From Populus alba (Eukaryota; Streptophyta; Magnoliopsida; Malpighiales; Salicaceae), in the NCBI RefSeq assembly GCF_005239225.2, contig NC_133299.1:7444967-7508966 (forward strand): DNA of 64,000 nt. Reading direction: 5' to 3'. The translations under genes and the position numbers were made by a program. A model generated the notes under the pieces. The model saw only the letters and a list, made by a program, of their open reading frames with translations. It searched no databases and was not told the DNA's origin. Positions 1 through 64,000 of the stretch are shown piece by piece (the stretch's first letter is position 1; each line of letters opens with the position of its first letter).

Positions 1-3000
1 AATTGCAAAAAAAATCTAATATAAAATGATAATATAGAAAAAATAATAATAATGAAAAAGATAAAAAAAAGTTCTAGCAAACCAGATAAGCAAACTAAAC
101 TTTACGAACCAAATCATGCAAATGAGATAACCTAATAGAAAACAAATCAGAAAGAATTACAAAGTTTAATTCTAAAACAACCCGGTAGTTAAGGACAAGA
201 CATGACAATTAAATTAAAAAAAAAAAGCAATGCAAAAAAAAAACAACCAAGAAAATCTTGGCTAATTCATCAAACTCATGGTCTAAGTGATCATGAGATT
301 GAGATAAAAAAATATAAAGGAAATTAAAGTAAATTATGAAGCATAACCTTGAAGAATAAAATTAATTTCCAACAAATCTAATAATATTAAAGAAATAAAT
401 CAATTTTTTTTTTATCAATTTAAACAATTTTCCAATAAATTCAAGAAAGTACTACAAACAAAAAGAACTAAGATAACCCATGTCCTTTTAAAAATTAAAA
501 ATAATAGAGCTCATTCTTCAATTGAATAAATTTTAAAAGATAAAACTAAAAAAACATGAGTTTAAAAAGAAAAAAAAACAAGCAGACCTGGATGAACTTT
601 CTAAACTTAAGTTAATATCTAAAACAAGCAACTCATAAAATTCTAGATCCAAACTCAATCAAGAAGCCTAATTTCAGCCAATTTAATATTGAATGATGAA
701 ATAAAAAAATAAATTTAAAAACTTACCATAGTAAAAAAAATAGTAATAAAAAGAATGAAAACCAAATTTGTTAGGGGAAGAAAACTTAAGGAGGATGGAA
801 TTGTAAAACAAAATCAATTTAATAATATATCTCAAATAAAACAAATAACAATTAAAAGAATGAAGACCAAATTTAAAAGTTAAAGTGTGGTGATACTGAA
901 TTTTTTTTTTCAATTGTATAAATTATTTCAAATAAAAAAAAAATACTAATAAAAGAAATAGGGACCAAATCTAATAGGGACAAAAAAAAAAACATGAGTT
1001 TAATTGCAAAAAAAATCTATTATAAAATGATAATATTGAAATAATAATAATAATAAAAAAGATAAAAAAAAGTTCTAGCAAACTAGGTAAGCAAACTAAA
1101 CTTTACGAACCAAATCATGCAAATAAGATAACCTAATAGAAAACAAATCAGAAAGAATTACGACGTTTAATTCTAAAACAACCCGTTTGTTAAGGACAAG
1201 ACATGACAATTAAATTAAAAAAAAAAAGCAATGCAAAAAAAAAACAACCAAGAAAATCCAGGCTAATTCATCAAACTCATGGTCTAAGTGATCATGAGAT
1301 TGAGATAAAAAAATATAAACGAAATTAAAGAAAATTATGTAGCATAACCTTGAAGAATAAAATTAATTTCCAACAAATCTAATAATATTAAATAATGAAA
1401 TCAAAATTTTTTTTTTATCAATTTAAACAATTTGCCAATAAATTCAAGAAAGAACTACAAAAAAAAAAAAAAAAGAACTAAGATAACCCATGTCATTTTA
1501 AAAATTAGTGAAAAATTCTATCAAAAATAAAAATAATGGAGCTCAATCTTCAATTGAATAAATTTTAAAAGATAAAACTAAAAAAACATGAGTTTAAAAA
1601 GAAAAAAAAACAAGCAAACCTGGATGAACCTCCTAAACTTAAGTTAATATCTAAAACAAGCAACTCATAAAATTCTAGATCCAAACTCAATCAAGAAGCC
1701 TAATTTCAGCCAATTTAATATTGAATGATGAAATAAAAAAATAAATTTAAAAACTTACCATAGTAAAAAAAATAGTAATAAAAAGAATGAAAACCAAATT
1801 TGTTAGGGGAAGAAAACTTGAGGATGGAATTGTAAAACAAAATCAATTTAATAATATATCTCAAATAAAACAAATAACAATTAAAAGAATGAAGACCAAA
1901 TTTAAAAGTTAAATTGTGGTGATACTGAATTTTTTTTTTCAATTGTATAAATTATTTCAAATAAAAAAAAAATACTAATAAAAGAAATAGGGACCAAATC
2001 TAATAGGGACAAAAAAAAAACATGAGTTTAATTGCAAAAAAAATCTATTATAAAATGATAATATTGAAATAATAATAATAATAAAAAAGATAAAAAAAAG
2101 TTCTAGCAAACTAGGTAAGCAAACTAAACTTTACGAACCAAATCATGCAAATAAGATAACCTAATAGAAAACAAATCAGAAAGAATTACGACGTTTAATT
2201 CTAAAACAACCCGGTAGTTAAGGACAAGACATGACAATTAAATTAAAAAAAAAAAAGCAATGCAAAAAAAAACAACCAAGAAAATCCAGGCTAATTCATC
2301 AAACTCATGGTCTAAGTGATCATGAGATTGAGATAAAAAAATATAAAGGAAATTAAAGAAAATTATGTAGCATAACCTTGAAGAATAAAATTAATTTCCA
2401 ACAAATCTAATAATATTAAAGAATGAAATCAAAATTTTTTTTTTTATCAATTTAAACAATTTGCCAATAAATTCAAGAAAGAACTACAAAAAAAAAAAAA
2501 AAGAACTAAGATAACCCATGTCATTTTAAAAATTAGTGAAAAATTCTATCAAAAATAAAAAATAATGGAGCTCAATCTTCAATTGAATAAATTTTAAAAG
2601 ATAAAACTAAAAAAACATGAGTTTAAAAAGAAAAAAAACAAGCAAACCTGGATGAACCTCCTAAACTTAAGTTAATATCTAAAACAAGCAACTCATAAAA
2701 TTCTAGATCCAAACTCAATCAAGAAGCCTAATTTCAGCCAATTTAATATTGAAGGATGAAATAAAAAAATAAATTTAAAAACTTACCATAGTAAAAAAAA
2801 TAGTAATAAAAAGAATGAAAACCAAATTTGTTAGGGGAAGAAAACTTAAGGAGGATGGAATTGTAAAACAAAATCAATTTAATAATATATCTCAAATAAA
2901 ATAAATAACAATTAAAAGAATGATGACCAAATTTAAAAGTTAAAGTGGGGTGAGACTGAATTTTTTTTTTCACTTGTATAAATTATTTCAAATAAAAAAA

Positions 3001-3245
3001 TACTAATAAAAGAAATAGGGACCAAATCTAAAAGAATAAAAAACGAAAGGGCTTCTTTAAATGTTTTTAAATGTAAAAACAAAATCAATTTAATAATATA
3101 TCTCAAATAAAACAAAAAACAATTAAAAGAATGATGACCAAATTTAAAAGTTAAAAGTGGGGTGAGACTGGATTTGCTGTTTACTCGCTGACTTTGGGAG
3201 GTTTTGAACTTCGAGTTGATATTTGAAAGATTCAAAGATCCAACT
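1..3245. repeat. Left part of an AT-rich tandem array, units of about 1 kb
   Basis: Three consecutive copies start at about 1, 1002 and 2030, each opening with the same AATTGCAAAAAAAATCTA-type motif and running through the same series of landmarks. Copies differ mainly in homopolymer lengths and small indels. The third copy ends in a spacer (about 3165-3245) that begins with a second copy of the last 100 bp or so of the unit. Small minus-strand ORFs of about 75 codons recur in each unit, but they are low-complexity F/Y/L/K strings produced by the AT bias and I do not call them genes. The array resumes at 12817 beyond the gypsy insertion. Confidence 0.85.
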
Positions 3246-4968
3246 TGACACGACCAAAAGCTTGATGTCTTTTTCCAAGTGCAGGAGTGTCGAAGTAATA
3301 AATAACCCGGCAAGACCGGGGTCGAACCACAGAGAGGTTAATTGTATAAATTATAAATAACAAAACAACAACAACAACAATAATAATTACAATACTCAGT
3401 ACGTGGCGTTGTTACACCTGAGAATGATCCAAAAGACCGGGTCACAGGTTTCCAGCCTATATACTGAGTTTATGAAAAGATCAAAGGGATATATTACAGA
3501 ATGTAAATAACAACAATAACAATAATAATAATAACAATAGTAGTAGTAGTAGTAATAGAAGAAGATGAAGAAATTAATGAGAACTTTGAGTTGGAAGATT
3601 AATGTAAGGATTAACCAATGATAAAAACGAATGTCAAGGTTAGAGGATCCACTAACGGTACTTCAAACAAGTATAATATAAACTCTTATTACTCAATTGG
3701 AAATCACACATAAAGAAGGTTCCCATCATATTATAAATTGTTAACATGATTACATTAGTTATCTTATTCGAATAAAGCTAATACTTGTAAATGTTGGCAG
3801 GCATTCATGATTATAACTTATGTTAACAACAAATCAAGTCCCTTTCATAGCTCAGGTGTCGGTTATACCATACAGTATGGGCTATGAAAGTACCAAGTAT
3901 TTGTTGTACCAAGTGTTATACAACATAAATCTAGATTAACCATTTAACAAGCAAAGTATTAAAAGTGAACAAGATAACAAATATAAAACATGTTAGTATC
4001 CAACGTTAAGGTCCATGTTAAGTTTATATTATACTTATTCTTACACCATTAGTGTACCATTTTCACCTTGACATAATTAACTTAGTTAAACATAATGAAA
4101 GAAAGAAACATAAATGAACAAGGTAAGAACATAAATGAGAAAGAAGTTAACTAAGTAAAGGAAAGGAAATTAAGTGCATAAACTTGATATTAATGAAAGC
4201 AAAACATAAGCAATACAAAGAGAGAAAGCAAAAGCATGATCTTGATCTGGAAACCAAGATGCCTCAATACATGGTAAGTGCCTCCTTTTATAGGCCAAAA
4301 TTTGGAACTATTGATTTGTTGACTAATTGATGAGTGGGTGGCCACATCTTGACTTTGGTGACAATCCTTATCTTCTTGTCTGAACAAAACGTCATTGCTA
4401 ACATCATAATTTGCCCAAAATCCTCAAGAATGTTCTAGGAAATTGTCTCAGCTTTCCAACAAAAAAAAGATGAGGTCATTTGGACTTCTAGAACTCAAGA
4501 TATGGGCTGAACACTAAATAGTGTCTGGGCTGCAGGACAACTTCGGACTTCTTCGTTGTTCCTTCAATTTGGACTTCAAAAGGGCCTTCTTAGATCTTGG
4601 GCTCCTCATGAAAGTTGTAGGCCTTTGTCTTACCTTTCCATCCATATAAAATGGACCTAAATCCGAGATCTAGAGCTCCAGATATGATCCAATTACCGAG
4701 CAATGTTCTGGTTTGGACTGCACCGGCATCTCTTTTCTAAGTTTGGCCATCTCTTTGTCCTTCCACTTTCAATACTTAAACTCATCAATCAATCCTTTTA
4801 TTTATGTGATCGGCCTGCATTTAAGATGAGCATTTACCATAAATTAAGGTATCTTATAATATCAAAGTTGTTATTATAAAACATGCTTTAGTTAAGGAGT
4901 TATTGATACTTCAAGTGCAAAATGATGATATAAAACCTTGATAAACATGCACTTTTAAGTACTAATCA
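3246..4968 (-). repeat. 3' LTR of the gypsy element
   Basis: This 1723-bp repeat is nearly identical to 11095-12816. It is preceded on the minus strand by a polypurine tract, which makes it the 3' LTR. It contains short (CAA)n and (TAG)n runs around 3360-3560. Confidence 0.93.
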
Positions 4969-4980
4969 CACCCCCCAACC
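4969..4980 (-). other. Polypurine tract of the gypsy element
   Basis: The minus strand reads GGTTGGGGGGTG immediately before the first base of the 3' LTR, as expected for the plus-strand primer of an LTR element. Confidence 0.85.
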
Positions 4981-6227
4981 AGCTTATTACTAGTCCCTAG
5001 TAATCTAAAGCGTTAAAATAGAGAAACAATTTGCAAGTATCACAAAGCAAGGCATTCATCATTCAACTTCTATTAATCTATCCAGATAAACAAACTCTCA
5101 TTAAATTTATATTACTGCTTCATACTTCTTAAACAAGATATTAATAAACCTTCTTTTTATGTGCGCAATATATGAAAACATAGATGATGGGGCTTTTGTT
5201 GGAAGAAAACAATATTATGTTCAAATGTTTAAGGTGAACTTCCTTGAGTTGGGATTATTATTATTATTACTCTTTTTTTTTTCTTCTTCTTTTTTTTTTT
5301 ATTTTATTTTTATTTATATACACATACAACTTAAAACATAATGTATCTTTAACCCATGTAACGAGTTTTAGGCTAATGACTCCCAGACCAGTTGGTCTTA
5401 GGGCATTAGGTGTTGAGACACCCCTACGAGCTTAACAACTCGGGTTGCAGATACTGATACGTAGATAGTGCAATGTTTGATTCCCTTAAGCTTTTCTCCT
5501 TAACCCATGTAACAAGCTTTGGGCCAATAGCTCCCAAGTCAGTTGACTTTAGGGTATTAGGTGTTAAAACACCCCTTCGGGCTTAATTGCTTAGGTTAGG
5601 GAGGCTACGAAACCAAACTTATCTACGTTTTTATTATCATCAATATTATCATCATTTTTTTTTTTTTTGCAAATTATATACTATCCCTTTCCCTTAGTTG
5701 TTACCTTTAACAAAAGAACATAAATAATGTAATAATCCAATGTGCAACCCACAATCATATGTTAAAGTGTGTGTGTGAAAATGAAGGTTTAATAATACTT
5801 GTTAAATGAGTATATGAGCAGAATCAAGTGATAACAATGCGAGAGTTTGTAAACCTGAATATTTCAAGAAGTATTCTAATAGGCCTTGTTATGAATATTG
5901 CAAATAACCATTAGAAAATTTTTACTACGATGCGTCTCAAGAATAATTCCTCTTTACTCTGCCATCCTAGTAATAACAATTTTGCCAAATGGTTTTTTAA
6001 AAACAACAACAGTTAGTTGGTTAGTTTTTTTTTTTTTTTTTAAACTACTACCCTCTCCCCCCAACCAAAACGAGACATTGTCCTCAATGTTCGAAGGTAG
6101 AAAGATAGAGTATAAAAGACATCACCTGAAACAGCGAACAATGACAAACCTGAAACACACTTAAACAAACATAAGAAGTAACAAAACAAAATAATATGCT
6201 ATTAATAAAACCAAAAGACACAAGGTT
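4981..6227 (-). repeat. Non-coding 3' region of the gypsy element with an imperfect direct repeat
   Basis: No gene is visible here. The main structure is a degenerate direct repeat of about 100 bp, copy one at about 5351-5447 and copy two at about 5502-5601. Both copies share the landmarks AACCCATGTAAC, TTAGG and ATTAGGTGTT. Long T runs lie at about 5272-5320, 5656-5668 and 6027-6042 on the plus strand. It separates the LOG ORF from the polypurine tract and is probably transcribed as part of the element RNA. Confidence 0.6.
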
Positions 6228-6881
6228 TCACAGATGAAGGCTCAAATCTAATCTAAGCTTTTTACGGCTTTCCTTAGTTGACCAATCTAGACGACTCATG
6301 CAGGGATCAATGACAGGGATGAAAGATTGTAGTTGGTCAATCAATTGTTCAGCAGTAGCAGCAGAGATTATGATTCGTCGTGCCGAAGATGTTAGAAATT
6401 CCTGTTCCACAGCTTGATCAAGGAAAGACAGCAACTTATCATAAAAACCATTAACATTTAACAAACCTATAGGTTTATGGTGAATGTGCAGTTGGGCCCA
6501 AGATGAAATATGAAAGATCTCTTCCAATGTGCCCAGACCACCTGGTAAGGCAATGAAGGCATCAGCATGGTTAAACATGGTATTCAGTCGGTCAGACATT
6601 GTTGGGACCTGTAGTTCCTCTCCAATTGTTTTTCCAATGATGTCCCCAGTTGCTAAAGCTTTGGGGACAACCCCCAAAACTTGACTGCCTCCTAAAAATG
6701 CAGCCATTGACACACCTCCCATTAACCCAAGGCTACCTCCCCCATACACTAAATGAATCTTTCTCTCAGCTAGTACCTGACCAAGATGATTTGCTGATTC
6801 TAAAAACTCTTTTTCTTTCCCAGGACTGGATCCACCGAAAACACAAATATTTTTTATGTGATGACTTGAGGAACCTGCCAT
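6228..6881 (-). CDS. LOG: Cytokinin riboside 5'-monophosphate phosphoribohydrolase (LOG family), intronless copy inside a retrotransposon
   Basis: The 217-codon ORF starts at an ATG (6881-6879) and is uninterrupted. LOG enzymes release active cytokinin bases from cytokinin riboside monophosphates in one step in the cytosol and nucleus. The Rossmann-type nucleotide-binding loop is seen at residues 13-21 (CVFGGSSPG) and the glycine-rich YGGGSLGLMG at 46-55. The family signature PGGLGTLEE lies at 113-121, with an arginine at 98; this Arg and Glu121 are the residues usually held to be catalytic. The length matches plant LOGs of about 210-220 aa. Plant LOG genes normally have several introns and this copy has none, so it looks like a retrocopy. 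It lies in sense orientation between the pol remnant and the 3' LTR. The usual Cys of the first loop (VFCGSS in typical LOGs) is Gly here. Enzyme activity is not shown by sequence alone. Confidence 0.93.
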   Translation of the reverse strand: MAGSSSHHIKNICVFGGSSPGKEKEFLESANHLGQVLAERKIHLVYGGGSLGLMGGVSMAAFLGGSQVLGVVPKALATGDIIGKTIGEELQVPTMSDRLNTMFNHADAFIALPGGLGTLEEIFHISSWAQLHIHHKPIGLLNVNGFYDKLLSFLDQAVEQEFLTSSARRIIISAATAEQLIDQLQSFIPVIDPCMSRLDWSTKESRKKLRLDLSLHL

Positions 6882-6946
6882 TTCTACACACTTCTATATT
6901 TGATGAATGTATGGGATGAGTAGAAATGAAGGGAAGGAAGAGAAGA

Positions 6947-6953
6947 ATTTATA
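6947..6953 (-). promoter_or_regulatory. Possible TATA box of the LOG ORF
   Basis: The minus strand reads TATAAAT about 66-72 bases before the LOG ATG, followed by a pyrimidine-rich leader. Spacing and leader resemble a plant core promoter. In AT-rich DNA this can occur by chance. Confidence 0.4.
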
Positions 6954-7119
6954 GATGAAAAAGTGAAAATGCAATCATACCACCTATATGTAGGCCAGTT
7001 GTCGTCTCACACTCTCTCTCTTTATTTATTTATTTTGACAAAGCATGTATGTACAGGTAGTTGTGATTGTGGCTCACATCTTCCCTTGGTTTTACGTCCA
7101 AGAACGGCTTAAACGCCCT

Positions 7120-7668
7120 CTATGGGTCGGGGATAAGCTTCCCATCCAGTTTTCTTAAAAACTGGCAAACAGGGTCTTTTTTAGTCAGATTCCCAAGACT
7201 AAGTCGATCATGTTCTTTATGGAATTGTGGCCATAAATCATGAATTACACGATGCACATCTCCACTAGGATGCGTCTCAAGGGTCAACAAAAGATTATCT
7301 AAAGACCCCTTACTCAGGCCATCCTTAATGAATTGTATCTTATCTTCACGGTTTACAGATACCATTCCTAAAGAACGACATGTCGCATTACAAGTCCATC
7401 TGGCACATCTGTGACAGACTTTCAATCGTTTTGCACGACGTTTCTTTGCAAAAGTGCTTTTACCTCTTCCAGGCATGTGTGAAATGAAAGAATTGGAGGA
7501 CTCACCTGATAATCGGACCTTTGCTTCAATTAGCCGGCGAATATCTTCAGGAATTCCATGATTCATTAACAACCGTAATCTTTCACACCTAGCACGGTAA
7601 ATTTTTGTAATCGCATTCTGAGGCAGAGCGGGAAAATACCTTTTCAACTTTTCAAGAGTGGTGTCCAT
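7120..7668 (-). CDS. Basic Cys-rich putative nucleic-acid-binding protein, carlavirus NABP-like
   Basis: I take the ATG at 7668-7666, giving 182 aa; the frame is open 20 codons further up but only from a TTG. The centre holds a run of basic residues (KKRRAKR) directly followed by a four-cysteine cluster, Cx2Cx4Cx3C (CHRCARWTCNATC, about residues 85-97 of this start). This order, with a GRGKSTFA stretch before it and an IQFIKDGL stretch after it, resembles the Cys-rich nucleic-acid-binding proteins of carlaviruses. That is family recognition by eye, not a search. Carlavirus proteins of this type bind nucleic acid and are reported to alter host gene expression. The ORF is complete and lies between the gag-pol remnant and LOG on the same strand. 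It could instead be an unrelated plant zinc-binding protein. No homology is evident to gag, pol or env. Confidence 0.6.
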   Translation of the reverse strand: MDTTLEKLKRYFPALPQNAITKIYRARCERLRLLMNHGIPEDIRRLIEAKVRLSGESSNSFISHMPGRGKSTFAKKRRAKRLKVCHRCARWTCNATCRSLGMVSVNREDKIQFIKDGLSKGSLDNLLLTLETHPSGDVHRVIHDLWPQFHKEHDRLSLGNLTKKDPVCQFLRKLDGKLIPDP

Positions 7669-7726
7669 TTTCGAAAGAGAATTAGAGAAGAGATTCAAAG
7701 AAGGGAGAAAGAGCAGAGAATTGTAC

Positions 7727-7735
7727 AAATATATA
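7727..7735 (-). promoter_or_regulatory. Possible TATA box of the Cys-rich ORF
   Basis: The minus strand reads TATATATTT about 60-67 bases before the ATG at 7668, followed by a CT-rich leader. The layout is the same as upstream of the LOG ORF. Confidence 0.4.
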
Positions 7736-7878
7736 CAGATATCAGTTATTTGGGAAACTAAAAGAACCGACTTATGTCACGGAGTACCGTTATCCGCCAT
7801 TTGACCGGGGTGAGAGACTAGCAAAACAAAAGTCACACTAAAAAGCAACAAAAAAAAAATGTGAGAAAAACAAAATAA

Positions 7879-10800
7879 TCAACCTTTATCAATAAGATTA
7901 TTCAAACCAATGGATTCATTTTCACTAGGAAACTCATCAAAGTAAGCTTTTAAACGATGTTCATTTACCTTCAAAACATTGTCATTCTTTGGATTCTCAA
8001 TATCAAGGGCCCCATAAGGATACACATGTTTCAAAATAAATGGACCGCTCCATCTTGATCTTAGTTTTTCAGGAAATAAATGGAGTTGAGAATTATAAAG
8101 CAAAACTTTTTGACCAGTATCAACTTTTTGACAATTTTCACAAGTTTTGCAGAATGCATGTGTGTCCTTGAACATGGTGGGCCAATAAAATCTATTTTGT
8201 AAGATTTTTGCAGTCGTCTCTCTTGATGAGAATTGACTCCCACATGCTTCAGAATGACAAAGTTTAATGACATTACTTACCTCATTGTCGGGAATGCATT
8301 TTTGAAATATTTGATCAGGATAATTTTTGAATAAGTAAGGGTCATCTAAGTAAAAGTTCTTCACTTCGTTCAAAAACTTTCCTTTGTCTTCGGTACTCCA
8401 GTGAGCTGGCAAATCTCCTGTTGCAAGAAAATTGATATTTTTAGCAAACCAAGGCATTGAACTGAGAGAAAGTAAGGATTCTTCAGGAAAGTAATCATCG
8501 ATTGGTGTGATGTCAGATATCAAATCTGTTGTCACTCTTGACAAAAGATCGGCATCAATATTTTCGGTGCCTTTTTCATCCGTGATTTCTTCCTGAGAAT
8601 AAATCATTTGCAAATCTTCATATTCATCCAACTCAATTTTACTCAAAGTAGATTCAAGTTGATCATGAACTAATTCTTCAATATGATCTACTTCTTGTAA
8701 ATCATTATCATCTCCAGGCTGCTTGCAAACGTTGAAAATATTCATCTCTAATGTCATGTTTCCAAAAGATAACTTCATGAGTCCATTCCTACAATTAATC
8801 AATGCATTAGAAGTTGCAAGAAACGGACATCCTAAAATAATAGAAAATGAATTACATGCTTCAACAGGTTGCGTGTCCAAGACAATAAAATCCACAGGAT
8901 AAATGAATTTATCGACTTGTACTAACACATCTTCGATTATTCCTCTAGGCACTTTTACAGATCTATCGGCGAGTAAAAGAGTTACAGAAGTTGGTTTTAA
9001 CTCACCTAGATTGAGACTTTGAAAGACTGAATATGGAAGTAAATTCACACTAGCTCCAAGATCAAGTAAGGCTCTTTCAATTTTATGTTCTCCAATAAAG
9101 CAAGAAATTGTAGGACAACCAGGGTCTTTATATTTCAAAGCATTATTGTTCTGAAGAATGGCACTTACTTGTTCGGCTAAAAAGGCTTTCTTTTTCACAT
9201 TCAGTTTTCTCTTCACAGTGCACAGATCTTTCAAAAATTTAGCATAGGAAGGAACCTGTTTAATAGCATCCAACAAAGGTATATTGATCCTTACCTGTTT
9301 GAAAATTTCAAAGATTTCAGAGTTGTGATTGACTTTCCTTTGTTTGGTCATGGCATGAGGAAATGGAAGTGCTGGCGGGGAATCAGCCTTTTCTTTGCAA
9401 TGTTCAGGTTCAACCCCTTCCTTACCCTCAGAGATAGACTCATCATCTTTCTCACAAGGTTCAAGAATGGGTTTTTCAATAACCTTACCACTACGAAGAG
9501 TGATGACTGATTTGACTTGATCCATGTGTTGGCTTCCAGAACCACTTGCATTTGCATTGTATTGCCCCTTTGGATTTTGTTGTGGTTGAGATGGAAACTT
9601 ACCTTTCTCTTGGAAACTGAGAGCAGATGTTAATTTTGCAAGAGCATCTTTAAAATCGGTCATGCTTTGAGCAAGTTGAGTATTGATTGTCTCCTGCTTT
9701 TCAATGAATGCATGCAATGTTTCCTCAAAATTTCTTCTAGGAGGTGGAGCATAAGGAGGTGCATATCCATGAGAATTTTGGAAATTATGGTGTGCTTGAA
9801 ACGGTGGCTGTGAAGTTTGTGTATTATTGTTGTCACTCTTCCAACTGAAATTTGGGTGATTTCTCCAACCAGGATTGTATGTTTGCGAGTATGGGTTATG
9901 GTTGGGTCTTTGGAAATTGTTTAAAGCATGGGCTTGTTGATGGAGGCATTCCTTGAAAGAAGGCAAAGTTGGACAATCATTGGTTGCATGCTCATTTGTT
10001 TCACAGATTTGACACACAATGTCTTGAACAGATTTTAATTGACCACTCCTTTTTAATTCTAGTGCCTCGACTTTTCTAGCTAAAGATGCAAGCTTGGCTT
10101 GGAGGTCATGATCTTCCCTAAGGTTGTGCATACCCCCACTAGATGTATGAGGTTGAGTTTTACCTGGTGCCTCATAAGTACCTGTGGTGTCCCAATTTTG
10201 AGCATTTTCAGCTAGCAAGTCTAGGTACTCCATTGCTTCATTAGGGTCTTTATCTTCAAAAGTTCCATTGCACATCAATTCAACCATTTGCCTATCTCTA
10301 GGTGTTAAACCTTCATAAAAATGTGAAACCAATCTCCATGTTTCAAAACCATGATGAGGGCAAGTATTAAGCAAATCTCGATACCTATCCCAACATTGGT
10401 AAAATGTTTCTCCTGGTTTTTGAGTGAAAGTGATGATTTGTCTTTTGAAAGAGTTTGTTCTGTGAGATGGAAAAAACTTCTTTAAAAATTGTTGTTGCAT
10501 TTCATCCCAAGCACGAATGGATCCCGGTCTCAAATTTTGTAGCCATGTTTTAGCTTTATCTTTTAATGAAAAAGGAAAAAGCTTTAATCGAATGGTGTTC
10601 ATGCTACAATTTGAGTCATTATATGTATTACAGACCTCCTCAAATTCCCTTAAATGCAAGTATGGATTTTCTAAGTCTAAGCCATGAAAAGATGGTAAAA
10701 GTTGAATAATGCCTGCCTTAAAATTAAAATGAGATGCATCAGGAGGGAAAACTATGCATGAGGGTGCACTTGTTCTTGTAGGATTCATGTGATCTCTAAG

Positions 10801-10929
10801 TGTTCTCATACGGTTATTCTCATTATTCTCATTATGAAGCGATTGATTATCTTCTTCGGCCATATTTTCTGAAAATGATGAGGATAGCCTACAAAGTCGA
10901 CCACTTAATGTACGTGACCAAACTCTCAT
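7879..10929 (-). CDS. gag-protease ORF fused to pol remnants (no RT, no integrase core)
   Basis: The ORF is 1016 aa from an ATG at 10929. A retrotransposon gag core lies at about residues 80-245, and a CCHC zinc knuckle at 306-319 (CQICETNEHATNDC). An aspartic protease of the Athila/Tat style lies at about 605-730, with LLDLGAS at 621-627. Instead of RT, the frame continues after a linker into what looks like the tail of RNase H (DADLLSRV, 792-799). The integrase zinc-binding region follows (about 885-935, FYWPTMFKD and CKTCENC). It then jumps to the integrase C-terminal part (RSRWSGPFILKHVYPYGA, 957-974). The expected second zinc-ligand His after position 892 appears to be Gln. So RT, most of RNase H and the DDE core are gone without loss of frame. 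Gag and protease may still be functional. Confidence 0.85.
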   Translation of the reverse strand: MRVWSRTLSGRLCRLSSSFSENMAEEDNQSLHNENNENNRMRTLRDHMNPTRTSAPSCIVFPPDASHFNFKAGIIQLLPSFHGLDLENPYLHLREFEEVCNTYNDSNCSMNTIRLKLFPFSLKDKAKTWLQNLRPGSIRAWDEMQQQFLKKFFPSHRTNSFKRQIITFTQKPGETFYQCWDRYRDLLNTCPHHGFETWRLVSHFYEGLTPRDRQMVELMCNGTFEDKDPNEAMEYLDLLAENAQNWDTTGTYEAPGKTQPHTSSGGMHNLREDHDLQAKLASLARKVEALELKRSGQLKSVQDIVCQICETNEHATNDCPTLPSFKECLHQQAHALNNFQRPNHNPYSQTYNPGWRNHPNFSWKSDNNNTQTSQPPFQAHHNFQNSHGYAPPYAPPPRRNFEETLHAFIEKQETINTQLAQSMTDFKDALAKLTSALSFQEKGKFPSQPQQNPKGQYNANASGSGSQHMDQVKSVITLRSGKVIEKPILEPCEKDDESISEGKEGVEPEHCKEKADSPPALPFPHAMTKQRKVNHNSEIFEIFKQVRINIPLLDAIKQVPSYAKFLKDLCTVKRKLNVKKKAFLAEQVSAILQNNNALKYKDPGCPTISCFIGEHKIERALLDLGASVNLLPYSVFQSLNLGELKPTSVTLLLADRSVKVPRGIIEDVLVQVDKFIYPVDFIVLDTQPVEACNSFSIILGCPFLATSNALINCRNGLMKLSFGNMTLEMNIFNVCKQPGDDNDLQEVDHIEELVHDQLESTLSKIELDEYEDLQMIYSQEEITDEKGTENIDADLLSRVTTDLISDITPIDDYFPEESLLSLSSMPWFAKNINFLATGDLPAHWSTEDKGKFLNEVKNFYLDDPYLFKNYPDQIFQKCIPDNEVSNVIKLCHSEACGSQFSSRETTAKILQNRFYWPTMFKDTHAFCKTCENCQKVDTGQKVLLYNSQLHLFPEKLRSRWSGPFILKHVYPYGALDIENPKNDNVLKVNEHRLKAYFDEFPSENESIGLNNLIDKG

Positions 10930-11070
10930 GCACTTGTAAGAAGAGAATAAAAGGAAGAGAAGAAAAGAGAAGAAAAAGAAACAAAAGAAAACAAAAGAAA
11001 CAAAGTTAAATAAAATGAAAAGTGAAAAGAGAAAATAAAATAAATATTATAATTTATACAAGAATTTACC

Positions 11071-11087
11071 TCCCGGCAACGGCGCCA
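11071..11087 (-). other. Primer-binding site complementary to tRNA-Asp
   Basis: The minus strand reads TGGCGCCGTTGCCGGGA, complementary to the 3' end of plant tRNA-Asp. It starts 7 nt after the end of the 5' LTR. It fixes the element's orientation and suggests the Athila-type lineage. Confidence 0.9.
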
Positions 11088-11094
11088 AAAAACT

Positions 11095-12816
11095 TGACAC
11101 GACCAAAAGCTTGATGTCTTTTCCCAAGTGCAGGAGTGTCGAAGTAATAAATAACCCGGCAAGACCGGGGTCGAACCACAGAGAGGTTAATTGTATAAAT
11201 TATAAATAACAAAACAACAACAACAACAATAATAATTACAATACTCAGTACGTGGCGTTGTTACACCTGAGAATGATCCAAAAGACCGGGTCACAGGTTT
11301 CCAGCCTATATACTGAGTTTATGAAAAGATCAAAGGGATATATTACAGAATGTAAATAACAACAATAACAATAATAATAATAACAATAGTAGTAGTAGTA
11401 GTAATAGAAGAAGATGAAGAAATTAATGAGAACTTTGAGTTGGAAGATTAATGTAAGGATTAACCAATGATAAAAACGAATGTCAAGGTTAGAGGATCCA
11501 CTAACGGTACTTCAAACAAGTATAATATAAACTCTTATTACTCAATTGGAAATCACACATAAAGAAGGTTCCCATCAGATTATAAATTGTTAACATGATT
11601 ACATTAGTTATCTTATTCGAATAAAGCTAATACTTGTAAATGTTGGCAGGCATTCATGATTATAACTTATGTTAACAACAAATCAAGTCCCTTTCATAGC
11701 TCAGGTGTCGGTTATACCATACAGTATGGGCTATGAAAGTACCAAGTATTTGTTGTACCAAGTGTTATACAACATAAATCTAGATTAACCATTTAACAAG
11801 AAAAGTATTAAAAGTGAACAAGATAACAAATATAAAACATGTTAGTATCCAACGTTAAGGTCCATGTTAAGTTTATATTATACTTATTCTTACACCATTA
11901 GTGTACCATTTTCACCTTGACATAATTAACTTAGTTAAACATAATGAAAGAAAGAAACATAAATGAACAAGGTAAGAACATAAATGAGAAAGAAGTTAAC
12001 TAAGTAAAGGAAAGGAAATTAAGTGCATAAACTTGATATTAATGAAAGCAAAACATAAGCAATACAAAGAGAGAAAGCAAGAGCATGATCTTGATCTGGA
12101 AACCAAGATGCCTCAATACATGGTAAGTGCCTCCTTTTATAGGCCAAAATTTGGAACTATTGATTTGTTGACTAATTGAGAGTGGGTGGCCACATCTTGA
12201 CTTTGGTGACAATCCTTATCTTCTTGTCTGAACAAAACGTCATTGCTAACATCATAATTTGCCCAGAATCCTCAGGAATGTTCTAGGAAATTGTCTCAGC
12301 TTTCCAACAAAAAAAAGATGAGGTCATTTGGACTTCTAGAACTCAAGATATGGGCTGAACACTAAATAGTGTCTGGGCTGCAAGACAGCTTCGGACTTCT
12401 TCGTTGTTCCTTCAATTTGGACTTCAAAACGGCCTTCTTAGATCTTGGGCTCCCCATGAAAGTTGTAGGCCTTTGTCTTACCTTTCCATCCATATAAAAT
12501 GGACCTAAATCCGAGATCTAGAGCTCCAGATATGATCCAATTACCGAGCAATGTTCTGGTTTGGACTGCACCGGCATCTCTTTTCTAAGTTTGGCCATCT
12601 CTTTGTCCTTCCACTTTCAATACTTAAACTCATCAATCAATCCTTTTATTTATGTGATCGGCCTGCATTTAAGATGAGCATTTACCATAAATTAAGGTAT
12701 CTTATAATATCAAAGTTGTTATTATAAAACATGCTTTAGTTAAGGAGTTATTGATACTTCAAGTGCAAAATGATGATATAAAACCTTGATAAACATGCAC
12801 TTTTAAGTACTAATCA
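11095..12816 (-). repeat. 5' LTR of the gypsy element
   Basis: This 1722-bp repeat is nearly identical to 3246-4968. It adjoins the primer-binding site and therefore carries the active promoter. The flanking CAACC at 12817-12821 is the second half of the target-site duplication. Confidence 0.93.
12135..12141 (-). promoter_or_regulatory. TATA box in the 5' LTR
   Basis: The minus strand reads CCTATAAAAGGAGG around this point, a good plant TATA context about 1.04 kb before the LTR end. The same motif is kept in the other LTR at about 4289-4295. Confidence 0.6.
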
Positions 12817-15800
12817 CAACCTCACTTTGCTATTTATTTGGATTGTAAATATAGGGATTACTAATCTGTTGACCCGTGCTGTGTCATGTTTCCTAACACT
12901 TTTTTATCCCTTTAAAAAAAATATTTCAAAAATGTCAAAAAAAAAAGAGGCGAGAATCATGGGATTCCAACCTAAATGAGATTCCAACTAATCAATTGAA
13001 AAAAAGAAAGAAAAAACAATATATGCCAACCTAAATGAGTATGATAAACATGAGTTTAATTGCAAAAAAAATCTAATATAAAATGATAATATAGAAAAAA
13101 TAATAATAATGAAAAAGATAAAAAAAAAGTTCTAGCAAACCAGATAAGCAAACTAAACTTTACGAACCAAATCATGCAAATGAGATAACCTAATAGAAAA
13201 CAAATCAGAAAGAATTACGAAGTTTAATTCTAAAACAACCCGGTAGTTAAGGACAAGACATGACAATTAAATTAAAAAAAAAAAGCAATGCAAAAAAAAA
13301 AAACAACCAAGAAAATCTTGGCTAATTCATCAAACTCATGGTCTAAGTGATCATGAGATTGAGATAAAAAAATATAAAGGAAATTAAAGTAAATTATGAA
13401 GCATAACCTTGAAGAATAAAATTAATTTCCAACAAATCTAATAATATTAAAGAAATAAATCAAATTTTTTTTTTATCAATTTAAACAATTTTCCAATAAA
13501 TTCAAGAAAGTACTACAAACAAAAAGAACTAAGATAACCCATGTCCTTTTAAAAATTAAAAAATAATAGAGCTCAATCTTCAATTGAATAAATTTTAAAA
13601 GATAAAACTAAAAAAACATGAGTTTAAAAAGAAAAAAAAATAAACAAACCTGGATGAACTTTCTAAACTTAAGTTAATATCTAAAACAAGCAACTCATAA
13701 AATTCTAGATCCAAACTCAATCAAGAAGCCTAATTTCAGCCAATTTAATATTGAATGATGAAATAAAAAAATAAATTTAAAAAACTTACCATAGTAAAAC
13801 AAATAGTAATAAAAAGAATGAAAACCAAATTTGTTAGGGGAAGAAAACTTAAGGAGGATGGAATTGTAAAACAAAATCAATTTAATAATATATCTCAAAT
13901 AAAACAAATAACAATTAAAAGAATGAAGACCAAATTTAAAAGTTAAAGTGTGGTGATACTGAATTTTTTTTTTTCAATTGTATAAATTATTTCAAATAAA
14001 AAAAAATACTAATAAAAGAAATAGGGACCAAATCTAATAGGGACCAAAAAAAAACATGAGTTTAATTGCAAAAAAAATCTATTATAAAAATGATAATATT
14101 GAAATAATAATAATAATAAAAAAGATAAAAAAAAGTTCTAGCAAACTAGGTAAGCAAACTAAACTTTACGAACCAAATCATGCAAATAAGATAACCTAAT
14201 AGAAAACAAATCAGAAAGAATTACGACGTTTAATTCTAAAACAACCCGGTAGTTAAGGACAAGACATGACAATTAAATTAAAAAAAAAAAAAAAGCAATG
14301 CAAAAAAAAAAACAACCAAGAAAATCCAGGCTAATTCATCAAACTCATGGTCTAAGTGATCATGAGATTGAGATAAAAAAAATATAAAGGAAATTAAAGA
14401 AAATTATGTAGCATAACCTTGAAGAATAAAATTAATTTCCAACAAATCTAATAATATTAAAGAATGAAATCAAAATTTTTTTTTTTTTATCAATTTAAAC
14501 AATTTGCCAATAAATTCAAGAAAGAACTACAAAAAAAAAAAGAACTAAGATAACCCATGTCATTTTAAAAATTAGTGAAAAAATTCTATAAAAAATAGAA
14601 ATAATGGAGCTCAATCTTCAATTGAATAAATTTTAAAAGATAAAAACTAGAAAAAACATGAGTTTAAAAAAGAAAAAAAAAAACAAGCAAACCTGGATGA
14701 ACCTCCTAAACTTAAGTTAATATCTAAAACAAGCAACTCATAAAATTCTAGATCCAAACTCAATCAAGAAGCCTAATTTCAGCCAATTTAATATTGAATG
14801 ATGAAATAAAAAAATAAATTTAAAAACTTACCATAGTAAAAAAAATAGTAATAAAAAGAATGAAAACCAAATTTGTTAGGGGAAGAAAACTTAAGGAGGA
14901 TGGAATTGTAAAACAAAATCAATTTAATAATATATCTCAAATAAAACAAATAACAATTCAAAGAATGATGACCAAATTTAAAAGTTAAAGTGGGGTGAGA
15001 CTGAATTATTTTTTTCACTTGTATAAATTATTTCAAATAAAAAAATACTAATAAAAGAAATAGGGACCAAATCTAAAAGAATAAAAAACGAAAGGGCTTC
15101 TTTAAATGTTTTTAAGTGTAAAAACAAAATCAATTTAATAATATATCTCAAATAAAACAAAAAACAATTAAAAGAATGATGACCAAATTTAAAAGTTAAA
15201 AGTGGGGTGAGACTGGATTTGCTGTTTACTCGCTGACTTTGGGAGGTTTTGAACTTCGAGTTGATATTTGAAAGATTCAAAGATCCAACCTCACTTTGCT
15301 ATTTATTTGGATTGCAAATATAGGGATTATTAATATGTTGACCCGTGCTTTGTCATGTTCCCTAACACTTTTTTATCCGTTTAAAATAAATATTTTAAAA
15401 AAGTTAAAAAAAAAAAGAGGCGAGAATCATGGGATTCCAACCTAAATGAGATTCCAACTAATCAATTGAAAAAAAAGAAAGAAAAAACAATGTATGCCAA
15501 CCTAAATGAGTATGATAAACATGAGTTTAATTGCAAAAAAAAATCTAATATAAAATGATAATATTGAAAAAAATAATAGTAATAAAAAAGATAAAAAAAA
15601 GTTCTAGCATACCAGGTAAGCAAACTAAACTTTACGAACCAAATCATGCAAATAAGATAACCTAATAGAAAACAAATCAGAAAGAATTAGGAAGTTTAAG
15701 TCCAAAATTACCCAATACTGAAGGACAAGACATGACAATTAAATTAAAAAAAAAAAAGCAATAAAAAATTCTAACGTTGAAGAATAACGTTATGTAGCAT

Positions 15801-16508
15801 AACGTTGAAGAATAAAATTGAAAAATAAAATTAATTTCCAACAAATCTAATAATATTAAAGAATGAAATCAAATTTTTTTTTTAATCAATTTAAACAATT
15901 TGCCAATAAATTCAAGAAAGAACTACAAAAAAAAAATGAACTAAGATAACCCATGTCATTTTAAAATTTAGTGAAAAATTCTATCAAAAATAAAAATAAT
16001 GGAGCTCAATCTTCAATTGAATAAATTTTAAAAGATAAAACTAAAAAAACATGAGTTTAAAAAGAAAAAAAACAAGCAAACCTGGATGAACCTCGTAAAC
16101 TTAAGTTAATATCTAAAACAAGCAACTCATAAAATTCTAGATCCAAACTCAATCAAGAAGCCTAATTTCAGCCAATTTAATATTGAAGGATGAAATAAAA
16201 AACTAAATTTAAAAACTTACCATAGTAAAAAAAAATAGTAATAAAAAGAATGAAAACCAAATTTGTTAGGGGAAGAAAACTTAAGGAGAATGGAATTGTA
16301 AAACAAAATCAATTTAATAATATATCTCAAATAAAACAAATAACAATTAAAAAAATGATGACCAAATTTAAAAGTTAAAGTGGGGTGAAACTGAATTTTT
16401 TTTTCAATTGTATAAATTATTTCAAATAAAAAAAATACTAATAAAAAAAATAGGGACCAAATCTAAAAGAATAAAAAACTAAAGGGCTTCTTTAAATGTT
16501 TTTAAGTG
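12817..16508. repeat. Right part of the AT-rich tandem array
   Basis: It begins with the second half of the spacer interrupted by the gypsy element (12817-13057). Two units follow, from about 13058 and 14064. A complete, uninterrupted spacer follows at about 15200-15528, then a last, more diverged unit from 15529 to about 16508. The whole locus is thus three units, spacer, two units, spacer, one unit. No genes are visible. Confidence 0.85.
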
Positions 16509-18550
16509 TAGCAAATAAAGCAAGGGGAGAGATAAAAGAAGGGGGGAAAAAAAGAAAAGGTCACCGAGAGCTAAACTAGACGATGTTTGGATACACATAC
16601 TGCCTCATTGTGGAGATGATGTCGAGATGAATCAAATGTTGTGGTGGAAGGTGCTATTTAATCACTAGACGACCTTGCACACGCTACCCAAAAAGAACGA
16701 GAGTTATCCACTTGTTGGTGCGTGTCACACATATGCTAACATGTTTTTTTTAATAATATTTAATATTTAGTAAAATACAAAAATGTACTTGAGATAACTT
16801 GATATTAGCCATAAAACTAGGATGAAAATGCCCCTAGAAGATAGTTTTATTGATTTTGTTTTTAAGAACAATTGAGAAATTTTACTACACTGTAAAAATT
16901 GAAACGACTTAAAAAATCATTGGATTTAAGCTTGATTTTATTTTAAAGATAATCTAGGGATTATACCATGCAAAAAAAAGTTATAAAAGACTTTTCTACC
17001 CCACATAATTTAAAAAATAACAATTATGTTGTAGTGAAAAGATTATTTTGTCCCCAATCTTTAATTCAAAATTTTTATGATAAAAAGACAACGTGGTTAT
17101 CCTTTTAATATCATCAACGTGGTTATAAAAAATAGTAGTTAAAATATATATTTTTTCTTGCTTTTATTTTACAAATAAACTTGTCATGTAAAGGCTAAAT
17201 CGGCGAAGCCTCCTTTATAAGTTATATTTGAAATCCAATATTTGTTTTACTTTCGACTATATTTTTCATATAATTGTAAATACCCTCGATTTAAATAATC
17301 TTCAAATTAATTAATTATTTTTATTTTTTTAATAGATTTAATTTTAAATTTTGAAATAAAATGATATAATAACAACTAATGGATAAGGGATACGTTTGGG
17401 AATATAAAAAGGAGAAGATAAAATGAGAAAGGTGTAGAAGATTAGAGAATGGGGGAGATAAGAAGAATTCTTCATCTAAAAATTTAGTTTTTAAATTTAA
17501 ATAAAAAACTAGTGGTCTATATGCTTTTTTCTTCTTTAAAGAGAGTAACCAATGCAAAACAAAAGGAAATCGAAATTAAAATTGAGAAAGTATGTGTATT
17601 AATTCTTAAATGATTTTAAGCTATGTGAAGGTTTGACCAATTTAGCCATTTATAGAAATATTTTTTTGATATGTTGCCATTAATGACCCTTGGACATTAC
17701 AACTTAATCATTTGTAAAGTCTTAGAGCATGTGGGTCCTTTGCATTTACTATGGCACTCTCATTTTGTCAATTTAACTCTTAATATAGGATCATTTAAGT
17801 CTCTCTCTCTCTCTCTTCTTCTTCTTTTTTTTTTTAATTTGTTATTGAGATAAATGAATTCTTGAAAAGACTCTTCAAGAATTTCAAGTCCTAAAAGTGC
17901 ATGAAAAATGTTGCCCAAGTACAATATTAGAAGAAAATTAAATAAAGTTTGCTAGACACAAAGTATGAAGAGTTGTCTATAACTTCTCCTCAAGTTCCAC
18001 TTCCAAAATGTACACGTTTCTTTCAAAGCAGGGAGCATTCTAAAAGCAAATGATGATATTTATACAATGAATCTTTAGATTTTCTTGATTTCTATCTAAA
18101 TTAAAAATGTATGAAATAAGTCTATTTCATAGAATATCTTTAAAGTAAAAATAGAATTCATTCTTTTTTTTTTTTCCTTTCCATTCATTTGTATTTCTTC
18201 TATTTTGCGATTTTTTAAATACTTCTTCAAGACCTTGAAGTGATTGTTTTTTATCTAACATAATGTAGGAAAGGATCTAGGTTGTCTTGGTAAATACTTC
18301 TATAAAATATTATATTTCTTATAGAAATATATTTGTTCAAAAAAGACCTAAGAAAATATTAATAAAAAATAAAAAGATTAATTGCAAAGAAAAAAGAAAA
18401 CCAGTATTATTTATATACATGAGAATTACACGAGAACAAAAAGGGTTGGATTATTCTCTGTGGTGTACTACACAATCTCAACACCCCAATGTTTAAATAA
18501 CTATCCTTCCTAAAATAAGTACTACATTTTCTTAATTCATTTCCTTATTA
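16509..18550. other. Intergenic, no gene seen
   Basis: This is AT-rich sequence between the array and the 3' end of the invertase gene. A CT/CTT microsatellite runs at about 17801-17834. Possible short ORFs have no recognisable content. Confidence 0.5.
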
Positions 18551-21500
18551 TTATTCATTGCGTGGATTCTCCCCCACTCGGTCCTTTATAGGGACATTCA
18601 TCACAGGTAAGTTCATACTCCAAGCATTAAGATTCTCCACTGTGATGGTCTCGCTGCCATTGTTGAACACGTACAAGTGAGCCTTTTCAGAGACTGCAAT
18701 AGTTGGATAAACCCTAGATGAGATGGCAATTCTTCCTCCAGCTCCAAAACTCTCTATAACAGAGTGATCAATCTGGAAAGAAAGAGCAATAACCAAAAGT
18801 ATGTTAAGATAGTTAAGTAAATGAGAACAAAACAAGAGCAAGTATTGTTTCAGACTAAGATAATTAAAGAACCATACCAAACTTCTGAGCGAAAGTTTCT
18901 TGTCGGTTAAATCAACATCAACAAATCCAGCAAAAGATGGTTTATACAGTCCTTTACCTAAGGAAGAGCTGTTTAAAGAAGCCATGTATACAGACCATGT
19001 TCAGTAGAGGTTGATACCAAAATTAGGATGAGAACATGTCTAGAGAAGAGAAGAGAAGAAAAGTTATAACACAAACCTTCTTGCATCAGAGCACAAGAGA
19101 ACTTTATGCTTGTCTGCTGCTTTGAATACTTTAAAGAAGACAGGAGTGAATTCTTCAAGATTTTTTGAAGCTAATGTCAAGAGTCCGAATGGTCCAAGTC
19201 CACCAGGAGCTTTGGAACCCTTTTGGGCACATACATCAAGTGCATCAAGCTTAGCCCATTTTGGATCAAAAGGCTCAGCTTTGTCCAAGCTTGGGAAAGA
19301 AAAGGTTACATCAACATCAGCCTGTAAAATACATGCAGAGCAATTAATCAACAAAATCTTAGCTTAACTTCACTACCATTCAAAGTAAAAAAAAAAAAAA
19401 AAAAACATTGACTTGATATATTTTTTAAGTAATTGTTTCTTGGACTTAAATGTCCAATTTCTTTCTAAAAAGAAAAATATAAAGCAAACAAAGAAACAAA
19501 CCTGAGCAACAGTGATGCCTTTAACTTGAGCATGATCACCTTGGTAGAGCTTTTGATTGCTCAGTTGAACATTGTGCCCTCTTAATTTCTCCAATTCTAC
19601 AACGGGCCACTGCAGCAATTGCTTTCCACTTGGATCTAGCCATACCTTCCTAGGAATCAACTACAAAAATGCAATAAAAAAAACATAAAATGTTATTAAC
19701 CAATAAAAATGACTTTTTAAAAGTTAACAATAAATTCCACCAAGTATTACCAGAATTCCTGCCCACCCTTTGTTCGTATCTTGTTGAACAGCATCAGACT
19801 CATTAGCCCAACCCCACAAAATCCTCCTATTTGTGCTTGGGTCAAAGAACGTCTTAGAAGCATAAAAGTTTCCATAATCTAACCTAAGACCAGCCCAACC
19901 ATCAACTAAGCCCACATCAGGAAAATACTTTTCCTTTTTATTATCATAAGTACCAAGTGTATAGTACTCGTATCTTGTCAGGTCTAAGCTAACCTTCAAT
20001 GCATGTTTCACATTTTGTCCATTAACCGAAGGATCCAACCCATTTTCACCGAATGATGAAACGGGGAAAAAATCTGGGCATTCCCACATACCTGTACCCT
20101 GAACTGAATGTAACGGGTGTTTGGTCTTGGCCCATTTCTTCAAGTCCCTACTCCTGTACAAATATGCAACCCCTACATGGTTCCTCCTGCTGCCTATCAA
20201 AATCCTCCAATGCCCATCAGCCCACCAAGCAGTGGTCGGATCACGGAACGCGCTACCGTTTACACTAACATCCGGGTTCAGTATCGGATTATCATCAGGC
20301 TTAACCCATTCACGAAGATATGGATCCGACAAGTTTGCGGGTACTGCATAGTTTTGGATCTGACTGTTATTTTTATCGGCAATACCCGTGTACAAGATAA
20401 CAGGCTCACCATTTGGAAGGATTGTCGCTGAACCAGACCAACATCCATAGCTATCAAACCATTTAGAAGGGTAGATTGCAGGCTCAAGGGATTCCCAATT
20501 GATCAAATCCTTTGAAACGGAATGAGCCCAAACAATGTTACCCCACACTGCACCTTTGGGGTTGTATTGGTAGAATAGATGGTAGAGCCCCTTGTAGTAC
20601 ATAGGTGCTGCTCATACAAAAGGGCACACGTAAAACAATCAAAATCAGGATTAGGATTAATTCAAAATCTGTCTGAATATACTTGTTGAATTGGCCATGA
20701 AACCAATCAGGTTCTTGTTGAACTGGCTTACCATTTGGATCTATTGTCGATAAATTAACCCCAATCAATTTGAGCCGCACCCAAAAGCATCATTGGCCCA
20801 AGAAGGAGACAAAAATACAAAAGTTAGCCATCATTGTTGAAGTCAATTTTCACTCAAGCATTAATCAATGCACAAAATTTGAACAGAGCTAGTGAGGAGA
20901 GTTCCCAGCAAGTAAAAAATGGTACAACCTTTTTTAAAGGCAAACAAAAACATCAAAACCTCATGTCATGTCATTTAAAACAATAATCTGTCCTGGGAAT
21001 GATTCATATAGGATTATCCCACCACATTCCCTAGTTTTCTTCATAAACGGACCCACCAATTTTATGCAGGGAATAAACACGATTACAAGGAAACAAAAAG
21101 ACGTGGATTATATACATAATTAGGTTTTGCCTTCAATGTCAACCTTGGCGATATAAATCCCTACCTCTAATTAACCACTAACCTCATCTTTAATATCCAA
21201 TTTTCAACCATCTTCTTGTCTAATATCCAAGGAGTTTTCATCTCATTCACAAAAACAGAGAGACATGAAAAAATATGGACACCTTAATCAATAGCTTTAT
21301 CCCTACTAGCCTACCCCCGAATTTTATTAAATACATTTGAAAAAAATAATTAAATTAAAAATTCATGATAAGAAAATAAAGTAATAAGTAAATTTGAAAT
21401 CTTGACTAACAATTAAAGTAATATATCTCTTTAAAAAAAATGCACGTGGTCAAATTTGAAATCTTGACTAACAATTAAAGCTTTATCCCTACTACACTTA

Positions 21501-21825
21501 GGAATCTAAACAAAAAGGTCATAAAAAAAGATTAAAAAGGCAACGTATATTATTTACTTTTTAAAGAAATATATTATGGGTATTACTATTTGCATTGTAT
21601 GGGAGAAAGAAAGAAAGAAAGAAAAGAAGATGCTTATGTACCGTTGATCCAGTTCCTAAGAGGCTGAAAGTGATACCCGGTTCTATGGACTTGATTCACG
21701 TTCTCAACACTAAGAGTCTGCAACCGAGGATAAATCTTATGAGAAGCCTCGGCTCCATTGTTACTTAGCACAAAAAGCAAAGCAAACAAAGCAAGAACTG
21801 GGAGAGTGTGTGGCATAGCCATCAT
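18551..21825 (-). CDS. CWINV: Cell-wall invertase (beta-fructofuranosidase, GH32), seven exons
   Basis: The enzyme hydrolyses sucrose to glucose and fructose in the apoplast. Exons read by eye on the minus strand are 21825-21642, 20740-20732, 20607-19751, 19660-19502, 19321-19077, 18968-18878 and 18772-18551. They sum to 1767 nt, or 588 aa plus stop. All introns are GT-AG and the frame closes exactly. The product has a hydrophobic signal peptide (about 1-27). The split sucrose-binding motif NDPNAPMYY is assembled around the 9-nt second exon. FRDPTTAW lies in exon 3, together with MWECPDF, whose Pro marks cell-wall rather than vacuolar invertases. The start is the first ATG (21825); the upstream open codons lack an ATG. 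Intron 1 contains a GAAA microsatellite (about 21604-21627). No frameshift or stop is seen, so it looks functional. Confidence 0.95.
20732..20740 (-). other. Nine-nucleotide mini-exon of the invertase gene
   Basis: The minus strand reads AG then ATCCAAATG then GTAAGC. With the last G of exon 1 and the CA of exon 3 it encodes the Asp-Pro-Asn-Ala of the active-site motif. Such a mini-exon is a known hallmark of plant acid invertase genes. Automated gene callers often miss it. Confidence 0.93.
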
Positions 21826-21962
21826 TGATATATGATTATCTTCCACGAGAGAAAACCAGGTATCACAAAGAGAGCAGAGAAGGAAGAGAGTTTTTTTTTT
21901 TTTTTTTGGAATGAATAATAACGAAAGAGCTAAGAATGAGAGTTTACGTGCTTGGAGAGTGG

Positions 21963-21971
21963 ATATATATA
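21963..21971 (-). promoter_or_regulatory. Likely TATA box of the invertase gene
   Basis: The minus strand reads CTATATATATCC about 140 bases before the ATG, which is reasonable for a core promoter with a leader of roughly 100 bases. Confidence 0.55.
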
Positions 21972-22059
21972 GAGGTTTTCTAGGCTCTTATTAGAGACTG
22001 AAAAGGATAATTAAGAAGTCTCCAATTAGACGATGTTGACCTTTACAAATATTAGTTTG

Positions 22060-22190
22060 TGGATTTGCTATTTACTTGCTGACTTGGTGGATGTTTAGTT
22101 TTTATTTTGGGAGGTTTTGAACTTCGAGTTGATAGGTGAAAGATTCAAATATCCGTCCTCGCTTAGCTATTTACTTAGATATTGTAGACA
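22060..22190. repeat. Dispersed copy of the array spacer upstream of the invertase gene
   Basis: It shares GGATTTGCTRTTTAC, GGGAGGTTTTGAACTTCGAG and GAAAGATTCAAA blocks with the array spacer at about 3165-3245 and 15219-15310. It also has an extra segment of about 25 bp. It starts about 230 bp upstream of the invertase ATG. Confidence 0.7.
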
Positions 22191-22413
22191 TGTTGTCGAT
22201 TAGGAAGTAATATAAATAGTTACAAATGTCAAACATATGTTATATATTGTCGACGTGGGTAATCATCAAGTGCAGACTTGTGAGTCTCATAACTATACCA
22301 AATTTATATTAATTTAAATATAATAAACATCTTAGACCAAAGTTACCTAGACCTAGTAATCAAACCAGATCCATATACTTGGACCTAACAACAATGCTAG
22401 ACCCAAACCACGC

Positions 22414-22585
22414 CTGGATTTGGTGACAATGACACATCCAAGCTCCTAGATCTGGCGATCACAACATATCCAAGGTGCCTGGGTTTGATGACAACACCAC
22501 ATCCAAGGCAGCTAACGCCACACCCAAGATGTCTAAGTCGGGCAACAACGATACACCTGCGTGCCTAGGTTTGACAAGGTGATGA
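22414..22585. repeat. Degenerate minisatellite, period about 33 bp
   Basis: Successive units carry a GATTTGGTGACAA-like start, a CACATCCAAG-like middle and a CCTAG-like end. About four to five diverged units can be followed. Confidence 0.55.
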
Positions 22586-22809
22586 AAAATCTCAAATGCA
22601 TAGCTTAATAATAAGATTAATATGAAAATAATTTGGATATAAAATTATTAGTGGTATATATAATATTTATCCTAAAAAAATCTAATATTTATATTGTGGA
22701 GCTAAAAAGAATAAGGGATGAAAAATAATGTCCTAAACTTTCTTCTTTTTATTCTTTGCCCTGGTCAAGAAATTTATCTTTTTTTAGTTTAAAAGTAAAA
22801 GAAAAAAAA

Positions 22810-22890
22810 GCTAGGGTTATGAACATCGAGTTAATACTTGAAAGACTCAAATATAGGTCCTTGCTTTGCTATTTATTTAGAACTTTCTTT
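22810..22890. repeat. Second diverged copy of the array spacer core
   Basis: It carries the landmarks ATGAACATCGAGTTAATACT, GAAAGACTCAAATAT and GCTTTGCTATTTATTTAG in the same order as the spacer core of the 1-kb array. Confidence 0.55.
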
Positions 22891-22939
22891 TTTCAGACGC
22901 ATGTCACACAAGCACAAGACATGATTTGTAGAAAGTGTT

Positions 22940-23110
22940 TAAAAGTGTGATAATAATTGCTTTTTAAAGTATTTTTTGTTTAAAAAAAATTATTTTTGAC
23001 ATTAATATGTCAAAATGATTTGAAAACATAAAAAATATTAATTTTTTAAAAATAAAAAATAAAAAAAATCAATTTTTTTAAAAAATATTTTTAAAATGAA
23101 AAAAAAAACA
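22940..23110. mobile_element. AT-rich MITE-like sequence
   Basis: The sequence contains the TTTTTAAAGTATTTTTTG and ATTTTTGACATTAATATGTC type motifs seen in a MITE family I associate with Salicaceae. A related copy is at 23985-24165. The ends are not clear. Confidence 0.4.
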
Positions 23111-23380
23111 TTATAGGGAAGGTGAAGCAATCATGGTAAGCAGCTACTGTAGAGTGTGTACTCCGTGCTGATATTTATAGAGTGAATCGAAAAGGAGAAA
23201 CTACGAAAGTGTTTTGTCCAATCGTAGTTAGTCTTATCTTCTCGTAATATTACGCTAACATTACGAGAAGATAAGACTAAGACTAGAGTGATCGGAAAAA
23301 AACAATTCAGTAGTTTCTCTTTTTCGATTCACTATAAATATCAGTACCGACTACACAACAGTAGATGCATCACCCTAGCT
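23111..23380. mobile_element. Long near-perfect hairpin (foldback MITE)
   Basis: Two arms of about 105-120 bp (about 23115-23257 and 23265-23378, with some mismatch and one bulge) face each other across a centre of about 10 bp. Matching blocks include GATATTTATAGAGTGAATCG with its reverse complement, and TTATCTTCTCGTAAT with ATTACGAGAAGATAA. A transcript from either strand would fold into an extended double strand. No coding sequence is present. Confidence 0.75.
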
Positions 23381-23904
23381 ATTATATTTTTTGTGCCAGA
23401 CAGGAAAAATAAAATAAAATGAAATGGGCGACCTGTTCCAGTTTGGGAGGAAAAAAAAAGAATTTCTTTGTGCTAATTTAAAAATATAGAACGTCACAAG
23501 ATTTAGATTTAAGGATTTAAGTATTTTAGTTGCGTCATTTTCTTGTTATGTTTGGCGAAAATGTTTGTTTTTAAGGTGGTTTTTTTATAAAATCTTTTTA
23601 AAAATATATTATTTTTTAATATTCAAGAGTGTCATAAAAAATAAATTAAAAAATATTTTTTTAGTATTTAACTATGGTATAGAAAATGAGTGTTTTGATT
23701 TTTTTTTAAGTTTATATAAAATATTAAATGTAATTATTTGAACACTTATTAAAAAAAATGAGATATAAAAAGTGTAATGATAAGGAAAAAAGAATTTATT
23801 ATATCATATATTTATATAGTTTTATAAAATGTAAGTACACATATAAAATAAATATTTTAAATATAATATTATACACGTTTTTTATGTTTAGATAACAATA
23901 AAAA
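23381..23904. other. Intergenic, no feature recognised
   Basis: AT-rich sequence with poly-T and poly-A stretches. No gene, and no repeat boundary that I can define. Confidence 0.4.
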
Positions 23905-23984
23905 GAAATTCTATTGGTATCATTGTCTTATTGTATTTATTTCTTTTTTGCCATGTAGTTAATTACCTAGATTTAGGATGTTGA

Positions 23985-24165
23985 CGAGTGCCTTCTATTT
24001 GAAATTATGATAGTGGTTATGATTTAAAGTGTTTTTCGTATAGAAATATATAAAATTAATATTTTTTATTTTTTTAAAATTAACACATCAAAACGATCTA
24101 AAAAAAAATTATCAAAAATAAAATAAAATTTAAGGGAACATAGTTAAACTGCATTCCCAAACAAT
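23985..24165. mobile_element. MITE inserted in segment S1
   Basis: S2 lacks this stretch, so it is an insertion in S1. It contains AAAGTGTTTTTCGT, ACACATCAAAACGATCTAAA and CTGCATTCCCAAACA, typical of an abundant MITE family I associate with poplar. Confidence 0.6.
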
Positions 24166-25426
24166 AAGAAGTTTTTTAATATAACTTTTCGCTTAAAAAT
24201 ATATTAAAGTGAGGTTTTTTTTTTTACATCACCACATCAAAACTATAAAAAAATACCATAAAAAAAGATCAATTTAATATTTTTATAAATAAAAAATATT
24301 TTAAAAAAAAACTAAAATTAAGAGAAGAAGTTACGATAAATACCACCATTAATTCCTATAATCTTTGTCAGCAGCCAACCAATCATCACTTGCTGATTGG
24401 TATTATATTACATAAGTGTGAGCAAATCTCACCTTCACTAGCTAGGATTACATTTTTGATCTAGTCATAGGCTAGGAAGGACATTATCTTGAATTTTCTC
24501 TGGTCTCATAATTTTCTCAACGTAAAAACAAAAAAAGAAGAAGGAGGATGACTTGAGACAGATTAAGACCATGTCCTCAGAACCTTGCTTCAGCTTGTAG
24601 CTTGACCTCTATCTTGCATCAATTATGATCAATTTTTAATTCTCAGTTCAATTATGTAGTACGAGAATGACGCTCAACATTATAAAAATAGAAACGATAC
24701 CTGTAGAATATTAATTATAGAATCCAATTATTGTAAAAACATGCTGACAGTGCTAGAGGTTTTTTAATACAAAAGTGTTAGGAGCATTTAGATTTTTATT
24801 GTTTTATTAAGTGATTATACCCCACAAAAATGTGATTGTATCCAACTCTCTTACGAGATTGCTGGTCATTTCATATCCGAGTCAGATTATTTTTTTGCTT
24901 ACTGGAAAACAAATAATTGTATAATGATTATTAGAATTCCTTTTTATATTAATATATATTTTTTTAAATAAATAGATTTCTGGGACATGTATATTCAAAC
25001 AAACTTCAAGCACCCAAAACAAATATATAAAAAAATGAACAATTTGAAAATAAGATAAAAAAAAAAATATATCTTTTTAATTAAACCTTCTTCATATTAA
25101 TACATTCCTTTTCTCCGTGACATTTCTCAACCAAAATAAATGTTTCATGAATAATAGTTTATAATAACCATAAAAGAAAGTTTTAATAAAAATAAATGAT
25201 ATTTGGTAATTTTAACACGAAAAATAAAAAAAGAATATAAGATACCTTTTTGGGATCTTTTTTTTTTATCACCAAACCATCTTTTATGATTCATTTGACA
25301 AAAAGAAAATTGACAAAAAGATAATTGTCAATTGAATAAAAGTAAAATAAAATCATGATAATTATAAGGACTTTTCATCTTCATAGAGTATTTACGATGG
25401 AAAAAAGAAGAGTCGGTATAGCAAAT

Positions 25427-25601
25427 TCACACATAAAAATCAGCGAAATGATGAGAGGTAACATTCAAGTCAATTAACTTGGCTAAGCTGAAAGGAAGGC
25501 TGTTATCTTTCCATTTATTTCTCTTGACATGCATGGCCGCATGGACATTGCGAATCCAGTTAAGAGCTTTGTAGTATTCAATATTCATTATCAATTTCCC
25601 A
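25427..25601 (-). pseudogene. Possible terminal exon, frameshifted copy (S1)
   Basis: It is collinear with the intact 56-codon frames at 40691-40858 and 44215-44382, but a 7-bp insertion (about 25578-25584) breaks the frame. The downstream part still reads ALNWIRNVHAAMHVKR and ends at the same stop. The protein family is not recognised. Confidence 0.35.
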
Positions 25602-26648
25602 CTACAGGATTTATTAATTAATTCCATCAGATTCAAGATCATTCACCCCCTGCACAGAATCCATTTTAAAAACTTCATGGAGTTTTCTTTTGTGGTTGGA
25701 TATAGAGCCCTCATGTACGTGTTATTGAAAAATGTTCATAGGTTTAAGCATATGTTAGCCTAGAGCCATCCTTCAATCCACGTGGAGAAAAAGAAACATG
25801 CCAGAGCATGGAAAACACCTTCTTTTCTTCCATGCCAAACATGGAAAACAACGATCTCCAGCAAAAGAAACTAAAACAAAGACAATATTTGAAGGCAACT
25901 TGAACTGAAAGAGAGAAAGGCAAGTCGGTATGGACTCTTGTTATAGACATACTCATCTTCTTACAATTTTTTAATTTACTGAAACTAAGTAGAGGTGATG
26001 GAGACCCCCGAGCAACTGAAGAGATGTAATGGTACGATACCAAATTTTTTGCAGATCTAGCGTAGGCACTGGTGTGCAAAGCTCTTTATTCTGCTCCCAC
26101 GTAAGTTTTCTCCATTTTTTTACGAGAAAATGTAATTCTAGAAAGAGGATTCCAGGTCTGCTTTTCTATATAAGCCAATGCTTTCAATCATCTCAGAGCG
26201 TTTTGCTCTGATGGTCTCTTGGGTTGCAAGCTTGAGAGAGCAGAATTATACCCTAGTGACTGACTGCACCCTTTCTGTCCATTTTTCTAACTCACACGCA
26301 GCAAGCATTCTACATTCTTTCCACTCCAACCAAATAAATTGAAAGAGAACTTCTCAGATTCATGACTAGTCATTTTGAGATGACAGCATGCCATGTTTAC
26401 CCCTAAAACCTCTCTCGGTAGGAAGCTTCATTAAAAAACAGCATCATTTTGCCTCCGTAAGAAAAAAGGAAGAGAGAGAACAAAACTCAGTGGCTATTCA
26501 TCCACGTCCGTTAGCACTAACATAAAGAAAAGGGGTCTCAAAACACGCACCCATGAAAAAACTCGAAATACCCTTCCTAATCACCCATCCAACCAACAGC
26601 CCCAGAGCCAAAATTGCACACGCACTATTACAATCCATAATAAAAACA

Positions 26649-27139
26649 CAACAGAACACAATAAAATAAAAGGATAAAAATAGTAGATGAAAGAAAAGCA
26701 TTGTTGAAACATCATTTTCGAATCTTCTAGCAAGGACAACATGCATATATATATATATATATATATGAAAGTAACACCAATCAAAGATACAAAAATGATT
26801 CTGCAACCTCTCTCTCATTCTCTCGTCGTAAATGCATTTATAAAAATAGAACCAATCAAAGTAGGGAATAGAACCAAAATAGGAGCTCTACCGACGTTTT
26901 CTGCTTTAACTACAACATTGAAACAAGAATTTGTTGTGAGAAAGTACAATATAAAACATAAATAAAATATAACTTGAGGCAAATATTATTTCAAAAAATA
27001 ATATTTAAACACAAGGTTATTTTCTAGAACTCCACAAGTTTTCTTCTAAAAAGAGGGTTACAAAACCAGTTAGATCAAGATCGAAATAAAATACCAGCAA
27101 GCCTTGCAAACACAAAAATAATATTATGGTTTTTTCAAA
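26649..27139. repeat. Left copy of a duplication of about 490 bp flanking copia B
   Basis: This stretch recurs at 32232-32749 with only a handful of differences, chiefly the length of a (TA)n run (26743-26766 here, longer on the right). It comprises the last part of segment S1 and the first 208 bp of the D1 LTR (from 26932, TGTTGTGAG). Copia B sits exactly between the two copies. Confidence 0.85.
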
Positions 27140-27403
27140 TGTAACAAACGAATGTGAAGTAGAGGAAAAACAGAATTGTAAAGAGAAGTTTTCTCTTGTG
27201 TATTGAATAATAAAGCTCGTCGAAATATATACAGCAGGCAAAGAATATTCTAACTAACTTATCCCATGCAATATTAATGCTACCCTTTATGTATAGTGCT
27301 TTACAGATGCAATTAAAGAATAAATAACAGAGTAACAGAATTCAGGTAACCATGCCATCCTTCTCTGCTATGACGTGGTGTATTGATGAGTCATCCTCTA
27401 ATA
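27140..27403 (-). repeat. 3' LTR of copia B
   Basis: It is paired with 31968-32231; by eye only an A/C and an A/G difference separate them. Confidence 0.9.
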
Positions 27404-30400
27404 CCCCCCCGCAAGATGGAGAGTAAAAATTTACGATGCCCATCTTGGATAAATGAAAATTGAGAACAGAGGATGATAGAGCCTTTGTCATGATATCAGC
27501 AAGTTGATTAGAGCTGGAGATATAACGAGTGCAGACGTGGCCAGCCTGAATCTGATCTCGAATAAGATGGCAGTCGAGTTCAATGTGTTTAGTCCTCTCA
27601 TGGAATACTGGATTTGCCGCAATATGGATAGCCGCTTGGTTGTCACAGTGTAAGAAAACTGGTTGTAGATGTTGGACATGGAGTGCAGACAGAATGTATT
27701 TCAGCCAGGATAATTCAGTGCAGGTGACAGCCATGGAACGGTATTCGGCCTCTGCCGAAGACTTAGAGACCACTGATTGTTTCTTAGATTTCCATGAGAT
27801 CAAGGAAGAGCCAAGAAAAATACAGTAGCCACTAATAGAACGTCTGGTATCAGGGCAAGAAGCCCAATCAGAATCGCAATAAGCCTCAAGATGTAAAGAG
27901 GAAGAACTGGAAAATAAAAGCCCCTGACCTGGTGCACCCTTAAGGTAACAAAGAACTTTGTGAGCTGCATGTAAATGTGCATCAGTAGGATTAGCCATGA
28001 ATTGGCTCAAATTGTTGACACTATAACAAATATCAGGCCGAGAGACTGTAAGATAAAGGAGCCTGCCAATAAGACGTCGGTAAATACTGGGATCAGATAA
28101 GGGAGTGCCTGTGGTCTGAATAAGGTTGAGATTTTGTTGCATTGGAACCTTAGCAGGGGTGCTGCCTAAGGTGCCAGAATCTGCAAGAATATCCAATGTA
28201 TATTTCCGTTGGCAAATATAAATGCCTTTGGAGGATCTTGCAACCTCTATGCCGAGAAAGTAGCGTAAAGGGCCAAGGTCCTTGATCTGAAAATGCTTGT
28301 GAAAAATGGATTTCAATTCTTGCACAACAGTAATGTCACTACTTGCAACCAGTATATCGTCGACATAAACAAGAATAACAACAAAAGTGCCATTAATGTC
28401 ACGGGTGAAAAGGCTATAATCAGCCTTGGATTGAGAGAAACCTGCAACAAAAAGAACATTAGAAAATTTGGAATACCATTGCCTTGAAGCTTGTTTGAGA
28501 CCATACAAGCTTTTGAGCAATTTACAGACTTGAGTAGGGTATCCTTTGGTGTAGCCAGGAGGTTTATTCATGTAGATATCTTCATGCAAGTCCCCATGCA
28601 AAAACGCATTATTTACATCGAATTGATGTAAATGCCAACCTTTAACTGAGGCAGTAGCTAAGAGACACCTCACGGTAACCAACTTAGCCACAGGAGAAAA
28701 AGTCTCTTGATAATCCACTCCCTCAAGTTGGGTGAAACCGCGAGCCACAAGTCTTGCTTTAAGACGTTCAACACTCCCATCAGAATGATACTTAATTTTA
28801 TAAACATATTTGCAATCAATGGGAACTTTTCCAGGAGGTAAATCCGTAATCTGCCAAGTGTGATTGGCCTCCAAGGCTGCTAATTCAGTGTCCATGGCTT
28901 TACACCATCCAGGGTCTTTAAGAGCTTGCTTATATGTTCTTGGTTCAATATGAGTGGAAATAGTAGTTGAAAAAACTTTATAAGAAGGAGAAAAATACTG
29001 GTAAGAAATAGTATTATGAAGGGGGGAAGCAGTACCTGAAGGGGAACATAACAGCTGGTCCAACGGTGGGATAGGAGGAGTTAGAGCAGTCTGATGACAA
29101 TGGTAATCCTGCAGGTACTCAGGAGCGCGCCGAGTTCTGGTTGGCCTGCGAGAAGGGGAAACTAAAGTAGAGGGAGAAGGTAAGGGAGTATGAGGTAATT
29201 CAGGTGAAGGATGTAAAGACTGTGGTGGGGAAGGAGGAGAACTCGGAGCTAAAAAATATGGAGAGGAAGACTGGGAATTAGTAATGACAGGTGAGGGAGT
29301 AATGGTGGGGAGTAATGGAGGAGATGATGGTAGAGTAGGAATAAAGAGGGAAGGTGAAACAGAAGGTGAAAAATGAGGATGGAAGGGAAAAATAAATTCA
29401 TGAAAATGAACATCACGGGATAAAAAAATGTGATCAGTTTATATATCAAGTAATTTATATGCTTTAACCCCAAAAGGATAGCCTAAAAACACACATGCTC
29501 TGCCTCTAGGATCAAACTTCTTACGCCCTTGTGACAAGGTAGAGGCATAGGCAAGGCAACCAAAAACTCTCAAGTGTTTGTATTGAGGAGGAGTGTGGAA
29601 GAGATATTCATAGGGTGTTTTGTTATGAAGAAGAGGGGTAGGAGTTCGATTAATAAGGTAGGTTGCTGTGAGAACACAGTCAGTCCAATATTGGGGAGGA
29701 AGGTGCGATTGAAACATTAAGGCACGGGCAATATTCATTATATGTTGATGTTTTCTCTCAACCCTGCCATTTTGTTGGGGTGTGTCGACACAACTCTTTT
29801 GGTGAATGATGCCCTTAGCTTGAAAAAAATCTGTCATGCGAAACTCAGCTCCATTATCAGTTCTAATGGTTTTGATTTTAGTGTGAAATTGAGTTTCAAT
29901 TAAACTGTAAAAGGCCATAAAACAAGACCTGGTATCAGATTTATTTCTAAGCATATAAACCCATGTTGTCCGAGAGTGGTCATCAACAATTGTAAGAAAG
30001 AAACGTGAACCATCCACTGCAATAACTGAGTTAGGACCCCATATATCACAGTGGACAAGATCAAATTTATGTAAGGCAGAATGTGTAGAAGTTGGAAAAG
30101 AAACACGTCGCTGCTTAGCCAAAGGACAAATGGAACATGGTATTGGATTATGAAATGTTTGATTATGTGTGATATTGGGATCAGTGATTAAAGCTAATCT
30201 AGAAAGGGAAATGTGTCCTAAACGATAATGCCATAAATCACATAAGGAAGTAGTGTGAGTAGCGGAAGCAGAAGGAAATGAAGGTGAAGGATGGAGATGA
30301 GGCAATGCATCAACCAAAGCAGAGGGTGACACCCGAGACCTGAGAAGGTGATACAGACCAGTTCTAACTTCACCCATCCCAATCGTTGTCCATGATGTTA

Positions 30401-31946
30401 AGTCCTGAAAAAAACAAGCATTAGATAGAAAAATGAGACAACAAGAATGATGTTGAGTAAGTTGCTTGGCAGAAAGCAAGTTGAAGTTAAAGGAAGGCAC
30501 ACACAAAACATGGTGTAAGACAAGATGCTTAGATAATCTTACGACACCAATGTGAGTAACAGGAACATCTTGGCCATTTGGAAGTTTAACTTGGTAGGAA
30601 ACAGTGGCTGTGATAGACGTAAAAAGGGAGGTACAACAGATCATATGATCTGTGGCACCAGTGTCAATAATCCAAGGTGAGATGTGTGTGTGAGAAGATG
30701 AGTGTGTGCGTGTACTGAAGCAAGTAGCCATACCAGAAACACGAGAGTTGCTGACATGAGGATTGGGAGTGGAAGAAGATGGTTGTGTAACAGATAGTGA
30801 AGCCATGGCTGAACTAGTCTCCTTGGAATGCAAAAGAGAAAGTAATTGTTGGTATTGACTCCTGGTAAGCATCATTGATTCAGTTGAATCTTCCTCATGA
30901 TCATCATCTGAGAGTGCTCGGGATTGAGTAACAGTTGCTGCAATACCTTTACTATTATTTCTTGTATAAAGTTTGTGACCAGGTGGGTAGCCATGCAATT
31001 TATAACATTTGTCCGCAATATGGCCAGTCATATTACAATGAGTGCATTGTGGTGGATCAGCATTTCCAACCTTGAAACAGTTTTCAAGAGAAGGACCAGG
31101 AAGCTTGCAATAAGAACAGTATGGGCGATTAGTTTTCTGGGAAGTAGACCTGGAGAAATTTTTGCTAGAGGTAAAAATTGGTTTGGCCATCATTGCCATA
31201 AGGTCAGGGGTTTTGATAGAAGGAATCATCAAATGTTGTCGTTCTTGTTGTTGGATCATGGAGAACACACGGTTAAGGGATGGGACAGGATCAAGTAGCA
31301 TGATCTGATCTCTACTGTTTGAGTATGCATCAGATAAACCCATAAGGAATTGAATGACACAATCACGGTCATAACGATCATGAAGGATTTTTAATTTTCC
31401 ACACAAACAATCGGGAAGAGGGTCATAGATAGCAAGTTCATCCCATAATGTTTTGAGGTGACCAAAATAGGTACTGATGTTATCTTGGTTTTGAGATAAG
31501 CTGGCTAAATCACGTTTAAGTTGGAAGATTCGAGGGCCATTTTGGTGAGTAAAACGATCTCTGAGTTCCAGCCATAATACTCTTGAATCCTCAACTAAAA
31601 CAAGGCTGGATTTGACAGAAGGACTTACAGAATTTTGTAGCCATGAAACAACCAAGTCGTTGCATCTCTCCCAAGCTTCAAAAAGAGGATCTGAGATAAC
31701 AGTAGGTTTAGACAATGTACCATTAACAAAAGCAAGTTTGTTCTTCGCGCGAAGAGCTCGAGAAATCGCACGAGACCAACTGACATAATTATCAGCAGTT
31801 AAGAGTTCAGAAACAAGAGCAGCAGCTGGATTATCACCATTCTCAATTCGAAATGGATTGAAAGGATCAGAAAAATTAAGATATTTGTTTGTGGGGTTTG
31901 TATCATTGAAAGACTGAGAATCAGTTTCTTTAGGAGCGTTGGCCAT
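27342..31946 (-). pseudogene. Copia B gag-pol polyprotein with one internal stop
   Basis: The start is the ATG at 31946, 10 nt after the primer site; the final stop at 27342 lies in the 3' LTR. Gag has a CCHC knuckle ([14 protein letters not shown], about residue 300). Protease has DTGATDHM at about 427. Integrase has the HHCC region (HYRLGH) and a core with TDNGAEF and [14 protein letters not shown] has FDVNNAFLHGDL and LVYVDDIL (YVDD at about 1194). RNase H has CDSDWASCPDTRRSISGYC and CDNQAAIH. After the integrase an in-frame TAA at 29439-29441 interrupts the frame; reading continues in the same frame on both sides. A CAA-to-TAA change would account for it. The rest looks functional. Confidence 0.93.
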
Positions 31947-31955
31947 TGATCGGCT

Positions 31956-31967
31956 GCTCTGATACCA
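31956..31967 (-). other. tRNA-iMet primer-binding site of copia B
   Basis: The minus strand reads TGGTATCAGAGC immediately after the 5' LTR, the standard primer site of plant copia elements. Confidence 0.93.
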
Positions 31968-32231
31968 TGTAACAAACGAATGTGAAGTAGAGGAAAAACA
32001 GAATTGTAAAGAGAAGTTTTCTCTTGTGTATTGAATAATACAGCTCGTCGAAATATATACAGCAGGCAAAGAATATTCTAACTAACTTATCCCATGCAAT
32101 ATTAATGCTACCCTTTATGTATAGTGCTTTACAGATGCAATTAAAGAATAAATAACAGAGTAACAGAATTCAGGTAACCATGCCATCCTTCTCTGCTGTG
32201 ACGTGGTGTATTGATGAGTCATCCTCTAATA
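31968..32231 (-). repeat. 5' LTR of copia B
   Basis: This 264-bp copy is next to the primer site and its outer end abuts the duplicated flank CAACAGAACAC. Confidence 0.9.
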
Positions 32232-32324
32232 CAACAGAACACAATAAAATAAAAGGATAAAAATAGTAGATGAAAGAAAAGCATTGTTGAAACATCATTT
32301 TCGAATCTTCTAGCAAGGACAACA

Positions 32325-32379
<55 letters not shown>

Positions 32380-32749
32380 GTAACACCAATCAAAGATACA
32401 AAAATGATTCTGCAACCTCTCTCTAATTCTCTCGTCGTAAATGCATTTATAAAAAATAGAACCAATCAAAGTAGGGAATAGAACCAAAATAGGAGCTCTA
32501 CCGACGTTTTCTGCTTTAACTACAACATTGAAACAAGAATTTGTTGTGAGAAAGTACAATATAAAAACATAAATAAAATATAACTTGAGGCAAATATTAT
32601 TTCAAAAAATAATATTTAAACACAAGGTTATTTTCTAGAACTCCACAAGTTTTCTTCTAAAAAGAGGGTTACAAAACCAGTTAGATCAAGATCGAAATAA
32701 AATACCAGCAAGCCTTGCAAACACAAAAATAATATTATGGTTTTTTTCA
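32232..32749. repeat. Right copy of the duplication flanking copia B
   Basis: It repeats 26649-27139 and continues without interruption into the rest of the D1 LTR, so this is the original copy context. It contains a long (TA)n microsatellite at about 32331-32375. Confidence 0.85.
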
Positions 32750-33374
32750 GCATATTTTTACTGTAAGAGTGCTTGGTATATATATGTTGCTAACATGTAA
32801 TAGCTATGCAAAAAATAAATTAGAAAATTAAAGAGCTTTTACAATAGTTAGAAAAATAAAATAGATGTTAGGGAATTAAAGAATTGTAGCTCTTCAAAAA
32901 GTTTTAAAATAAAAGAGTTGCCAGGATTTTGTGAGTTGAGAGTATTAAAATGACTTAAGTAATGTCTTAGTCAACCTTTTCTATTTATATATATGTTGTA
33001 GTACACGACAGTAATTATAGGAATCACAACATTGGAATAATTCTACATTAATTTCTATACATATATATATATGATATGCCCCCTTAATTCGAGGGTGGAG
33101 GATCGACTCGAAGCTTGTAACGAAAAACAGTAAAAGTAGCAGCAAATTGTTGCTTAATGAAGATATTTGCAAGTTAATCCCAAGAGGAGATAAAATGAAT
33201 TTGAATTTCTTTCTTTGCAACTCAATCTTGTACAAAGTGATAATCCACCTTAACATGATTAGTACGAGCATAGAAAATAGGATTCGCTAAAAGATAAGTG
33301 GCGCCAAGGTTATCACACCAAATGTTAGGAGCAGAGACAAAGGGAACCTGCAGATCTGTTAACAAATATTAAAG

Positions 33375-34430
33375 TCAAATAACCTCAGCAGTACCGTCTG
33401 CTAAGGCTTTATATTCAGCCTTAGTAGAGGAGCGAGCAACTGTGCGTTGCTTGCCAGATTTCCATGAGATTGGTGTCTGACCAAAAAGATAAGGTAACCA
33501 CCCATAGATTGCAATCATCAATACTACCAGCCCAATCTGCATCTGTAAAACCCTATAGAGAAAAGGAAGAGCCTTGAGTGATATGGAAACCATAAGATGT
33601 TGTACCTTAAGGTAGCGTATAATATGTTTAAGAACGGCCCAATGAGAATTTATAGGAGCATGTATAAACTGACAAACTCTATTAACAGCTAAACAAATAT
33701 TTGGGTGAGTGAAGGTAAGGTACTGAAGAGCACTCACGATTTGATGAAACCATGCAGGATCAAATAATAGATTATCTGGCAGTATAGTAACTTTCAAAAG
33801 AGAGACTAGAGTATCAACAAGTTTGCAGGAAGTCATACCAGCCCGAGTGAGGATGTCAAGAATATATTTATGGTCACGCAACATCAAACCCATACATGTA
33901 GACTAAACTTCAATATCCAGAAAGTAATGAATTGCGCCTAAGTCTCGAAGCTTGAATTCAGAGCTCAGTAACTGTATTAGAAAATGGAGCATAGTAGAAT
34001 TGCTATCCGTAAGCAAAACATCATCAACATACACCAAAAGATAAAAGATATTAGTACCATCAGATAAGATAAACAAGGAGGTGTCAACCTTGGAGGCATG
34101 AAAACCAATGGAGAGTAAAAAATCACTCAGAAAAGTGTACCATACCCACGATGCCTGTTTTAAACCATACAACAACTTGTGCAATCTACACACATGAGAT
34201 GCAAGAGTGGAGTCAACAAAAACTGGAGGTTGTTTCATGTAGACCTCTTCAGTAAGAACACCATTGAGAAATGCATTATGAATATCAAATTGATGAATCT
34301 TTCAATTGCGCAAAACCACAATGAAGAAGACTAATATGATGGTGGACTATTTAATAACCGGACTGAAAGTTTCAGAATAGTCAATGCCTTCTTGCTGGGT
34401 AAAGCCTTTAGCAACAAGGAGGGATGGTAT
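33375..34430 (-). pseudogene. RT-RNase H remnant of copia A
   Basis: Two frames cover the RT. The first has LHKLLYGLKQASWVWY and LVYVDDVLL at 33903-34238. The second has the connection and RNase H with SGKQRTVARSSTKAEYKALA at 33375-33893. A stop at about 33903 separates them and the upstream RT fingers are broken. Clear homology to copia C (50000-51250 and 52931-53200) shows the same family. Confidence 0.85.
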
Positions 34431-34549
34431 GGGGCTGCAGTGGTGTGAGATAATGGGGAATGAAGCATATTTGGAAAGAGGGAAGTGGCAGGTTGGATGG
34501 AGTTAGTAGTTGAAACCTTTGCAATTAAATTTCGTAAAGCATATTAATT

Positions 34550-35328
34550 TTTTTTTAAAAAAAAACTAAGATGATAAAAGAAGAAAGAAGAAGACATACC
34601 TGAGCATGAAGGAGAGGAGAAGGAGATGAGGAGAGAAGAGAAGAGAAAGAAATAGATATTGATGTTTTTTACATATAGGGAAGAAGAAGAAGAAGAAGAA
34701 GAATAAGAAATAAGTTTGTCTCTTGTAAAATAAGGGGATTCAGGCCTTTTATTGCGGTGCGTTAGCGACGATTTTACCGACGGATAATTAAATATTAATA
34801 TTTTTTAATTATTCCATCGGTAATTCTGTCTGTAATATTTAATTTAAATTTTCAATTTTATAAAAAATTTTCAGAAATCGCCAACAATCACTGATAATTT
34901 TTCAATTTGTCGGGGATTCCGTCTGTAATATTTAAGTGAAAATTTTAAATTAATTGAATTTTTTCAGAAAACCACCAAATAACACCGATGACTTTTCAAT
35001 CCGTTGGTGATTTTTTCCATAAAGAACAACAATTAACAATGCAATTAGAAAGTGAATAGTTTTGGAGCTCTCTGGAAAATACCGACAAAATGTTCCGTCG
35101 GTGATTCCCTTTGTAATTGACATGATGAATAATGTTCACAGTTTACCAACAATTTTACATAAAAATGACATGTCATCATTTTTTTTGCTTTGTTTTAATT
35201 TTTTTCCCTAATGTAATTCCATCGGTATATACCTAGGGAATATTTCTGTCGGTAAAATCTCTAAGAAATTTACCAATGAAAATATTCTCTTGATATTTCC
35301 GTTTGTATTTATCAATTTTATGGTAGTG
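34550..35328. mobile_element. CACTA (En/Spm-type) transposon end inserted in copia A
   Basis: The right end reads TGGTAGTG at 35321-35328, the reverse of CACTACCA. The 580 bp before it contain many copies of TACCGACGG / TCGGTAAT-like words in both orientations, typical of CACTA subterminal repeats. The left end is not visible, so this is a fragment. A (GAA)n run lies at 34680-34703. Confidence 0.65.
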
Positions 35329-35640
35329 TTTCCCTGCCAATTGCCTTGCTTGTCGTCACTATTGGAGGAGCTATGAAAGCTGTGGAAATATGGTCTGGAC
35401 ATAGCAGACTTGTTCCCTCTATTGTTGAACTGGTTGGGATGCCATCCTCCATAGAAACGGCCCCTGCTATGACCAAACTTCCAAGGGACTGGCATTAAGA
35501 GACAAAGGCTAAAGAGGGGTGTTAGGTGTAGGCAGCAGAGGTGCATTGATGACAGTAGACCCCATGCATGGAAAGGACATTTTGTGAAGAAATTCATGCA
35601 TTAAAAGATGACTATAAATATCGGTATACGAGAGAGGTTC
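35329..35640 (-). pseudogene. gag remnant of copia A
   Basis: The minus strand encodes a Gly/Asn/Arg-rich stretch (HSRGRFYGGWHPNQFNNRGN) typical of the C-terminal part of copia gag. It is cut by the CACTA end on one side and the gypsy LTR on the other. It aligns with the gag tail of copia C around 55380-55620. Confidence 0.6.
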
Positions 35641-36688
35641 TGATTAGTACTTAAAAGTGCATCTTTATCAAGGTTTTATATCATTATTTTACACTTGAAG
35701 TATCAATAACTCCTTAACTAGAGCATGTTTTATAATAACATATCTAATAATATAAGATACCTTTAATTTATGGTAAATGTTCATCTTAAATGCAAGTCTA
35801 TCACATAAATCAAGGGATTGATTGATGAGTTTAACTACTAAAATTGAGAACACAAAGAGAAGGCTAAGCTTAGAGAAGAGATGTTGGTTCAATCCAAACT
35901 TGAATACCTTCGGTTATTGAATCATAATTAGAGCTGTAGAGCTTGGATTTAGGTCTGCCCTATATGGATGGAAAGCTAAGACATAGGCCTAAAACGTTCA
36001 TGCGGAGTCCAATATTCAAAAAGGTTATTTTCAAGTTCAAATTGTAGCAACAACGGAGAAGTCCAAATCTGTCTTACAGCCCAGATATTGTTCAGTGTTC
36101 AGCCCATATCTCAAGTTCTAGAAGTCCAAATGATGTTTTGTTCATACAAGAAGATAATGATTGTCACCAAGTCAAGATGTGGTCACCCATTCAACAATTA
36201 GTCATTTAATCAATAGTTCTAAATTTTGGCCTATAAAAGAAGCATTTGCCATGCATTTAGGCATCTTGGTTATTCAGATCAAGATCTTGCTCTTGCTCTC
36301 TTTATTTGTATTTTGTAATGTTCAAATTTTATTCCATGTTATATTTTCCTTAATCTCTTGTTTATGCTTTTCATTTCCTTTACTATATTTATATAATTAT
36401 GTTCTTATCTTGTTTATCTATGTTTCTCTTCTTTATTATGTTTACCTAAGTTTATTATATCAAAGTGAAAAGGTTTCAATAATGGTGTTAGGATAAGTAT
36501 AATATAAACTCAATAGGGACTTCAATACTTATATCCTAAACAACTTGCTATTAACATGTCTTATCATTTTTATCTTATTAATTCTTAATACCTTGCTTGT
36601 TAAATGATTAATCTAGATTTATGTTGTATAACACTTGGTACAAAAAATACTTAGCACTTTCATAGCCAACCGTATGGTATATAACCTA
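35641..36688 (+). repeat. Truncated LTR of the gypsy family inside copia A
   Basis: It starts TGATTAGTACTTAAAAGTGC, the LTR start, and follows the gypsy LTR in the opposite orientation to 3246-4968. It stops about 1050 bp in, near a GGTATATAACC stretch. The remaining 670 bp are missing. It is more diverged than the pair at 3246/11095. Confidence 0.85.
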
Positions 36689-36811
36689 GGAAGCTGGCGC
36701 TGCGGTAGAAAAGGAAGCCGACACTGCCGGTGCTACAAAGAGGGAGGCAGCAAGCGACTGGGATGGGGAGTCCATTGCAGTGGGGAGAGGAAGTGTTTTA
36801 ATTTATTTAGG

Positions 36812-36823
36812 GCTCTGATACCA
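36812..36823 (-). other. tRNA-iMet primer-binding site of copia A
   Basis: The minus strand reads TGGTATCAGAGC directly after the LTR, despite decay elsewhere in the element. Confidence 0.9.
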
Positions 36824-36947
36824 AGTTGAGAATAATAGAATGGTTTAAGTTTTGTCTTAACCAACCTTTTTCTATTTATATATATGTTGACAGTACACAA
36901 CAATAACTGTAGGAATCACAACAATGAAATAATCTTACATTAATTCC

Positions 36948-36992
<45 letters not shown>

Positions 36993-37289
36993 TCTACATT
37001 CTATAATATTGTGATTGTTAGAAAATTAATTTCAAGTGTTTAAAAAATTATGGTTTCAATAGACAAAAGGTTTAGAAAATATAGGCGCTGCCTTGCGCGT
37101 GGGGAAAAGGGGAGAATCATAGGTTTTCCTCTTGCTTGGCTCAACCTTATATGTGCAAGCCTAGTATCCTTTCCTTGTTGGTTACTATCTTATATCAAAA
37201 TTCATTATATAAACACTAGATTAAGGTCTTATTTTTCAACTTAAGATAAAAACCTTTTGAAATAATCTTCATTATTTACAACAATCCCC

Positions 37290-37596
37290 TAAAGGTGATC
37301 ATTTTAAATTTAGTTCAGTTTTTATAAAAAAAACAGTAACCAAACCAGAAATTAAAAAAAAAAAAAAACCGAAACTGATTCAAACCGACCGGGTTCAGTT
37401 CAGTTTGGTTTTTTAGAACAAAAACCGATTTAAACCAATTTGGATCGGTTTTTTTGGTTTCAGCCTTATAAAACCAAAACAGAACCGGTCAGTTTTTTCA
37501 AAATTTTAATCGGCTTTTTTTCACAGTTCGGTTTTCCGGTTATTTTTTTCAGTTTTCTCGGTTTAATCGGTTTTTTGGTTTTTTTGCTCACCCCTA
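37290..37596. mobile_element. hAT-type MITE in copia D1
   Basis: A 307-bp insertion bounded by a perfect 8-bp target duplication CAATCCCC (37282-37289 and 37597-37604). The ends are short imperfect inverted repeats, TAAAGGTGA and TCACCCCTA. The interior is made of GGTTYGGTTT-like and AACCGAAAAC-like words. The empty site is seen in D2 at 57028-57035. The 8-bp duplication and GGGTGAGC ends fit the hAT superfamily. Confidence 0.88.
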
Positions 37597-37604
37597 CAAT
37601 CCCC

Positions 37605-38110
37605 TACATATTTCAAATGAATTTTGGAATAAAAATATTCTTGGTGGATTTCTATCTGTTGAGTGTAATGCATCTAATCTGGTGTCCTTTGGACTATGAA
37701 CCAGATCATTTAAAGAATGAGATTTGACTAACAGAATTATTGGTGAAATTTTTTAATTTCTATGAACCAAAAATTCTTATTGTAAGTTAGGTATCTCACC
37801 AATCACATTATACCCCCATAATTTCTTATTGTTTGACTCAATTTTGTGCTTAATAGGTCATGCATGCGCCTGATTGTTCGTGAGTGCTCTAAAAATTTTG
37901 CTATTATCTCAATAGGAACGGCCCCACACCACACTCATATAGGTGATTACATCAAGTGTTCACTACAATTTGAACACTATTTATAAGGAATATGGAACTC
38001 ATTGAGAACTTTATAGTTCATCATTTCTTTAATTGCAGACTAACATTATTCTCACATCATAGGAAATGACTTGTTTTATAGTGCTATAGAATCACAAATG
38101 ACTTTCTTCT
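37605..38110 (-). repeat. Internal fragment of copia D1
   Basis: It is collinear with 57037-57360 of D2, the region just inside the 3' LTR, sharing GTGTAATGCATC, CATATAGGTGATT and CTCACATCATAG. One extra stretch (about 37680-37850) is present here. No pol sequence survives; the copy ends near 38110. Confidence 0.65.
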
Positions 38111-38989
38111 ACCATCCTAGCAAGTGCTGGAACTTCTTCCATCCTCATTCTTCTTGCTCACTCTCTAGGTTTGGTCCGATTGAACCTCATTCTCTAGGCC
38201 TCTGTTAACCTACTATTTCCTTAACTAAAAGTTCACCCACCCGAACGGAGTCAAACCTTCATTGCCTTTCCTGCTCACTTCACTTGCTTGACAGGTTAGA
38301 GTTGTAAGAAATACACAGGAAAACTACTCATTTTGTGGTCTTATAACCAAGGTGCATCAATTAAGTTTATGAAGGGAAATCTTTTGAACAAATCATTCCT
38401 CCCATGAAATTCTTACTCCAGTTAAGCTTTCACTAAAATGCATGCAATTCTTTCTCCTTTCGCAGGGAGAAGCTAGGGCTATAGATTGTAGGGGTAGGGG
38501 AGAAGGAATGGAAAGAAAGAATAGGGAACTGGCCTTACCTTAGGATTGATACTAGATCTCTTAAAGTTATAATAGGAAAAACTCCGACACTACAACCGAA
38601 AACTTGCGGTCAGCCCGCAATGTCTCAACCGTTGGAAGCTTTCCATCAGTATCGAGCACCCAGTCAGAGGAGTTCATAGCCTCGAAACAACAATATGAAC
38701 ACCTCTAAACAGATTATGATCAGCTTTGTCAAATGGTCATGGAGATTAGATTAAATATGGGTGATGATACATGTGCAGCTTCTTTTTTGACCGTACGGTC
38801 CTAGGAACAATCAACCTCCTCCTCCTCTTTTAGCTTCGCTGCTATTTTAGTTTAATTTTGTTTTTTTAAACATTAAATTTGTAATTAATATTTAGATGAA
38901 TATTATTTAACATTATTTTTATATTTTTAATGTTTAATACAAATTTATTTGGTTATTAAGTTTTTTTACTGTTAATAAATAATTTTTTA
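38111..38989. other. No gene seen
   Basis: Sequence without recognisable coding potential. A CACTACAACCG word at 38588 could be the distant left end of the CACTA-like remnant that follows, but no further support is seen. Confidence 0.35.
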
Positions 38990-39324
38990 AAAATATTTTA
39001 AATAAATACCGACAACTTTCCAGACGGAACCAGGCTGTCGGTATTTTACCGAGAGTTGTGAAAAACTTATCATCCATGCCACAATCACTGACGGATATAT
39101 TCATCGAAATTATTTTTTTTGGCATGCTTTGCCGTCTATAATACCGTCGGTGTTTGGTTTTCTTTTTCCCGACAACATTGGCGATGAAATGTGAAATTAC
39201 CGACGATCACTATTCCGACGGACGTCTTCAATTGGTGAGGCCATCGGTAAAAACATTACTGATGGTTTACGTGCCTCACACCAATAAAATGAATCTATCG
39301 GTAAAAATGTTTAATGGTGTAATG
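38990..39324. mobile_element. CACTA-like transposon remnant, subterminal repeats
   Basis: Words such as TACCGAC, TCGGTAT, CCGACGG and ATCGGTAAAA recur in both orientations, as in 34750-35328. The right end reads TTAATGGTGTAATG, a decayed version of the CACTACCAT terminus. It abuts the start of S2. Confidence 0.55.
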
Positions 39325-41015
39325 AATTCTATTGCTATCATTGTCTTATTGTATTTATTTCTTTTTATTAAATAAATTGTTCAATGGTCATGCAGTTAAT
39401 TACCTAGATTTAGGATATTTGGGATCTTTTCAAAATAAGTTTTTTGCTTGAAAATTTATTAAAAAGAGTTTTTTTATTTTTAACATCACCATATCAAAAT
39501 CATAAAAAAAAAAAAACATAAAAACATCAATTTAATATTTTTTATAAAAAAAAATTAAAAAAAAAATTAGCTAAAAGAGCGGAAGTTACGATAAATACCA
39601 CCACTAATTCCTATAATCTTTGTCAGCAGCCAACCAATCATAACTTGCTGATTGGTATTATATTACGTAAGTGTGAGCAAATCTCTCCTTCACTAGGATG
39701 ACATTTTTTATCTAGTCATAGGCTAGGAAGGACATTGTCTTGAATTTTCTCTGGTGTCATAATTTTCTCAACGTAAAAACAAAAACATAGAAAAAAGGGA
39801 GGAGTTGGGACAAATTTTGACCATGTCCGCAGAACCTTGCTTCAACTTGTAGCTTGACCTCTATCTTGCATCAATTATGATCAATTTTTAATTCTCAGTT
39901 CAATTATGTAGTACGAGAACGACGCTCAACATTATAAAAATAGAAACGATACCTATATAATATTAATTATAGAATCTCTAAATTGAATCTAATTATTGTA
40001 AAAACATGCTGACAGTGCTAGAGGTTTTTTAATATAAAAGTGTTAGGAGTATTTAGATTTTTTTTTTTTATTAAGAGATTATACCCCACAAAATGTGATT
40101 GTATCCAAATCTCTTACGAGAATGCTGGTCATTCCATATCCGAGTCAGATTATTTTTTTGCTTACTGGAAAACAAATAATTGTATAATGATTATTAGAAT
40201 TCCTTTTTTATATTAATATATTTTTTAAATAAATAGATTTCTGAGACTTGTATATTCAAACAAACTTCAAGCACCCAAAACAAATATATAAAAAAAAATG
40301 AACAATTTGAAAATAAGATAAAAAAAAACAAAATATCTTTTTAATCAAACGTTCTTCATATTAATACATTCCTTTTCTCCGTGACATTTCTCAACCAAAA
40401 TAAATGTTTCATGAATAATAGTTTATCATAACCATAAAAGAAAGTTTTAATAAAAATAAATGATATATGGTAATTTTAACACGAAAAATAAAAAAAGAAT
40501 ATAAGATACCTTTTTGGGATCTTTTTTTTTATCACCAAACCATCTTTTATGATTCATTTGACAAAAATAAAATTGATAAAAAGATAATTGTCAATTGAAT
40601 AAAAGTAAAAATAAAATCATGATAATTATATGGACTTTTCATCTTCACAGAGTATTTACGATGGAAAAAAGAAGAGTCGGTTTAGCAAATTCACACATAA
40701 AAATCAGCGAAATGATGATAGGTAACATTCAAGTCAATTAACTTGGCTAAGCTGAAAGGAAGGCTGTTATCTTTCCATTTATTTCTCTTGACATGCATGG
40801 CCGCATGGACATTGCGAATCCAGTTAAGAGCTTTGTAGTATTCATTATCAATTTCCCACTGCAGGATTTATTAATTAATTCCATCAGATTCAAGAGCATT
40901 CACCCCGTGCACAGAATCCTTTTTAAGCGCTTCATGGAGTTTTCTTTTGTGGCTGGATACAGAGCCCTCTTGTGTATTGAAATACTGCACTTAAAATGTT
41001 CATAGGTTTAAGCAG
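39325..41015. repeat. Segment S copy 2 (S2), partial
   Basis: It is collinear with S1 from its left end to about 25752. It stops after AATGTTCATAGGTTTAAGCA, roughly 90 bp before the point where the foldback element sits in S3. The second half of S and the D element are absent. Confidence 0.8.
40691..40858 (-). CDS. Possible terminal exon of an unrecognised gene (S2)
   Basis: After a pyrimidine/CAG acceptor-like site the minus strand reads an open frame of 55 codons plus TGA. It starts WEIDNEYYKALNWIRNVHAA and ends FADFYV. The same frame is intact in S3 (44215-44382) and broken by 7 bp in S1. The composition looks protein-like rather than AT-driven. No upstream exon, family or promoter was recognised, so it may be a captured exon fragment. 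Confidence 0.3.
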   Translation of the reverse strand, partial: WEIDNEYYKALNWIRNVHAAMHVKRNKWKDNSLPFSLAKLIDLNVTYHHFADFYV

Positions 41016-41782
41016 TCATCACACATCCTTTAAAGAAGCCTTAATTATAATTGAGGACATTTCAATTTTTGTTTCATAGTTTATGAGTCATTAAAGTATG
41101 AAATACTAAGGCAAAAATAGGTTTTTAAAGCACCTAGAATTTTCTTAGATTTCTAACTTAGTTTTTTTGTTTCTCTTCTTTTCAATTTACGAGTAGCGAA
41201 CACTTGAAATACTAAGGGTAAGGGGAAAATGAGCTTTTAAGCACACTGAATCTCCTTAAACTTCTATCTTAGGTGTCTCTTAATTCATAGGTTGTAAATT
41301 TAGTTCAAATCAAACACAGATTTCAAGAGATCTTAACTATCGATTTTTTTTGGCACTCTGTAGGCATATCCAAATGTATGATCTATATTGGCTAAGGTTC
41401 TTGATTTTAGACTTTAAACCCAAGTCCATTCATCGTAACAAACCTAGCCTAGAAAAACTTATGAAAGAACCCCAACACCATAGTAATTATAAGGCAAACC
41501 AAACACCAAGCAACTTACCTTAGGTAAGGCGTACTGGGGGTGTTAAGACCTTTCATTTATACAATAAGTCCCTTGCCTTAGAATCTCTAAAAGACCAGTT
41601 AAGTTTTCTAGTGACCATAATACTAGGTGGCTACTCTCTTTTTCATAAAACAAAGACCCCGACATGCATCCCCTGCTCTGGGAAAGGTTGCTGCGACGCT
41701 GTGTTCTAGCAAGGGTGCGACAGGATTCTTGACATTCTATCACCATCCTATCCCTAGTGGAGTCACCATCCTTTCATATCCT
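41016..41782. other. No gene seen; small internal repeat
   Basis: A degenerate direct repeat of about 110 bp with TGAAATACTAAGG landmarks (about 41098 and 41206) is present. The rest is unassigned. Confidence 0.35.
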
Positions 41783-43066
41783 TTTTTTTGTTTTTTCTCC
41801 CTATTGCCTACCTCTCTCTCTTTTTTCTTCTTCTTCTCTCCTTTTTTTTTTCCTGTCTCTTTCCTTCTTCTTTTTTTCCCCTCTTACAGTAGAGGAGGTT
41901 TATATAGCCTAATCACAACTCTTATTAGGAAACGAATATTACATTAAGTCTAGGATGTAATCTCGGATGATCAAATAAAGCAAAAATGGAAAATTAAAAT
42001 ATTCTGATTCCTATTATGTGATCATCAGTCATTACTTTCCACATTAAAACCACATCCCAGCCATCTGTGTTAGGGATAAAATCTCAACCATTAAATGATG
42101 GTGAGGTTCCTCTCTTTATATCATTTTGCAGTTGGCACAGAAGAGGCACAAAAGTTATTGTCTCCTTTGGATTGAAGCTAAAAAAAAATGATATGCAGCT
42201 CCAAAATCAAGCGAGAGAATCATGAAAAACCAGCAGGGAATTGTAGAGAAATGGAAAGAAATCATAAGGGGAGGATTGTGCAGAGAAAAGGAAAGAATTT
42301 CAGACATGGAGGGGTACTGTTCAAAACACAAATGAACAGTACCTTGTTGCAAAGTCATATTTCCTTATTCGGCGTGGTAGAATTCCTGTCATTTTCTGAT
42401 GATCCAATCCCCCTCTTCACTTCTTAAAAAACCAGCCCATTTCCTTCTAATTCCATCTTCAATTAAATCCCTCATTTTAGCACTTCTCAATTCAGTCCTT
42501 GGTAAAAAAAATCTATCAATCCAGCCCGTAATCCCTCGAATCAGACCTGCGAACTCGGGTCAAAATTCTTCTCACGGCAGGATTCTCTGCTTTGGCATTA
42601 GATATTCAAATGACAATATGTGGAACTTCTGATAATGAAATCAGGAGATTCAAAAATCAAAATTTATCTACACGTACAGGACTATAACTTTCATGAAGGA
42701 TTCAAAGTGAGGTAAATTCGTTTTGAAGAATAGAATTTGGCCACAATTTGATTGGTCAAAAAGGGTCTCCTCATCTGATTCGGAAATTAACAATGTCAAG
42801 CATTTCAATCTGATTGAAAGTCTGACATAAGAACAATGGGCCCTACGACCCAATAAAGGTGCAGATTAATTCTTTAACATATCATGAACGACACAATATA
42901 GCTAGGATGGTCGGATATTGCATGAAATCAAATCAGAATCATAGTCTAAGTTGGAACAAAGTTGGTATTAGAAGTAGAATGGTGACAGCAGCAAAATCAA
43001 TTTTTTTAGTGCAAATTCTGAGAGATTTATCCAACCTTAAAAACCAGATAAAAAGAGAACAAGTTT
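41783..43066. repeat. Half copy of the foldback element arm
   Basis: It matches 46737-47920 (right arm) in the same orientation and 44800-46085 (left arm plus loop edge) in inverted orientation. Landmarks are GAGGAGGTTTATATAGCC, CTGTGTTAGGGATAAAATC and AAAATCAAGCGAGAGAAT. It begins with a pyrimidine tract (41783-41885), also seen inverted at 46021-46085. The terminal inverted-repeat end is missing and S3 starts directly after it. Confidence 0.75.
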
Positions 43067-44606
43067 AATATTTTTAACATCACCACATCAAAACCATAAA
43101 AAAATATACCATAAAAGATATCAATTTAATTTTTTTATAAGTCAGAAACATTTTTTAAAAAATAGCTAAAAGAGCAGAAGTTACGATAAATACCACCATT
43201 AATTCCTATAATCTTTGTCAGCAGCCAACCAATAATAACTTGCTGATTGGTATTATATTACATAAGTGTGAGCAAATCTCTCCTTCACTAGGATTACATT
43301 TTTTATCCAGTCATAGGCTAGGAAGGACAATATCTTGAATTTTCTCAACGTAAAAACAAGAAGGATGACTTGAGACAGATTAAGACCATGTCCGCAGAAC
43401 CTTGGTTCAACTTTTAGCTTGACCTCTATCTTGCATCAATTATGATCAATTTTTAATTCTCAGTTCAATTATGTAATATGAGAATGACGCTCACCATTAT
43501 AAAAATAGAAACGATACCTATATAATCTAATTATTGTAAAAACATGCTGACAGTGCTAGAGGTTTTTTAAATATAAAAGTGTTAGGGGTATTTAGATTTT
43601 TTATTTTTTTATTAAGTGATTATTCCCCACAAAATGTGATTGTATCCAACTTTCTTACGAGATTACTGCTCATCTACGAATCAGATTATTTTTTTGCTTA
43701 CTGGAACACATATAATTGTATAATGATTATTAGAATTCCTTTTTATATTAATATATTTTTTTAATAAATAGATTTCCGAGACCTGTATATTCAAACAAAC
43801 TTCAAGCACCCAAAACAAATATATAAAAAAATGAACAATTTGAAAAAAAGATAAAAAACAAAATATCTTTTTAATCAAACCTTCTTCATATTAATACATT
43901 CCTTTTTTTTCCGTGACATTTCTCATCCAAAATAAATGTTTCATGAATAATAGTTTATCATAACCATTAAAGAAAGTTTTAATAAAAATAAATGATATAA
44001 GATAATGTTCTTGCGCGCTCCGTGACGGGAAACATTTTGGGATCTTTTTTTCTCTCATCAAAATCTTCTTTTTTGACTCATTTAACAAAAAGATAATTGA
44101 TAAAAAGATAATTGTCGATTGAATAGAAAGTAAAATAAAATCATGATAATTATAAGGACTTTTCATCTTCATAGAGTATTTACGATGGAAAAAGGAAGAG
44201 TCGGTATAGCAAATTCACACATAAAAATCAGCGAAATGATGAGAGGTAACATTCAAGTCAATTAACTTGGCTAAGCTGAAAGGAAGGCTGTTATCTTTCC
44301 ATTTACTTCTCTTGACATGCATGGCCGCATGGACATTGCAAATCCAGTTAAGAGCTTTGTAGTATTCATTATCAATTTCCCACTGCAGGATTTATTAATT
44401 AATTCCATCAGATTCAAGAGCATTCTTTTTTAAGCGCTTCATGAAGTTTTCTTTTGTGGCTGGATATAGAGCCCTCTTGTGTATTGAAAGACTGCACTTA
44501 AAATGTTCATAAGTTTAAGCAAATGTTAGCCTAGAGCCATCCTTCATTTCACAAGGAGAAAAAGAAAAATGCCAGAGCATGGAAAACACCTTCTTCCATG
44601 CCAAAA
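43067..44606. repeat. Segment S copy 3, left half (S3a)
   Basis: It is collinear with S1 24210-25835 and S2 39480-41015. It is interrupted at CCATGCC by the foldback element and resumes at 48142. Confidence 0.8.
44215..44382 (-). CDS. Possible terminal exon of an unrecognised gene (S3)
   Basis: An open frame of 55 codons plus stop, in the same position and frame as 40691-40858, with a few substitutions (for example a Cys in the NW-I-x-N-VHAA part). Conservation of the frame across two copies is the only support. Confidence 0.3.
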   Translation of the reverse strand, partial: WEIDNEYYKALNWICNVHAAMHVKRSKWKDNSLPFSLAKLIDLNVTSHHFADFYV

Positions 44607-47600
44607 TATTGTTACTCATTTTTTAGCCCTACGTGCTAGAGATGGTGTGTACCTTTTTTAAACCGAATGCAGAAGTTTAGCTCATGTTTGCTTGAAGATT
44701 GACAAAAGCATAGAATAAAGAAGTGTTTTTCAAACCTTGTTTAAGTTGTTTTTTGCTCTCCTTGTCCTCGCTCATTGTTGTTGAAATCGTCATGATTCTT
44801 AGATTAATTAGGATTTTTCGTAATGCTAAACTCGTTCCCTCTTTATCTAGTATTTAAGATTGGATAAATCTCTCAAAATTTACACTAAAAAAAATTATTA
44901 TGCTGCTGTCACAATTCTACTTGTAAAACCAACTTTGTTCTAACTTAGACTATGATTCTGACTTAGTTTCGTGTATTATCCGACCATCCCAGTTGTATTC
45001 TGTTGTTCATGACATGTTAAAAAATTGATCTTCACCTTTATTGTGTCCTAGGGCCCATTATTCTTATGTCAGACTCTCAATCATATTGGAATACTCGGCA
45101 TTGTCAATTTTCAAATCAGATCAAGAGACCCTTTCTAACCAACCAAATTGCGGCCAAATTATGTTCTTCAAAACGAATTTATCTCACTTTGAATCCTTCA
45201 TGAAAGTTGTAGCCCTGTATGTGTAGATAGATTTGGGTTTTTGAATCTCCTTATTTCAATATCAAAAACTCAAGATATTATCATTTGAATATTTAATGCA
45301 AAAACAGAGAATCCTGCCGCAAGAAGAATTCTGACCTAAGTTCGCAAGTCTGATTTGAGGGATACCAGGCCAGTTTGAAGGATTTTTTTTTTTACTAAGG
45401 AATGAATTGGAAAGTGCTAAAATAAGGGATTTAGTTAAAGATAGAATTAGAAGGAAATGGGCTAGTTTTTTAAAAAGCTGAAGAGAGGGACTGTATCATT
45501 AGAAAAATGACAGAAATTCTACCACACCGGATAAGAAAATACGACTTTGCAGCATGTTACTATTCATTTGTGTTTTGAACAGTACCCCTCCCTATCTGAA
45601 ATTATTTCCTTTTCTCTACACAATCCTCCTTGTCTGATTTCTTTCCATTTCTTTGCAACCCTTTGCTGGTTTTCCATGATTCTCTCGCTTGATTTTGGAG
45701 CTGCAGATCATGTTTTTTTTTAGCTTCAATCCAAAGGAGACGGTAGCTTTTGTGCCTCCTCTGTGCCAGCTGCAAAATAACATGAAGAGAGGAACATCAC
45801 CATCATCTAATGGTTGGGATTTTATCCCTAACACAGATGGCTGGGATGAGGTGTTAATGTGGAAAGTAATGACTAATGATCACAGAATAGGAATCAGAAT
45901 ATTTTAGTTTCCTATTTTTGCTTTATTTGATCACTAGAGATTACATCCTAGAATTAATGTAATATTTGTTTCCTAATAAGAGCTGTGGTTAGGTTATATA
46001 AACCTCCTCTACTGGAAGAGATGAAAGAGACAGGAAAAAAAAAGAGAGAGAGGCAGGTAATAGGGAGAAAAAACAAAAAAAGAGAGAAGAGAAACAAGAG
46101 AGAGGCAGGCAACATTAGACAGAGAAAGAGAGGCAGAGAAGAAAAAAACACATAGAGGCAGAAGAGAAAACAAAAGAGAGGAAGGAGAGGGAGATTAGAA
46201 AGGAGCAATGGAAAAGATTAAGGTTTCTTAAGATCATCAAAAGCTAAAGCAAGCAGGGACTGCCTTTCGATCTTTGCTCCATTTTCTACAAACAAATCTA
46301 CGGAACAGGGGAGAACAAAGGAGTTAAAACCAGTAGAGAGGGAGAGACGAAGATGCAAAAAAAAAAAAACACACAGGAGACGGATGCAAACAGATAACAG
46401 AGGGAAAAGGGGTTGAAAACAGACGAGGATACTGATAGATCAGCCAACACGCCTTCAACATCATTTTTGTCCCTTCGCTTCCGCATCCAAATCTGTTCTT
46501 CCCAACTTAACATGCATTCTTAGTTATGTTGTTACTATTCAAGTGAATTATAATTCGCTTGAATAGTAACCAGGCAATGCACATGTGAGGAAACTCGCGC
46601 ATGCCTTTGTTAGCCTTGTCGGGTCACTAGTTTAGGCAAGTGACCCAGCTAGGCCTGCTGGGTTCAGCCCCGCCACATGGGCCGTGCTGGACCCAGCCCC
46701 GCCACATTGTCTCTTTCCTTCTTCTTCTTTTCCTCTCTTCAAGTAGAGGAGGTTTATATAGCCTAATCACAACTCTTATTAGGAAATGAATATTACATTA
46801 ATTCTAGGATATAATCTTGGGAGATCAAATAAAGCAAAAATAGGAAATTAAAATATGTTGATTCCTAATCTGTGATCATCAGCCATTACTTTCCATATTA
46901 ACACCTCATCCCATCCATCTGTGTTAGGGATAAAATCGCATCCATTAAATGATGGTGAGGTTCCTCTCTTCATATCATTTTGCAGTTGGCACAAAGAAGG
47001 CACAAAAGCTACTGTCTCCTTTGGATTGAAGCCGAAAAAAACATGATCTGCAGCTCCAAAATCAAGCGAGAGAATTATGAAAAACCAGCAAGGAGTTACA
47101 GAGAAAAGGAAAGAAATCAGACGGGGAGGATTATGCAGAGAAAAGGAAATAATTTCAAACGGGGAGTGGTATTGTTCAAAACACAAATGAATAGTACCAT
47201 GGTGCAAAGTCGTATTTTCTTATCTGACGTGGTAGAATTCTTGTCATTTTCTTATGATCCAATCCACCTCTTCAACTTCTTAAAAAACCACCCCATTTCC
47301 TTCTAATTCCCTCTTCAATTATATCCCTCATTTTAGCACTTTTCAATTCAGTCCTTGGTCCAAAAAAAATCCTTCAAACCGGCTCGCAATCCCTCGAATC
47401 AAACCTACAAACTTAAGTCAGAACCTTTCTCATGGCAGGATTCTCTTCTTTCGCATTAGATATTCAAATAGGAATATCTTGATGTTTTGATATCAAAATC
47501 AGTAGATTCAATAACCTAAATTTATCTACACGTACAAGACTACAACTTTCATGAAGGATTCAAAGTGAGATAAATTCATTTTGAAGAACAGAATCTGCCC

Positions 47601-48141
47601 ACAATCTGATTGGTCAAAAAGGGGCTCTTGATCTTATTCGGAAATTGACAATGTCGAGCATCCCAATCTGATTGAGTCTGACATAAGAACAATGGGCCCT
47701 AGGACCCCATAAAGTTATAGATCAATTCTTTAACATGTCATGAACGACAGAATATAGCTGGGATGGTTGGATATTGCATGAAACCAAGTCAGAATCATAG
47801 TCTAAGTTGGAACAAAGTTGGTATTACAAGCAGAATTGTGACAGCAACAAAATTAATTTTTTTAGTCCAAATTCTGAGGGATTTATCCAACCTTAAAGAC
47901 CAGATAAAGAAGGAATGAGTAGCATCACGAAGACTCCTAATTAATCTAAGAATCCTGATGATTTCAGCAACAAAGCGAGAGGATAAGGAGAGTAAAAAAT
48001 AGCTAAAACAAGGTTCGAAAAATACTTCTTTATTCTCTACTTTTGTCAATCTTCGAGCAACAATGAGCTAAACTCTTGCATTCAATTCAAAAGAGGTACA
48101 CATTATCTCCAGCACGTGGGGCCCAAAAAAGAGTAACAACA
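44607..48141. mobile_element. Foldback-type DNA transposon with arms of about 1.4 kb
   Basis: The two ends are inverted: TATTGTTACTC on the left and GAGTAACAACA on the right. Similarity continues inwards for about 1.4 kb (about 44607-46020 against 46735-48141), covering the same landmarks in reverse order. A loop of about 715 bp lies between them. The insertion interrupts S3, as shown by the continuous sequence in S1 near 25836; a CCAAA direct repeat (44601-44605 and 48142-48146) flanks it. No transposase is seen. The long arms suggest a foldback or Mutator-like non-autonomous element; the superfamily is not settled. Confidence 0.8.
46021..46734. other. Loop of the foldback element
   Basis: It has a purine-rich left part (46021-46200) and a unique middle. 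A 40-bp near-perfect palindrome (46531-46570, GTTACTATTCAAG arms) is followed by a short GC-rich stretch with a repeated CAGCCCCGCCACAT word (about 46665 and 46694). No ORF of recognisable function. Confidence 0.55.
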
Positions 48142-49360
48142 CCAAACATGGAAAACAACGATCTCCAACAAAAGAAACTAAAACAAAGACAATATTTGAA
48201 GGCAACTTGAACTGCAAGAGAAAAAGGCAAGTCAGTATGGACACTTGTTATACACATACAAAGCTGAATTTTGTAGTTTGTCAATTGTAATAATCACTTA
48301 TCTTCTAACAATTTTTTAATGTACTGAAACTAAGTAGAGGTGATGGAGGCCCTCGAGACACTGAAGAGATGTAATGTTATGATATCAAAAAATTTGCAGA
48401 TCTAGCGTAGACACTGGTGTGTAAAGCTCTTTATTCTACTCCCAAATAAGTTTTCTCTGTCATTTTATGAGAAAATATAATTCTATAAAGAGGATTCTGG
48501 GTCTGCTTTTTTATATAATCCAATGCTTTCAATCTTCTCAGAGCGTTTTGCTCTGATGGTCTCTTGGCTTGCAAGCTGGAGAAAGCATAATTATACCCTA
48601 GTGATTGCACCCTTTTTGTCCATTTTTCTAACTCACACGCAGCAAGCATTCCACATTCTTTCCACTCCAGCCAAATAAATTGAAAGAGAACTTTATAGAT
48701 TCATGACTAGCCATGGTAATATTAAGCACAACACGAAGATTTACAAAAGTTCCTAATTCTTGAGATGACAGCATGTCATGGTTACCCTAAAAACCTCTCT
48801 CAGTAAAAAACATCATTTTGCTCCGTAAGAAAAAAGAACGAGAGAGAACAAAACTTAGTGGCTATTCATCCACATCCCTAAGCACTAACATAAAGAAAAG
48901 GGGTCTCAAAACATACACCTGTGAAAAAACTCAAAATACCCTTCCTAAATCACCCATCCACCCAACAACCCCAGAGCCAAAATTGCACATGCACTATTAC
49001 AATCTATAGTAAAAACACATGCATTATATGGTGCACACTTGTTAAGTGGACATTAGACTACCTTTACTCTCTTATTCTACCCTAAGAACATAATAAAATA
49101 AAAGGAACAAAAAAAAAGTAGATGAAAGAAAAGAATTGTTGTAGCATCATTTTCAAATCTTCTATCAAAGGACAACATGCATTTATATACATAATATGAA
49201 AGTAACACCAATCAAAGATACAAAAATGATTCTGCTACCTCTTCTAATTCTCTCATTGTAAATGCATATATAAAAATACATCGAATCAAAGTAGGAATAG
49301 AACCAAAATAAGAGCTTTACCGACGCTCTCTGCTTTAACTACAACATTGATACAAGATTT
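48142..49360. repeat. Segment S copy 3, right half (S3b)
   Basis: It is collinear with S1 25836-26931 and ends at the start of the D2 LTR. It has small indels relative to S1, including an extra stretch at about 49021-49080, and lacks the long (TA)n run. Confidence 0.8.
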
Positions 49361-50446
49361 TGTTGCGAAAAGATACAATAAAAAACAAAAATAAAATATT
49401 GCTTAAGGTGTATATAGACATTGTTTTAAAAAATAATATTTCAACATAAGGTTATTTTCTATTTATCAACAAGTTTTTCTTCTAGAACGAGGGTTACAAA
49501 AACAGTCAAATCAAGATCAAAAGAAAATATTAGCAATTGAGAATAATTAGGTTAGGAAGCTTAACCTATTAGTTTAGCCAACATTTTCTTTTTATATATA
49601 TGTGTAAAGCAATATACAATAGTAGATGTGGAGATTACAATACAAGAGTAGGCCTATAGTATTTCCTATATAGGTACATTCTATAATACGCCCCCTCAAG
49701 TTAAAAGTGGAGGAACGACTCAAAGCTTGAATTTAAAAGTAGTAAAAGAGGTGGTAGGAAGCGGCTTAGTAAAAACATATGCAAGTTGATCTTGAGAGGA
49801 GATAAAATGAATCTAAATCTCTTTCTTCACAACCCTGTCTTGTACAAAATAATAGTCAACCTCAACATGTTTAGTACAAGCATGAAAGATTGCAAATAAA
49901 TAAGTAGTGTCTAGATTATCACACCAACTAGTAGGGGCAGAGGTAGAAAGAATCTATAGATATCTCAATAAATATTAAAGCCAAATAACCTCAACAGTGC
50001 CATCTGCCAAGGCTTTATACTCAACTTTAGTGGAGGAGCGAGCATTTGTGCGTTGCCTGCTTGATTTTCATGGAATCGGTGTCTGACCAAAAAAAACTAG
50101 GTAACCACCCATAGACTTGCGATCATCAATACTACCTGCCCAACATGCATCTATAAAGCCATATAGAGCAAAGGAGAAACTGCAAGTAATATGTAAGCAA
50201 TAAGATGATGTACCTTGTACATAACGCATAATGCGTTTAATGGCACCCCAATATGAATCTGTAGAAGCATGCATAAACTAACAAACTTTGTTAACAGCAA
50301 AGCAGATATCTAGTCTCGTAAATATGAGATATTGAGGAGCACCCATAATTTGATGAAATCATGTAGGATCGAAAAACAAGGGATCTAGCAATATGGTGAC
50401 TTTGGAAGTAGAGATAGGAGTATCAACAGGTTTGCACGAAGTCATA

Positions 50447-50867
50447 TGTAACATCCTACATCGAGAGAAGAGTGTCCAGAGCCAGGGCATATTAAGGCAG
50501 TTGGTACCTAACCTTATAGGATGCATTTTGGGGACTGTGGGCTGCCAGAAAAAAAAAATCATGATGCGTGGAAGCCAGGTTGGGCTGAGCCATAACGGAC
50601 AATATTCTACAAAGGGGAATAGGTCGAGCCTTACATATAGTTTTAAAGTCAAGGACGGCTCGTTCTTAGGGTGGGGGGATTGTAACATCCCACATCAAGA
50701 TAAGAGTGTCCAAAGCCAGGGCATATTAAGATAGTTGGTACCTAACCTTGTAAGACACGTTTTGGGGCTTGTGGGCTGCCAGAAACAAAATCGTAAGGCG
50801 TGGGAGCCGGATTGGGCTGAGCCATGGTGGAAAATATTCTATAAGGGAGAGTGGGTCATGCCTTACA
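50447..50867. mobile_element. TRIM-like mini-retrotransposon
   Basis: Two direct terminal repeats of about 188 bp (50447-50635 and 50681-50867), each TGTAACATCC to CCTTACA, flank only 45 bp. That interior ends in a purine tract GGGTGGGGGGAT directly before the second repeat. A perfect 5-bp target duplication TCATA flanks it (50442-50446 and 50868-50872). The empty site exists in copia A (about 33831-33837). No clear primer site is visible in the 45 bp. Confidence 0.8.
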
Positions 50868-51249
50868 TCATACTAGCCTGAGTGTGAATGTTAATAATAT
50901 ACTTATAGTGGTGGATTGAACCTCAATGCCTAAAAAATAATGAATGGCACCTAAGTCACGAAACTTGAACTCTAAGCTCAACAACTGTATTAGGCGGTGA
51001 AGCATAGTAGAGTTGCTACCCGTAAGCAGAATATCATCAACATAAACTAAAAGATAAGAGATATCAGCACCAATAGACAAGATAAATGAAGAGGTGTCAA
51101 CCTTGGAAGCATGAAAGTCAATATAAAGTAAAAAAAATCACTTAGAGGAGTGTATCATGCCTGCGGGGCCTGTTTTAAACCATATAAAGACTTATACAAC
51201 CGGCACACATGAGAGGGAAGAGTAGAGTCAATAAAACCTAGAGGTTATT

Positions 51250-51422
51250 TGACACGACCAAAAGATTAATGTCTTCTCCCAAGTGTAGGAGTGTCGAAGT
51301 AATAAATTACCCGACAAGACCGAGGTCGAACCACAGGGAGGTTAATTGTATAAATTATAAATAACAATACAGCAACAACAAAAATAATAATAACAACAAT
51401 AGTAATAGTAATAATAATAGTA

Positions 51423-51458
<36 letters not shown>

Positions 51459-52930
51459 TTAGTAGTAGTAGTAGCAGCAACAATAAAGAAGAAGAGGGAG
51501 AAATTGATGAAAATTTTGAGACGGAAGATCAATGTGATAATTAAACAATAATAAAAATAAGTGTCAAGGTTAGAGGATCCATTAATGGTATTTCAAACAA
51601 GTATAGTATAAACTCTTATTACTCAACTGGAAACCACACACAAAGGAGGTTCCAATCGGATGATTTGTCATTAATAGCTCATTATAAATTGTTAACATGA
51701 TCATATTAATTATCTTATTTAAGTAACACCAAACTTTTAAATATAGTCAGGAATTCATAATGCTAACTTATGTTAACAACAAATCAAGTTCCTTTCATAG
51801 CACGATGTAGGTAAAATACCATACAGTTAGGCTATGAGAGTGCCAAGCATTTGTTGTACCAAGTGTTATACAACACAAATCTAGATTAACCATTTAACAA
51901 GCAAGGTATTAAGAATTAGTAAGATAAAAAGATAAGACATGTTAATATTAAACATTAAGGTCCATGTTGAGTTTACACCATACTTATTCTTATACCATTA
52001 GTGTAACTTTTTCACATTGACAAAATAAACTTAGCTAAACATAATGAAGAAGAGAAACATAAATAAACAAAATAAAACATAAACAAGATACAAGTTAACT
52101 AAGTAAAGGAAAGGAAATGAAAAGCATAAACAAGATATTAATAAAAGCAAAACTTAAGAATTATAAAAAAATAATAATAATAATAAAGAGAGAGAGCAAG
52201 AGCAAGTTCTTGATCTGAACAACCAAGCCCCCAAATGCATGGAAAATGCCTCCTTTTATAGGCCAAAATTTGAAACTATTGATTTGATGACTAATTGTTG
52301 AGTGGGTGGCCAACTCTTGACTTGGTGAAAATCCTTATCTTCTTGTCTGAATAAAACGTCATTACTAGCATCAGAACTGGATCAAATTATACTTATGAAA
52401 GTTATAGGAAATTTTCTTAGCTTTCTAAGAAAATTGAGGTCATTTGGACTTCTAGAACTCGAGATATAGGCTGAACATTGAACAGTGTCTGGGCTGGAGG
52501 ACAGATTCGGACTTCTCCGTTGTTGATATTTGTTGGACTTGAAAATGGCCTTTTTAGATCTTAGCTTCCACATGAAAGTTGTAGGCCTATGTCTTACCTA
52601 ATCTGTGTAAATATTTGAGGTCATTTGGACATGTAGAACTCGAGATATGACTCAATTACCAAACAGTATTCCAGTTTGAACTGCACCAACATCTCTTTTC
52701 TAAGCTTCACCCTCTCTTTATCTTCACAATTTCAGTAGTTGAATTCATCAATCAATCCTTTGATTTATGTGATAGGCCTGCATTTAAGATGAACATTTAC
52801 CATATATTAAGGCATTTTATAGTATCAGACTTGTTATTATAAAACATGATTTAGTTAAGGAGTTATTGATACTTCAAGTGCAAAATGATGATATAAAACC
52901 TTGATAATATGCACTTTAAAGTACTAATCA
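51250..52930 (+). repeat. Solo LTR of the gypsy family
   Basis: A single 1681-bp LTR reads TGACACGACC to TACTAATCA, in the same orientation as 3246-4968, with no interior. The target duplication is TTATT / TTGTT (51245-51249 and 52931-52935), one mismatch. The empty site GGAGGTTGTTTCATG is seen in copia A at about 34224-34238. It contains an (AAT)n / (TAG)n-rich run at about 51380-51470. It is clearly older than the full element because it is more diverged. Confidence 0.9.
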
Positions 52931-55900
52931 TTGTTTCATGTAGACCTCTTCGATAAGGACACCATTGAGGAAGGCATTATGAATATCAAGTTGATGAATC
53001 TTCAAATTACGTGAGATCGCAATGGAGAAAACTAATCTGATGGTCACTTGCTTAATAACAGGACTAAAAGTTTTAGAGTAATCAATGCCTTCTTGCTGAG
53101 TAAAGCCTCTAGCAACCAAGCATGTCTTATATCGCTTAACGTTGTCATCCACACATTACTTTATCTTGTACACACACTGATTACCAACAACATTCATCAA
53201 AGGATGAAAAAGAACTAAGAACCATGTGTTGTTAAAGCGTAAGGCCTGAATTTCATCGCTTATAACACCATGCCAAGCCCCATACCTGTCAACATCGGAG
53301 AATGCAATAGGCTTATAGTTAGAAGAATACATTACCCGATAGATAGGAGTAGTAGAGGAGGCTGCAGATATTGTTAGAAGGGTAGTTTTTGATAGCCGAA
53401 GGCGAAGAACCATCGGATGCTAACAAGCAACAAACCGAGGGGAAGAAGAATTTGAACTGAGGAGTTGTTGGAGAGGATAAGAGGAGAAATCAATAAAGAG
53501 TTATAAACCTGCAAGAGAACATATCGAAGGACCTCAGCTTGCAGCAGCAGATGTAGGAGAACCTGCTGCAGAATTAGTGTTGTCTGTAGTGACAAACTTG
53601 GAAATATACAATTCTAAAGAAGGAGAACTTGTTCCTGCATAATGATCATTAGAGAAACAAGCAAATGGTGACATAGGGGCAAGGCTAGGTGGTGTTCGGA
53701 TAGAGGCAGACATGGTTGGGGAATGTGGGCACTAGTTGTGTGGAGTGGGTGATGGTGTAGAGTTGTTATTGTTGGCGGGTCAATGGGGTGAAAATTTAGA
53801 GAGGTAATCAAGGTGGGATAGTGTGTAGGCTAAGAAGAAGTGGCTAGTTGTTAGGTTATATGTTCAAATTTTGCAAAAAGAAACACATCTTCATGGAAAC
53901 GAACATGACGGGAGACATATATACATTGAGATGCTAAATCAAGATAACGATGACCAAGATGAGAGAAATTATATCCTAAGAACACATATGGAGATGAACA
54001 AAAATCCAACTTATGAGCTTGGTATGGATGTAAAAAAAAAAGGAAAACAAATACACCCAAAAGTACGTAGGAAATCATAATCAAAAGTACGATCAAACAG
54101 ACATTTAAAAAGAGATTCATTTTGAAGTACAAGAGTAGGCATGCAATTGATGAGATATACTGATGATTCAAATGCATAATTCCAAAATCATAATAGAGCA
54201 CTAAATTGGCATAGAAGGGTAAGGCTAGTTTCGACAATATGGCGATGGCGACGCTCAATGGTATCATTTTGCTCATGTGTATGAGGACAAATTAACATGT
54301 GATGAACACCAATAGTTTGGAAGAAACTGTTTAACTTATTATATTCACCACCCTAATTAATTTGAACAAATTTAATTTTGCAGGAAAACTGACGCTCAAT
54401 AGGCATTTGAAAACGATGCAATGTAGAAAACAAATCTGATTTCGCAACGAGAGGATAATATCATATATGTTTTGTATGCTCATCGATAAAGATAACAAAG
54501 TAATGAAAATCATCAGAGAAAAACATAGAAACAAGGCCCCAAACATCACTAAATATTAAATCAAATAGGCTAGTAGTTTTGTGACCCGTAGGCCTCAGTG
54601 ACAGACGCAACAACTTGCCAAGCAAACAAGCTTGACATTGAACAAGAGAGCGTTTAGAAGTACATGTTATTTTATTATTGGAAACTAACAAATTAAAAAT
54701 ATAAGAAGTAGGATGACTCAATTGACAATGCCATAGATCAGCAGTCGTAGAGACACAAAAAGACCAATAAGCTTGAGGGATGGATGTGGTAGAAGACTCG
54801 GACGGAACATAGAGATCATTATTGCTCTGACCAGAAAAAGGCACTTCTTTGGTGGTGAGATCATTTACATAAAACACAGAGGCATGAAATTCAAAATAAC
54901 TATTATTATCACGATAAATTTTTTGAACAGATAACAGTGGTTCGATAATATGAGAAACATGGAGAATGTTGGTTAATGTAAATGTGCGTTTAAGGGAACG
55001 TAACATGGTATGTCTAATATGGGATATGGAAAGATCTTTACCGTCACCAACATGCAAGTGATCATTACCAAGATAGAGTACAGAATTGGTCAAAGTTGCA
55101 AGATTAAATGTAACATTTTGGTTCACAGCGTTGTTCAGGAACTAAGTAAAGGCCGAAAGAATGCCAACAACAAGGTGAGTAAAGGGCTATTAGCCACTAC
55201 TGTGAAGTTGAGCACATTGTAGGGCTATGTGGCCGAAGAAGAAGCATAGTTGACATTTGACGGTCTACTTAAAAGATTAGTGAGGGGACCACTGCCCAAA
55301 ACCAATAAGTCATCTAGTCTGTTGCCAATTACTCTACTTCCAGTCTATGCGAGCAGGGGAATGAAAACCATAAAAATCAAACTTGTGTTGGTTGTTGTGA
55401 TGGTTATTGTTGGGACGCTAGTTGCCATGAGAACGACCTCTGTTATGGCTGAAATTGGGGTTGTGTTTATGCTGGGCAAGATGAGCAGAGGGCAGCAGAG
55501 ATGGATTTGCAGCCATAGATTGAAAGAAAGTATTATGCAGAAACTCATGAGTGAGAAAATGGCCATGAAGATCATCATATGACAACGGTTCTGCCTTGGT
55601 CACAAGACTAGTTACCAAGTCTTTAAACTCACCACAAAGACCACAAAATATATAGAGGTTAAAGTCTTTAAAAGAAAGGGTCGGCCAGCAACAGCCTATT
55701 CATCAAATAATGACTTTGCATACTGCATATATGTAGGAACCGAAGCATCTTCTTATCAAAGATCTTGAAAAGACTCATGGAATTGTATAATACAGGAATT
55801 TGATGGAGAGACAAGTGATTTCTCAAAAGTGCACCAAACACAATAAGAAGTCTGACAATCTACCACAAGGTGCAGTACGTCCATGGAGAAAGAGGAGAGT

Positions 55901-56367
55901 AACGTGCTTAAAATAAGCTGATCACGTTGCTTCCAACAAAGAAAATAAGGGTTGATTGTCAAAAAAAAACCATCAGAATTGTCAAAAATATAAGAGGGAG
56001 GACATGGCACTAAGCCATCGACAAGTGGAAAACACCTTGACCAGGAAGATATGGCTTCATCTGTATTCATTATTAGAGATAATTGATGTTTGTAAGCTTC
56101 AATGAAACAACTTTTCGAGTGTTGGAGAACATAATGATAAATAGAGTTGATGTCCCTATTATGTGAAAAGGGACGACAGAAACATGGGAAAAAGAACCAT
56201 GGTTCTACTTGATAGGTGAGGGTTGTTGTTGGTGTGAGAAAGAACCATTGGCAATAGCTTTTAAATGGCTGACCAGCTGGCTACACTGCCAGTTTAGTGG
56301 AGGGAGAAGGTGATGACAGCAACAAAGTCCATTAGGAAGAGGAAGAGAAGAGTTCTGATTGCAGAAG

Positions 56368-56379
56368 GCTCTAATACCA
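56368..56379 (-). other. tRNA-iMet primer-binding site of copia C, one mismatch
   Basis: The minus strand reads TGGTATTAGAGC next to the right LTR. Confidence 0.8.
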
Positions 56380-57445
56380 AGTTGAGAATAATTAGGAGGC
56401 TTAACCTATTGGTTTAGCCAACCTTTTCTATTTATATGTGTAAGGAAATTTAAAATAGTAAAGGTGGGATTGCAACATGAGAGTAGGCCTATAGTATTTC
56501 CTATATAGATATATTGTATAATACCAGCAAGCCTTACAAACACAAAAAATTAATATTATGGTTTTTTTTTTTTCAATAAATACACTTTGACTGTAAGAGT
56601 GCACTTATATATAGGTTGCTGACATGTAACAGCTAGGCAGAAAATAAATTAGAAAATTAAAGAGCTCTTACAGCAGTTAAAAAAATAAAAAAGACGTTAG
56701 GGAATTAAAGAATTGTAGTTATTAAAAAAATTAAATAAAAGAGTTGTCAGGATTTTGTGATTGTTAGAAAATTAATTCTGAATGTTTAAAAAATTATGGT
56801 TTCGATAGACAAAAGGTTTAGAAAGTGTAGGCATTGCCTCGAGCTTGGGGAGAGGGGGAATCATAGGTTTTCCTCTTGCTTGGCTCAACCTTATGCATGC
56901 GAGCCCCCTGACATTTCCTTGTTCGTTACTATCTTATATCAAAACTCACTATATAAACACTAGATAAAAATTTTATTTTTTTCAATGTGAGATAAAAACC
57001 TTTTAAAATTATCTTTATTATTTACAACAATCCCCTATATATTTCAAAATAATTTTGGAATAAAAATATACTTACTGGATTTCTATTTATTGAGTGTAAT
57101 GCATCCAATAAGTCATGCACGCGTCTAATTATTCATGAGTGCTCTAGAGATTTTGCTAGTATCTCATAAGAGTGGCCCCACTCCACACTCATATAGGTGA
57201 TTCCATCAAGTGTTCATTACAATTTGAACACGTTCTATAAGGAATATAGAACTTAATAAGAACTTTGTAGTTCATCCTCTCTTTAATTGCAAACTAGCAT
57301 TATTCTCACATCATAGAAAATGACTTGTTTGATAGTGTTATAGAATCACAAAGTAACTTGTCATTACCCATATGAACCTAATTCATAAGATCTACAATCA
57401 CATAGATTGGGTTACCATCATTTTGATTTCTCACTTAGGCATAAG

Positions 57446-60400
57446 TTACGTTCCCCTCAATATTTCTAATATCATCTTTCTACCAAGTGATTTAGTTAGA
57501 GGATCGGCCAAATTCATTTCTGACTTCACATAATCAATTGAAATAATTCTATCTTTTAGCAACTGCTTTACAACATCATGTCTTAATCGAATATATTGAT
57601 TTTTACCATTCAAAGATTTATTCTTAGCAATGGCTATTGTCATTTGGCAATCACAATGCATGGAATAAAAGGTGTTAGTTTTATTCCCAATGGAATTTCA
57701 GTTAAAAAAATTTCTCAACCAATCAGCATTCTTTCCTATTGATTCCAAAGCTATAAATTATGACTCCATGGTGGATTAAGCTATTAAACTTTGCTTGGAT
57801 GATTTCCAAAACACTACACCATCACCAAGAATAAATATATAACCATTAATGAGTTTAATCTCATCTAACTTTGAAATCCAATTAGCATCAATGTATCCTT
57901 TTAATACAATAGGAAATCCACTATATAAAATGTCATAATTCATAGTACCTCTCAAATATTTCATTAGTCGAACTATTTCCGCTCAATGCTCATTATTGGG
58001 ATTTTGCGTATATTTACTCAATTCATACACAGCGTATGATATATCAAGTCGAGTGAAGTTCATCAAATGCATTAGACTCGTTAGCATTATAAGAGGTACT
58101 CATATATGTCACATTAAAATGACCAAACTTTTTGAGATGTTTCTCCACTAATGTTCTTGTGTTAACATTATACTATTATCTCTCCTTACAACTTTAATAC
58201 CTAATATTACACTAGCTTCACCCATATCTTTCATATCAAATTTAAAGGCTAAGAAACATTTAGTGTTATGTAAGACATTCATACTAGTACCAAAAACAAG
58301 CATATTATCTACATATAAACTAATGATTATATATTCATTATCAATAGATTTTGTATACACACATTTATCCACACTAACTGAAGAAAAATCATCACTTAAA
58401 ACAACTTGATCAAATTTCTTGTGCCACTGTTTAGGATCTTGCTTTAAGCCATAAAAATATTTTTTTCAACTTAAAAACTTTATTCTTTTGACAAGGAACT
58501 GTACAACCATCAAGTTGTAACATATATATCTCTTCTTTTAGATCATCATTTTAAAAAAAAATATAGTTTTAACATCCATTTGATGTATAAAAAGGTTATA
58601 AATAGAAGCTAAAGCAATTAAAACTTGAATTGAAGAAATTCTAGTTGCAGGTGAAAAGGTATCAAAATAATCCATAATTTATTTTTGAGTAAAACCCTTT
58701 GCAACTAATCTTGCTTTGTATTTATCTATAAAACCATTAGGAATATATTTTCTTTTAAAAATCTATTTACCACCAATAGGTTTTGCACTTGGGGGCAAAT
58801 CAACAATCTTCCAAGTTTGATTTTGTAAAAATGAATCAATATCAACTTTAATTGTTTCTTTCCAAACCAAAGAATCAGAAGATGAGATAGCTTTTAAGTA
58901 GGTCAGTGAATCCTTATCTACCAAATAAGTGAAAAATCATTTTCAAAAGAAGTTTTTATCATTTGTTTCTTACTCATTTTCACCTCTTCAATATGAGTTT
59001 CATCAACTCTATTATCATTAACAGGTGCATGAGAAATCTTTTCATTTAATGGATAAATGTGTTCAAAGAATTATGCATTTTTTTTGTTTCAATAATAGTA
59101 TTGTAATCTAGCACATCACTCTTCAAAACTAGAAACCTATATGCAGTGCTATTGTTAGCATAACCAATAAATATACAAACATGAGTTTTTGAACCTATCT
59201 TTCTCTTTTTTTGGTAAAGGTAACATAACCTTAGCTAGACACCCTCACACTTTTAGATATTTTAAAATAGAAGAATAATCTTTTCATAATTTAGAAGGTG
59301 TTAAAATAGTTTTGTTATAAGGAATTCTATTTTGTAAATGACATGCAGATAAAATAGCTTCACCCAATAAATTATCATGTGCTGAAGAACTAGATAGAAT
59401 AGCATTCATCATCTCTTCAAAAGTTTTATTTTTCCTTTCAACTACCCTATTAGACTCGGGTGAATAAGGTGGAGTAACTTTATGTATTATACCTTTATTT
59501 TCCAATAATCATTCATTAGAATATACTCACCTCCTCTATCATATCTAGCTCATTTGATTTTATTTTTTTTTATTTAGTTGATTTTGTACTTGTTCTTTAT
59601 ATAATAAGAACATATTATAAGCTTCATCTTTACTTCTAAGCAAGAAAAGTTTTGTATATCTTGAAAAATCATCTATGAAGGTCACATAATATTTCTTACC
59701 TCCTTCAGTCATAGTATTTTAAAATCTCCTAAGTTTGTGTGTATTAAGCTAAGTAATCCAATTTTTCTTTTAACAGATTCACATGTTTTCTTAGTAATAT
59801 TAGCCTCAACACATATTTCACAATTGTTCATAAATGAAGAATTCAAGCCAGAAATTAAACCAAAAGAATTTAATTTCTTAAAATACGATAAATTAACATG
59901 TCTTAATATAGCATGCCATTAATCAATAAAGTCAAGTACGTAAGCAGAAGAAGATGCATTTTCATTCATTTCATTAGCAATATTGAGTACAAAAAGGTTC
60001 ATAGTTACAATATCCATTCCTCATAAATACATTGTTCCTAGTCATTATATAGCTTGTTAGATTCAAATGACACTTCAATCCTAAATTTTCCCAAGAAAGC
60101 CACAAAGATGAAATTTACTATTATATTAAGGACGTGTAGCACCTCATTCAAGGCCAATGTTTTTTCTCAAAGTCAATTGTAGAAGGACTATGTCTTTTCT
60201 AAGAATATTTGCAATTCTTAAGTCTCCAAGGTAGACCACTTTTTCTTTATCCTTAAAAGATATTTCGGTGCATAAGAATTCTAATAGCACTAGAATCTAC
60301 CACCCAATTTTTCTTATTGGTCATATTGACTTGAGAAACAACCACAATAATGATGTCTTCTTCTTCAACCATATTAACCTTAGTTTTAGGAAGATTGTTG

Positions 60401-61299
60401 TTTCTATTTCTATTTTGGCATTGAGGTGTATGGTGGCCAAGTTTCCCTCACACAAAACAAATTCATTTTTTCTTAAAATTATTGGGTTTAGGTTTGAACA
60501 TATTTATATGGTTACCATTAGGCTTAATATTATTATTATTAAATTTATGCTCATACATTTTTTATGTGAACTCCCTTCTACTAAGTTTGCTTTGGTGGTC
60601 ATCTCCTTCTTCCTAGTAGCTTGCAACTCCTTTCTATTTGTTTTTTCCATGATGATGTGGGTGATAAGATCAATCAAAGATAATTGTCTAAGTTTGTGCT
60701 TAAGTTGTTGCTTGTAATTGCTCATGAGTTGGGTAGTTTTTTTATCAATATTCCAGCAATGAATCCTTCAGGAAAGTTGATATTTTTTGTTTTCATGTCC
60801 TCTAGCAGTCTATTGTATTTGTTAATTTGAGTTTTGATATCTTTATTGTCCACCATTTCCCATTGGTAAAATTTTCCAATGATAAATTTTTGTTTTCCCA
60901 CATCTTCGTCAGTATACTTTGTCATCATATTGCTCCATATCTTCTTCACTTCCTTATAGCTACAATATACATCAAATAACTCATTTGAGAGAGTGCTTAA
61001 AATAGAGTGTCTACAAACCTTATTCCCATGTGTCCATGCTTTGGCATTGTCATTGGTCTTGGGGTCAGTAAAAACCCAAGCAACTCCATGCATGTCAATG
61101 GTGCTAAAAATCTTTTTTTGCCACCTTTTGAGTTTTCTCCATCAAAAACCTCTGTCTTTGAAATATCAAGGAATGGCTTAGCTAATGACACAGTGGCAAC
61201 AGCAGCAGAGTTAGCGAAGGGAGAGATGACAGCAGCAGAGTTCTCAACAATAACATTGTTGAGGGCAACAGTGTTGTCGACAATAGTGTTTCCATTCAT
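57446..61299 (-). pseudogene. gag-pol remnants of copia D2
   Basis: Gag starts at an ATG at 61299 and shifts frame near 61090, continuing at 60722-61093 (EVKKIWSNMMTKYTDEDVGK) and 60504-60725. Integrase core: VTPPYSPESNRVVERKNKTF at about 59440-59490. RT: ISLYVDNMLVFG at about 58330, where the second catalytic Asp is Asn. RNase H: GYIDANWISKLDEIKLINGY (57776-57964) and CDCQMTIAIAKNKSLNGKNQ (57446-57661). Many stops and shifts; not functional. Confidence 0.85.
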
Positions 61300-61962
61300 G
61301 TTACTAAATGATCCTTAAGATTGTTGTGAGAACATACAATGAAGGACATAAACAAAATATAAATTGAGGAATGTACAGACATTGTTCTTAAAGATATTTC
61401 CTCAACATAAAGTTAACTTTCAGAATTCAACAAGTTCCTCCTCTAAAACAAGTGTTACGAAAAGAATCAAACCAAGATCAAAAGGAAATACCAGCAAGTC
61501 TTGCAAACACAGAAAAATAATAATATGGTTTTTTTCAGCTCACTTTGACTGTAAGAGTGCATGGTATATATAGGTTGCTAATATGTAACAGCTAGACAAA
61601 AAATAAATTAGAAAATTAAAGAGCTCTTATAATAGTTAAAAAAATAAAAAAAAGCTATTAGGAAAGAGTTGTAACTGTTAAAATAATTAAATAAAAGAGT
61701 TGTAAGGATTTTGTGACTATTAGAAAATTAATTCCAAGTGTTTAAAAAATTATAGTTTCAGTAGATAAAAGGTTCAGAAAGTATATGCATTGCCTCGCGC
61801 ATGGAGAAAGGGGATAATCAGAGGTTTTTCTCTTGCTCGGCTCAACCTTAATCGTGCGAACCCACTATCTTTTCCTTATTGGTTACTATCTCATATCAAA
61901 ATTCAATATATAAACATCAAATAAAAAAATTTATTTTTTTAATATGAAATAAAAACCCTTTA

Positions 61963-63419
61963 GCAATTCACAAATTTTGGGAAATCCAGACACGATGATA
62001 TCTTCACAGATTCAAGGGGGCCCCAAATAACAAAACTTAGAAACGAAGCCACTGGTTGCAATAACTGATTGCTGAAGGCAATTTTTTTTTTCCGGAACTC
62101 AGTTGAATAGTCGTTAAGCCCAGTTTGGTATTAGATTTGGTATCACGATACAAATAGGGGTTAAGCAAAATTTAAAAAAAAATTAAATTTAAATTTTTTT
62201 TATTTTAAACCATTTTAACATGTTAATATTAAAAATTATTTTTAAAAAGTATATAAATATTATTTTAATATATTTTTAAATAAAAATACTTTGAAAAACA
62301 ACTACAACACTCCGAATACTCAAAACAAAAGGCAAATAAGTTGAATAAAAAAAAAATACATGGAGATTTGTTTCATACATCTTCAAGTATTATGCTATTG
62401 GATTAATAGCTACTTTGAGAACTCTTTAAATAACATTTTACCAGTTAATTTTATCAAATGAAAAATAGAATGAGACAAATAAAATGGACGGTAAGTTACA
62501 AAGTCATGATCAGTTATAATTGCTTGATTAACAAAGCATTAACACCACCTTAAATAACATATTCAACCTCAAAATTTAAGTTATATAAAATAAAATATCA
62601 AAATATAATTTATATTATTTTACACCATCTAATTGACTGAAAAATATTCTAATTGCAATCCAGAGATCTTTTTCGCAATCATGTGAAGGAATTCTAGAAA
62701 ACTTTAAAAAAATACAGAGCTCTTTTTTTTTCCTTCTCCCAAATTCAAAATCACAGCAGGATTATCATGAGCAGAAAAGCTGCAGTAAAAAGGCTGCAAT
62801 TCAGTGGAACAATAAACTATACTCCAAAGTAGAAGCAGAAATAAAACCTGCACAATACAGAAGTGCCCCGACTCATAGAATCAAATCTGCAGGATCGCAA
62901 GTATAAAACTGAGCATGTACCTCAAAACCCAAAACCAGATTCATAAAATTCACACAAAGCAAGGCTAGACAGTCAACAATTGTCTCTTTTTTTTTTTTTT
63001 CGGGCAACCCTCTTAGAGGCAGTCCGGAAGCAATGCTAGCCCTCTCAACATGTGCAAAGTGCTTAGAATGATCACCGCACAGCAATAATAATAATAATCT
63101 AGAGCAACTTCATTCTCAGATGCCCTCTAGCATCGAATGTTTAGGCTATTTTACAATACAAAGAAAGACTATTCTACCAAAACTATTCCTTGGGAAATAG
63201 TCTTATCTGTTCTTTTCATGCTCCGTCATTTAATGTTCCTACAGGGGATGTATTATCAACAACATCCATACATTAGAAGCTTTCAATTTCACTTGTATTT
63301 ATCGTAAAGGAAATTATACGTGCCCAAGAAATTTGAAATTACCGTTCTGCAAATTGGACTGAATGCTTTAGAAAATACGGAAGAGAAGGAAAATAGAAAA
63401 GCCTATGTCCTTGAACCAA
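61963..63419. other. Intergenic and probable 3' UTR of the PPR gene
   Basis: No gene is seen. A MITE-like stretch lies at 62120-62340. The last few hundred bases before 63420 probably hold the PPR 3' UTR, but no polyadenylation site can be chosen. Confidence 0.45.
62120..62340. mobile_element. AT-rich MITE-like sequence
   Basis: It contains AACCATTTTAACATGTTAAT and AAATACTTTGAAAAACAACT, similar in reverse complement to the MITE at 23985-24165. The ends are uncertain. Confidence 0.4.
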
Positions 63420-64000
63420 TTACCAATAGTCTCCACAAGAACAAATCCCTTCCTTAAAGTGGTGAAATCTGTTAGCATCGCGTACAATGATATCCCTCTG
63501 TGTGATTTCTGACACCAGCTTACAAAATGAGTGACAATCACCACAAACCCTCAGATTCTTTGTAATCCTGATAGGAATTCCGTCGGGGGTGGCAATAAGG
63601 CCAAATGCAATTGCCAACTTCTCACTATGTGCACGCAAAATTCCAAGCTTAACCTCCTCATCAACATCATGTAACACAGAGTTTGTATCAGGGACATAAC
63701 CAGCCGGTTCCAATTTCTGACTCAAACTCTTGAGCATCTCATAGATCTCCTTTGATCGAAGATGACTATTATCTCCAGCACCGAATTGATAAATAATGTT
63801 ATCCACCTCAATCCAAGTATAACCAGGAATTTTCTTTAACCTCCTTTTGGTCATCAGATTCCTAATCTTTGCCACATCTTTCCACCTGCCAGCGTTTGCA
63901 TAAATATTTGAAAGCAATATGTAGTGCCCCGGGTTCTGAGTTTGCAGCGAGAGAAGCAATTTTGCTGCCTTCTCTGCCAAATCTACCTGTTTATGAATTC
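63420..64000 (-). CDS. Pentatricopeptide repeat protein, C-terminal E/DYW part (partial)
   Basis: The open frame runs from the stop at 63420 to the window edge, so the N-terminal PPR array lies outside. The visible part has the last PPR/E region (HYILLSNIYANAGRWKDVAK), the E+ segment (PGYTWIEVDN) and the DYW deaminase-like domain. HSEKLA and CGDCH supply the HxE and CxxC zinc ligands, and CSCGDYW ends the protein. DYW proteins of this class edit cytidines in organelle RNAs. The frame is intact over all 193 visible codons, so the gene is probably functional; organelle and target cannot be told from this part. Confidence 0.95.
   Translation of the reverse strand, partial: IHKQVDLAEKAAKLLLSLQTQNPGHYILLSNIYANAGRWKDVAKIRNLMTKRRLKKIPGYTWIEVDNIIYQFGAGDNSHLRSKEIYEMLKSLSQKLEPAGYVPDTNSVLHDVDEEVKLGILRAHSEKLAIAFGLIATPDGIPIRITKNLRVCGDCHSFCKLVSEITQRDIIVRDANRFHHFKEGICSCGDYW

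Follow-up and report, generated by a model that had tools for sequence, protein, structure and literature searches.

The window, a 64,000-nucleotide stretch of Populus alba DNA, contains a recently inserted Ty3/gypsy LTR element on the minus strand (3246-12816), which carries two intact genes between its pol remnant and its 3' LTR. One of them, ORF-A, encodes a flexivirus-type Cys-rich protein (CRP), and the other, ORF-B, encodes a LOG-family protein. The reading that we favor, at slightly short of an even chance, is that of a non-autonomous element that gained both genes downstream of a truncated gag-pol. ORF-A would then act as an anti-silencing protein or nuclear regulator, and ORF-B as a phosphoribohydrolase of changed specificity.

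Anatomy and age of the element

The element was delimited by its LTR pair, primer binding site (PBS), polypurine tract (PPT), and empty site. In sense orientation, the 5' LTR (11095..12816, minus strand) measures 1722 bp with TG...CA ends, and the 3' LTR (3246..4968, minus strand) measures 1723 bp. The two are 99.4% identical. In their alignment, which extends a few bases beyond the TG...CA ends, 1718 of the 1729 columns agree, with 10 mismatches and 1 gap, corresponding to a divergence of ~0.6%, or ~0.3% per lineage. Sequence patterns identified the PBS TGGCGCCGTTGCCGGG (11072..11087, minus strand) and the PPT GGTTGGGGGGTG, which adjoins the 3' LTR (4969..4980, minus strand). The flanks, CAACT and CAACC, represent a target site duplication of 4 bp, or of 5 bp with one mismatch, and a further unit of the satellite around the element (about 15.28 kb) continues across the junction without a break. 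Together with the coding domains described below, these features bear out the young gypsy element proposed in an earlier note on this DNA. We take the PBS to resemble the tRNA-Asp-type PBS of Athila-like elements, and the element presumably belongs to the Athila/Tat superclade. For none of the three ORFs did Pfam list Athila ORF-1 (pfam03078) among the matches with E up to 1.

A single 1016-aa ORF (7879..10929, minus strand) encodes gag, an aspartyl protease, and an integrase H2C2 zinc-binding domain. The Pfam families Retrotrans_gag (73.4 bits, cut-off 24.1) and Integrase_H2C2 (47.6 bits, cut-off 25.5) matched above their cut-offs, and Asp_protease_2 scored slightly under its own (21.4 bits, cut-off 24.3; E 4e-4). 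By eye, the tail of the ORF resembles the C-terminal end of integrase. No Pfam family for RT, RNase H, or the integrase core was found in this ORF at E up to 1, and the element was therefore classed as non-autonomous. Besides gag-PR-INT, ORF-A, and ORF-B, the element has no further sense stop-to-stop ORF longer than 93 aa. A scan of IMG/VR, which reaches close relatives only, returned no match for any of these three ORFs.

The ORF map confirmed that the interval from the pol remnant to the 3' LTR contains two intact sense ORFs, complete and non-overlapping. The 2910 nt of interior sequence that follow the gag ORF were simulated as 1000 Markov sequences, whose longest ATG ORFs had a median length of 73 aa, a 99th percentile of 129 aa, and a maximum of 215 aa; ORFs of 182 and 217 aa together are thus not due to chance. 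The young LTRs show that the source copy was intact when it moved, and to this extent the earlier claim that both survived recent transposition stands. With an LTR divergence of only ~0.6%, their intactness says little on selection since insertion, for which ~0.3% per lineage is too little.

Each cargo ORF is preceded by a TATA-like box and then a pyrimidine-rich leader. The box lies 67 nt before the ORF-A ATG (7726..7738, minus strand; in CTGTATATATTTG) and 72 nt before the ORF-B ATG (6945..6957, minus strand; in CATCTATAAATTC). Of the 2523 ATGs in the window, 7 are accompanied by a TATA-like box with a 30-nt stretch of at least 86% pyrimidine, a pattern chosen after inspection of these two leaders; the gag, ORF-A, and ORF-B start codons are three of the seven. 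ORF-A and ORF-B are probably each transcribed from a separate promoter, with a leader of their own.

Downstream of ORF-B, a second polypurine stretch GGTTGGGGGGAGAGGG (6066->6051) is followed by an A-run (6044->6026; 6026..6066 overall, minus strand). The pair could be an internal PPT, or the A-run could stem from cDNA capture. The run lies ~185 nt past the LOG stop and could be the trace of a processed copy. Such a trace, and the fact that the arrangement was seen at one locus only, would also suit an assembly error, or a processed LOG copy and an endogenous viral fragment that had inserted independently in a nested arrangement. We regard an artefact of this kind as very improbable: both ORFs are in sense orientation, complete, and non-overlapping inside near-identical LTRs, the window contains no Ns, and gypsy consensus sequences with LOG have been published for other species (PMC9289625).

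The flexivirus-type Cys-rich protein ORF-A

ORF-A (182 aa; 7120..7668, minus strand) matched the Pfam families Viral_NABP (31.1 bits, cut-off 23) and Carla_C4 (25.7 bits, cut-off 20.9). Its core, residues 50-125, exceeded both cut-offs alone (28.4 bits for Carla_C4 and 27.1 bits for Viral_NABP), and none of five shuffled ORF-A controls matched either family. A CX2CX4CX3C motif at residues 85-97 is preceded by the basic run KKRRAKR. As a sequence pattern, the basic run is nuclear-localisation-like and is accompanied by a four-Cys cluster. The carlavirus-like character that the earlier note had read from these motifs is thus matched by the profiles. The N- and C-terminal pieces gave no convincing family match in Pfam, and a search of PDB with ORF-A gave nothing convincing (best E 0.04).

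ORF-A shares its Pfam families, and the order of basic run and four cysteines, with the CRPs of Carlavirus, Allexivirus, and Mandarivirus. It differs from them in lying on a host chromosome with no other viral gene detected, and in its unmatched N- and C-terminal parts. When an endogenous flexivirus was considered, no second viral gene was found beside ORF-A among the ORFs longer than 93 aa compared with Pfam. Cucumber also has a flexivirus-related sequence in its chromosome; that sequence is a replicase region outside LTR elements, whereas ORF-A is a Cys-rich gene (PMC3136472).

The transfer might have run in the opposite direction, with a plant or a retroelement as the source from which flexiviruses took the Cys-rich gene, or ORF-A might descend from a plant zinc-finger family. 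Homology alone gives no direction, and the Viral_NABP fit is limited to profile positions 116-202 of 227. However, ORF-A matched only two Pfam families at E up to 1, both viral, and we consider these origins decidedly unlikely.

CRPs of mandariviruses and allexiviruses bear NLS and zinc-finger motifs, and CRP functions differ: silencing suppression is described as common among carlavirus CRPs, the CYVCV CRP suppressed silencing, the CiYMaV CRP led to cell death, and p12 of the carlavirus CVB induced hyperplasia (PMC12172455). The proposal that the Cys-rich protein pushes cells towards division finds a precedent in p12, but the silencing suppression common in carlavirus CRPs is a better fit for a retrotransposon. 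What suggests a silencing-suppressor role for ORF-A is its homology to a family with members that behave differently.

The LOG-family protein ORF-B and its prenyl pocket

ORF-B (217 aa; 6228..6881, minus strand) matched Lysine_decarbox (132.3 bits, cut-off 27; Pfam) and TIGR00730 (172.5 bits, cut-off 96.35), and contains PGGLGTLEE. Its LOG identity, claimed from the letters, therefore holds, and the profile searches that the earlier note had proposed placed both cargo ORFs above family cut-offs. ORF-B fell below the NCBIfam LOG equivalog cut-off (117/300 bits); since Arabidopsis LOG3 also did (134/300), that profile does not discriminate. ORF-B is 49% identical to LOG3 (2a33) and 45% to LOG8 (1ydh), which are 68% identical to each other. 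Its coding frame has no interruption; introns are the rule in plant LOG genes. Single-sequence structure predictions (mean pLDDT 42.0 and 39.7) were too low for use.

ORF-B shares with LOG3 and LOG8 the family, the PGGXGTXXE motif, and the catalytic residues Arg98 and Glu121 (Arg99 and Glu122 in CgLOG), neither of which varies among the 15 relatives compared. Its pocket is different. The prenyl-site residues Met, His, Lys, Glu, and Trp (CgLOG 96, 97, 100, 125, and 129) correspond to Met, Ser, Leu, His, and Trp in ORF-B, and the His, Lys, and Glu of LOG3 and LOG8 are thus Ser, Leu, and His. With three of the five residues replaced, the cytokinin-type pocket is not preserved.

To place these changes, 4 of the best among 17 PDB matches (E up to 1e-3) were used in the alignment, 5zbk being left out as a near-copy of 5zbj, and a scan of genome contigs provided 3 bacterial LOGs. 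CgLOG, CpLOG, and MmLOG were outside the alignment and are known here from PMC4979012 alone. In the first set, ORF-B kept 37 of the 42 positions invariant in 7 relatives, compared with identity to LOG3 in 59 of the 153 other columns (Fisher p 6e-9), and its losses were concentrated in the pocket (p 0.008). This last value is fragile, because MmLOG, which is still classed as LOG despite three differing pocket positions (PMC4979012), would make these positions non-invariant. The set was therefore widened by 8 plasmid-borne relatives, taken from 24 listed of 158 matches; the selection excluded Agrobacterium and Ri/Ti-type plasmids, clinical germs, and near-duplicates.

With 15 relatives, the pocket concentration gave p 0.077, 0.013, and 0.089 at three thresholds. 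The Glu and Lys changes remained rare: the site of Glu124His is Glu in all 15 relatives, and that of Lys99Leu is Lys in 14 (0/15 and 1/15 changed). The pocket His, replaced by Ser in ORF-B, is present in only 11 of 15. At 22 positions, 14 or more of the 15 relatives agree; ORF-B kept 20 of these, and both losses were the pocket residues Glu124His and Lys99Leu. One bacterial protein among the relatives, L010 of Macrococcoides, shows Ser, Ile, and Asn where ORF-B has Ser, Leu, and Asn. It is annotated electronically with cytokinin biosynthesis, so an ORF-B-like loop occurs in such a protein. The weaker concentration among 15 relatives moved our favored reading from an even chance to just below it. 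It also made a counter-defence cassette, discussed below, slightly less probable and a cytokinin-based explanation slightly more so.

According to the cytokinin-based explanation, which we still consider unlikely, the LOG protein activates cytokinins and the Cys-rich protein is a growth-promoting transcription factor, together driving host division and yielding more copies in meristem or germline. It is consistent with the LOG assignment and the intact PGGXGTXXE motif, with the variability of LOG pockets (the incompletely conserved His and the Ser-x-Arg-Ile-Asn loop of L010), and with the hyperplasia from CVB p12. Against it stand the Glu124His and Lys99Leu changes and the near inactivity of CgLOG alanine mutants at AMP-contact and catalytic residues, with S19A the exception; the text on this series does not name a lysine mutant separately (PMC4979012). 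The designation of the gene as cytokinin-activating is thus secure for the family and, given the three changed prenyl-pocket residues, uncertain for the activity. The altered pocket could also denote an inactive enzyme, or a change older than capture that arose in a host paralogue.

Both genes might instead be passive passengers, carried along without benefit after their capture from host mRNA and viral RNA by template switching or read-through. Capture of host sequence by LTR elements is often reported (PMC13317346), the cargo is known from a single copy, and an insertion this young makes genes look intact. Conversely, ORF-B has stayed open at its present distance from LOG3 with nearly all strongly conserved positions kept, which indicates prolonged constraint in some context, perhaps prior to capture. 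The intactness of two separately captured genes and the promoter-like leaders also speak against passengers, and we judge this explanation somewhat unlikely.

Precedents and possible role of the cargo

Plant gypsy elements frequently have extra ORFs, the function of which is mostly open (PMC6317226, PMC7264820). YgdH/LOG domains were found in gypsy consensus sequences of Citrus sinensis and C. clementina and, when a copy filter was omitted, of Populus trichocarpa; the same source refers to Steinbauerova 2011 on LOG (YgdH) in gypsy elements (PMC9289625). These elements resemble ours in having a LOG-family domain inside a plant Ty3/gypsy element. They differ in that they were collected via RT, which was undetected here, and a Cys-rich viral gene is unmentioned in the available portion of the source (PMC9289625). 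The Phalaenopsis gypsy element with an AlkB RNA demethylase also has a separate extra ORF, of a kind that occurs in flexiviruses, which was proposed to aid the element against the host; its AlkB is closest to human and Arabidopsis RNA demethylases, whereas ORF-A matches two virus-named families (PMC9289625). Insect TRAS/R1 LINEs are likewise retrotransposons with an RNA-virus domain, an SF1 helicase (PMC5563155, PMC4686597), which weakly suppresses silencing in N. benthamiana. It is fused into ORF2 of a non-LTR element, in contrast to ORF-A, which is an ORF of its own within an LTR element of a plant (PMC5563155). We found no report of a retrotransposon with a Cys-rich gene of the carlavirus type in the literature searched (titles and abstract openings), and the portion of PMC11963269 available has no LOG, YgdH, or carlavirus. 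Since LOG in gypsy elements is already in print, the earlier note's view of the combination as undescribed applies only to the Cys-rich gene and its pairing with LOG, which look unreported in that literature.

In our favored reading, the element would make its own gag and protease and move with the RT and integrase of an autonomous relative. ORF-A would be a flexivirus-derived CRP that enters the nucleus via its basic run and uses its four-Cys cluster to bind nucleic acid, shielding the element by suppressing RNA silencing, altering host transcription, or both. ORF-B would be a retroprocessed LOG that retains nucleoside-monophosphate phosphoribohydrolase chemistry, its changed base pocket probably accepting a substrate other or broader than cytokinin riboside monophosphates. 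More tentatively, we consider it possible, though less likely than not, that a whole element family carries a counter-defence cassette, pairing a viral silencing suppressor that guards the element's transcripts against RNAi with a neofunctionalised LOG that acts on some nucleotide other than a cytokinin precursor, each under its own promoter, while parasitising a partner's RT. As a single copy was seen, retention of the cargo across the family is unproven.

A plant retrotransposon may thus have armed itself with borrowed genes. The family of ORF-A has known anti-silencing members, and that of ORF-B has a readable substrate pocket. Should ORF-A prove to be an active suppressor, the element would be, among the cases found, the first LTR retrotransposon of a plant with an RNA-virus counter-defence gene, and why elements of this sort retain additional genes would become a directly testable question.

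Structure, age and family of the element

The Ty3/gypsy element occupies window positions 12816 to 3246 on the minus strand, with its sense 5' LTR at 12816–11095 and its sense 3' LTR at 4968–3246 (both minus). The two LTRs are identical in 1718 of 1729 aligned columns, differing by 10 mismatches and one gap. With plant substitution rates set between 2.5e-9 and 1.3e-8 per site and year, the LTR divergence corresponds to approximately 0.2–1.2 million years. Such young LTRs cannot inform on selection. Both the PBS and the PPT are in place, and the flanks (CAACT/CAACC) represent a target site duplication of 4 bp, or of 5 bp with one mismatch. The element was inserted into a satellite with units of ~1 kb, for which a unit near 15.28 kb, continuous across the junction, serves as the empty-site counterpart. 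This tandem array spans 1–3245 and 12817–16510; its GC content is ~22% in 1–2000, and the longer inter-unit matches are ~91–97% identical. Additionally, a second polypurine stretch with an A-run was observed behind the LOG stop codon (6026–6066, minus), possibly an internal PPT or a cDNA-capture scar.

A single 1016-aa ORF (7879–10929, minus) encodes gag (Pfam, 73.4 bits versus a cut-off of 24.1), protease (21.4 bits, slightly below the cut-off of 24.3) and an integrase H2C2 zinc-binding domain (47.6 bits versus 25.5). At E values up to 1, the Pfam matches of this ORF included neither RT nor RNase H nor the integrase core, indicating that the element is non-autonomous. Its PBS and gag suggest a probable Athila-type affiliation. 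Two LTR remnants of the same family, at 51249–52930 and 35637–36681, are ~80–84% identical, with short pieces reaching 92%, and have no matching interior; their divergence indicates that the family predates the present insertion. The remainder of the window contained no second LOG, Cys-rich ORF or gag. Because a single copy was seen, passive carriage of the cargo genes is possible.

Elsewhere, the window contains a GH32 invertase-like coding stretch (19724–20611, minus; Glyco_hydro_32N, 304 bits), and an ORF at 18551–19000 resembles, by eye, the C-terminal part of this stretch. A Ty1/copia element (~26434–32746, minus) has two long open frames, one with RVT_2 and one with gag and integrase core, and repeats of 94–99% identity near both ends, in an odd order. 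Three related ~1.6-kb stretches (24173–25824, 39427–41014 and 43069–44595) are 87–92% identical.

The Cys-rich cargo ORF

The 182-aa ORF-A (7120–7668, minus) exceeded the curated cut-offs of Viral_NABP (31.1 bits; cut-off 23) and Carla_C4 (25.7 bits; 20.9), the Pfam families for flexivirus nucleic-acid-binding Cys-rich proteins (CRPs). Residues 50–125 by themselves also exceeded both (27.1 and 28.4 bits, respectively), the N- and C-terminal pieces gave no convincing family match in profile searches, and none of five shuffled sequences matched either viral family. The motif order is KKRRAKR followed by CX2CX4CX3C. The placement of ORF-A with the viral CRPs is at the level of family profiles.

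Passages of PMC12172455 report that the CRPs of mandariviruses and allexiviruses contain NLS and zinc-finger motifs, that silencing suppression is common among carlavirus CRPs, and that the transcription factor CVB p12 causes hyperplasia. Members differ, with one mandarivirus CRP causing cell death and another suppressing silencing.

The LOG-family cargo ORF and its prenyl pocket

The 217-aa ORF-B (6228–6881, minus) belongs to the LOG family (Lysine_decarbox, 132.3 bits; TIGR00730, 172.5 bits). Its sequence identity is 49.2% with Arabidopsis LOG3, 44.7% with LOG8, 46.5% with a LOG from Pseudomonas and 50.6% with a protein from Nitrospirales, versus 68.2% between LOG3 and LOG8. These values indicate divergence far beyond the LOG3–LOG8 distance, and identity alone does not place ORF-B inside the plant LOGs, despite LOG3 being its best PDB match.

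Among seven relatives, ORF-B retains 37 of 42 invariant columns, and in the other columns it is identical to LOG3 in 59 of 153 (Fisher p 6e-9). In ORF-B numbering, the invariant residues that it has lost are changed by Glu80Asp, His96Ser, Lys99Leu, Ala100Asn and Glu124His; positions 96, 99 and 124 map to three of the five prenyl-pocket residues, as delineated in part of PMC4979012 (concentration in the pocket, p 0.008). The set was later enlarged to 15 relatives. All 15 relatives carry the catalytic Arg98 and Glu121, and ORF-B retains both; the residue replaced in Glu124His is Glu in 15/15 and that in Lys99Leu is Lys in 14/15, and site 96 is variable (His in 11/15). At sites conserved in at least 14 relatives, ORF-B retains 20/22, with both losses in the pocket (p 0.013); for 15/15 and at least 13/15 conservation, it retains 12/13 (p 0.077) and 30/35 (p 0.089). 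These counts indicate a conserved catalytic core and an unusual pocket, with moderate statistical support for pocket-directed change.

One relative, a TIGR00730/LOG protein on a Macrococcoides caseolyticum plasmid (NZ_CP080014.1, 101352–101879), has a pocket loop much like that of ORF-B, reading Ser, Ile and Asn where ORF-B has Ser, Leu and Asn; a similar loop is therefore present in a bacterial family member. MmLOG likewise has a different pocket, as described in PMC4979012. ORF-B is probably a hydrolase of changed specificity, judging from these residues, and it may or may not act on cytokinin precursors.

The earlier note had proposed that LOG-activated cytokinins and the Cys-rich protein could both push host cells to divide; this interpretation is supported in part. 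Its gypsy element with Cys-rich and LOG cargo is borne out by the LTRs, PBS, PPT and profile matches, as are the LOG-family and viral-type assignments by the profiles; the cytokinin model is possible, and is weakened by the altered pocket.

Expression, precedents and proposed function

A TATA-like hexamer followed by 30 nt that are at least 86% pyrimidine precedes 7 of 2523 ATGs in the window, including the gag, ORF-A and ORF-B starts and an extra ATG within ORF-A that shares ORF-A's TATA. The hexamer distances are 67 and 72 nt for the cargo ORFs and 129 nt for gag. Since the pattern was picked after inspection of the two cargo leaders, the count is only suggestive as promoter evidence. Expression of the cargo from spliced subgenomic messages is also possible.

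Plant gypsy elements often carry extra ORFs, according to sections of PMC6317226 and PMC7264820, and part of PMC9289625 presents gypsy consensus sequences with LOG (YgdH) domains from two Citrus species and poplar. Excerpts of PMC5563155 describe insect LINEs in which an RNA-virus domain weakly suppresses silencing, and those of PMC3136472 an endogenous cucumber sequence that resembles a flexivirus replicase. Literature searches and the text consulted of freely accessible papers yielded no report of a retrotransposon with a Cys-rich gene of carlavirus type, or of such a gene paired with LOG. The element is thus a gypsy element with captured ORFs, in which the LOG ORF is of a published type and the Cys-rich ORF is apparently new and of viral kind.

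Most likely, ORF-A and ORF-B would each be expressed from their own leader, ORF-A protecting element RNA or changing host transcription in the nucleus and ORF-B hydrolyzing a nucleotide pool, while movement of the element would depend on a partner's RT.
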